35,303 bases of DNA, taken from IMG/VR virus record IMGVR_UViG_3300034280_000107, positions 1 to 35,303 of that record; one strand, given 5' to 3'. Below are positions 1 to 35,303 of this stretch, in pieces; the first letter of the stretch is position 1, and every line of letters begins with the position of its first letter. Under the pieces are notes generated by a model. The model was not told where the DNA came from. It did no database searches and was given only the letters and a program-made list of their open reading frames with translations. The translations under genes and the position numbers were made by a program. This stretch comes from a virus.

Positions 1-819
1 ACCGACTGGAACAAACTCACGGGCGGTTCAGCCTACACCGCAGGCCGGTGGTATGACTTCAGCGGCTTGAACGGCACGCCTGTGGCGAACGCCTTTGCAG
101 GCACTGCGCTGGCGTGGAGAACCTGCGACGAAACCACCGGCAACGGCACGCAGATTTTCGGCCTGCCGCACGGCGGGAATGTCAGCCCAGACACCAAGCA
201 CGTTCTGAACGTCGCGGCGCTCACTTCTGTGGCGACAGGCGTTCCGGCGCAGTTGATGCTGGTGGACTTGCAGGGCTACTGGCCCGGCATCACGAACAAC
301 TCGGCCACGGCGCAAACCCTTACGGGCACGCCCACTCTGCGCTACACCAACGGGGCCGGGTGCAGGTTGTTCTGGGTGCAAACCGCCGCAGCGGGCGCCA
401 CGGCGCAGAACATCGCGCTCAGCTACAGCAACACAGTGCCAACCTCGGGCAGGACGCTTCCGGTCACGGTCGCCATGACGGCTTCCGGCATCGTGGGGCA
501 CATCTCTCACTCAGGCACCGCAGCGAACAACTACGGCCCATTCCTGCCCCTGGCATCGGGCGACACGGGCGTGTCTACCGTGGCGACGGTCACGTTCTCT
601 GCTGCCAACACCGGCACCGGGGCGCTGTGCCTTGCCCGCCCGCTGCTGACGCTGCCGCTGACCACCGTGTCCGTCGCTGCCGAGCGTGATCTGCTCAACC
701 AACTGCCGAGCCTTCCTCGGGTGATGGACGGTGCCTGCCTCACGTGGCTCTACTTTGCGGGTGCGGCCACGGCGGCAAGCACAAACTTCTACGGCGCGGT
801 CGAGGTCGGCTGGGGCTGA
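1..819 (+). CDS. Phage structural protein, 5'-truncated (paralog B)
   Basis: The reading frame is open from the first base and stops at 817-819, so 272 residues are seen and the true start lies outside the window. Its early part contains WYDFSGLNGTP, then an AGTAL motif and HGGNVSPDTKH. The C-terminal half is rich in Ala, Thr and Ser, as in beta-rich virion proteins. It is clearly related to the protein beginning at 34982: the DFS...GTAL stretches align without gaps and both have an LQGYWP/LDYLMF-type segment later. About 20 residues are probably missing at the start. It lies between portal and scaffold genes, a position with no counterpart in P22 itself. Function is unknown; a virion surface or head-associated role is inferred from context. 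Confidence 0.75.
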   Translation, partial: TDWNKLTGGSAYTAGRWYDFSGLNGTPVANAFAGTALAWRTCDETTGNGTQIFGLPHGGNVSPDTKHVLNVAALTSVATGVPAQLMLVDLQGYWPGITNNSATAQTLTGTPTLRYTNGAGCRLFWVQTAAAGATAQNIALSYSNTVPTSGRTLPVTVAMTASGIVGHISHSGTAANNYGPFLPLASGDTGVSTVATVTFSAANTGTGALCLARPLLTLPLTTVSVAAERDLLNQLPSLPRVMDGACLTWLYFAGAATAASTNFYGAVEVGWG

Positions 820-827
820 TCGGGCTC

Positions 828-1697
828 ATGGCTCTCAAGACAAACACCACGCTCCTGGCGCAGCTACCCCTGCGCCAGATCGGCGGCTCGCCTGGAACTT
901 TCCGTTCCATGTGGGGGCGTGGCGACCGGATGAACCAGTCCGTGGGCGTGGGCATCCCGTCCAAGCTGGCGGGCATCCCCTCCGGGCACCTCGCGCCATC
1001 GTCGTGGGTGCTACCGTACAAGCCGGGGGCGATGTCGTCGTTCACCAATCTGGTGGTGACGGTCACGCCGGGTACGCTGAACCTCGCGGCGGGCGTCAAC
1101 ATCACGGGCAGCACGACGGTCACGATCACCGTCAATCCCGCTGATGGGCAACTCATTGTCTCGGCGTCAGGTTCGACGTCCATCACGTTCAATCTTGCGG
1201 GCAACTTGGCTGGTGCCCTGTCCGCATCTGGCAGCACGTCCTTCTCGTTCACGGTCAACAACGCCACGCTCGGCGCCATCGTCGACGCCGTGGGCGCCGC
1301 GCTCGTGCAGTTCTCAAACAGCGCCACGGTCAGGGCCACGGGCAACCTGTCGGGCGACATCACACCATTCACCGAACTGAGCCCGCAGTCCCTGTCAGCG
1401 GCGGTGTGGGAATCCCTCGCCAGCGCCTACAACGCGCCTGGCACGATGGGAGAGCTGCTGAACAGCGCGGGCGGCGGTGCCAGTCCGGCCACGATTGCCG
1501 CTGAGGTGTGGTCTACACCGCTTGAGACGCTGACGGCCGAGGAGATCATGCGCGTGCTTCTGGCGGCGCTGGCCGGTGCTCGATCTGGGCTCGGCTCGGG
1601 GACCGAGGAATACTTGGCGCAGGACGGCACCACGCCGCGCATCACGTTCAGCCCCGACGCGCAGGGCAACGGCACGCCGATCATCGATGCTACTTAG
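828..1697 (+). CDS. Conserved phage virion-type protein, unknown function
   Basis: 289 residues. I chose the ATG at 828, 8 bp after the upstream stop, because the longer frame would run back inside the previous gene. The N-terminus is basic and Gly-rich (GTFRSMWGRGD). The centre has repeated Thr/Ser/Gly beta-strand-like segments (NITGSTTVTITV, SGSTSITFNLAG, SGSTSFSFTV), which suggests a repetitive beta structure such as a fibre or decoration domain. The C-terminus is more helical (AAVWESLASAYN, AAEVWSTPLETLTAEEIMRVL). The ALAGARSGLGSGTEEYLAQDG end with its PRITFSPDAQGN segment resembles a C-terminal motif I recall from phage structural proteins. Its stop overlaps the next gene by 11 bp. Function unknown. 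Confidence 0.72.
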   Translation: MALKTNTTLLAQLPLRQIGGSPGTFRSMWGRGDRMNQSVGVGIPSKLAGIPSGHLAPSSWVLPYKPGAMSSFTNLVVTVTPGTLNLAAGVNITGSTTVTITVNPADGQLIVSASGSTSITFNLAGNLAGALSASGSTSFSFTVNNATLGAIVDAVGAALVQFSNSATVRATGNLSGDITPFTELSPQSLSAAVWESLASAYNAPGTMGELLNSAGGGASPATIAAEVWSTPLETLTAEEIMRVLLAALAGARSGLGSGTEEYLAQDGTTPRITFSPDAQGNGTPIIDAT

Positions 1698-2145
1698 AAA
1701 CCGGCTTCTCGGCGGTGCGCTGTTCGCAGGCCTGCTGTTCGGTGGCCAGCAGGTTCCTCCTGTTGAGGTGCAGGGCGGTGGCGGCAAGTCTGGCAAGTCC
1801 AAGCAGACGCGCCCGTTGTGGGTGGTTGAAGGCAGGATATTCGACAACCCTTGGGTGGCTCAGGAGTATCTGGCCACACTGCAGGCCGAGAAGGCTGCGG
1901 CAGATGCTCGGGCGCAGGCCGCCATTCGTAAGCCTGCACCGAAAACCAAGCCGCAAGCCGAGCCGAAGCGCCAGTTCTTGGTGCTGCAGCAAGAACGCAT
2001 CGAAATTGACCTCGGTCGATTCTCGTACGCTGACGATCTAGCGCGAGATTCGATTGAGGCGCACATGAAACTGGCGCAAATTATCATTGACGAGCGTGAT
2101 GCACAGATTGCAATGATCCTAGCGCTGGCAGTGCTAGACGATTAA
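1687..2145 (+). CDS. Small protein with N-terminal hydrophobic segment, unknown
   Basis: 152 residues from the ATG at 1687, which overlaps the end of the preceding gene. Residues 1-20 (MLLRNRLLGGALFAGLLFGG) look like a signal anchor or a virion-associated hydrophobic helix. No lipobox cysteine is present. After a Gly/Lys linker there is a short beta-like stretch (PLWVVEGRIFDN). An Ala/Lys/Pro-rich helix and a final charged helix (LGRFSYADDLARDS to the end) follow. A neighbour of the portal-scaffold region, probably made late with the structural genes. I do not recognise the family. Confidence 0.65.
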   Translation: MLLRNRLLGGALFAGLLFGGQQVPPVEVQGGGGKSGKSKQTRPLWVVEGRIFDNPWVAQEYLATLQAEKAAADARAQAAIRKPAPKTKPQAEPKRQFLVLQQERIEIDLGRFSYADDLARDSIEAHMKLAQIIIDERDAQIAMILALAVLDD

Positions 2146-2205
2146 GTCGGACATTCCGGCAACGGCAACCGCACGGCCGAAAACGTGCGAGTGTGAAAGA
2201 GAACC

Positions 2206-3096
2206 ATGCCAGTAGAGATTGAAGTCACCCAGCCTGACGGCTCCAGCGAGACACCTGCACTCGACGAACTGGAGGCCCAGGATACGCGGGCAGCAGAGCC
2301 AGAGACGCCAGAACCAGCGGAAGACGCCGAAGGCGAACAGGAGCTCAAGATCACGCTCGGCGGCCAGACGCTGACCGAGCCTGAGCCAGAGGCCGAAAGG
2401 GCACCAGAGTGGGTGCGCGACCTGCGACGGTCTCACCGCGAGCTGCAGCGCAAGGTGCGCGAGTACGAGGTCCGCGAGCAGCAGACAACCCAGACCCAGA
2501 GCGCGGCCATTCCGGCGCTCGGCGCGAAGCCGAAGCTCGAAGACCACGACTATGACACCGACCGCTACGAGGCGGCGCTTGAGTCCTGGTACAAGCAGAA
2601 GGACGCCGTGGAGGTCGCCAAGCGCCAGCAGCAGCAGCAGGTCGAGGAGCAGCAGCGCACCTGGCAGGCCAAACTCGACGGCTACGCCAAGGCCAAGACC
2701 GAACTCAAGGTTCGTGACTACGATGACGCTGAGTCCACGGTGCAGGAGACGCTGAACGTGGTGCAGCAGGGCGTGGTGCTGCAGGGCGCGGAGAACCCGG
2801 CGCTGGTGGTCTACGCGCTGGGCAAGAACCCCAAGAAGGCCAAGGAACTGGCCGCCATCACTGACCCGGTGAAGTTCGCATTCGCCGTTGCAAAACTGGA
2901 GTCTCAGTTGAAAGTCACCTCTACCCGCAAGCCCCCGCCTCCCGAGCGTTCCGCGCCCGCCGGCAACGCGCCAATCTCCGGCACCACCGACAGCGTGCTG
3001 GAGCGCCTGCGCGTTGACGCCGAGCGCACGGGCGACATGACGAAGGTCATCGCCTATCGCCGCCAACAGCGAGAAAAGCAGTCTGCGCGCCGCTGA
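2206..3096 (+). CDS. Scaffolding protein (P22 gp8-like)
   Basis: 296 residues, close to the roughly 300 residues of P22 gp8. It sits directly upstream of the coat gene, the normal scaffold position. The composition fits: residues 1-65 are very acidic and Pro/Glu-rich, the middle (about 68-165) is a long charged Gln/Lys/Glu helix with QQQQQVEEQQR, and the C-terminus is basic (PPPPERSAP, then RVDAERTGDMTKVIAYRRQQREKQSARR spread over the last 40 residues). A basic C-terminal helix is what scaffolds of this class use to bind coat protein. It would fill the procapsid and leave before DNA packaging. The call rests on position, size and composition rather than strong sequence identity. The RBS is weak (AAAGAG upstream of ATG 2206). 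Confidence 0.82.
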   Translation: MPVEIEVTQPDGSSETPALDELEAQDTRAAEPETPEPAEDAEGEQELKITLGGQTLTEPEPEAERAPEWVRDLRRSHRELQRKVREYEVREQQTTQTQSAAIPALGAKPKLEDHDYDTDRYEAALESWYKQKDAVEVAKRQQQQQVEEQQRTWQAKLDGYAKAKTELKVRDYDDAESTVQETLNVVQQGVVLQGAENPALVVYALGKNPKKAKELAAITDPVKFAFAVAKLESQLKVTSTRKPPPPERSAPAGNAPISGTTDSVLERLRVDAERTGDMTKVIAYRRQQREKQSARR

Positions 3097-3127
3097 TTGA
3101 CACCGGGCCGGGTGTTCGTGGTACATT
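3097..3127 (+). promoter_or_regulatory. Candidate promoter upstream of the coat gene
   Basis: A perfect TTGACA lies at 3097-3102, directly after the scaffold stop, with TACATT (4/6 to TATAAT) at 3122-3127. The 19-bp spacer is longer than ideal, so this is only a candidate. An imperfect dyad (ACACC...GGTGT, 3100-3115) overlaps the spacer. The 161-bp gap before coat has no other gene and is the largest untranslated leader in the left structural block, which fits separate boosting of coat expression. Confidence 0.35.
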
Positions 3128-3257
3128 CGGCCCATCTGGTCTCGCCCACCTCACGGGCAGCGCACAAGACACGAGCGGCCGCCCGGCTCTGAATGGGTGA
3201 GTAGCAAAGCGCGGCGCAAGCCGTACCAAGTCACTCATCCATTTTGAGGAGCCACAA

Positions 3258-4529
3258 ATGGCCAACAGTTTTTCCAAGGAAGAGCGCGTAGCGTTCGAGG
3301 ACATCCTCGAAGGCTTCAACGACGCGCTTGTGCTGTCTCGCAACGTCTCCGTGTACCGCACCGACGGCACGATGATGGAGCGCACCAACAACGTGATCTG
3401 GCGCCCGCAGCCCTACATCGCGCAGTCCTACAACGGCATGGATCAGACGCTGAACTTCACCGAGTTCACGCAGTTGTCCGTTCCTTCCACGCTCGGCTTC
3501 CAGAAGTCGGTGCCTTGGATTATGGACGCGCTTGAGCTGCGCGACGCTCTGCAGGAAGGCCGCCTCGGCGACGCCGCCAAGCAGAAGCTGGCCTCTGACG
3601 TCAACCTCGCCGTCATGAACGTCGCCGCGAACCTGGGTTCGCTGGTGGTCCGCACCACGGCCTCGGCCGGCAGCTACGATGACGTGGCTGCGTGCGACAC
3701 GATCATGAACGAGCAGGGCGTGCAGATGTTCGACCGCTACCTGGCGCTGTCGAGCCGCGACTACAACGGCATGGCCGGCAATCTGGCCGTGGCGACGCGC
3801 TCGTTCGGCAACCAGATCAGCGACGAGGCATATCGTCGCGGCTTCGTCGGCACTGTGGCTGGTTTCCAGACGTACAAGTTTGACTACGCCAACCGCATCC
3901 GTGGAGCCACTGGCGCCGATCCCACGATCGACACCCAGGCCGCAGCCGGCAACTACTGGGTGCCGGTGGCCACCAGCGTGGCCGCTACCGGCGAGTCCGC
4001 CAACGTGGACAACCGCTTCCAGACCGTGACGGTGAACTCGACTGCCAACCTGTTGGCCGGCGACGCGATCACCATCGACGGCGTGGTGGCTGTGCATCAC
4101 ATCACCAAGCAGTCCACTGGCGAACTCAAGACCTTCCGCGTGGTTCAGGTTCTGACCGGCACCACCTGCGTCATCACCCCGCCGATCATCTCGGCTCAGG
4201 GTGGCACGGACGCAGAACTGCAGTACCAGAACGTCATCGTCACGCCCAGCGCCGCCGCCACGGTGGACCGTCTGAACGTGGATGCCGCTCCGATCAACTG
4301 CTTCTGGCAGAAGGACGCGCTGGAACTCCTGCCGGGACGCTACGCAGTGCCTGCTGACGCTGGTGCCGCAGTCATGCGTGCCTCCACCGACCAGGGCATT
4401 GAGCTGGTAATGCAGAAGCAGTACGACGTCAACACCATGAAGACCAAGTACCGCCTCGACTGCCTGTTCGGCGTGGTGAACAAGCAGCCCGAGATGAGCG
4501 GCATCCTGCTCTTCGGGCAGACCCCCTGA
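3258..4529 (+). CDS. Major capsid (coat) protein, P22 gp5 family
   Basis: 423 residues against 430 in P22 gp5. Features of the family are visible: a charged N-arm followed by NNVIWRPQPY (compare the NTIW segment of gp5), a helix with LASDVNLAVMNVAANLGSLVV (compare the ELKVANMAAEMGSLV region), and the insertion-domain-like stretch VDNRFQTVTVNSTANLLAGDAITIDGV. A NCFWQKDALEL segment near residue 350 matches the NVFWADDAIR region. It forms the T=7-type shell on the scaffold. It starts with ATG 3258 behind GAGGA. It is preceded by a 161-bp leader and followed by a GC-only hairpin, so its transcript level is probably set separately from its neighbours. Confidence 0.93.
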   Translation: MANSFSKEERVAFEDILEGFNDALVLSRNVSVYRTDGTMMERTNNVIWRPQPYIAQSYNGMDQTLNFTEFTQLSVPSTLGFQKSVPWIMDALELRDALQEGRLGDAAKQKLASDVNLAVMNVAANLGSLVVRTTASAGSYDDVAACDTIMNEQGVQMFDRYLALSSRDYNGMAGNLAVATRSFGNQISDEAYRRGFVGTVAGFQTYKFDYANRIRGATGADPTIDTQAAAGNYWVPVATSVAATGESANVDNRFQTVTVNSTANLLAGDAITIDGVVAVHHITKQSTGELKTFRVVQVLTGTTCVITPPIISAQGGTDAELQYQNVIVTPSAAATVDRLNVDAAPINCFWQKDALELLPGRYAVPADAGAAVMRASTDQGIELVMQKQYDVNTMKTKYRLDCLFGVVNKQPEMSGILLFGQTP

Positions 4530-4537
4530 TGACGCAC

Positions 4538-4559
4538 CGGGCCGGGTAATACCGGCCCG
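4538..4559 (+). terminator. Strong GC hairpin after coat gene
   Basis: CGGGCCGG, a 6-nt loop GTAATA, then CCGGCCCG form a perfect 8-bp GC-only stem starting 9 bp after the coat stop. It is followed by ATTCG rather than a T run. It may act as a leaky terminator or an mRNA-stabilising 3' structure. Confidence 0.5.
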
Positions 4560-4591
4560 ATTCGCAACAGCAATCCAAGGAGTTTTCCATC

Positions 4592-5191
4592 ATGTCCAAT
4601 TCAGTCATCGCGCTGCAGGGAACCGCAGAAGTTGTCGTTCCCGCGAACGAAAGCATCGCTCTTCAGAGCATCACCCAGACCCAAGTCTTCAAGGTTGTCG
4701 GGTTCCCGAACTACCCGGAACAGAACGATCTGGAAAGCACGTTCACCGGCTACAAGCTGCTCGGTCCGTACACCGCAGAAACCACGCTCATCATCAATGC
4801 TGGCGCGGCTTCGGTGGAGTATCAGATCGGCGTCGCTCCGGTGGTGTTCGGTTCGAACTACCAAGGCACTCCCACCACGCAGAACTCGGCCGCAACGCTG
4901 ACGACTGCAAAGGTGATGTCTGGCATCATCACCACCACTCAGGCAACCGGCGCGACCATCGCCGTGCTGCTGCCGAACGGTGCTGACATGGAACTGGCTG
5001 CCCAGTTCGATGTGGGTGATTTCTTCGACTGGGTTCTTGTCAACCTTTCGACTGGCGCCAACACCGTGACGATCACCAACGCTGCGTCTGGCAACAACAT
5101 CAACGGCGCCGCCATCGTTGCCGTGAGCACCAGCGCTCAGTTCCGCACCTACAAGACGGCGGCCAACACCTTCGCCACCTATCGCATCTGA
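4592..5191 (+). CDS. Virion-type beta-rich protein, candidate decoration protein
   Basis: 199 residues, ATG 4592 behind AAGGAG (4577-4582). The sequence is Thr/Ala/Val-rich with alternating strand-like segments and almost no long helices. It ends in a jelly-roll-like block (FFDWVLVNLSTGANTVTITNAASGNNI...FRTYKTAANTFATYRI). The YKTAANTFATYRI-type ending is common in phage structural proteins. It is flanked by the coat hairpin upstream and a strong terminator downstream, so it forms a coat-plus-one unit. That is the usual place for a capsid decoration or stabilising protein. P22 has no equivalent. Function is inferred from position only. Confidence 0.68.
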   Translation: MSNSVIALQGTAEVVVPANESIALQSITQTQVFKVVGFPNYPEQNDLESTFTGYKLLGPYTAETTLIINAGAASVEYQIGVAPVVFGSNYQGTPTTQNSAATLTTAKVMSGIITTTQATGATIAVLLPNGADMELAAQFDVGDFFDWVLVNLSTGANTVTITNAASGNNINGAAIVAVSTSAQFRTYKTAANTFATYRI

Positions 5192-5213
5192 TACTGAAGG
5201 CGATCAAGTGCAT

Positions 5214-5258
5214 CGCGGGCGGTAAGGGTTGGGAGTTCCCGGCCGCCGCCCGCGTTTT
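5214..5258 (+). terminator. Rho-independent terminator after coat block
   Basis: CGCGGGCGG (5214-5222) pairs perfectly with CCGCCCGCG (5246-5254) and is followed at once by TTTT. A smaller GGGA/TCCC hairpin lies inside the loop. It ends the coat and decoration-candidate transcript, 23 bp after the stop of the preceding gene. Confidence 0.8.
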
Positions 5259-5275
5259 CACATCTGGAGCACATC

Positions 5276-5458
5276 ATGCCACTGACCAAGGGTTACTCGA
5301 AAGCCAGCGTGTCGAAGAACATCTCCAAGGAGATGAAGGCCGGCATGCCGCAAAAGCAGGCCGTGGCCGTGGCATTGAACACCGCACGCACCGCTGCCAA
5401 GAAGGCTGGCAAGCCGAGCAAGGGCCCTGGCCCAGCGCCGAAGCGGGGCATGAAATGA
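5276..5458 (+). CDS. Small Lys/Ala-rich basic phage protein
   Basis: 60 residues, ATG 5276 behind TGGAG. It begins MPLTKGYSKASVSKNISKEM, has an Ala-rich helix (QAVAVALNTARTAAKKAG) and ends in a Lys/Pro/Gly tail. Small basic proteins of this type recur near capsid genes of many phages; their role is not established. The high positive charge suggests nucleic-acid or virion binding. It overlaps the next small basic gene by 4 bp (ATGA). Confidence 0.72.
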   Translation: MPLTKGYSKASVSKNISKEMKAGMPQKQAVAVALNTARTAAKKAGKPSKGPGPAPKRGMK

Positions 5459-5622
5459 AGATGCCTGCTGGGCTGTACGCCAACATCGCCGCTAAACGCG
5501 AGCGCATCGAGCGCCAGAAGGCAGCGGGCAAGACGCCTGAGCGCATGCGCAAGCCTGGCGCGAAGGGCGCGCCGACAGCAGAGGCCTTCCGCGAATCAGC
5601 CAAGACGGCCAAGAAGAAATGA
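5455..5622 (+). CDS. Small basic phage protein, unknown
   Basis: 55 residues from ATG 5455 to TGA 5622, too short for many gene finders. It is Lys/Arg/Ala-rich: MKMPAGLYANIAAKRERI, then KPGAKGAPTAEAFRESAKTAKKK. It starts inside the stop of the gene before it and overlaps the next ATG (5619) by 4 bp, so all three are translationally coupled. This tight packing is the best evidence that it is real. It may work with the similar 60-residue neighbour. Confidence 0.68.
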   Translation: MKMPAGLYANIAAKRERIERQKAAGKTPERMRKPGAKGAPTAEAFRESAKTAKKK

Positions 5623-6059
5623 CCACGCAGCAGTTCCCCGCGCTTGTCTTCCGCAGCCCAGGCCCGCATCGGCACTCGTCTGGCGGTGCGTATCGCTTCG
5701 CCCAGGTGAACGATGCCGCCGAGCTGGCCGAGATGCTGGCGCAGGGCTACCACGCCAACGTCCGTGCCGCTATCGTGGCGTGCGGCGAGCGTGCGTTCAA
5801 GCACGGCCTGACCAGCATGCAGATGCGCAAGGTGCCTGTCTCGAAGCTGCTGGCGCGGCTGAAAGCCAGACTGGCAGAAGACGCCATCCCGGCAACTGCG
5901 GTGGAGGTCGAGGAGCCCGCGGCACCGCCTGCCGATGACGCACCGGCAACCCGCGCCGAGATGCTGCAGCAGGCCGAGATCCTGGGCATCAAGCCCGACA
6001 AGCGCTGGTCTGATGCCACGCTGATGGCCAAGATCAGCGCGGCCATGAACCCGATCTGA
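5619..6059 (+). CDS. Phage structural-region protein, unknown
   Basis: 146 residues. The N-terminus (FPALVFRSPGPHRHSSGGAYRFAQVNDAAELAEMLAQGYHANV) is a conserved style of phage protein lying before the head-completion genes. A short linker rich in Pro/Ala/Glu (about residues 90-115) precedes a small C-terminal helical domain, TRAEMLQQAEILGIKPDKRWSDATLMAKI, that resembles a SAP- or HeH/LEM-like helix-extension-helix fold. That fold often binds DNA or proteins, so a head-completion role is possible. Coupled to the upstream gene by ATGA overlap and followed 11 bp later by the gp4-like gene. Confidence 0.68.
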   Translation: MTTQQFPALVFRSPGPHRHSSGGAYRFAQVNDAAELAEMLAQGYHANVRAAIVACGERAFKHGLTSMQMRKVPVSKLLARLKARLAEDAIPATAVEVEEPAAPPADDAPATRAEMLQQAEILGIKPDKRWSDATLMAKISAAMNPI

Positions 6060-6070
6060 CGGAGCAACAG

Positions 6071-6553
6071 ATGGGCTACACCAAGCGGCAATTCATCCTC
6101 GCGGCGTTCGAGGAGATCGGCCTGGCCGCGTACACCTTCGACCTGCAGCCCGATCAACTGGAGTCTGCCCGGCGCCGCCTAGACGCCATGATTGCCGACT
6201 GGAACGGCAAGGGCATCCGCCTCGGCTACCCGATCCCGTCGAGCCCGCAGGACGGCAGCATCGACGAAGAGACAAACGTGCCAGACTCGGCCTACGAGGC
6301 CATTATCTGCAGCCTGGGCATCCGCCTAGCGCCGAGCTACGGCAAGCAGGTCATGCCCATGACGATGGCCACCGCCAAGCAGGGCTATGACACGCTGCTG
6401 CAGCGCGCCACGTTCCCGCTGGAGCAGCAGATGCCCAGCACGATGCCGTCGGGTGCTGGCAACAAGCCCTGGCGCGTGTACGACAATCCGTTCCTACGGC
6501 CGCCCGTCAATCCGGTGCAAGTCGGCCCTGACGGCCCGCTCGAACTCAACTGA
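6071..6553 (+). CDS. Head-completion / tail accessory factor, P22 gp4-like
   Basis: 160 residues (P22 gp4 is 166). It shows the gp4 pattern: an N-terminal helix (YTKRQFILAAFEEIGLA), DLQPDQLESARRRLDAMIADWNGKGI (compare [21 protein letters not shown] in gp4), then a GYP segment, AIICSLGIRLAPSYGK (compare FHNLACRIAPDY), and a helix ending in MPSTMPSGAGN (compare MPTGSGN). gp4 proteins bind under the portal after DNA packaging and start tail assembly. The GGAGC RBS sits just before ATG 6071. The gp10-like gene lies about 1 kb downstream, with three small genes in between. Confidence 0.87.
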   Translation: MGYTKRQFILAAFEEIGLAAYTFDLQPDQLESARRRLDAMIADWNGKGIRLGYPIPSSPQDGSIDEETNVPDSAYEAIICSLGIRLAPSYGKQVMPMTMATAKQGYDTLLQRATFPLEQQMPSTMPSGAGNKPWRVYDNPFLRPPVNPVQVGPDGPLELN

Positions 6554-6577
6554 CGCGCATCGCGCAACGAGGCACAC

Positions 6578-7033
6578 ATGGCACTCATCTATCAACTGCC
6601 GCTGCTGTCGCAGGCATCACCCGGTGACCAGTTGGCGGTCTACGCACCGAACACGGGCGACGCTCGCCGCTTGCCGATGTCGGCGCTGCTGGCCTACTTC
6701 CAGCAGCAGTTCGCCGCGCCCACGGTGGCAACCAACCTCTACACGCCGGGCACCGGGTTCAACATCGCGCTGCCCACGCCTGTAGCGCAGGCGCAGTGGG
6801 CCGTCATCCAGCCTGCTGGCACGCTGGCCACCGGCACCGTGACCCTGCCGCTGAACACCCTGACGCCCGATGGCACCGAGGTTCTCATCACCACCACGCA
6901 GCAAATCACAGCGTTCACGCTGGCGCTCAACGGCGCGGCGGCTGGGTTCGGTGACCCCACCACGCTGGCGGCAGAGGATTTCTTCCGCATGAGGTTCTAC
7001 CAGGCCACGAACTCCTGGTATCGCATCGCCTGA
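6578..7033 (+). CDS. Virion-type protein, unknown
   Basis: 151 residues. The N-terminus (IYQLPLLSQASPGDQLAVYAPNTGDARRLPMSALLAYFQQQF) is a short motif found at the start of many phage tail or neck proteins. The rest is beta-rich and Thr/Ala-rich and ends in NSWYRIA. That style of ending (beta-sandwich closing strand) is shared with the decoration-candidate gene at 4592. It lies between gp4-like and gp10-like genes, so a tail or head-surface role is likely. No catalytic motif seen. Confidence 0.68.
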   Translation: MALIYQLPLLSQASPGDQLAVYAPNTGDARRLPMSALLAYFQQQFAAPTVATNLYTPGTGFNIALPTPVAQAQWAVIQPAGTLATGTVTLPLNTLTPDGTEVLITTTQQITAFTLALNGAAAGFGDPTTLAAEDFFRMRFYQATNSWYRIA

Positions 7034-7049
7034 CCTACTGAGGATCATC

Positions 7050-7358
7050 ATGTCGTCCACCATTGAAAGTTTCTGCCCAGCCTACGGCACGGGCCTTGTC
7101 GTCTCGCCTGGCGTGGCCTCTGCATCCAGCACACTTACGACGGCCGACGAGGGCGTGGTCATCACGAACCTGAGCACCACCGTGCTGACCTACGTGCGCG
7201 TGGGCGAGGGCACGCAGACGGCCACCACGGCCGATTTCCCGCTGCCGCCTAGCGCGCAGGTCAGCCTCAGCAAGGGCAAGACCGAGCGCACGGTGGCGTA
7301 CATCGCGCCGGCTGGTGGCGGGTCTATCCACATCATCTCTGGCCGGGGCCTGCGTTGA
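7050..7358 (+). CDS. Small structural-region protein, unknown
   Basis: 102 residues, ATG 7050. It is beta-rich (VVITNLSTTVLTYVRVGEG, then a PPSAQVSLSKGK turn) and Thr/Val-rich. It resembles in style the protein of 9950-10285: both have a repeat-free beta fold with VTN/ITNLST strands. It is followed with one base between stop and start by the small basic gene at 7360. Function unknown. Confidence 0.62.
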   Translation: MSSTIESFCPAYGTGLVVSPGVASASSTLTTADEGVVITNLSTTVLTYVRVGEGTQTATTADFPLPPSAQVSLSKGKTERTVAYIAPAGGGSIHIISGRGLR

Positions 7359-7359
7359 T

Positions 7360-7611
7360 ATGGCCAAGTCGCCCGCCTGGACCCGCAAGGAGGGCCAGAA
7401 CCCCAAGGGTGGCTTGAACGCCAAGGGGCGGGCGTCTGCGAAGGCGCAGGGCATGAATCTGAAGCCGCCGGCACCCAACCCCAAGAACGAGAAAGACGCG
7501 GCGCGGCGCAAGTCGTTCTGCGCTCGCATGGGTGGCATGCCTGGGCCGATGAAGGACGAGAAGGGCAAGCCTACCCGCAAGGCGCTGGCGCTGAAGGCCT
7601 GGAACTGCTGA
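7360..7611 (+). CDS. Small basic phage protein, DUF6321-like
   Basis: 83 residues. The frame is open further upstream, but ATG 7360, one base after the previous stop, gives a protein with a typical start (MAKSPAWTRKEGQNPKGGLNAKGRASA). This pattern, followed by NPKNEKDAARRKSFCARMGGMPGPMKDEKGKPTRKALALKAW in pieces, fits a widespread family of small phage proteins that I recall as DUF6321; the family name is from memory. It is very basic with one Cys pair. Role unknown. It lies directly before the gp10-like gene. Confidence 0.72.
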   Translation: MAKSPAWTRKEGQNPKGGLNAKGRASAKAQGMNLKPPAPNPKNEKDAARRKSFCARMGGMPGPMKDEKGKPTRKALALKAWNC

Positions 7612-7612
7612 C

Positions 7613-9022
7613 ATGCAAATCCCCATCCTGAGCGGCATCTACACCGACAACGGGCCGGACATTCGGACCTCGTACCCGGTGAACATGGTGCCGACGCCCG
7701 TGCCGTCTGGCATCAGCGATTCCTTCCTGCGGCCTGGTGATGGCATCGTGGCCAACGGCACCGGGCCGGGCATCGACCGTGGCGGCATCGAGTGGAATGG
7801 CATTGTCTACCGCGTGATGGGCAGCAAACTCGTCACGGTCAGCAGCACCGGAGCCGTAACCATCCTGGGTGATGTGGGCACCGACGGCCAGTTGGTGACG
7901 CTGGACTACAGCTTCGATCTGCTGGGCATCGCGTCCGCTGGGAATCTCTGGTTCTGGAATCCGACCACAAGCGTGCTGGCGCAGAACGTGGATCCCGATC
8001 TCGGCACGGTGGTCGATATGTGCTGGGTCGATGGCTACTGGATGACCACTGACGGCGAGTTCCTGGTGGTCACGGAGTTGTCGAACCCGTTTGCCGTGAA
8101 CCCGCTGAAGTATGGCTCCAGCGAGGCCGACCCCGACCCTGTGGTGGCGCTGGTCAAGCTGCGCAACGAGGTCTACGCGATCAACACGCACACCATTGAA
8201 GTGTTCGACAACGTGGGCGGCGACCTGTTCCCGTTCGCTCGCATTGACGGCGCGCAAGTCCAGAAGGGCGCCATCGGCACCTTCGCGGCCTGCGTGTTCC
8301 AGGAGCAGATCGCGTTCCTCGGTCAAGGCCGCAACGAGGAGCCTGGCATCTACTTAGGTGCCAACGCCACGGCCACCAAGATCAGCACCGATGAGGTCGA
8401 CCGCATCCTGGCGACCTACACCGACGCGCAACTGGCGCAGGTCAAGCTTGAGGCCCGCAACGACAAGGCGCACCAGCACCTGTATGTGCATCTGCCGGAC
8501 CGCACGCTGGTCTTCGATGCGTCAGCCAGCGAGGCCGTCAAGCAGTTCATCTGGTTCACGCTGACCACCACTACGGTGGGCTTTGCACAGTACCGTGCGC
8601 GCAATCTGGTCTGGGCCTACAACCGATGGCTGGTGGGCGACCCGCAGTCAAGCGCCATTGGCTACCTGACGGGCCTGACCGGCCAGCACTGGGGCCAGAC
8701 GGTGCGCTGGGAGTTCGGGACAGCCATCGTCTACAACGAGTCGAAGAGCGTAATCTTCCACGACATCGAACTCGTCTCTCTCACGGGCCGCGTGGCGGTC
8801 GGCGTCAACCCGCAGATCAGCACCTCGTACAGCCTCGACGGGCAAGCCTGGAGCCAGGACAAGTTCATCACGGTGGGCACCACGGGCGCCACCACCAAGC
8901 GCCTGGTGTGGTTCCGGCAGGGCGCGATGCGCAACTTCCGCATGCAGCGGTTCCGTGGCGACTCTGACGCGCATCTGTCGTTCATCCGCCTTGAGGCGCG
9001 GCTAGAGCCGACGATGTACTGA
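7613..9022 (+). CDS. Tail accessory factor, P22 gp10-like
   Basis: 469 residues (P22 gp10 has 472). The family pattern is visible along the length: PVNMVPTPVPSG (compare LPVNMLATP), a GIEWNGIVYRVMGSKLVTV segment (compare NAVYRVCGGKLYK), VDGYWMTTDGEFLVVTEL, KLRNEVYAINTHTIEVFDNVG (compare WRDFIVCFGSSTIEYF), QKGAIGTFAACVFQEQIAFLG, and LYVHLPDRTLVFDAS (compare LLIIHLPRHVLVYDAS). gp10 forms a hexameric beta-propeller-rich ring that joins the gp4 ring to the tail needle and stabilises packaged DNA. It is one base away from both neighbours and part of the late operon. Confidence 0.9.
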   Translation: MQIPILSGIYTDNGPDIRTSYPVNMVPTPVPSGISDSFLRPGDGIVANGTGPGIDRGGIEWNGIVYRVMGSKLVTVSSTGAVTILGDVGTDGQLVTLDYSFDLLGIASAGNLWFWNPTTSVLAQNVDPDLGTVVDMCWVDGYWMTTDGEFLVVTELSNPFAVNPLKYGSSEADPDPVVALVKLRNEVYAINTHTIEVFDNVGGDLFPFARIDGAQVQKGAIGTFAACVFQEQIAFLGQGRNEEPGIYLGANATATKISTDEVDRILATYTDAQLAQVKLEARNDKAHQHLYVHLPDRTLVFDASASEAVKQFIWFTLTTTTVGFAQYRARNLVWAYNRWLVGDPQSSAIGYLTGLTGQHWGQTVRWEFGTAIVYNESKSVIFHDIELVSLTGRVAVGVNPQISTSYSLDGQAWSQDKFITVGTTGATTKRLVWFRQGAMRNFRMQRFRGDSDAHLSFIRLEARLEPTMY

Positions 9023-9023
9023 C

Positions 9024-9953
9024 ATGGCCACCTCGTCACGCCTGAACCTCACGCGGGACCAACTCGCGTCGTTTCTGCAGGATCATGAGCAGATCAGGCA
9101 GTTTGAGCGGCTGTTTGCTCTGGTAGACGAACTGCGGCCAACGACGCTGAATGACATCGCGATCACGGCCGGCAATGCAGATCAGAAGGCCGTTGAGGCT
9201 CTCGATGCTGTGGCCACGCTGGCGCAGGATGTGGCCATTCAGAGCACGACGGCGGATCAGAAGGCTATAGAAGCACTCAACCTGATCGCACAGGTTGAAC
9301 AAGAGGCATCGGTCAATTCAAGCTCCGCCAACCAGAAAGCCATTGAGGCGCTGGATGCTGTGGCCACGCTGGCGCAGGATGTGGCGTTCCAGGCTGACAC
9401 CAAGGCGCAGCAGGCGCTGGACGCTATTTCGCAGTTAAGCGGGTTGGTCGAGTTGCTGGCCACGGCGCCGCCCGAGCGCGAGTTCAAGCGCTCTCGGTAT
9501 GGATCGTTTTACAGCACTGCCACGCAAACCGCGACGGTTATCAACACGGCCAAGGAAGTAACGCTGAACACCACGGACCTGTCATCCGGCGTGTTCCTGA
9601 GCGGTTCCCCGCAGTCGCGCATCAACGTGGATACGGACGGCATTTACAACCTGCAACTGTCCATCCAACTTGACAAGACGAGTGGCGGAACTGCCGAGTT
9701 CTACATCTGGTTTCGCAAGAATGGTGTGGACGTCACTGACTCTGCCAGTCAGATCAGAATACAGGGCAACAACGCCGAGATTTTCTCGGCCCTGAACTAC
9801 TTTTTCAGCCTCAAGGCCGGCGATTACGTCGAGATCATGTTTTCGGTGAGCGACCTGTCGGTGGAACTGCTGGCTGTGCCCGCCGCTGCTCCGCATCCCG
9901 GCATCCCATCTATCATCGTCACCGTGTCCAACAACATCCAGGGGTTCCAATGA
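9024..9953 (+). CDS. Candidate tail needle: coiled-coil repeats plus knob
   Basis: 309 residues directly after the gp10-like gene, the position of P22 gene 26. Residues about 1-45 form an amphipathic helix (TRDQLASFLQDHEQIRQFERLFALVDEL). Then come three 25-residue repeats, each opening A(D/N)QKA(V/I)EAL, plus a partial fourth; heptad-like spacing suggests a trimeric coiled coil. Residues about 155-305 form a beta-rich domain (SGVFLSGSPQSRINVDTDG..FYIWFRKNGVD..SLKAGDYVEIMFSV) with the look of a C1q/TNF jelly roll. Some P22-like needles, such as that of Sf6, carry a jelly-roll knob. Needle function is inferred from position and architecture; a short side fibre is the alternative. Confidence 0.7.
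   Translation: MATSSRLNLTRDQLASFLQDHEQIRQFERLFALVDELRPTTLNDIAITAGNADQKAVEALDAVATLAQDVAIQSTTADQKAIEALNLIAQVEQEASVNSSSANQKAIEALDAVATLAQDVAFQADTKAQQALDAISQLSGLVELLATAPPEREFKRSRYGSFYSTATQTATVINTAKEVTLNTTDLSSGVFLSGSPQSRINVDTDGIYNLQLSIQLDKTSGGTAEFYIWFRKNGVDVTDSASQIRIQGNNAEIFSALNYFFSLKAGDYVEIMFSVSDLSVELLAVPAAAPHPGIPSIIVTVSNNIQGFQ
9204..9235 (+). repeat. 32-bp exact direct repeat, copy 1
   Basis: Begins GATGCTGTGGCC and ends CAGGATGTGGC. It recurs exactly at 9354-9385, 150 bp (50 codons) downstream, in the same frame. It encodes DAVATLAQDVA within the 25-residue repeats of the needle candidate, so copies 1 and 2 are repeat units 1 and 3. Confidence 0.85.
9354..9385 (+). repeat. 32-bp exact direct repeat, copy 2
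   Basis: Second exact copy of the 32 bp at 9204-9235, in the third protein repeat. The unit between them encodes the diverged second repeat. The pattern suggests a duplication of two repeats, or gene conversion between units 1 and 3. Confidence 0.85.
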
Positions 9954-10285
9954 CCGTCACCGTCAAAGTCCTCGTCCCTCCCAAGCAGATGGAGGCCACG
10001 CAGACCACGCAGTACACCGCGACCAACGCCAAGGCCATCATTGACAAGGCCACGGTGACGAACACGGACACGGTGAACCGCACGTTCAGCGTGAACCTCG
10101 TCACCTCGGGTGGCTCGGCTGGCAACGCCAACCTTGTCATTGACGACCGCACCGTGGTGCCTGGTGAGACTTACCTGTGCCAGGAACTGGTGGGCCAGGC
10201 GCTGGAGTCGGGCTCGTTCATCTCAACCATCGCCAGCAATGCCACGGCGCTCACGCTGCGTGTCAGCGGCAGGGAGATCACCTGA
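9950..10285 (+). CDS. Small beta-rich tail-region protein, unknown
   Basis: 111 residues; ATG 9950 overlaps the preceding stop (ATGA). Strand-like segments such as KVLVPPKQME, ATVTNTDTVNRTFSVNLVTSGG and RTVVPGETYLCQELVGQAL suggest a small beta sandwich. The next ATG (10285) overlaps its stop. Conserved-looking small protein near tail genes; possibly a head-tail surface protein. Function unknown. Confidence 0.68.
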   Translation: MTVTVKVLVPPKQMEATQTTQYTATNAKAIIDKATVTNTDTVNRTFSVNLVTSGGSAGNANLVIDDRTVVPGETYLCQELVGQALESGSFISTIASNATALTLRVSGREIT

Positions 10286-10686
10286 TGGACTACGCCAAGG
10301 CACCCAAGATGATGATCTTCGGCGGCATCCCCGACGAGGAGCCGTTCATCACCACCAGCGAGAACCGCGAAAACACGCGCATCGCTATCCGCGACTGGAT
10401 GCTCGGGCCTGAGAAACCCAGCAACGAGCGCGGCGCGAACAAGGTCTACTGGGTGGCGCTTGGCAAGGCCATGCACGTCAACGAGGCCGAGGCGCGGCGC
10501 AGGCGGTGCTCGAACTGCGAGTACTACGACAACAGCGAGGACGCGCAGCTCAAGATGGACCGCATCCCATGGAATGATTGGGACGTCGGCGCGGGCTTCC
10601 GTGGCTACTGCGAGAAGCTCGAATTCGTCTGCCACGACCTGCGCGCCTGCCAAGCCTGGGAAGAGCGCGAAGAAGAGGAAGATTGA
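10285..10686 (+). CDS. Cysteine-rich small protein, likely metal-binding
   Basis: 133 residues from ATG 10285, which overlaps the preceding stop; the longer frame upstream lies within the gene before and is rejected. The C-terminal half holds RRRCSNCEYYDNSED, then FRGYCEKLEFVCHDLRACQAW. These six cysteines (a CxxC pair, then single C, C and C) look like a small metal site, zinc or iron-sulfur, of a kind seen in several phage proteins. It ends in an acidic run (EEREEEED). Role unknown. Confidence 0.7.
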   Translation: MDYAKAPKMMIFGGIPDEEPFITTSENRENTRIAIRDWMLGPEKPSNERGANKVYWVALGKAMHVNEAEARRRRCSNCEYYDNSEDAQLKMDRIPWNDWDVGAGFRGYCEKLEFVCHDLRACQAWEEREEEED

Positions 10687-10710
10687 CCCATGCGCGGGAA
10701 GGCATAGAAT
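10683..10710 (+). promoter_or_regulatory. Candidate sigma70 promoter before ejection-protein genes
   Basis: TTGACC (10683-10688, 5/6) and TAGAAT (10705-10710, 5/6) are separated by 16 bp. They lie at the end of the Cys-rich gene and 44 bp before ATG 10754. This is the best consensus-like promoter in the structural block. It would drive the gene at 10754 and the ejection-protein genes. Confidence 0.5.
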
Positions 10711-10753
10711 GCGCGTGCCGAGTTCATGGCTACCGGCGGCCTCTGAGGACGCC

Positions 10754-11206
10754 ATGACCTATAGCCTGCGCACGCACTTCGACTCGCTCATGCTGCCAGC
10801 GGCAGCCGCTGAGTGGTTGCTGATGCTATGGGAGTCCATCCAGGCGTTTGACGATTACGCCGATGGCGATCCTGTCAAGCGCGAGGTGCTCGACGCCCTG
10901 ATCTGGAACACCCTGGTGGCCATGCCCCAGAACTCGTTCTTCTCGCAGCACGCGGCCGAGTTGTCGACGCTGCTGGGCTCGATGGTGCTGAAGTGGCAAG
11001 CCTCTGACCGCGTGGAGCGCGAGGGCGGCGCATCGGCTCAGTCCTACGTCTGGCGGGCCGGCTACTACGAGCTGGTGCTGGCCGCTGTGCGCCTGTGCCA
11101 TGGCCCAGCGGCGGCTGCGTCGGTGGCTCATAAGGTGTTGGGCATGTACGGCGAGAAGTTCGACGCATACCTGACCGAGTTCAACAAAGGAGGCAGCGAT
11201 GCCTAA
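10754..11206 (+). CDS. Gene in P22 gene 14 position, unknown
   Basis: 150 residues, mostly helical (MTYSLRTHFDSLMLPAAAAEWLLMLWESIQAFDD). I chose ATG 10754 because GAGGA lies 5 bp upstream; an in-frame ATG at 10709 would add 15 residues. P22 gene 14 (about 150 residues) sits at the same place, between needle and gp7, but I see no clear sequence match, so this is positional only. It overlaps the next ATG by 8 bp. Confidence 0.65.
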   Translation: MTYSLRTHFDSLMLPAAAAEWLLMLWESIQAFDDYADGDPVKREVLDALIWNTLVAMPQNSFFSQHAAELSTLLGSMVLKWQASDRVEREGGASAQSYVWRAGYYELVLAAVRLCHGPAAAASVAHKVLGMYGEKFDAYLTEFNKGGSDA

Positions 11207-11999
11207 TCCCGTAGTAGCGATTGCAAGCAGCGCCGTTCTCGGCTCTGTCACGCAATCCCGCGCTGCCAGCAAGGCCGCAGGCGCACAGGAGCGTGCCGCC
11301 GAGATGGGCGTCGAGGAGCAGCGCCGGCAGTTCGACGAGATCCAGAAGCTCCTGGCTCCGTATGTGGGTGCCGGACAGCAAGCCATCAGCGGCTTCCAGC
11401 CCTTCCAGCAGGCAGGGGCTCAGGCATTCGAGCAGCAGCAGGCCCTGGCGGGCTTGCGCGGACCAGAGGCACAGCAGGCGGCCATTGCACAGATCGAGCA
11501 GAGTCCGTTCCTCCAGGCCCAGGTGCGCCAGGGCGAAGAGGCGATGCTGCAGCGCGCATCGGCCACGGGCGGCCTGCGTGGTGGCAACATCCAGGCGGCG
11601 CTGGCGCAGTTCAGGCCGCAAATGCTCCAGCAGGCCATTGAGCAGCAATACGGTCGCCTCGGCGGCTTTGTCGGCACCGGCCTGGGCGTGACTGAGGCGC
11701 TATACCGTGGCGGCCAGGCGTCGGCTGCTGGTCAGGCGTCGGCGGCCGGCACGATGGGCAGCAACGTGGCCAATCTGCTGCAACAGCAGGGCGCGGCACA
11801 GGCTGGCGGTGCGCTTGGTCGCGGCGCTGCGTTTGGTCAGTTGTTCCAGGTGCCTGGGCAGTTGGCTGGCTACCAGATGGCCACCGGCCGCAACATGTTC
11901 GGCAATTTGTTCGGTGGCGCCAGTCCTGCGCTCACGCCCGTCGAGCCTGGAATCAGCGGCTTGCCGTCCTACGCTGTCATGCCGCCCCCTGGAGGTTAA
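11199..11999 (+). CDS. DNA ejection protein, P22 gp7-like position
   Basis: 266 residues from ATG 11199 behind a perfect AAAGGAGG. It is very rich in Ala, Gln and Gly with long helices. It contains AIASSAVLGSVTQSRAASKAAGAQERAAEMGVEEQRRQFDEIQ-type helix sequence, and a segment SPFLQAQVRQGEEAMLQ followed by a Gly-rich region (RGGQASAAGQASAAG). Ejection proteins of P22 (gp7, gp20, gp16) are released into the cell envelope with the DNA. This is the first of three consecutive large Ala/Gln-rich helical genes between gene 14 and the tailspike, matching P22 7-20-16-9 order. Confidence 0.77.
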   Translation: MPNPVVAIASSAVLGSVTQSRAASKAAGAQERAAEMGVEEQRRQFDEIQKLLAPYVGAGQQAISGFQPFQQAGAQAFEQQQALAGLRGPEAQQAAIAQIEQSPFLQAQVRQGEEAMLQRASATGGLRGGNIQAALAQFRPQMLQQAIEQQYGRLGGFVGTGLGVTEALYRGGQASAAGQASAAGTMGSNVANLLQQQGAAQAGGALGRGAAFGQLFQVPGQLAGYQMATGRNMFGNLFGGASPALTPVEPGISGLPSYAVMPPPGG

Positions 12000-12002
12000 G
12001 TC

Positions 12003-13370
12003 ATGGTTCAGCCGTTCAACTACGTCATCCCCCAGGCAGACCCGTTTGCTGGGGTGCTGCAGGGCCTGAAGCTCGGGGCGTCAGTCCAGCAGATGGAGGC
12101 TGCGCGGGAGCAGCAGGCCATGCAGGCTGCGGCGCAGCAGCAGGCCATGGCCCTGAAGGCCGCGCAAGAGCAAGAAATTCAGGCCAAACTTGCAGCCCAG
12201 AATCGTCTGGCAACGGCCGCCGACTCTCTGTTGGGGAAGATTCGCGGAGGGATGGCGACGGAATCTGACTTTGCGGAATATCGCCTCATCGCACCGAAGG
12301 ATCAGTCAGAAGCGGCCGCGAAGGTATTTGAGGGCATGAGCAAAACGCAGCAGCAAAACGCTCTGAGCTTTGGCACACAAGTCATGGCCGCGCTTGGCAG
12401 CAAAGACCCGCAGATCGGCATTGCTATGCTTGAGGAGCGCGAAGCAGCAGAGCGCGAGAAAAACCCTCAGATGGCGCAGGCGTGGGGGACGGTTGCCAAG
12501 CTGGCGAAGCTGGACCCGGCCAATGGCATCTTCGCAGCAGGCGCCGCTATGGCTGGCCTGCCTGGCAGCAAGGAAGCGATTGAGGGATGGCAGAAGACTC
12601 AGGAAGAGCGCAGGGCACGGGCGTTGGAGCCATTTAAGGTGCGCGAGCAAACGGCATCGACTCTTATCAAGGAGGCCGAGGCAAAGTTTGCACCCGACAA
12701 ACTCGGCGCCGAACTGAAACTGACAGACGCTCAGATTGAGCAAGCGAAGGCGGCACGGCGCGCATCTGACGCCGCTGCCGCAAAGTCCGGTGCGGATGCC
12801 GTTCGGGCTCGCGCAGAGGCGAATCAACTTTCTGCCGGCATCATCCCGGCGGAAAAGCGCCCAGAGGCCGAGAGCAAGTTCCGCAGGGAATACAGCGACC
12901 AGACGAAGGGATACCAAGAGGTCAAGTCGGCCTATGGCCGCGTCCTGGCGTCTGAGGATACTGCCGTCGGCGATCTTTCGCTGATCTTCGGCTACATGAA
13001 GATGCTGGACCCCGGCTCTGTGGTGCGCGAGGGCGAATTCGCAACGGCACAAAACGCGGCCGGCGTGCCTGAGCGAATCCAGAACATCTACAACCGCGTC
13101 GTCAGCGGGCAGAGGCTTTCGCCTTCGCAGCGTTCATCGTTCAAGGGCCAAGCTGGCAAGCTGTACGAAACGGCACAGACGCAAGAGGGCCAGGTGCGCC
13201 AAGGCATCGAGCGCATTGCCAAGGGCTACGGACTGAACACGGCCAATATCTTCTACACCCCAGCGGAAGTAATGCCCACGGCTCCTGGGCAGCCAAAACC
13301 GGCTGCGCCTCCGCCGCGAACTGGAGCCCAACCTGCTGCTGGTCAGCGCAACGTGACGGTGGACTTCTAA
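12003..13370 (+). CDS. DNA ejection protein, P22 gp20-like position
   Basis: 455 residues (P22 gp20 has 471), ATG 12003 behind GGAGG. The first 90 residues are Gln/Ala-rich helix (QMEAAREQQAMQAAAQQQAMALKAAQEQEI in part), and the centre holds many charged helices (QEERRARALEPFKVREQTAS, EAKFAPDKLGAELKLTDAQ). A Pro-rich tail ends in QRNVTVDF. Such a helical, polymer-like protein fits the ejectosome role. Sequence identity to P22 is not apparent by eye; the call rests on gene order, size and composition. Confidence 0.75.
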   Translation: MVQPFNYVIPQADPFAGVLQGLKLGASVQQMEAAREQQAMQAAAQQQAMALKAAQEQEIQAKLAAQNRLATAADSLLGKIRGGMATESDFAEYRLIAPKDQSEAAAKVFEGMSKTQQQNALSFGTQVMAALGSKDPQIGIAMLEEREAAEREKNPQMAQAWGTVAKLAKLDPANGIFAAGAAMAGLPGSKEAIEGWQKTQEERRARALEPFKVREQTASTLIKEAEAKFAPDKLGAELKLTDAQIEQAKAARRASDAAAAKSGADAVRARAEANQLSAGIIPAEKRPEAESKFRREYSDQTKGYQEVKSAYGRVLASEDTAVGDLSLIFGYMKMLDPGSVVREGEFATAQNAAGVPERIQNIYNRVVSGQRLSPSQRSSFKGQAGKLYETAQTQEGQVRQGIERIAKGYGLNTANIFYTPAEVMPTAPGQPKPAAPPPRTGAQPAAGQRNVTVDF

Positions 13371-13371
13371 C

Positions 13372-15360
13372 ATGCCGTACTCCATCACCACCAAAGACGG
13401 CATCACGATTCAGAACATCCCGGACGATGTTGCGCCGGATGCTCCAGAACTGAAGGCGCGTGTCGCTCAGATTCGTGCAGCTGGTGGTGCGCAGGCTGTG
13501 GAGCCGGCAAAGCCAGAGACGACGACCGCTGGCGTAGTGGGTGCCATCACTCGCGGCGCGGCGCTGCCGTTGGCTGGTGCAACAGTTGGCGGACTTGTTG
13601 CTGGACCGCCTGGCGCACTTGCCGGCGGCGCGGCTGGGGTGCTGGCTCCGTTGATTGGCGACCCCATCGTGGGCACCGTCAACCGGATGCTGGGCACCAA
13701 GTACACGATGCCGACGCAGGCCATGGAAGACCTGCTGACGCGCATCGGCGTAGCGCAACCGAAGACGGAGGCGGAGCGCATCGTTCAGGCCACGTCCGCA
13801 GGCGCTGCGGGCGCTGGAGGCATGGCTGCGCTGGGACGCACAGTTCAAACCCTGGCGGGCCAGGCGTCCCCGGTGACGCGTGAAGTGGGCCGCATGCTGG
13901 CAACTCAACCAACCACGCAAGTTGCTGGTGGCGCAGGCGCAGGCCTGGCAGGCCAGGCGGCGCAGGAAGCAGGAGCTGGGCCTCTAGGGCAGATCGGAGC
14001 TAGTTTGGTGGGAGGCGTAGCCGGCGCTGCCGCAGTACCACGGCGCACCCCTATGCCTCGCGTCGCTGGTACGGTGGAAGAGGCCACACAGCGTGGCATT
14101 CCTGTGCTGACATCTGATGTGATGCCGCCCGAGACATTCATGGGCAAGGCTGCGCAGCGCGTTGGTGAGCGCATCCCACTGGTCGGCACTGGCCCGACAC
14201 GGGCAGCCCAGCAACGAGCCAGGATTGAAGCCACACGCGATTTGCTGCGGCAGTATGGCGCCGAGGATGTGGCGAACGTCAGCGATGACGTCATGCGCGA
14301 TCTGGCCAACAAGCGGGCGGCAGACCTCAACAAGTATTCAAGCCTGAAGAACGAGGTGATCGACAGGCTGGATGCGGCTGGCCCAGTGCCGGTGCCATCA
14401 GCCACACAGGCGATTGATGCCAAAGTAGCAGAGCTGCAAGGCCTTCGGTCTGAGCAATACACGCCGATCATCAACGTGCTGCAAGACTGGAAGGCAAGTC
14501 TTCAGAACCAAGGTCTCAGCAACGTTGAAACCTTGCGCAAGCAGATTGGTGAGGCGTTCTCTGCGCCTGAACTGGCGTCAATTCGCACTGCCGGGGAGAA
14601 GGCGCTGTCCAGCGTCTATGGACCGCTGAAGCAGGACATGGAGGCCTTCATCACAGCCACTGGCCAGCGCCGTGACGTGACGAAGTGGAAGCTGTCAAAC
14701 AAGCGGCTGGCTGATCTTGCAGGCGAGCTGGACATGGGCGCGCTCAAGTCTGTTCTGCGCTCTGGTGACGTCACGCCTGAAGTGGTAGATCGTCTGCTAT
14801 TCAGCAAGAAGCCAAGCGAGGTGAGCCAGCTTTACTCTGGCCTGACGCAGAGCGGACGCTCCAACGCCAGAACGGCCATCTTGTCGCGTGCTGCCGAGAA
14901 GTCCTACTACCAGCTTGAGGACGGTACTCGCATGTTCAGCCCCGAGAAGTTCAACGCTGAAATCAAGCGGCTCCAGCCTCAGATCGGCGCGTTCTTCCGT
15001 GGCGATGATCTGAAGCAGGTCGAAGGCCTTTCTCGCGCCCTGACGCTGACGCGCAGAGCTGGCGAGGCTGGCGTGGCCACTGCTACCGGACAGGAGGCTG
15101 TGCCATTTGTGGCTGGCGGCGTGCTGGCCGATCTGCTGGGCACGATGGGCGCGACCATCGCGGCGGCTGGTGGCATCGGAGCTACGGCCCGCCTGTATGA
15201 GTCTGCACCAGTGCGCAATCTGATGATCCAATTAGGACGCACGGCCCCAGGCAGCGCAGAACAGGCTGCACTCGCCAAGCGTCTAACATCCGTCATCCAA
15301 ACACAATCCGAGGCGCTGCAAGGCGCCGAAGAGAATCGTCCCCGACTGATTCTTGACTGA
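13372..15360 (+). CDS. DNA ejection protein, P22 gp16-like position
   Basis: 662 residues (P22 gp16 has 609), ATG 13372 one base after the previous stop. The N-terminus (PYSITTKDGITIQNIPDDVAPDAPEL) is a short domain frequent in phage virion proteins. A hydrophobic Gly/Ala block follows at about residues 60-105 (TRGAALPLAGATVGGLVAG, APLIGDPIVGTV), then more Gly/Ala segments, suggesting membrane insertion or pore-forming stretches. The centre is long helix. A second hydrophobic block lies near 580-610 (VPFVAGGVLADLLGTMGATI). gp16 is thought to help DNA cross the inner membrane, and these hydrophobic segments fit. Enzymatic domains were not recognised. Confidence 0.77.
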   Translation: MPYSITTKDGITIQNIPDDVAPDAPELKARVAQIRAAGGAQAVEPAKPETTTAGVVGAITRGAALPLAGATVGGLVAGPPGALAGGAAGVLAPLIGDPIVGTVNRMLGTKYTMPTQAMEDLLTRIGVAQPKTEAERIVQATSAGAAGAGGMAALGRTVQTLAGQASPVTREVGRMLATQPTTQVAGGAGAGLAGQAAQEAGAGPLGQIGASLVGGVAGAAAVPRRTPMPRVAGTVEEATQRGIPVLTSDVMPPETFMGKAAQRVGERIPLVGTGPTRAAQQRARIEATRDLLRQYGAEDVANVSDDVMRDLANKRAADLNKYSSLKNEVIDRLDAAGPVPVPSATQAIDAKVAELQGLRSEQYTPIINVLQDWKASLQNQGLSNVETLRKQIGEAFSAPELASIRTAGEKALSSVYGPLKQDMEAFITATGQRRDVTKWKLSNKRLADLAGELDMGALKSVLRSGDVTPEVVDRLLFSKKPSEVSQLYSGLTQSGRSNARTAILSRAAEKSYYQLEDGTRMFSPEKFNAEIKRLQPQIGAFFRGDDLKQVEGLSRALTLTRRAGEAGVATATGQEAVPFVAGGVLADLLGTMGATIAAAGGIGATARLYESAPVRNLMIQLGRTAPGSAEQAALAKRLTSVIQTQSEALQGAEENRPRLILD

Positions 15361-15380
15361 TCACCCCAGGAGCCCCAACC

Positions 15381-17390
15381 ATGACCGCGCTCTCCATCCA
15401 GCCCACGTTTCCGATCTTCACCGACATCGACGGCCAGCCGCTCGAAGCCGGGTACATCTTCATCGGTGTGGCCAATCTTGCGCCCATCGGCAACCCGATC
15501 AACGTCTACTGGGACGCGGCGCTGACGCTGGCCGCAGTGCAGCCGATTCGTACCATCGGCGGCTACCCGGTCAACGCTGGCACGCCGGCTCGGCTGTACG
15601 TCAATTCCGACTACTCGATCCAGGTGCAAAACCGCAATGGCAGCGTGGTGTACTCGGCGCCTGCTGCTACGGAGCGGCTGTCGGATGTGGTGGTCGGTGG
15701 TGTTGATGGCACTGAAGTTACATTCCTTGCTGCCGGTACTGGCGCTGTGCTGACCAACATGCAGCAGAAAGCCAGACAGATCGTCAGCGCCTTTGACTTT
15801 ATGTCTGCAGCCGAGATCGCTGGGGTCAAGGCAGGAACAGAGCTGCTGGCAGTCAACATAAAACTGCAGGCCGCCATTGATGCACTTGATATTGCTGGAG
15901 GTGGTGCACTGTATCTGCCGGCTGGCGTCTATCGCCTGACCAGCCCATTGCTGGTGCCGTATGGCGTGTCAATTTATGGTGAAGGCGGCTCTGTCACGAC
16001 TCTGTCGTGCTTGAACTGTGACGGCCTCAATTTTGACTCAGGCTCGTATGACGGTGGCGACATGTTCTACGCCGACTTTGCAATTCGTGGAGCATCTGGA
16101 AGCAGCGGCAACTGGGCTGCAGTAGTCAGCATCCTGCCTTCTGGCGGCACGTTTGGTAATGATTCTCGTGACGGTTTGTACTTCCACCGTCTGCGCATTT
16201 ATGACATCAACCAGGCATTTATTTTGAATGCCACATGGGAATCTCACATAAACGAGTGTCGAGTGTTCCGATGCAATATGGCCGTATCGCTTGGAAATTA
16301 TGCAATGGTGATTCGCATCACAGATTGCAACTTCACTTACGAAGGAGGATTTCCAACTGGTACTGCCAATCGTCGAGGTGTTGAGTTGCTGGGGCCTGTT
16401 ACTGAAGGCGCTTTTATCCGTGGATGTCAAATTTACGGATATCAAACTTCGCTTCACATTGTTCAATCTATATACACTATCTTCAATGATAACGATACGT
16501 TTGGCACTGTGTACGGCATCAATATTGCGGGCGCTGCAAACACCGGCATGAGCATTCAAAATAACTATTTTGAAATCAGCGCAAATAATGCCATTGGTAT
16601 TAATGGAGCTGTTCAAGGCTCTGAAATATCCAACCTCGTCGAAATTGTCAACAACGTATTCATCACTGGATCAGGAACTGGCACTCGCGGCATCGTAATT
16701 GGAGACCCTGCCGGCACATTCCAGTGGAACTGGCGTATTCGTGACAATTACTTCTTGGGTCTGCAAACTGCCGATATTCAAGTTTACAACGCACGAAATA
16801 TTATTATCGAAGGAAACCGTTTTGATTCGACAGTACCAGTCTACAACATTGTGTTCGGTGGTGGCTCAGCTTCATACAACTCCAACTATGTAATCCACAA
16901 CCGGATTGCTGTTGCAATTCTTGCAGATGCCGCTGACGTTGCTGCTGGCCGAATCATTATCCGTGAAAACCTGATTGCTGGCACACAGACCTTCGGAGCC
17001 GTGTGGGCTACCAGCGGCAAGATCGATGGTAATATCATCGGCAGCGTGACACCTGCTGCCGGGTCATTCACAGACCTCAAAGCTGTCAACAAAGCATTTA
17101 GCGGATATGGTTTTCAATACACAAATTCTGGCTCTAGTTTTGAACTTGACTATGTGCTGTCCGATAGGTCGCTTCATCTTGTGACGTGCTACTTGGAGGA
17201 AGGTACTAATCTCCAACGTGGTCCTGGCGTCTACATCATTGTGCGTCAAGGTACATCGACAACAGTCACCACGATCACAGCCTTTGCCGGCATGACTGTG
17301 ACGGTCACTGCTGGTTACAAAATCAACTTTAACAATGCGACAGGAGTTAATGGGATTATCTTTGCCAGCGCATTGAAAACACTAGTCTAA
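15381..17390 (+). CDS. Tailspike protein, P22-type head-binding domain + beta-helix
   Basis: 669 residues (P22 gp9 has 667), ATG 15381 behind CAGGAG. Residues about 5-95 (FPIFTDIDGQPLEAGYIFIG, then INVYWDAALTLAAVQPIRTIGGYPVNAG, YVNSDYSIQVQNRNGSVVY) match the head-binding fold of P22 tailspike. After a helical linker comes a Gly/Asn-rich right-handed beta-helix: AIDALDIAGGGALYLPAGVYRLTSPLLVPYGVSIYGEGG is the classic pectate-lyase-3 entry. The C-terminal end is beta-rich (TTVTTITAFAGMTVTVTAGYK). It binds, and may cut, the host surface polysaccharide. Codon use shifts sharply inside the gene: about 62% G+C in the head-binding part but 32-40% in sampled beta-helix stretches. Confidence 0.9.
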   Translation: MTALSIQPTFPIFTDIDGQPLEAGYIFIGVANLAPIGNPINVYWDAALTLAAVQPIRTIGGYPVNAGTPARLYVNSDYSIQVQNRNGSVVYSAPAATERLSDVVVGGVDGTEVTFLAAGTGAVLTNMQQKARQIVSAFDFMSAAEIAGVKAGTELLAVNIKLQAAIDALDIAGGGALYLPAGVYRLTSPLLVPYGVSIYGEGGSVTTLSCLNCDGLNFDSGSYDGGDMFYADFAIRGASGSSGNWAAVVSILPSGGTFGNDSRDGLYFHRLRIYDINQAFILNATWESHINECRVFRCNMAVSLGNYAMVIRITDCNFTYEGGFPTGTANRRGVELLGPVTEGAFIRGCQIYGYQTSLHIVQSIYTIFNDNDTFGTVYGINIAGAANTGMSIQNNYFEISANNAIGINGAVQGSEISNLVEIVNNVFITGSGTGTRGIVIGDPAGTFQWNWRIRDNYFLGLQTADIQVYNARNIIIEGNRFDSTVPVYNIVFGGGSASYNSNYVIHNRIAVAILADAADVAAGRIIIRENLIAGTQTFGAVWATSGKIDGNIIGSVTPAAGSFTDLKAVNKAFSGYGFQYTNSGSSFELDYVLSDRSLHLVTCYLEEGTNLQRGPGVYIIVRQGTSTTVTTITAFAGMTVTVTAGYKINFNNATGVNGIIFASALKTLV

Positions 17391-17403
17391 AGGAGAAAAC
17401 ATC

Positions 17404-17799
17404 ATGAACCTTCAAATCAAGAACCTAAAGCGCCATTCTGAAACTGGTGTTGTGCAGTCCATTGCGTGGACTGCATCAAAGTACAGCGATGATGGCAAAG
17501 TCAGAGTGGAGACGCAGGGAGAGCAAGTCTTGACTCCAAAGTCTCCAGATGATCCGACATTCATCAAGTATTTTGAAATCTCTGAAGCCATTGCAGAGCA
17601 ATGGCTGCGTGAGTCTATGCAGGACTCTGGTATCAAGCTGCTTGATGAGTATCTTGATGCTGTTCTGCAGCAGAAGATCAAGCCTCAATCAGAAGATGGG
17701 TCGCCTTGGGAAAAAGAGTTAGAAGCCGTTCGTGCTTTGACTACTGAGGCTCCTGCCGTCACGCGCAGAACTCGCTTCCCAACTGTGCAGTCTACATGA
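17404..17799 (+). CDS. Small protein after tailspike, unknown
   Basis: 131 residues, ATG 17404 behind AAAGGAG. The N-terminus is beta-rich (LQIKNLKRHSETGVVQSIAWTASKYSDDGKVRVETQGE), and the C-terminal half is helical (ISEAIAEQWLRESMQDSGIKLLDEYLDAVLQ). A fibre or tailspike assembly helper is possible because it follows the tailspike closely, but small proteins of this look also occur after other phage fibres. G+C is lower than in the late block, as in the tailspike C-terminal half, so they may have been acquired together. Confidence 0.68.
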   Translation: MNLQIKNLKRHSETGVVQSIAWTASKYSDDGKVRVETQGEQVLTPKSPDDPTFIKYFEISEAIAEQWLRESMQDSGIKLLDEYLDAVLQQKIKPQSEDGSPWEKELEAVRALTTEAPAVTRRTRFPTVQST

Positions 17800-17815
17800 T
17801 GCCTAGAGAAGGCAT
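17799..17815 (+). promoter_or_regulatory. Hairpin over the RBS of the first lysis gene
   Basis: ATGCCT, a 5-nt loop AGAGA, then AGGCAT form a perfect 6-bp stem. The upstream stop codon (17797-17799) touches its left arm, and the AAGG of the probable RBS of the gene at 17819 lies in its right arm. This can couple lysis-gene translation to the end of the upstream gene. Only TTTG follows, so it is a poor terminator. Confidence 0.45.
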
Positions 17816-17818
17816 TTG

Positions 17819-18058
17819 ATGACGGAGACAGAAACGATGCTGCAGGAACAACAGGATGGCATTGATCTGGTTAAGTACGGCGTACTTTGGCAGAAGGTCC
17901 AGGACATGGACAAGAAGGTCGATAAGATGGAGCGCAACGTCGAGGAGTTGCTGGCCTTGGCCAACAAGGGCAAGGGCGGCTTCTGGATTGGCATGACCAT
18001 CGCGTCTGCGTTCGGCGGCGTCGTGTCTTGGGTCGTAAGTCATTGGCCGGGCAAATGA
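17819..18058 (+). CDS. Coiled-coil membrane lysis protein (XhlA-like)
   Basis: 79 residues from ATG 17819; a TTG one codon upstream is less likely. The N-terminal part is charged and helical (VQDMDKKVDKMERNVEELLALA), with heptad spacing, and the C-terminal part is one membrane span (GFWIGMTIASAFGGVVSWVVSH). This layout, coiled coil plus single C-terminal TM next to an endolysin gene, resembles the XhlA family. It might help endolysin release or act as an antiholin. It overlaps the endolysin start by 4 bp. Confidence 0.7.
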   Translation: MTETETMLQEQQDGIDLVKYGVLWQKVQDMDKKVDKMERNVEELLALANKGKGGFWIGMTIASAFGGVVSWVVSHWPGK

Positions 18059-18531
18059 ACTTCGACACCGCGTTTGCGCTGCTGCTCGGCCACGAAAGCG
18101 ACTTCAGCGATCACCCGGCAGACCCCGGCGGCAAGACCCGCTTCGGCGTCACCGAGGCGGTGGCCCGCGAGGTCGGCTACAAGGGTGACATGCGCGAGTT
18201 GCCGCTGGATCTGGCCAAGCGGATCTACCTTGAGCGGTACTGGAAGCCGATCCGCGCTGACGATCTGCCGCCAGGCATCCGCTACGCGGTCTTCGATGGC
18301 GCCGTGAACTCGGGCCCGCGTCAAGCCACGTTGTGGCTGCAGCGGGCGCTGGGTGTGGAAGCTGACGGCATCATCGGCCCCAAGACGCTGGCCGCAGCGT
18401 ATGCGCAGGACATGAACGCGTTGCGGTTGCGGGTGCTGGCGCAGCGCCTGCGCTTCATGACCGGCCTGACGAACTGGCCGGCCTTCTCACGCGGCTGGGC
18501 TCGCCGTATTGCCGACCTGATGGAAACATGA
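18055..18531 (+). CDS. Endolysin, glycoside hydrolase family 108-type
   Basis: 158 residues from ATG 18055 (ATGA overlap with the gene before). The N-terminus FDTAFALLLGHESDFSDHPADPGGKTRFGV matches the GH108 (secretion activator / lysozyme) signature, with the catalytic Glu at residue 14 and the DPGG turn. The C-terminal half (FDGAVNSGPRQATLWLQRALGVEADGIIGPKTLAA) matches the peptidoglycan-binding repeat of this family. There is no signal peptide, so release needs a holin. It degrades the host murein at lysis. Flanked by two membrane proteins in the lysis cassette. Confidence 0.9.
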   Translation: MNFDTAFALLLGHESDFSDHPADPGGKTRFGVTEAVAREVGYKGDMRELPLDLAKRIYLERYWKPIRADDLPPGIRYAVFDGAVNSGPRQATLWLQRALGVEADGIIGPKTLAAAYAQDMNALRLRVLAQRLRFMTGLTNWPAFSRGWARRIADLMET

Positions 18532-18532
18532 C

Positions 18533-18934
18533 GTGAATCCGCTGATCCTCGGCCCGATCCTTGAGATCGGCAAGACGCTGCTGGATCGGTTTGTGCCTGA
18601 CCCGGCGCAGAAGCAAGCCGCTGAGATGGAGCTTGTGCGGATGGCCGCGCAGGGTGAACTGCAGCAGACCATCGCACAGCTTGAAATCAACGCCCGCGAG
18701 GCCAGTCACGCCAGCGTGTTCGTGGCCGGCTGGCGCCCGTTTTTCGGGTGGGCCGGTGGTGCAGGATTCATCTACGCCACGATCCTGCAGCCGCTGCTGG
18801 CTTGGCTGGCAGCTATCAAGGGCTGGCCCACACCACCCACGCTGAACCTTGATCTGCTGTGGGTCGTCATCACCGGCATGTTGGGGATTGGCGGGCTTCG
18901 CACGGTGGAGAAGTTCAAGGGCGTGACGAAATAG
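18533..18934 (+). CDS. Holin, 3TM family (GTA-type)
   Basis: 133 residues from GTG 18533, just after the endolysin stop. Residues 1-55 are a charged amphipathic region (DPAQKQAAEMELVRMAAQGELQQTIAQLEINAREAS), as in the HOL_3TMs family. Two clear hydrophobic spans follow (FFGWAGGAGFIYATILQPLLA and LLWVVITGMLGIGGLRTV) with a third weaker one between. The family releases phage or gene-transfer-agent particles. Its 3' end overlaps the convergent minus-strand gene by 20 bp. No Rz/Rz1 spanin pair was recognised. Confidence 0.78.
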   Translation: MNPLILGPILEIGKTLLDRFVPDPAQKQAAEMELVRMAAQGELQQTIAQLEINAREASHASVFVAGWRPFFGWAGGAGFIYATILQPLLAWLAAIKGWPTPPTLNLDLLWVVITGMLGIGGLRTVEKFKGVTK

Positions 18935-19181
18935 CCGCCTCGCGCTCACCAAGCGGGGTCTGTAGCAGCAGCGGCCCAGCGGTGTAGACCCACCGGAACT
19001 TGGTTCGCACTGTCGGGTCGGCGCGCTTGGTGCGGGTGACCCAGCCTGCTTGCTCGGCATAGCGCAAGGATGCGCTCACGTTGTTGGGCTTCATGTCCCA
19101 CTTGATGCCGACGTCGTGGGTTGTCAACTCTTCTTCGGGATTGCGGGCAAAGAAAACCGCCACGTGGGTGACGATGCTCAT
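18915..19181 (-). CDS. Small winged-helix DNA-binding-type protein
   Basis: 88 residues; ATG at 19181 has AAGGAG 5 bp upstream. The sequence VAVFFARNPEEELTTHDVGIKWDMKPNNVSASLRYAEQAGWVTRTKRA reads as a winged helix-turn-helix, with recognition helix about PNNVSASLRYAEQAGW and a wing before FRWVYT. It is the last gene of the leftward operon, and its stop overlaps the holin gene on the other strand. Probably an early regulator or a replication accessory; target unknown. Confidence 0.7.
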   Translation of the reverse strand: MSIVTHVAVFFARNPEEELTTHDVGIKWDMKPNNVSASLRYAEQAGWVTRTKRADPTVRTKFRWVYTAGPLLLQTPLGEREAAISSRP

Positions 19182-19573
19182 GTGTTCTCCTTGATCCCAT
19201 GCGCGGTCTCGACCGCTCGGGCAAATTCCCGGTGCTCCCAGTCTGCGTTCATAGGCTCACGCCATAGGCGATCAAGCTCCTCGTCGCTCAGGGGCTCCTG
19301 CACCGTCTGCTCCAGCGCGGCGTCAATCTCCCGCTTCCAGTACGCACCATCGCTGTCCGGTATGTCCAGCGCATCCCACTGCCGAATGCGCTTCAGAAGA
19401 TCGCGTAGATGGGTTGCCTCTTGCGGCTGCTCCGGCTGCTCCAGCGCGGCGCGGAGGTTAATCGCGGCATGTCTTCCGACTTGGGATGCCACGGGCGGCG
19501 CCAGCGACTGCCAGCCGTTCAATTCCTCCAACGCCTCCAGCGCTTGACGCGCAGCGTCTCTCAGGTCACTCAT
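19178..19573 (-). CDS. Unknown acidic phage protein
   Basis: 131 residues on the minus strand, start overlapping its neighbour by 4 bp and stop overlapping the winged-helix gene by 4 bp. It has a helical N-terminus (DLRDAARQALEALEELNGWQSLAP), a mid-section AINLRAALEQPEQPQEATHLRDLL and an acidic C-terminal helix (SDEELDRLWREPMNADWEHREFARAVE). Sequences of this kind (ALEALE...W) are common in phage early regions and carry no known function. Confidence 0.66.
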   Translation of the reverse strand: MSDLRDAARQALEALEELNGWQSLAPPVASQVGRHAAINLRAALEQPEQPQEATHLRDLLKRIRQWDALDIPDSDGAYWKREIDAALEQTVQEPLSDEELDRLWREPMNADWEHREFARAVETAHGIKENT

Positions 19574-19749
19574 ACCAACACCCCCACCGCAAGCGCAATC
19601 GCACCGACAAGCACAACAACGCTTAGACCGAGCAGCACCAGCCTGCCCAAGGACTCCACGGCGTCGTCATCAACGCCGACCTCGGTTGCCGCCTCAGCGG
19701 CTTCGGGATACCGGCCTTGATAGTCACAGCCCTTGGGCATCTTGCTCAT
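19570..19749 (-). CDS. Small single-span membrane protein
   Basis: 59 residues: ATG at 19749 read on the minus strand, TGA at 19570. It is below the usual 60-residue cut-off. The N-terminal half is acidic and soluble (MSKMPKGCDYQGRYPEAAEA, VDDDAVESLGR). The last 22 residues are a strong membrane span (LVLLGLSVVVLVGAIALAVGVL). Its start overlaps the gene at 19746 by 4 bp, and its stop overlaps the start of the 19178 gene (19571-19573) by 2 bp, which supports translation. Tail-anchored topology; function unknown. Confidence 0.65.
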   Translation of the reverse strand: MSKMPKGCDYQGRYPEAAEAATEVGVDDDAVESLGRLVLLGLSVVVLVGAIALAVGVLV

Positions 19750-19937
19750 GCGGCCTCCCCGGCCAGCGTGGCCTTCAGGCGCTCGATGCGGTTCTGGTGG
19801 TACGTCACCATTGCCTCGGCGTATTCGCGGGCGCTGTGAGCCTCCAGCAGGCTGCGGTGGGCTTGGTCGAGTTCGCGCTGCATGAGTTCAGCGTGGCTGA
19901 TGTTGCCGCACAGGCGGCGGATGTGGTCGCGGATCAT
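19746..19937 (-). CDS. Small helical protein, unknown
   Basis: 63 residues, minus strand. It is almost all one helix (CGNISHAELMQRELDQAHRSLLEAH, then YHQNRIERLKATLAGEAA) with coiled-coil character. It is coupled to both neighbours by 4-bp overlaps. No family recognised. Confidence 0.6.
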   Translation of the reverse strand: MIRDHIRRLCGNISHAELMQRELDQAHRSLLEAHSAREYAEAMVTYHQNRIERLKATLAGEAA

Positions 19938-20242
19938 TGGTGGACTCCTGAGATGGCGCCAACGCGGCGCGCGTAATGCCAGATGCTGGGGGCCTGCTCG
20001 ATGGCCCGTTGCAGGGCTACCGAGTCAGGCTCGGGCGGCGGTGGTGGCGGTGCGATGCGCCAGCGTGCCCAGCGGCCGCGGCTGGACGGCACGATCAGGC
20101 CGGCTTGGTGCAGATGGTGCAGGTAGGTTTTGGCCGTGGCAGCTTCGCATCCAAGGCGATAGGCGATGTCGGCCATGGCTACCGGCTGGCGCTCGCGGAT
20201 GATGGCCAGGGTTGCGGCTACGCGGGGACGGAGGGGGGTCAT
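19934..20242 (-). CDS. Winged-helix protein with Pro-rich linker
   Basis: 102 residues, minus strand. Residues 5-60 (RPRVAATLAIIRERQPVAMADIAYRLGCEAATAKTYLHHLHQAGLIV) fit a winged helix-turn-helix of the MarR/ArsR style; the recognition helix is probably CEAATAKTYLHHLHQAG. Six prolines in a row then separate it from a C-terminal tail. It is the second small wHTH in this operon. Likely regulator of phage or host genes; target not known. Confidence 0.7.
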   Translation of the reverse strand: MTPLRPRVAATLAIIRERQPVAMADIAYRLGCEAATAKTYLHHLHQAGLIVPSSRGRWARWRIAPPPPPPEPDSVALQRAIEQAPSIWHYARRVGAISGVHQ

Positions 20243-20481
20243 GCGGTCCTCGCTTTCAGCATGGAGTCGGCCAAGATGTACGCTTGCCGCGCAATACTGC
20301 CGACTTTCTCCGGGCTGGGATCGCTGTCTCTGGCAACGATCCCTTGCATCGCCTTGGCCGCGAAGTAATCGCGCATGGTCATGCCAAACATATCCGAAGC
20401 GTCATCCGGCACTGGGAATGCAGGCCCACCCGTCTTGCCCACCGACATCAGCAGCGTCCCGTCCTGGTCTCTCAGTTCCAT
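20239..20481 (-). CDS. Conserved phage early protein, unknown
   Basis: 80 residues, minus strand, start overlapping the upstream stop by one base (TAATG). It contains KTGGPAFPVPDDASDMFGMTMRDYFAAKAMQ, a motif (GGPAFP...GMTLRDYFA) found very widely in small phage early proteins, and an Ala-rich helix (ARQAYILADSMLKA). Function is unknown despite its frequency. Confidence 0.78.
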   Translation of the reverse strand: MELRDQDGTLLMSVGKTGGPAFPVPDDASDMFGMTMRDYFAAKAMQGIVARDSDPSPEKVGSIARQAYILADSMLKARTA

Positions 20482-20729
20482 TACTTCTTCCCTCCCGCCT
20501 TGTGGGCCAACTCACACTTGAGATACCCGGCAAAGAACGCCTCGGCTATTTCCCAAGACGAGAACCGCTGAATGCAGATGTCTTTGGCAAACACTTTGTT
20601 GTCTGGCGCGGCGTACAGGTATATCTCGCCGCCCGTGTAGTGCGGCCCGTGTTCGCGCAGTTCAAACCCGCATTCCGTGGCGAGTAAAAAACAGGCGTCA
20701 ATCCTGTTCTTGAGTTGAAACGGTGTCAT
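20481..20729 (-). CDS. Unknown small phage protein
   Basis: 82 residues, minus strand. Two Cys near the N-terminus (CFLLATEC), a beta-rich middle (HYTGGEIYLYAAPDNKVFAKDICIQRF) and a helical end (IAEAFFAGYLKCELAHKAGG). Coupled by ATGA to the gene upstream. No family recognised. Confidence 0.62.
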   Translation of the reverse strand: MTPFQLKNRIDACFLLATECGFELREHGPHYTGGEIYLYAAPDNKVFAKDICIQRFSSWEIAEAFFAGYLKCELAHKAGGKK

Positions 20730-20914
20730 TCATCCCTCCCGTTCAAATCGGCGCACACCTGCTCTGCGCTGCTGCGCGTCAGGCAATCGGCCACCACGGC
20801 GGCTGACCCGTCCAGGCCAGCCAAACGGCGCACGACAAGCCAGCGGTCGCCGGCCTGCTGCACCCGGTAAAGGCGCTGCGGCACCACGGTTTCGGCGGTA
20901 TCAGATCGGGTCAT
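20726..20914 (-). CDS. Unknown small protein
   Basis: 62 residues; I chose ATG at 20914, because the longer frame runs back through the RecT-like gene. Sequence TVVPQRLYRVQQAGDRWLVVRRL, then VADCLTRSSAEQVCADLN, looks like a small beta-beta-alpha fold. It starts 14 bp inside the end of the RecT-like gene and shares its operon. Confidence 0.62.
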   Translation of the reverse strand: MTRSDTAETVVPQRLYRVQQAGDRWLVVRRLAGLDGSAAVVADCLTRSSAEQVCADLNGRDE

Positions 20915-21620
20915 CTGCGCCTCCTTGGTCTGCTGCAGGCTCCTGGGCGGCACGAATCTGGCCGGCACGAACTTGGGCCGCGTCCATGGCCTCGGCGCGG
21001 GCTTCACGGTCCAGCGTGCGGATGGATGCGCGCAGGGCGTTGAGTTCGTCGATGGTCTGCGCGGCGTCGATCTGGCGCATGACATGGGGGAAGTCTGCGA
21101 CCTCGACCACCGGCCCCATGTCGCGCTGGACGGGTGCCGGTGCGTGGCCGGCGTCTTCGGCCTCCTCGGGCGTGTAGGTGCCGACCACCACGCCGGGGAA
21201 CACGGTGCGGATGCCCTCGGAAACGCACCGGGCGCGCAGCATCTGGCGCGGGTAGCTTTTCCATGTCGGGTTTTTGGTCAGGCCGGCAGCCGTGGCCATG
21301 TCCAGCGTCCAATCAACCTCCACGCTGCCGCCTTGCGGGTGCGAGAACGTGCCGACCACGCGCCGGTCGGTGTACTCGCCCCAGCGCACGCTGCCGCCTG
21401 CCGAATGGAAGCGGGCCAGCATGGCGTCGGCCTTGAGCGTGGGCCTGCCGTTGATGACATGGTAGTCACGCGCTGCGATGGCTGGGTGCAGACCTTCGGC
21501 CTGCGCGATGAGCATCAGGGCCATGGCCTGGTCTGGGGTCTTGACGCCGAACAGGCCAGACTTGGCGACGGCCACGGCCATGCGCTCGACTTGATCGACG
21601 GGAACGAGTGCAGTTGTCAT
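20901..21620 (-). CDS. RecT-like single-strand annealing protein
   Basis: 239 residues, minus strand; ATG at 21620 has AGGAG 9 bp upstream. The segment AVAVAKSGLFGVKTPDQAMALMLIAQAEG, then AARDYHVINGRPTLKADAMLARF and WKSYPRQMLRARCVSEGIRTVFPG, is typical of RecT-family proteins found beside YqaJ exonucleases. It should anneal complementary single strands and promote strand invasion in phage recombination. The C-terminal 40 residues are a poorly conserved acidic tail. It is 18 bp from the exonuclease gene, the usual exo-annealase pair. Confidence 0.85.
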   Translation of the reverse strand: MTTALVPVDQVERMAVAVAKSGLFGVKTPDQAMALMLIAQAEGLHPAIAARDYHVINGRPTLKADAMLARFHSAGGSVRWGEYTDRRVVGTFSHPQGGSVEVDWTLDMATAAGLTKNPTWKSYPRQMLRARCVSEGIRTVFPGVVVGTYTPEEAEDAGHAPAPVQRDMGPVVEVADFPHVMRQIDAAQTIDELNALRASIRTLDREARAEAMDAAQVRAGQIRAAQEPAADQGGADDPI

Positions 21621-21638
21621 GCGGAAAACTCCTGTGGG

Positions 21639-22319
21639 TTAGAAGGAAACCTTGGCGCGCAGCTTGGCCACAATGTCGTCTGCCTCTGCGCTGAATCCGA
21701 TGATCTCGCGCTCCAGGCGCGCCTGGAACTCGGGGTTACCCTTGACTCGCTCAACGTAGAGCTGCAGGTCGGCGGGCATGCGCGGGTCGAAGCTGACGAA
21801 ATCCGCCCACTCGCGGCCAGTCAGCCACATCTGGCCCTGAATCTGTGGCATGTGATCCTCGGGCATGCCGCCCAGCCACGTTTCAAGGTGGACCTGGGAA
21901 CTCCACGGGCACTTGATTTCGATGAGCCCGAAGGCGCCATCGGGGTCGGTTTCGTCCGTCACCAGGCCGTCAGGGCTCACGCCGATGGGCAGCTTCGGGT
22001 GCGCGATGAAGCCCGTTTCGGTGATCCGGGCCGAGGTGGTGAACTGGTACGCCACGCGGGCGGCGTCTTCGTTCTCGCGGCCCCAGCGCAGCGGTGCGGC
22101 GTCGGGCATCTGCACGGGCTGGCCCGTCAGGCGCTCGGTGACGATCTGCCAGAGGTAGCGGGTGCGCTCGGCGCTCGGGTTTCCAGGCTCGCCGGCCTTG
22201 GCCTGCGCGGCCGTGGGTTTGTTGCGGGCCAGGACGTCCTTGAATCTGCTGGCGGTGACCTTGCCGGCGCGGGCGGCGTGCCATTCGTCGGTGCGTTGGG
22301 TGTCGGTGAGGGTGGTCAT
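21639..22319 (-). CDS. YqaJ-type viral exonuclease (lambda Exo-like)
   Basis: 226 residues, ATG at 22319 on the minus strand, GGAG upstream. The family residues are visible: R9-T10-D11-E12-W near the N-terminus, WGRENEDAA (79-87), SPDG (115-118) with Asp117, IEIKCP (133-138) with Glu134 and Lys136, and the Gln-rich MPQIQGQM near 157-164. This is the PD-(D/E)xK nuclease fold of lambda Exo and YqaJ. It should resect double-strand ends 5' to 3' to feed the RecT-like annealase encoded next to it. Overlaps its upstream neighbour by 4 bp. Confidence 0.9.
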   Translation of the reverse strand: MTTLTDTQRTDEWHAARAGKVTASRFKDVLARNKPTAAQAKAGEPGNPSAERTRYLWQIVTERLTGQPVQMPDAAPLRWGRENEDAARVAYQFTTSARITETGFIAHPKLPIGVSPDGLVTDETDPDGAFGLIEIKCPWSSQVHLETWLGGMPEDHMPQIQGQMWLTGREWADFVSFDPRMPADLQLYVERVKGNPEFQARLEREIIGFSAEADDIVAKLRAKVSF

Positions 22320-22594
22320 GCGGGTTCTCCGGTGGCTTTGGAAATGGCGGCGCTGATAGCGTCATGCTCTTTGCCGAATCCAATGATGGACAGCGCCAGC
22401 TTCAACGCCTCCAGCAGATCCGGCGCGGCGGCGATCAGGCGGGCGTCGGCCCAGCACTGCTCATCGCCTTCGGCATCGAGCAGCCAGTTGAACGCCTGGG
22501 CAACAAGCATCGGCCCGGCGTGAACCTCGGCCCGCCCATTGGATTGGGTCGGCTTGTTGGCCGTCCACGGCCCCGGTGTGTGCTGCGCGCTCAT
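22316..22594 (-). CDS. Conserved phage early protein, unknown
   Basis: 92 residues, minus strand, RBS GGAGG. It has the widespread pattern HTPGPW near the start and DARLIAAAPDLLEAL further on. This family is abundant in phages and has no confirmed role. The C-terminus is a short helical tail. Coupled to the exonuclease gene. Confidence 0.8.
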   Translation of the reverse strand: MSAQHTPGPWTANKPTQSNGRAEVHAGPMLVAQAFNWLLDAEGDEQCWADARLIAAAPDLLEALKLALSIIGFGKEHDAISAAISKATGEPA

Positions 22595-22809
22595 GCGGCC
22601 TCCAGGGTGGTTGATTCTGCGGACGCATCGGCGGCTGCCGATCCCTTGGCCACGGCGGCGCGGAGTTCGGAGGCCAACTGCAGGGCTTCTTGGTCGTTGA
22701 TCCAGAAACTCACATCAAGGTTGCCGGCCCCTTGGGTGTGAACCATGATTGTGTAGTCGCATCCGAAAATGGTGCCGGACAGGCGGGATGCAGTGAGTGG
22801 GATTTTCAT
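22591..22809 (-). CDS. Unknown small protein
   Basis: 72 residues, minus strand, RBS AAGGA 9 bp upstream. The N-terminal half is beta-rich (LSGTIFGCDYTIMVHTQG), then a helical Ala-rich end (EALQLASELRAAVAKGSAAADASAES). Overlaps the next gene by 4 bp. No family recognised. Confidence 0.6.
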   Translation of the reverse strand: MKIPLTASRLSGTIFGCDYTIMVHTQGAGNLDVSFWINDQEALQLASELRAAVAKGSAAADASAESTTLEAA

Positions 22810-22822
22810 GATGTCGGTCCTT

Positions 22823-23245
22823 TCAGTACCAGTGGTGGGGGTCGTCGGTGTAGGGGTCGTCGTTCATGCTGTCGGCCATGAGCTCCATGGCGCGGTCATC
22901 AATCCAGGTGCGCTCGTCGCGCAGGATGCGGTCTTTCATCTCCATGCGGGCATGCAAGCACTGCGCATCTGAGCCGGTCAGCATCAGCGTCCAGAGTTGA
23001 TCGACCGTGGCCTCGCTCATGTCCAGGTCTTCGAAGCCGCGCACATCGGTGGTGCTGCACTCGGGCTGCGTGATGTTCGCGGCCAGCCAGTCGCTGGTGG
23101 TCCAGGCGTCGGCCAGCAGTTCGTCTGCCGCATCGGCGCGGTGGCTGTCGCTGGGCTCGCGGTCGCCATTCCAGCGCGGGTCGCGCGGGTCGGTGCATGG
23201 CCCCCAGGTGGCGCTGTCGCCGGGGCCGTAGGTGGTGTATTGCAT
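22823..23245 (-). CDS. Acidic protein, unknown
   Basis: 140 residues, minus strand, GGAG before ATG at 23245. Asp- and Trp-rich: GDSATWGPCTDPRDPRWNGDREPS at the start and MADSMNDDPYTDDPHHWY at the end, with a helical centre. The strong negative charge suggests a DNA mimic or a host-protein inhibitor, but this is only inferred from charge. No family recognised. Confidence 0.62.
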   Translation of the reverse strand: MQYTTYGPGDSATWGPCTDPRDPRWNGDREPSDSHRADAADELLADAWTTSDWLAANITQPECSTTDVRGFEDLDMSEATVDQLWTLMLTGSDAQCLHARMEMKDRILRDERTWIDDRAMELMADSMNDDPYTDDPHHWY

Positions 23246-23263
23246 GTGGTGGGCTCCTGTGGT

Positions 23264-23344
23264 TTAGATGAAGGCCGCGAGTAGCAGGCCGAGGGTGAAG
23301 CCGAAGGCGGCGGCGAAGAAGTAATCGATGGGGCGCGGGCGCAT
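23264..23344 (-). CDS. Tiny hydrophobic protein (26 residues)
   Basis: ATG at 23344, TAA at 23264, minus strand. The sequence MRPRPIDYFFAAAFGFTLGL continues as LLAAFI. It is a basic N-terminus followed by one membrane span, and it sits between two coupled operon genes 7 bp downstream of the preceding stop, with GAGG just before the ATG. Tiny single-span proteins of this type are plausible in phage early operons. Too short for any family match. Confidence 0.5.
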   Translation of the reverse strand: MRPRPIDYFFAAAFGFTLGLLLAAFI

Positions 23345-23351
23345 GGTTGCC

Positions 23352-23594
23352 TCAGATGGCCGCTGCGGCGGCTTCGATCATGGCGCGCATGGCGGAGGAC
23401 TTGTAGTTAGACAGCGCGGCTTGCAGGTTGTCGAAACGCTTGCCCAGGCCGCCCCATGCGCGATGCGAAGCATTCAGATTGCAGACCATCGCGTAGTGCG
23501 GCGTAACCCAGATGTGCGCGGATTGCTTGCCGCAGGTCAGTTCGAACAGGTGGCTGTCGTTCTTCTTGACTTGCTGGGTGATGATGACTTGCAT
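23352..23594 (-). CDS. First gene of leftward operon, unknown
   Basis: 80 residues from ATG at 23594, minus strand, with GGAG 7 bp upstream. A longer frame from 23717 would run through the operator region, so the shorter start is chosen. The sequence MQVIITQQVKKNDSHLFELT, then IWVTPHYAMVCNLNASHRAWGGLGKRFDN, looks beta-rich with a helical, Ala-rich end. As the promoter-proximal gene it may be made in greatest amount. No family recognised. Confidence 0.62.
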   Translation of the reverse strand: MQVIITQQVKKNDSHLFELTCGKQSAHIWVTPHYAMVCNLNASHRAWGGLGKRFDNLQAALSNYKSSAMRAMIEAAAAAI

Positions 23595-23628
23595 TTGTTG
23601 CTCCGGGTTGCGTGTTGCGATGAAATGA

Positions 23629-23657
23629 ATTCTGCGCTCACTGGACACCGATGTCCA
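23629..23657 (-). promoter_or_regulatory. Leftward promoter candidate
   Basis: On the minus strand, TGGACA (5/6 to TTGACA, at 23657-23652) and CAGAAT (4/6, at 23634-23629) are separated by 17 bp. The -35 is inside the first operator dyad, so a bound repressor would block it. It would drive the leftward operon from about 28 bp before the ATG at 23594. Confidence 0.5.
23643..23656. promoter_or_regulatory. Operator-like site 1
   Basis: GGACACCGATGTCC; the perfect dyad TGGACA/TGTCCA extends one base on each side. It overlaps the candidate leftward -35 box. Confidence 0.6.
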
Positions 23658-23687
23658 ATGCTTTCGACAATCCCGACAAAACCGCAG

Positions 23688-23701
23688 GGACATAAATGTC
23701 T
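23688..23701. promoter_or_regulatory. Operator-like site 2
   Basis: GGACATAAATGTCT, containing the perfect inverted repeat GACAT-AA-ATGTC. 45 bp from site 1. Confidence 0.6.
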
Positions 23702-23711
23702 GTTCAGCGAT

Positions 23712-23725
23712 AGACATCTATGCCA
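23712..23725. promoter_or_regulatory. Operator-like site 3
   Basis: AGACATCTATGCCA, the most diverged copy, 24 bp after site 2 and 11 bp before the ATG of the HTH gene. A bound protein here would also block translation initiation or a rightward promoter. Confidence 0.5.
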
Positions 23726-23736
23726 GAATCCGCCAC

Positions 23737-23919
23737 ATGATTACCCGTGAACAACTCTCAGAGCTGCTGCGGCAGGCTGACGCGCAAGCGGTGGCCGACG
23801 AGGCTGGCGTGAACGTCAAGACGATTTACCGGCTACGGCACGGCTTGAACTCGCCTCGGCTTGAGCTGGTCGAGCGCCTGGTGGCCGCGTGCCGCAAACT
23901 GCGGGGGCGCAAGGCGTGA
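23737..23919 (+). CDS. Small HTH protein, probable Cro-like regulator
   Basis: 60 residues, ATG 23737. Residues 8-55 (SELLRQADAQAVADEAGVNVKTIYRLRHGLNSPRLELVERLVAAC) form a helix-turn-helix, with recognition helix around VNVKTIYRLRHG. It is short like lambda Cro (66 residues). It is the first rightward gene opposite the leftward operon and next to the three operators, so it probably controls both. No larger CI-type repressor was seen. It overlaps the next gene (GTGA). Confidence 0.75.
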   Translation: MITREQLSELLRQADAQAVADEAGVNVKTIYRLRHGLNSPRLELVERLVAACRKLRGRKA

Positions 23920-24122
23920 AGCAAGGCGACCGCGTGCGCCTGTCCGATGGCCAGGACGCCATGGTGCTGGAGGTCGGCGTGGCAACCCTGCGCGTGGCCC
24001 GCATCCGCCCCGATTGGCCGTTTCCCGGACTGCCTGAGTCGGTGCTGCGCGGCACGGTCAAGCGGCTGCCGTCGCGGTATCTGCGGGAGACGCCTGCAGA
24101 TGTGGGGCCGGCCCGCTGGTGA
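23916..24122 (+). CDS. Small beta-barrel-like protein, unknown
   Basis: 68 residues; GTG 23916 overlaps the HTH gene stop, and the longer frame in the HTH gene is rejected. The sequence KQGDRVRLSDGQDAMVLEVGVATLRVARI reads as a small SH3/OB-like beta barrel, and a DNA-binding regulator partner is possible. The hairpin terminator at 24105 overlaps its end. Confidence 0.62.
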   Translation: MKQGDRVRLSDGQDAMVLEVGVATLRVARIRPDWPFPGLPESVLRGTVKRLPSRYLRETPADVGPARW

Positions 24123-24141
24123 GCCGGCCCAGATGATTTTT
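24105..24141 (+). terminator. Hairpin terminator after the HTH pair
   Basis: GGGCCGGC (24105-24112) pairs with GCCGGCCC (24123-24130) in a perfect 8-bp stem, followed by AGATGATTTTT. It overlaps the last codons of the gene before and separates regulator genes from the helicase-methylase gene, where read-through or antitermination could control the module. Confidence 0.6.
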
Positions 24142-24176
24142 CAACCTGCGGCGTGGCCGCAACGAAAGGAGAGAGA

Positions 24177-26378
24177 GTGCAAAACTACGAGGACTTCGTG
24201 GCCGGCAAGCGCCGCGCCGAGGTGGGCACTGGCCACCAGCCGGGAGAACTGAACCCGCATCTGTTCGACTTCCAGCACGCCATCGTGTCATGGGCCGTGC
24301 GCCGCGGCCGTGCGGCGATCTTTGCGGACACCGGCCTCGGCAAGACCCTGATGCAACTGTCATGGGCTGACGAGGTGGCATCGCACACGAATGGCGCGGT
24401 GCTGATCCTGGCGCCGCTGGCCGTGTCAGAGCAGACCATCGAGCAGGGCTCTACGTTCGGCATCACGGTGCGGCGGGTTCCTCACGGTGGCTCACCGGAT
24501 GCGCCTGGCGTCTGGATCACGAACTACGAGCGCATGGATGCCATCGACTTCGGCGGCTTGCACGGGCTTGTGCTGGACGAATCCAGCATTCTCAAGGCTC
24601 ACGATGGCAAGACCCGCACGCGCATCATTGAATCTGCGCAGGGCGTCCCGTATCGCCTAAGCTGCACGGCCACGCCAAGCCCGAACGACTTCGAGGAGCT
24701 GGGCAACCAGTGCGAGTTCCTCGGCGTGATGACGCGCACGGAGATGCTCGCCACGTACTTCGTCAACGACACCGGAGACACCGGCACATGGCGCCTGAAG
24801 GGATGGGGTGCCTCGAAGTTCTGGGAGTGGATGGGCACATGGGCCGTGGTGCTGCGCAACCCTTCGGATCTCGGGTTCGACGGGTCGCGGTACGTGCTTC
24901 CTGCCCCGCAGTACCTTGAGCATGTCGTTGAGACTGATCCGCTGGGCAACGACCTATTCAGCCGGCCAGCGCAGACCCTGACAGAGCGCCGTCAAGCGCA
25001 GCGCGCAAGCATTGAGCAGCGATGCCAGGCGCTGGCCGATGTGGTCAATTTGGAATCGTCTGAGCCGTGGCTGATCTGGTGCCATCTGAACGACGAGGCC
25101 GAGCTGCTGCAAAGCCTGATTCCTGGCAGCATCAACGTGCAAGGGTCAGACAGTGCCGAATACAAGGCCGAGCAGATGATGGCCTTCAGCCGTGGCACTC
25201 TGCGCGTGCTCATCAGCAAGCCGAAGATTTGCGGCTTCGGCATGAACTGGCAGCACTGCGCACGCATGGCGTTCGTCGGTCTGGATGACTCGTTCGAGAA
25301 GTTCTACCAGGCCGTGCGGCGATGCCATCGATTCGGCCAGAAGCGCAGCGTGCAGGTGCATCTGTTCACTGCCGAGAACGAAGGCCAGATTCTGCTGAAC
25401 CTCAAGCGCAAGGAGGAGCAGCACCACGAAATGAGCGCGAACATGATCGAGCACATGAAAGACATCATGAACCATGAGCTGTCTGGGCAGCAAAACATCG
25501 TGGACGAATACCGCGAGGACACTCACGAAGGCGACGGGTTTACCGTGCATCTGGGTGACTGCGTGAAGTGGACTCGGCGCATGGCAGACAACAGCATCGA
25601 TTACTCGGTGTTCTCGCCCCCGTTCGCTGATCTGTTCGTCTACTCCAACAGCGACCACGACATGGGCAACTGCCGCGATGATGCGGAGTTCGTGGCCCAG
25701 CTTCGCTACCTGATCGGAGAGTTGTTCCGCATCATCAAGCCTGGGCGCAATGTCAGCTTCCACTGCATGAACCTGCCGACCACCAAGATGCGGCAAGGGT
25801 TCATCGGGCTGCGCGACTTCCGGGGCGACCTGATCCGCGCATTTCAGGATGCCGGCTTCATCTACCATTCGGAGGTGTGCATCTGGAAAGACCCCGTAGT
25901 GGCGATGCAGCGCACCAAGGCGCTGGGCCTGCTGCACAAGACCATTCGCGAGAACGCTAGCATGTCACGCATGGGCTTGCCTGACTACGTGGTGACGATG
26001 CGCAAGCCTGGAGACGCCGAGCCGCGTGTAACGCATGGCGATGATCTGCCTGTCATGATGTGGCAGAAGTACGCCAGCCCGATCTGGAGCGACATCGACC
26101 AGGGGCGCACGCTGAACAAGCTGCCGGCCCGCGACGAGAACGACGAAAAGCATATGTGCCCGCTGCAACTGGACGTCATCGAGCGATGCATCCATCTGTG
26201 GACGAATCGCGGAGACTTGATCTTCAGCCCTTTCACTGGCATTGGTTCTGAGGGCTACTGCGCAGTGAAGATGGGCCGCAGGTTTGTCGGAACTGAACTG
26301 AAGCCGCAGTATTGGGAGCTGGCCGTCGAGAACATCACCGACGCCACACGCGAGCAGCGCGGGCTATTCGCAGCATGA
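24177..26378 (+). CDS. SNF2-type helicase fused to DNA methyltransferase
   Basis: 733 residues. I chose GTG 24177 because AAAGGAGAG lies just upstream; an earlier GTG (24153) lacks an RBS. Residues 1-400 are a superfamily 2 helicase: Walker A ADTGLGKT (50-57), VLDESS (132-137, motif II), SCTATPSPND (162-171, motif III) and QAVRRCHRFGQKR (378-390, motif VI, SNF2-like). Residues 450-733 are a methyltransferase with order SPPF (480-483, motif IV) then FSPFTGIGS (683-691, motif I), the permuted beta-class order of N6-adenine or N4-cytosine enzymes. It may modify phage DNA while moving on it. Followed by a nuclease gene in the same operon (ATGA overlap). Confidence 0.88.
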   Translation: MQNYEDFVAGKRRAEVGTGHQPGELNPHLFDFQHAIVSWAVRRGRAAIFADTGLGKTLMQLSWADEVASHTNGAVLILAPLAVSEQTIEQGSTFGITVRRVPHGGSPDAPGVWITNYERMDAIDFGGLHGLVLDESSILKAHDGKTRTRIIESAQGVPYRLSCTATPSPNDFEELGNQCEFLGVMTRTEMLATYFVNDTGDTGTWRLKGWGASKFWEWMGTWAVVLRNPSDLGFDGSRYVLPAPQYLEHVVETDPLGNDLFSRPAQTLTERRQAQRASIEQRCQALADVVNLESSEPWLIWCHLNDEAELLQSLIPGSINVQGSDSAEYKAEQMMAFSRGTLRVLISKPKICGFGMNWQHCARMAFVGLDDSFEKFYQAVRRCHRFGQKRSVQVHLFTAENEGQILLNLKRKEEQHHEMSANMIEHMKDIMNHELSGQQNIVDEYREDTHEGDGFTVHLGDCVKWTRRMADNSIDYSVFSPPFADLFVYSNSDHDMGNCRDDAEFVAQLRYLIGELFRIIKPGRNVSFHCMNLPTTKMRQGFIGLRDFRGDLIRAFQDAGFIYHSEVCIWKDPVVAMQRTKALGLLHKTIRENASMSRMGLPDYVVTMRKPGDAEPRVTHGDDLPVMMWQKYASPIWSDIDQGRTLNKLPARDENDEKHMCPLQLDVIERCIHLWTNRGDLIFSPFTGIGSEGYCAVKMGRRFVGTELKPQYWELAVENITDATREQRGLFAA

Positions 26379-26848
26379 CCCGAGGCCGCGAAACCCTGCG
26401 CGAAGTCATGCTTCGCAATCAAGCCGCGATGGACCAGCTAGCGGCCATCAGCGGCAAGCCCCGCGTGCTGCTGGACATACCGCCTGAGCCGGTGAAGCGC
26501 GGGCCGAGGAAGGCGTCAGGACAGCCGACCGAGGCGCAGATTCTCAAGGCCGTCATGGCGCTGCTGAAGCGCCATCCGAAGGTCGCCAGCTGCTGGCGAC
26601 AGAACTCGGGCACGTTCCAGGAGCGCAACCGCGACGGGTCTGTGCGGTACATCCGGGCGAACACCGCCAAGGGGATGTCGGACATCATGGGCGTGCTCAA
26701 GGACGGTCGCACGCTGGCCATCGAGGTCAAATCCGCCACCGGGCGCATGCGTCCAGGTCAGGAGGAATTCCTCGCCACGATCCGCCACGCGGGCGGCGTG
26801 GCCGGGGTTTGCCGGTCTGTTGAGGATGCGCAGGCGTTGCTGGCATGA
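26375..26848 (+). CDS. VRR-NUC domain nuclease
   Basis: 157 residues from ATG 26375 (longer frames start inside the helicase gene). The pattern is that of VRR-NUC: WRQNSGTFQ, a GMSDIMGVLKDGRTLAIEVKS core with Asp, Glu and Lys as catalytic residues, then RPGQEEFLATIRHAGGVAGV. This nuclease family is known as a stand-alone partner of SNF2-type helicases in phages and acts on branched DNA. It probably processes replication or recombination junctions. The ATGA overlap with the helicase-methylase gene implies coordinated synthesis. N-terminal residues 1-60 are a non-conserved extension. Confidence 0.86.
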   Translation: MTRGRETLREVMLRNQAAMDQLAAISGKPRVLLDIPPEPVKRGPRKASGQPTEAQILKAVMALLKRHPKVASCWRQNSGTFQERNRDGSVRYIRANTAKGMSDIMGVLKDGRTLAIEVKSATGRMRPGQEEFLATIRHAGGVAGVCRSVEDAQALLA

Positions 26849-27045
26849 CCACCGAAGACACCTACCGCGCATCAGCCTGCGACGGCAAGGTGGGCTTCGC
26901 CACGTTCACCCAGGCCCGCGTGGTGGCCGAGCGCAGCACCAGGCGAGGCAAGAGCCGGCAGATCTACCACTGCGTCCACTGCCACCAGTTCCACCTGGGC
27001 CGCAGGCCGCTTAGCAGGCGGCTGAGGCCCGCGATTGAAGATTGA
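26845..27045 (+). CDS. Small Zn-ribbon-like protein
   Basis: 66 residues, ATG 26845 overlapping the nuclease gene stop by 4 bp. It holds IYHCVHCHQFHLG, a CxxCxxxH type metal site, in a basic sequence (RRGKSRQ; RRPLSRRLRP). Two Cys and two His could bind one zinc. Compact basic Zn proteins of this kind in phage replication modules often bind nucleic acid. Function unknown. Confidence 0.68.
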   Translation: MTTEDTYRASACDGKVGFATFTQARVVAERSTRRGKSRQIYHCVHCHQFHLGRRPLSRRLRPAIED

Positions 27046-27091
27046 CCCCATGCCTCGGCGCGGGCTTCGCGCCATCAACTGGAGAACCCAA

Positions 27092-27253
27092 GTGAAAAAA
27101 GCGCTCACTCTCATCCTCGCGGCCACGCTGGCGACAGCGGCCTATGCTTCGTGCCGGTACTACACCGTAACGATCAACAATCGCACGTACTATTGCAGCG
27201 AGTGCTGCATGGGCACGGGCGCGCTGCGGACTTGCAATACGACTTGCAACTGA
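27092..27253 (+). CDS. Secreted cysteine-rich mini-protein
   Basis: 53 residues from GTG 27092, with GGAG 7 bp upstream; the longer frame upstream has no RBS. Residues 1-19 are a clear Sec signal peptide (MKKALTLILAATLATAAYA), with an AxA cleavage site before SCRYY. The mature part of about 34 residues has six cysteines (SCR, YC, ECC, RTC, TTC), suggesting three disulfide bonds in the periplasm. It lies inside the replication module. Function unknown; host envelope or receptor effects are possible. Confidence 0.72.
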   Translation: MKKALTLILAATLATAAYASCRYYTVTINNRTYYCSECCMGTGALRTCNTTCN

Positions 27254-27260
27254 GGCGCGC

Positions 27261-27632
27261 ATGGCATACGACAACACCAATAGCGGCCTCCTAGCCCGCA
27301 ACGACAAGCAGGGCAACGATTCCAGGCCGGACTACCGTGGATCGATCAACGTCGATGGCACGGAATACTGGCTCAGCGCCTGGATCAAGACCGGGCGCGA
27401 TGGCACCAAGCTGGCGGGGCAGAGGTACATGAGCCTGTCAGTGCAACCAAAGGGCGATTGGGGTACGCCTGCACCGGCACCAGCCGCAGCATCACCGGCA
27501 CCAGCACCGGCCCGCATGACCCAGGATCAGCGCGACGCCATGGCCATCCGTGAGCGGGCGCAGCAGGAGCGCCAGGCGGCGGCGAAGCCGAAGACGAACT
27601 TCGACGACATCGATGATGACGTGCCCTGGTGA
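27261..27632 (+). CDS. SSB-like protein with acidic C-terminal tip
   Basis: 123 residues, ATG 27261. The N-terminal half (RPDYRGSINVDGTEYWLSAWIKTGRDGTKLAGQRYMSLSVQ) is a common small phage protein, probably OB-fold-like. The middle is Pro/Ala-rich and the protein ends in DDIDDDVPW. This acidic tip with a terminal aromatic is like the DDDIPF ending of SSB, by which SSB recruits partner enzymes. I infer a role as a phage single-strand DNA-binding protein. Position between the nuclease and primase-helicase genes fits. Confidence 0.68.
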   Translation: MAYDNTNSGLLARNDKQGNDSRPDYRGSINVDGTEYWLSAWIKTGRDGTKLAGQRYMSLSVQPKGDWGTPAPAPAAASPAPAPARMTQDQRDAMAIRERAQQERQAAAKPKTNFDDIDDDVPW

Positions 27633-27635
27633 GGC

Positions 27636-27666
27636 TTGACTTAGGCCCGCGCTGCGGATCTATACT
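27636..27666 (+). promoter_or_regulatory. Candidate promoter upstream of gene at 27725
   Basis: TTGACT (27636-27641, 5/6) and TATACT (27661-27666, 5/6) have a 19-bp spacer, longer than ideal. It starts 4 bp after the SSB-like stop. The predicted transcript would begin near 27673, at the hairpin. Confidence 0.45.
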
Positions 27667-27672
27667 GTTCGG

Positions 27673-27694
27673 GAGCCAGATGACGTTCTGGCTC
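27673..27694 (+). promoter_or_regulatory. Leader hairpin
   Basis: GAGCCAGA, loop TGACGT, TCTGGCTC: a perfect 8-bp stem. It begins about where a transcript from the promoter at 27636 would start, and a T-rich stretch follows (CTGTCTGTTTGTTTG). It may protect the 5' end or attenuate. Confidence 0.5.
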
Positions 27695-27724
27695 TCCTGT
27701 CTGTTTGTTTGTGAGGTGATAAAG

Positions 27725-27970
27725 ATGAACACTGATACGCATCCCTTCGATGCTGCGTTGAAGAATCTGCGCGGCGATGGGCATTGGCATGAGGCACTTG
27801 TCCAAGTTGGAGACACGCTGGACATGGCCAAGAAAATGCTGCTTCAAAGTCGCGTGCGCGATTTCACAGGTGCCGATGTGGTGGCCGTTGCGCAGCTGAT
27901 TCTGCAGCGCGAACAGCTCCTCGCTGACCACGCGAGGAATCAAGAGGACGTCAATGAACTGGATGTCTGA
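27725..27970 (+). CDS. Small helical protein, unknown
   Basis: 81 residues; ATG 27725 has a near-perfect GAGGTGAT 4 bp upstream, a strong start, so the longer frame is rejected. It is helical: FDAALKNLRGDGHWHEALVQVGDTLDMAKKMLLQ, then GADVVAVAQLILQREQLLADHARNQ. It sits right before the primase-helicase gene with its own promoter and hairpin. A replication accessory is possible, but no family is recognised. Confidence 0.68.
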   Translation: MNTDTHPFDAALKNLRGDGHWHEALVQVGDTLDMAKKMLLQSRVRDFTGADVVAVAQLILQREQLLADHARNQEDVNELDV

Positions 27971-27972
27971 TC

Positions 27973-30111
27973 ATGGCCGGCCTCGACTTCGACGGCCTGG
28001 CCCGTCAACTCCTCGCATCGGCTGAAACTCACCTCGCATCCTGGCTCCCAGCCGGCCGCAAGCGCGGCAATTCCTGGGTCGCTGGCGATCTCAGCGGTTC
28101 TGCCGGTCAATCCCTCAAGGTCAACATGACTACCGGCGCGTGGTCAGACTTCGCAACTGGTGAACACGGCAGCGATCTAGTGAGCCTGTACGCCGCGATC
28201 TACGAGCTGCCCATGGGTGATGCTTACCGCCAGCTCGGCGGTGAGTCAAAGCCGGCAAAGCGCGTTAACGGTCATGCGCACGCAGCTCCACCGGCAGAAC
28301 CAGCGAGGCGCGTTGTCACGCCAGTGCCTGCCGACTTCGCGGATTGTCCGTGTGTGCACACTCGCTATGGCAAGCCATCGGCGCGGTGGACGTACCGCAA
28401 CACAGACGGCGAGGTGCTGGGCTACGTGGCCCGCTACGATCCTCAAGGCGAGCGCAAGCAGATCATCCCGTGGACATGGGACGGTGAGCGCTGGGGCATG
28501 GGCCAGTGGCCGTCACCGCGTCCGCTGTACGGGCTGCAAGAACTCGCAGATCGTCCTGCCGCTGCCGTGCTGGTGGTCGAAGGCGAGAAGGCCGCAGACG
28601 CCGCACGACGGTTCAGCGGTCCCTATGTGGCGGTGACGTGGCCTGCAGGCGCAATGGCCGCAGACAAGGCCGATTGGACGCCGCTGGCAGGCCGCAAGGT
28701 GCTGCTATGGCCGGACGCAGACGAGCCTGGCCGAAAGGCCATGGAGCGCGTGGCGCAGATCATCCATGAGAGGGCAACCGAGGTCAAGGTTCTGGACGTT
28801 TCGGGCCAACAGGACGGGTGGGACGCAGCCGACGCTGACTTTGCGTGCTGGGACGACTGCAAGGCTTTCATGGTGCCACGGGCGACAAAGTGGCGACCTA
28901 GCGCAGCGGTCGCCATTCCACCGTCAATTGACCCGGAGACAGGAGAGATCGACACTCGGCCACAGCTTGATCTGGTGCTGATGCCGAACGGCACGCCAAT
29001 CATGAACCTTGACAACGTGGTCAGGGCGATTGAGTCTGATCCAAATCTGCGCGGCAAGATTTGGTATGACGAGTTCCTAGACACGATCATGACCACCTGG
29101 CAGGGCGAGGCACGCCAGTGGAAAGACGCCGACGACGTGCTGCTGCAGCTCTACATGCAACGCCACGTAGGGCTCACTCGCATCGGCCTGCAAACGTGCC
29201 ACGACGCCGCTGTGGTGGCCGCCTTCCACGACACCCGCAACGAGTGCAAGGACTGGCTGAAGTCGCTTGCCTGGGACGGCGTGCGCCGGCTGTCCTACTT
29301 GATGTCAGAAGGCCTTGGAGCCCCAGAAAACGCCTACACAGACGCCGTAGGACGCTGCTGGGTCATGTCAATGGTGGCCCGCGTGTTTCGGCCAGGCTGC
29401 AAGGTTGATACCGTGCCTGTTCTGGAGGGAACGCAAGGCGCCGGCAAGTCCACCGCGCTGCGCATCCTCGGAGGCAAATGGTTCACAGAGTGTCATGAAA
29501 ACGTGACGCACAAAGACTTCTACGAAGTCCTGAAAGGCCACATGCTGGTCGAGATTGCAGAGATGCACTCATTTACTCGCGCAGAGGTAGAGCGCATCAA
29601 AGGCATTATCTCTTGCCAGATGGACAGATATAGAAAGAGCTACGGCAGGAACACAGAAAACCATCCGAGACAAACGGTTCTGGCCTGCACAACGAACCGC
29701 GACGACTGGCAGAGAGACGAAACTGGAGCACGCCGGTTCTGGCCCGTTCGCTGCGGCAACGTGAACCACGACTGGCTGCGTGACAACCGAGACCAGCTCT
29801 TTGCTGAAGCCGTCCACCTGTTCAACGATGGCGGCTCATGGTGGGACGTTCCGATGGACCTTCAAAACGAAGAGGTTGAGTCCAGGCGCGATTCGGACTC
29901 CTGGGAAGCCGTCATCGGAGGATGGTTGTGGAATCAGAATCGTCCTACAACATCGGAGATTTTGTCCGACTGTCTCAAGATCGAGATCGGTCGCCATGAC
30001 CAGATTGCGCAGAAACGGGTCGGTCGCGTGATGCGAGTGCTCGGCTGGCGAACGGTCATCACCAAATCGACAAACGGGCGCAGTTTCCGGGCCTGGGTCA
30101 AGGACGAGTAG
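27973..30111 (+). CDS. Primase-helicase: Toprim + VapE-type ATPase
   Basis: 712 residues, ATG 27973. The N-terminal 90 residues (SLKVNMTTGAWSDFATGEHGSDLVSL) resemble a primase CHC2/zinc-domain relic without the Cys cluster. A Toprim domain follows: VVEGEKAADA (201-210) and WPDADEPGRKA (246-256). Residues 330-650 are a VapE/VirE-type ATPase with EGTQGAGKST (485-494, Walker A), MLVEIAEM (524-531, Walker B) and ACTTNRDDW (571-579, sensor 1), then ARRFWPV. The final 60 residues look like a winged helix. It should prime or unwind phage DNA at the origin. The iteron region lies immediately downstream. Confidence 0.86.
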   Translation: MAGLDFDGLARQLLASAETHLASWLPAGRKRGNSWVAGDLSGSAGQSLKVNMTTGAWSDFATGEHGSDLVSLYAAIYELPMGDAYRQLGGESKPAKRVNGHAHAAPPAEPARRVVTPVPADFADCPCVHTRYGKPSARWTYRNTDGEVLGYVARYDPQGERKQIIPWTWDGERWGMGQWPSPRPLYGLQELADRPAAAVLVVEGEKAADAARRFSGPYVAVTWPAGAMAADKADWTPLAGRKVLLWPDADEPGRKAMERVAQIIHERATEVKVLDVSGQQDGWDAADADFACWDDCKAFMVPRATKWRPSAAVAIPPSIDPETGEIDTRPQLDLVLMPNGTPIMNLDNVVRAIESDPNLRGKIWYDEFLDTIMTTWQGEARQWKDADDVLLQLYMQRHVGLTRIGLQTCHDAAVVAAFHDTRNECKDWLKSLAWDGVRRLSYLMSEGLGAPENAYTDAVGRCWVMSMVARVFRPGCKVDTVPVLEGTQGAGKSTALRILGGKWFTECHENVTHKDFYEVLKGHMLVEIAEMHSFTRAEVERIKGIISCQMDRYRKSYGRNTENHPRQTVLACTTNRDDWQRDETGARRFWPVRCGNVNHDWLRDNRDQLFAEAVHLFNDGGSWWDVPMDLQNEEVESRRDSDSWEAVIGGWLWNQNRPTTSEILSDCLKIEIGRHDQIAQKRVGRVMRVLGWRTVITKSTNGRSFRAWVKDE

Positions 30112-30189
30112 AACGCGTAGACTCTCTACACGTTCTAAGTTGTTGTCAGCATTGGAGTTCTACACGTTCTACACGTTCTACACCATGTT

Positions 30190-30195
30190 TATACT
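30190..30195 (+). promoter_or_regulatory. TATACT -10-like element next to tandem iterons
   Basis: TATACT (5/6) lies 7 bp after the three tandem iterons. No acceptable -35 is 17 bp upstream, where iteron sequence sits instead. If it is a promoter it would be dependent on an activator bound to the iterons; alternatively it is just the AT-rich element of an origin. Confidence 0.3.
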
Positions 30196-30197
30196 AA

Positions 30198-30229
30198 TAC
30201 ACATGCACACACACATGCGCACGCACATG
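30198..30229. other. 32-bp alternating pyrimidine-purine tract
   Basis: From 30198 to 30229 every step alternates pyrimidine then purine (mostly CA with ATG and CG steps). Such tracts can adopt Z-DNA or unwind under negative supercoiling. It sits between the tandem iterons and the right iteron cluster. Confidence 0.65.
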
Positions 30230-30281
30230 GAGGGGTTTTGAAAATCACGTGTTCTACGCGTAGAGGTGTAGAACGCGTAGA

Positions 30282-30310
30282 GTCCAGCGACAAGCGCCGG
30301 ACCCGTTTTT
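30282..30310 (+). terminator. Terminator-like hairpin before terminase genes
   Basis: GTCC-A-GCG (30282-30289), loop ACAAG, CGC-C-GGAC (30295-30302): an 8-position stem with one A.C mismatch, followed by CCG and TTTTT (30306-30310). It could end transcription from the replication module. Confidence 0.5.
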
Positions 30311-30312
30311 GA

Positions 30313-30326
30313 GACCATGAGTGGTC
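30313..30326. promoter_or_regulatory. Perfect 5-bp dyad upstream of small terminase
   Basis: GACCA-TGAG-TGGTC, 18 bp before ATG 30345. Possible operator or mRNA hairpin controlling the terminase genes. Confidence 0.4.
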
Positions 30327-30344
30327 ACTAACATAGGAGCAAAC

Positions 30345-30767
30345 ATGGCAAACAAACGAACCAAGCCAGGAAGCCCTGAGCGGGCCGAGATTGCGGAGAA
30401 GGTCATCAAGGCGATGGACTCTGGCATGAGCTGCTTCAAGGCTTGCCAGCAGGCTGGCGTGCCGATGCCGACGTTCATGCTGTGGGTTGGACAGGACGCG
30501 GAGCTGGCCGACAGGTACGCGCAGGCGCGCGAGAACTTCGTCGAGCGCATCGCCCAAGAGGTCATGGAGTTATCCGACGTCGATGTCGGAGAAACCCCAG
30601 ATGGACGGAAGGACTGGGCCGCTGTGCAAAAGCACAAACTCCAGGTAGATACTCGCAAGTGGCTGTTATCGAAACTGGCGCCGAAGAAATACGGCGAGAA
30701 AATCGAGATCAGCGGCGACAAAGAATCTCCGCTGGTGCATCGCATCGAGCGCGTGGTGGTTAAGTGA
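30345..30767 (+). CDS. Terminase small subunit
   Basis: 140 residues from ATG 30345 with TAGGAG 6 bp upstream; a GTG at 30321 is less likely. The N-terminus (RAEIAEKVIKAMDSGMSCFKACQQAGVPMPTFMLWV) is a helix-turn-helix with the CxKAC..GVP..TFMLWV signature of Sf6-type small terminases. The middle is helical (DAELADRYAQARENFVERIAQEVMELSDV) and is followed by DWAAVQKHKLQVDTRKWLLSKL. It recognises phage DNA and starts packaging. Directly followed (GTGA overlap) by the large subunit. Confidence 0.87.
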   Translation: MANKRTKPGSPERAEIAEKVIKAMDSGMSCFKACQQAGVPMPTFMLWVGQDAELADRYAQARENFVERIAQEVMELSDVDVGETPDGRKDWAAVQKHKLQVDTRKWLLSKLAPKKYGEKIEISGDKESPLVHRIERVVVK

Positions 30768-31990
30768 CCACCCTTCGCATCGAAACCCCAGAGTGGGCGC
30801 TGCCGCTGCTGGGCCAGGCGCGGTACAAGGGCGCTCACGGTGGCCGAGGCTCTGGCAAGTCGCACCTGTTCGCTGAGATGCTGATTGAGGCCCACATCAT
30901 GGACCCGACCAGCCGCAGCGTCTGCGTGCGCGAGGTGCAGAAGTCCCTGAGCCAGTCCGTCAAGCGCCTGCTGGAGCTCAAGATCGAGGCGCTGAACGCG
31001 GGCGCTTACTTCGAGGTGCAAGAGGCCGTGATCAAGTCCAAGCGCGGCGACGGACTGATCATCTTCCAGGGCATGCAGAACCACACAGCGGACTCGATCA
31101 AGTCCCTGGAAGGCTATGACCGCGCCTGGGTCGAGGAAGCGCAGAGCCTGAGCCAGCGCAGCCTGGACCTGCTGCGGCCGACGATCCGCAAGCCGGACTC
31201 GGAACTGTGGTTCACCTGGAACCCGAGCCAGGACTCCGACCCGGTTGACCAGCTGCTGCGCGGCCCGAAGCCGCCGCCTGACGCCATGGTGGTCGAGGTG
31301 AACTTCGAGCAGAACCCGTGGTTTCCTGACGTTCTGCGGGCCGAGATGGAATACGACCGTGGCCGAGACCCGGACAAGTACGCGCACGTCTGGCGCGGCG
31401 GCTACCTCAGCAACAGCACGGCCCGCGTGTTCCAGAACTGGAAGGTCGAGGACTTCGACTCCCCGAAGGACGCGATCCACCGCCTGGGCGCCGACTGGGG
31501 CTTTGCCACCGACCCCACGGTGCTGGTGCGCTGCCACGTTGTCGGCCGCACGCTCTACATCGACCACGAAGCCTACATGGTGGGCTGCGAGATCATGAAC
31601 ACGCCAGACCTGTTCATGACCGTGCCAGAGGCCGAGAGATGGCCCATGGTGGCCGACAGCTCGAGGCCTGAGACCATCAGCCACATGCGCAGGCATGGGT
31701 TCCCAAAGATCCTGTCAGCCGTGAAGGGCCCGCGCAGCGTTGAGGAGGGCATCGAATGGCTGAAGTCCTATGACATCGTGGTGCACCCGCGCTGCCTGCA
31801 CACAATCGACGAGCTGACGCACTACTCATACAAAAGCGATCCGCTGACAGGCCAGATCCTGCCGGTGCTGCAGGACAAGCACAATCACGTCATCGACGCA
31901 TTGAGGTACGCTTGCGAGGGTATGAGGCGTGCCGCAGCGGTCACGCGGCAGGTCTCAGCAGTGCCATTGCCTACTGTCAGCCGCTGGTAG
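30764..31990 (+). CDS. Terminase large subunit (terminase-3 type)
   Basis: 408 residues, GTG 30764. The ATPase half has Walker A GGRGSGKS (26-33) and Walker B YDRAWVEEAQ (118-127), followed by the coupling-like TWNPSQ (151-156). The nuclease half has GADWGFATDP (242-251, Asp244), ADSSRPE (297-303, Asp298) and DKHNHVIDALRYA (371-383, Asp378), the three acidic residues of the RNase H-like packaging nuclease. It matches the terminase_3/PBSX family rather than the P22 gp2 type. It packages DNA through the portal and cuts it. The next gene (portal) is 33 bp away. Confidence 0.93.
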   Translation: MTTLRIETPEWALPLLGQARYKGAHGGRGSGKSHLFAEMLIEAHIMDPTSRSVCVREVQKSLSQSVKRLLELKIEALNAGAYFEVQEAVIKSKRGDGLIIFQGMQNHTADSIKSLEGYDRAWVEEAQSLSQRSLDLLRPTIRKPDSELWFTWNPSQDSDPVDQLLRGPKPPPDAMVVEVNFEQNPWFPDVLRAEMEYDRGRDPDKYAHVWRGGYLSNSTARVFQNWKVEDFDSPKDAIHRLGADWGFATDPTVLVRCHVVGRTLYIDHEAYMVGCEIMNTPDLFMTVPEAERWPMVADSSRPETISHMRRHGFPKILSAVKGPRSVEEGIEWLKSYDIVVHPRCLHTIDELTHYSYKSDPLTGQILPVLQDKHNHVIDALRYACEGMRRAAAVTRQVSAVPLPTVSRW

Positions 31991-32023
31991 CATAATCCAG
32001 CAAGGAAATCAATCGGAGCCAGC

Positions 32024-34390
32024 ATGGCGCGCATATCCACCGAGCAGAGGCTCATGAACCTGCATCAGGAAGCGCTGCGGCAGTTCAACGACATTCAGAC
32101 CGCCCTGCGCGACGAGCGACTGCAGTGCTTGCAGGACCGCCGCTTCTACAGCCTGGCCGGCAGCCAGTGGGAAGGCCCGCTGCGCGACATCTACGAGAAC
32201 AAGCCGCGCATGGAGGTGAACAAGGTTCACCTGAGCGTCATCCGCATCATCAACGAGTATCGCGCCAACCGCGTGACGGTGGACTTCACGCCGAAGGACG
32301 GCGGCGGCCCGGAGGCCGACAAGCTGGCCGAGACCTGCGACGCCCTGTACCGTGCCGACGAGCAGGACAGCGTGGCCGATGAGGCCTACGACAACGCCTT
32401 CGAGGAGGCTGTGGGCGGCGGCATTGGGGCGTGGCGCCTGCGCACCGTCTACGAGGACGAGGGCGACCCTGACAACGAGCGCCAGCGCATCCGCATTGAG
32501 CCGATCTTCGACGCGGACTCCAGCGTCTACTTCGACCTGAACGCCAAGCGCCAGGACAAGTCCGACGCCAGGTTCGCGTTCGTGGTCTCCAGCATGACGC
32601 GGGCCAGCTACATCGCGGAGTTTGGGGACGACCCGACCGACTGGCCGAAGATCGTGCACCAGTACGAATTCGACTGGCAGACGCCGGACGTTGTGTTCGT
32701 GGCGCAGTACTTCAAGGTTGAGGACGTCACCGAGACCATCCGCGTGTTCCGGGCTATTGACGGCACCGAAGAGAAATACCGCCAGAGCGAGTTCGACGCC
32801 GACGAGACGCTTGAGGACACGCTGGCCGCCATTGGCAGCGTCGAGGTTCGGCAGCGCAAGATCAAGCGCAAGCGCGTTCGCAAGTACCTGATGAGCGGCG
32901 GCAAGGTGCTCGAGGACTCCGGGTTCATCGCAGGCGAGTGCATCCCGGTGATCCCGAACTACGGCAAGCGCTGGTTCGTGGACAACATCGAGCGGTGTAT
33001 GGGCCATGTGCGCCTGGCCAAGGACAGCCAGCGCCTGAAGAACATGCAGCTGTCGAAGCTCGCCGAGATCAGCGCGCTGTCGAGTGTCGAGAAGCCGATA
33101 CTGCTGCCTGAGCAGGTCGCCGGCCACCAAGTCATGTGGGCCGACGACAACCTGCGCAACTACCCGTATCTGCTGGTCAACCCGATCAGCGGGCCTGACG
33201 GAAGCCAGCAGGCAGCTGGGCCGGTGGCGTACACCAAGAGCCCGACGATTCCGCCTGCGATGGCCGCGCTGCTGCAGATCACAGAGTCTGACATGCAGGA
33301 GATTCTTGGCGCCTCGCAGCAGGCCGACAAGATGGTCTCGAACACTTCCGGCAAGGCCGTGGAGTTGATCCAGACGCGCCTGGACATGCAGACCTTCATC
33401 TACATGAGCAACTTCGCCAAGGCCATGAAGCGCTGCGGCGAGGTGTGGCTTTCCATGGCCCGCGAGGTCTACGTCGAGGAAGGCCGCAAGATGAAGGGCA
33501 TTAGCCCCAACGGCGATCCGATGCAGATCGAGCTGATGAAGCCGATGGTCACCGATACCGGCGAGATGGCGCTGTCGAATGATCTCAGCGGCGCAAAGCT
33601 GGACGTCAACGTCGAAGTCGGCCCCAGCAGCAGCAGCAAGCGCGCAGCCACGGTGCGGGCGCTGACGGGCATGATGGCCATCACGCAAGATGCCGAGACG
33701 CAGCAAGTCCTGCAGGCGATGGCCATGATGAACATGGAAGGCGAGGGCATCGGCGACGTGAGGGATTACTTCCGCATGCGCCTGGTGAAGATGGGCGTCA
33801 TCAAGCCGACTGACGAGGAAGCCGAAGAGATGATGATCGAGCTGCAGGGCCAGCCGCAAGACCCAAACGCGGTGTTCCTGCAGGCTGCGGCCGAGGAGGC
33901 CCAGGCCAAGGCTGCCAAGGCCCGCGCCGATGTGGTCAACACGGTGGCCGACGCCGAACTGACGCAGGCAAAGACGGCCGAGATCATGGTCAAGATCGGA
34001 GGCGAGGTTGAGGGTGCGATGCAGCCGCAATCCACGCCAGAGCCGGCTGCGCCGCAGATTGATCCGTTCGAAGCAGCCAAGCGCGAACTGGAACTCGAAA
34101 ACATGCGGATGGACAATGCCGCGAAGTTCGCATCCTTGGCTAAGGCACTCAAGCAGCAGCAGGCCGAGGAAGAATCCGGCAGCGAAGAAGAATCGATCGC
34201 CGATGAGTCCGATGATAAAGTCAGCGAAACACTGGACGAACTGAAGTCCATGGTTGAATCGTTGGCCAGGCAGGTCGCGGACATGAGGCCGCAGCAGCCG
34301 ATCATCGTGTCCACGGGCGGCGGCGGCAAGAAGATCCAGATCACCAAGACCTCCACCGGGTTCTCCGGTGAGGTTGTCAACGAAGACTGA
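32024..34390 (+). CDS. Portal protein, P22 gp1 family
   Basis: 788 residues (P22 gp1 has 725), ATG 32024 with GGAG upstream. The family pattern is visible: QSLAGSQW-type N-terminus (DRRFYSLAGSQWEGPL), NKVHLSVIRIINEYRANRVTVDF, DALYRADEQDSVADEAYDNAFEEAVGGGIGAWRL, and later GWP-type stem helices (TLLQ.., QAGRNAS-like RQKSGKAVE). The last 150 residues are a long Ala/Glu/Gln-rich helical extension (AAAEEAQAKAAKARADVVN, ALKQQQAEEES), like the P22 barrel. Twelve copies form the portal ring at one capsid vertex and take DNA in from the terminase. Confidence 0.88.
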   Translation: MARISTEQRLMNLHQEALRQFNDIQTALRDERLQCLQDRRFYSLAGSQWEGPLRDIYENKPRMEVNKVHLSVIRIINEYRANRVTVDFTPKDGGGPEADKLAETCDALYRADEQDSVADEAYDNAFEEAVGGGIGAWRLRTVYEDEGDPDNERQRIRIEPIFDADSSVYFDLNAKRQDKSDARFAFVVSSMTRASYIAEFGDDPTDWPKIVHQYEFDWQTPDVVFVAQYFKVEDVTETIRVFRAIDGTEEKYRQSEFDADETLEDTLAAIGSVEVRQRKIKRKRVRKYLMSGGKVLEDSGFIAGECIPVIPNYGKRWFVDNIERCMGHVRLAKDSQRLKNMQLSKLAEISALSSVEKPILLPEQVAGHQVMWADDNLRNYPYLLVNPISGPDGSQQAAGPVAYTKSPTIPPAMAALLQITESDMQEILGASQQADKMVSNTSGKAVELIQTRLDMQTFIYMSNFAKAMKRCGEVWLSMAREVYVEEGRKMKGISPNGDPMQIELMKPMVTDTGEMALSNDLSGAKLDVNVEVGPSSSSKRAATVRALTGMMAITQDAETQQVLQAMAMMNMEGEGIGDVRDYFRMRLVKMGVIKPTDEEAEEMMIELQGQPQDPNAVFLQAAAEEAQAKAAKARADVVNTVADAELTQAKTAEIMVKIGGEVEGAMQPQSTPEPAAPQIDPFEAAKRELELENMRMDNAAKFASLAKALKQQQAEEESGSEEESIADESDDKVSETLDELKSMVESLARQVADMRPQQPIIVSTGGGGKKIQITKTSTGFSGEVVNED

Positions 34391-34403
34391 AAGGGCCTGA
34401 ACC

Positions 34404-34844
34404 ATGTCCATGACCAACGCCGCCGAAGAGGCATTCCTCGACCTCCTGTTCCTGAACGTCGACTGGGCCAACATCGGCGACGCTGCCGGCCTGCAGAACA
34501 GCGCCACGGCGGGTTCGTTTTACATCTCGCTGCACAGCGCAGACCCTGGAGAGGCGGGCAACCAGAGCACCAACGAGATCAGCTACACCGGCTACGCCCG
34601 CGTAGCTGTGAACCGCACGGCAGGCGGCTGGACGCGAACGGTGTCTACCATCGCCAACACCGCGCTGGTGCAGTTCGGTCAGTGTACGGCGGGGTCCGCC
34701 ACGGCCACGCACTTCGGCATTGGCACGGACTCCAGCGGCGCGGGCAACCTGCTGCTGAAAGGTGCGCTCAACGCCAGCCTGTCGATCAGCAACGGCATTC
34801 AGCCGCAGTTTGCTGCTGGTGCCATGACCGCCACGGTGGACTGA
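34404..34844 (+). CDS. Conserved phage structural protein, unknown
   Basis: 146 residues, ATG 34404. The N-terminus has LDLLFLNVDWANIGDAAGLQNSATAGSFYISLHSADPGEAGNQ, a common phage protein style, and it continues with TNEISYTGYARVAVNRTAGGW, then beta-rich segments ending in FAAGAMTATVD. It follows the portal gene closely and probably belongs to the virion or tail surface. No catalytic motif. Confidence 0.75.
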   Translation: MSMTNAAEEAFLDLLFLNVDWANIGDAAGLQNSATAGSFYISLHSADPGEAGNQSTNEISYTGYARVAVNRTAGGWTRTVSTIANTALVQFGQCTAGSATATHFGIGTDSSGAGNLLLKGALNASLSISNGIQPQFAAGAMTATVD

Positions 34845-34845
34845 T

Positions 34846-34992
34846 GTGGTGTACCGCTGCGCCCACTGTCGGGAACTGCTGACGCTGACAGACAACGAGT
34901 TGTCGGCCTGCTCAGAGCACCCGGACGGGGGCGTGGAATGGTCGCCTGACGAGGTGGAGTGGGCTTCGCTGGAGAACCCTGATGCCGTTTAG
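34846..34992 (+). CDS. Small zinc-ribbon-like protein
   Basis: 48 residues from GTG 34846 (or GTG 34849), just inside the stop of the previous gene; too short for a 60-residue cut-off. It has YRCAHC then ACSEHPDGG, i.e. CxxC plus a second Cys and His, so a small metal site is likely, and an acidic C-terminus (EWSPDEVEWASLENPDAV). The next gene starts 8 bp before its stop. Conserved-looking, unknown role. Confidence 0.65.
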   Translation: MVYRCAHCRELLTLTDNELSACSEHPDGGVEWSPDEVEWASLENPDAV

Positions 34993-35303
34993 GTCCGTTG
35001 CCGAGGTGGCTAATGCTGTCGAGCAAGGGCGGCATCACATCCAGCATTTCATCCGCACATCGGTTTACGGTAGTTTCGGGACCAACCCGTTTGGTGATTT
35101 CAGCGTCGCCAGCGGCATCCCGTCTTACAACGCATACGTTGGCACCGCGCTTGAGGCCACGCAACTCATCGGCCAGCGCAACAACAGCATCTATGTCGGC
35201 CCCGGCATCAGCACGGAGCGGTATCTGCTCAGTATGTCGTTGACGCATGGCGGCACCACGGGCTTTCTGCCTTCGGTCTACTTTCTCGACTATTTGATGT
35301 TTT
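34982..35303 (+). CDS. Structural protein, 3'-truncated (paralog A)
   Basis: 107 residues from ATG 34982 to the window edge, still open. It shows VAEVANAVEQGRHHIQHFIR, a GDFSVASGIP..YNAYVGTALEA stretch and a final FLDYLMF. The stretch aligns without gaps with the protein at 1-819 (shared DFS, NA, GTAL), so the two are tandem paralogs. Another 150-200 residues should lie beyond the window. Its position after portal suggests a head or head-surface protein. Confidence 0.72.
   Translation, partial: MPFRSVAEVANAVEQGRHHIQHFIRTSVYGSFGTNPFGDFSVASGIPSYNAYVGTALEATQLIGQRNNSIYVGPGISTERYLLSMSLTHGGTTGFLPSVYFLDYLMF

Follow-up and report, generated by a model that had tools for sequence, protein, structure and literature searches.

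When both ends of a viral contig fall inside genes, do the two severed genes belong side by side on one circular map, or do they mark fixed termini or sequences from different phages? This question is raised by a stretch of 35,303 nt (hereafter the window) that makes up an entire virus record, IMGVR_UViG_3300034280_000107, in which one gene (R) is cut by the right end and another (L) by the left. The initial annotation, made from the letters alone, took the two genes for paralogs and the window for a nearly complete circular genome. Here, we compare the window with viral contigs carrying relatives of R (60 loci) and of L (the best 80 of 279 loci); individual loci are designated by L numbers.

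The genes at the two ends

R is an ATG-initiated open reading frame (ORF) of 107 amino acids (34982-35302) that runs past the right end without a stop codon, leaving one base over, as originally annotated; L is entered from the left end, has no start codon in the window, and stops at 819 (Table 1). The sole stretch shared by the two window proteins is 20 amino acids long (DFS..GTAL; BLASTP E 5e-4), and 6 of 1000 shuffles of R matched its score. From the window by itself, paralogy would be a fair guess, suggestive rather than proven.

Full-length copies from a relative make the paralogy secure. Locus L004 carries both genes whole (R, 287 aa; a 9 nt spacer; L, 292 aa); the two proteins share the N-terminus MPF.S and align over 297 columns at 29% identity (E 1e-35), and a profile of R matches a profile of L at E 1.7e-35. 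At the level of sequence, these complete copies settle that R and L are neighboring tandem paralogs. The possibility that they are two halves of one gene is ruled out, as relatives carry two separate, complete genes. The initial annotation, which had proposed aligning the two proteins as a check, was thus right to see paralogs, and to see two proteins rather than one split gene; it was also correct in judging the right-end protein 150-200 residues short (180 are absent) and the left-end protein about 20 short (20 are absent).

Table 1. Features of the window and of the cassette that spans its ends.
Feature	Coordinates	Strand	Remarks
L	1..819	+	last 272 of 292 codons, without the first 20; paralog of R
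Gene 4, last cassette gene	828..1697	+	289 aa; first ~185 aa travel with the cassette, tail varies
Right edge of similarity, most other-backbone contigs	1410..1482		inside gene 4
Head scaffolding protein	2206..3096	+	phrog_648, E 9.6e-57
Coat protein, P22-like	3258..4529	+	PF11651, E 3e-92
Terminase small subunit	30327..30767	+	phrog_1482, E 1.8e-30
Terminase large subunit	30764..31990	+	profile match
Portal, P22-like	32024..34390	+	PF16510, E 1.5e-153
Left edge of DNA similarity to other backbones	34387..34404		start of gp80-like gene
gp80-like, first cassette gene	34404..34844	+	PF23140, 76 bits; PDB 8jou_a, E 2.8e-5
R	34982..35303	+	first 107 of 287 codons; truncated by contig end; putative beta-sandwich virion-surface protein

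The missing stretch and the circular map

Profile matches agree with the annotated arrangement, in which terminase and portal lie at the right end and scaffold and coat at the left. With circularity taken from relatives, the terminase and the P22-type portal, scaffold and coat genes are in order on a circular map; the portal is not followed directly by the scaffold, however, as a cassette that includes R and L intervenes.

The spacing between R codon 107 and L codon 21 was measured wherever R matched to residue 107 at at least 70% and L matched from residue 1 or 2 at more than 80%, a filter passed by 51 loci (fewer distinct contigs than that, several having been fetched twice). It is 612 nt at 35 loci, 606 at 13 and 609 at two, so that 50 of the 51 fall within 606-612 nt; the sole outlier is L002, at 525 nt. 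R and L are adjacent at all 51 loci, in the same order and on the same strand. For the window, a gap of 611 nt is predicted (542 nt of R, a 9 nt spacer and 60 nt of L), which falls within the 0.6-0.8 kb first estimated and gives a predicted circle of 35,914 nt (~35.9 kb). As for the marks of a complete circular contig, the window has its cut genes as neighbors in relatives and lacks a direct repeat at its ends: searches of the window for terminal direct repeats (8 to 199 nt) found none, and ungapped end overlaps of up to 699 nt gave nothing useful.

A sibling contig, IMGVR_UViG_3300042326_000341 (35,914 nt; loci L023 and L076), is collinear with the window throughout, its main DNA blocks being 87-98% identical. 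Protein identities are 100% for the terminase large subunit, 99% for the portal, 98% for the gp80-like protein, 97% for L and the scaffold, 96% for the coat and 92% for R. The unaligned stretches are mainly ~3.4 kb of ejection-protein genes (window 11918-15353), which have no DNA alignment to this otherwise close sibling. The sibling repeats exactly 58 nt of R at its two ends and, once these are joined, forms a circle of 35,856 nt in which 612 nt separate R codon 107 from L codon 21; only by chance is its length before closure the same as that of the circle predicted for the window. Among 12 long contigs examined with the R/L profile, R pieces lie at both ends of this sibling and of 3300044949_002606 (57,930 nt), a contig of another phage with a 60 nt self-overlap inside R. 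Four further P22-like contigs (L099, L108, L111 and L120) bridge the interval, carrying portal, gp80-like, R-type, L and scaffold genes in one piece; their R is of a divergent type, 35-42% identical to that of the window.

The annotation of a nearly complete circular genome is therefore borne out by the adjacency of R and L, the bridging contigs and the self-closing sibling, although closure is transferred from relatives, of which the sibling is only 92% identical in R. On this basis, the record may be treated as a genome that is ~98% complete and whose gap is known, and need not count as a fragment.

Two other regions of the window deserve mention. A RecT-like annealing protein is encoded beside an exonuclease (20904-21620 and 21642-22319, both on the minus strand; a RecE-like profile is among the matches), a phage recombination pair that could conceivably help cassette exchange. 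A 741-aa ORF (24153-26378, plus strand) matches helicase profiles in its first part and DNA methyltransferase profiles in its last 300 residues, and is a possible helicase-methyltransferase fusion. No host is claimed: the search of bacterial genomes with L gave three matches at 50-58% identity, all in metagenome-assembled genomes (Bdellovibrionales, Aquabacterium and Alphaproteobacteria).

A cassette shared by structurally different phages

The cassette spans ~3 kb and comprises genes for a gp80-like fiber protein, R and L, and the start of gene 4. It lies beside head genes of several families: phrog_156 (P22-type portal), phrog_21 (lambda-type), phrog_12 (HK97-like), phrog_332 (T7-like connector), phrog_1216 and phrog_12082, where the labels lambda-like, HK97-like and T7-like are our own interpretation of the phrog families, and where the neighbor tested is whichever ORF is longest in the 1.5 kb next to the gp80-like gene, and not in every case a portal. 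At L025 and L121, for example, the upstream ORF so chosen resembles tail spike or tail fiber proteins, and no portal was identified there. The contig of L071, which has a lambda portal, also carries a protease-capsid fusion and a tail tube gene, and is for that reason assigned to a long-tailed phage.

Between such backbones, the cassette is in part identical in DNA. The longest exact run, 667 nt, is between distant P22-like and lambda-like contigs, followed by 432 nt between near P22-like and T7-like, 337 nt between lambda-like and T7-like, and 280 nt between distant P22-like and HK97-like contigs; these are the best runs of each set, the medians of 15 portal-type pairings being 93 to 277 nt. 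As judged from such comparisons, the long exact runs point to recent exchange, beyond mere protein conservation, and copies of the cassette would move between phages by recombination. The genes differ in how far they vary, with L at 87-98% identity (11 representatives) and R at 38-98% (12 representatives). The gene 4 tail comes in types, found in most P22-like loci and L030, in lambda-like and several other loci, and in distant P22-like loci, respectively; an association with the neighboring genes is visible, if not strict.

We read the cassette as an exchangeable module with a putative role at the virion surface. A near-identical multi-gene module in phages with unrelated head and tail genes is a direct trace of recent exchange across structural lineages, and such trade is of more interest than circularity, which is itself ordinary for a single contig.

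The portal-scaffold slot of P22-like phages

From the positions in the window and the absent 611 nt, its portal and scaffold are ~3.7 kb apart. The interval between these genes was checked at no fewer than 80 loci recruited as coat-protein relatives and at five hand-picked loci. Among the matches listed, 46 coat-search loci have both genes: 35 have them less than 100 nt apart, 10 hold other cargo, and one (L147, on the same contig as L099) holds the cassette. Adding the hand-picked loci and leaving out L147, which is a duplicate, changes the counts among the matches listed to 36 with less than 100 nt, four with the cassette and 10 with other cargo (n = 50). Even close relatives differ: L148 and L150 match the window at 93% in the portal and 97% in the coat, yet their slot has no cassette, and L156 (portal, 92%; coat, 98%) has different genes in it. 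The cassette is an optional insert, outside the core late region.

The other cargo includes ORFs of 129 and 217 aa (L156:4055-6368), proteins of 149-171 aa together with proteins of 542-543 aa (L158:5176-7948 and L160:4009-7949), and a 368-aa protein (L192:1501-2604) that matches Pfam LPD23, a large polyvalent protein associated domain, at E 1.7e-11. Tested for L156 and L158, the cargo had no Pfam or PHROG match of note. Term searches of the literature recognized no paper on the cassette or on the portal-scaffold slot.

Putative functions of the cassette proteins

The gp80-like protein is the only member of a named family in the cassette, scoring 76 bits against PF23140 ('Podophage GP4 fiber I protein gp80'; curated cut-off, 27); its distant relative in the PDB, 8jou_a, belongs to what we take to be the GP4 fiber entry, 8jou. 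R, L and gene 4 have no match of note in Pfam, NCBIfam or PDB sequences, and the only PHROG match of R is phrog_34422 (E 0.0098 for the window part, 0.045 for the full protein). R and L are both modeled as beta sandwiches whose elements follow one another in a similar order (mean pLDDT 73.7 and 76.6). PDB structure matches of R (E down to 2.6e-5) were rejected as fold matches, with TM about 0.2 and rmsd near 20, and those of L likewise; the highest VIA-align Z values are 5.6 (R) and 5.5 (L), and unrelated beta sandwiches are interspersed among these matches.

Because of the Pfam family of the gp80-like protein and the beta-sandwich models of R and L, we infer that the cassette may encode a virion-surface assembly, whether fiber or decoration. 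Its parts would be the gp80-like fiber protein, R and L as jelly-roll-like paralogs, and the product of gene 4, with a variable tail that would adapt the module to the individual phage. In a fuller and decidedly tentative version, the four proteins would form one backbone-independent appendage, serving podovirus-, siphovirus- and possibly myovirus-like particles; the gp80-like protein, L and the first 185 residues of gene 4 would be kept, R would vary and the gene 4 tail would dock the structure, unrelated structural lineages would have traded copies recently by recombination, and the portal-scaffold interval of P22-like phages would be a landing slot for the cassette and for other surface cargo. 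Should the module indeed form a surface appendage, where it occurs would tell which phages meet within the same hosts.

It is also possible, though rather doubtful, that R and L are capsid-decorating (cement) proteins and not fiber parts. In the window the cassette lies among the head genes, and phage proteins of this kind (on which see PMC9698820) match weakly: KHP40 7dou_4 to R at Z 5.5 (rmsd 3.6, 113 residues aligned), and Pam1 7eel_H to R at Z 4.9 (rmsd 3.4, 115 aligned) and to L at Z 5.2 (rmsd 3.2, 113 aligned). These values, however, lie in a range common for unrelated beta sandwiches, and in a comparison with solved cement proteins of the KHP40, Pam1 and GP4 types, the range of Z 4.9-5.5 was no higher than for unrelated structures. 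L, moreover, keeps its 87-98% identity despite capsid proteins of different families, and the ORF upstream of the cassette at L025 and L121 is like a tail spike or tail fiber gene rather than a portal gene.

Why the contig ends within R

The window stops at base 322 of R, as do L010, L018 and L019 (three of the 60 R contigs), and the portals beside ends at this base are a distant P22-like portal, a P22-like portal at 74% and a T7-like connector. Its last 127 bases recur exactly at 14 loci, on 13 contigs (L005 and L071 being on one contig), beside different portals. Just past the break, at R bases 326-700, there is little variation among the sequences long enough to cover them (23-29 of a hand-picked set of 33 with close R). 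Contig ends fall inside the R-L interval in 35 of the 60 R-bearing contigs, against 20.2 expected at random, a modest 1.7-fold excess in a set of mostly short contigs, all recruited by their match to R, in which breaks before R are invisible. The metagenome prefix 3300042868, by the naming convention presumably one sample, is common to four R contigs whose portals are of two types or more.

Such breaks would arise if the middle of R is identical in several phages, so that short-read assembly reaches a branch point there and stops extending the contig. We infer that the window, too, ends in R because the cassette sequence is common to several phages, and that its break is an assembly branch at shared sequence, a point absent from the initial annotation. 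This would be a systematic type of contig end, which makes nearly whole genomes look incomplete when the break falls at a shared module.

Two explanations would deny the window its circle. The ends could come from two phages, or from a chimeric assembly, with no single circle behind them; a cassette common to many phages makes a wrong join nearby possible in principle, and the right end is cut where the sequences of different phages become identical. We consider this very improbable, since a sibling with the same backbone and gene order closes on itself, and since the bridging contigs link a P22-like portal to a P22-like scaffold via the cassette. Still less probable is a linear genome with fixed ends and the cassette at its termini, for which the 35 contigs terminating inside R or L might speak, as R and L are internal in long contigs, such as G005 (40,605 nt) and G010 (38,047 nt), and the termini lie at several bases, some common to different phages, which assembly branches fit better. 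With a probability of roughly 0.9, we conclude that the window is one contig of a P22-like phage with a circular map, carrying a cassette common to phages of other structural types.

Comparison with known systems

The window shares its terminase, portal, scaffold, coat, tail accessory and ejection genes, in P22 order, with the P22-like podophages. It differs from the circular P22-like MW202867.1 in the portal-scaffold slot, which is empty in the latter, with 55 nt between the two genes in contrast to ~3.7 kb. The likeness to the gp80 fiber of podophage GP4 comes only via the first cassette gene (PF23140, 8jou_a), R and L having no match among PDB sequences; the GP4 fiber was reportedly described in J Mol Biol in 2023.

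Closer to the cassette as a whole are uncharacterized proteins and gene sets of other phages. BFVD A0A6J5LV33 and others, from uncultured Caudovirales phages, share the predicted fold of R over its whole length (TM 0.87, 29% identity). Pseudanabaena phage PA-SR01, podovirus MW202692.1 and LR756502.1 have gp80-like and L-like genes close together and in the same order as in the cassette, the L-like proteins being about 34-37% identical to L. The complete circular podovirus MW202692.1 (L133, 6001-9346) encodes gp80-like, R-like, longer L-like (390 aa) and gene 4-like proteins in cassette order; the 642-kb genome of the uncultured phage LR756502.1 encodes gp80-like, L-like and gene 4-like proteins, again in cassette order, at about 122034-125110.

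A last comparison is with the neck fiber of Anabaena myophage A-1(L), formed by gp80-gp82. As a homolog it was rejected at the sequence level, hhalign giving a probability of at most 1.7% for R, L and the gp80-like family against gp80, gp81 and gp82. According to PMC10966104, the neck fiber is encoded by a small operon located away from the remaining structural genes, and is a self-assembling, multi-protein structure of which one subunit docks on the phage. This resembles the anatomy proposed here for the cassette, and the A-1(L) neck fiber is a possible analog of it.
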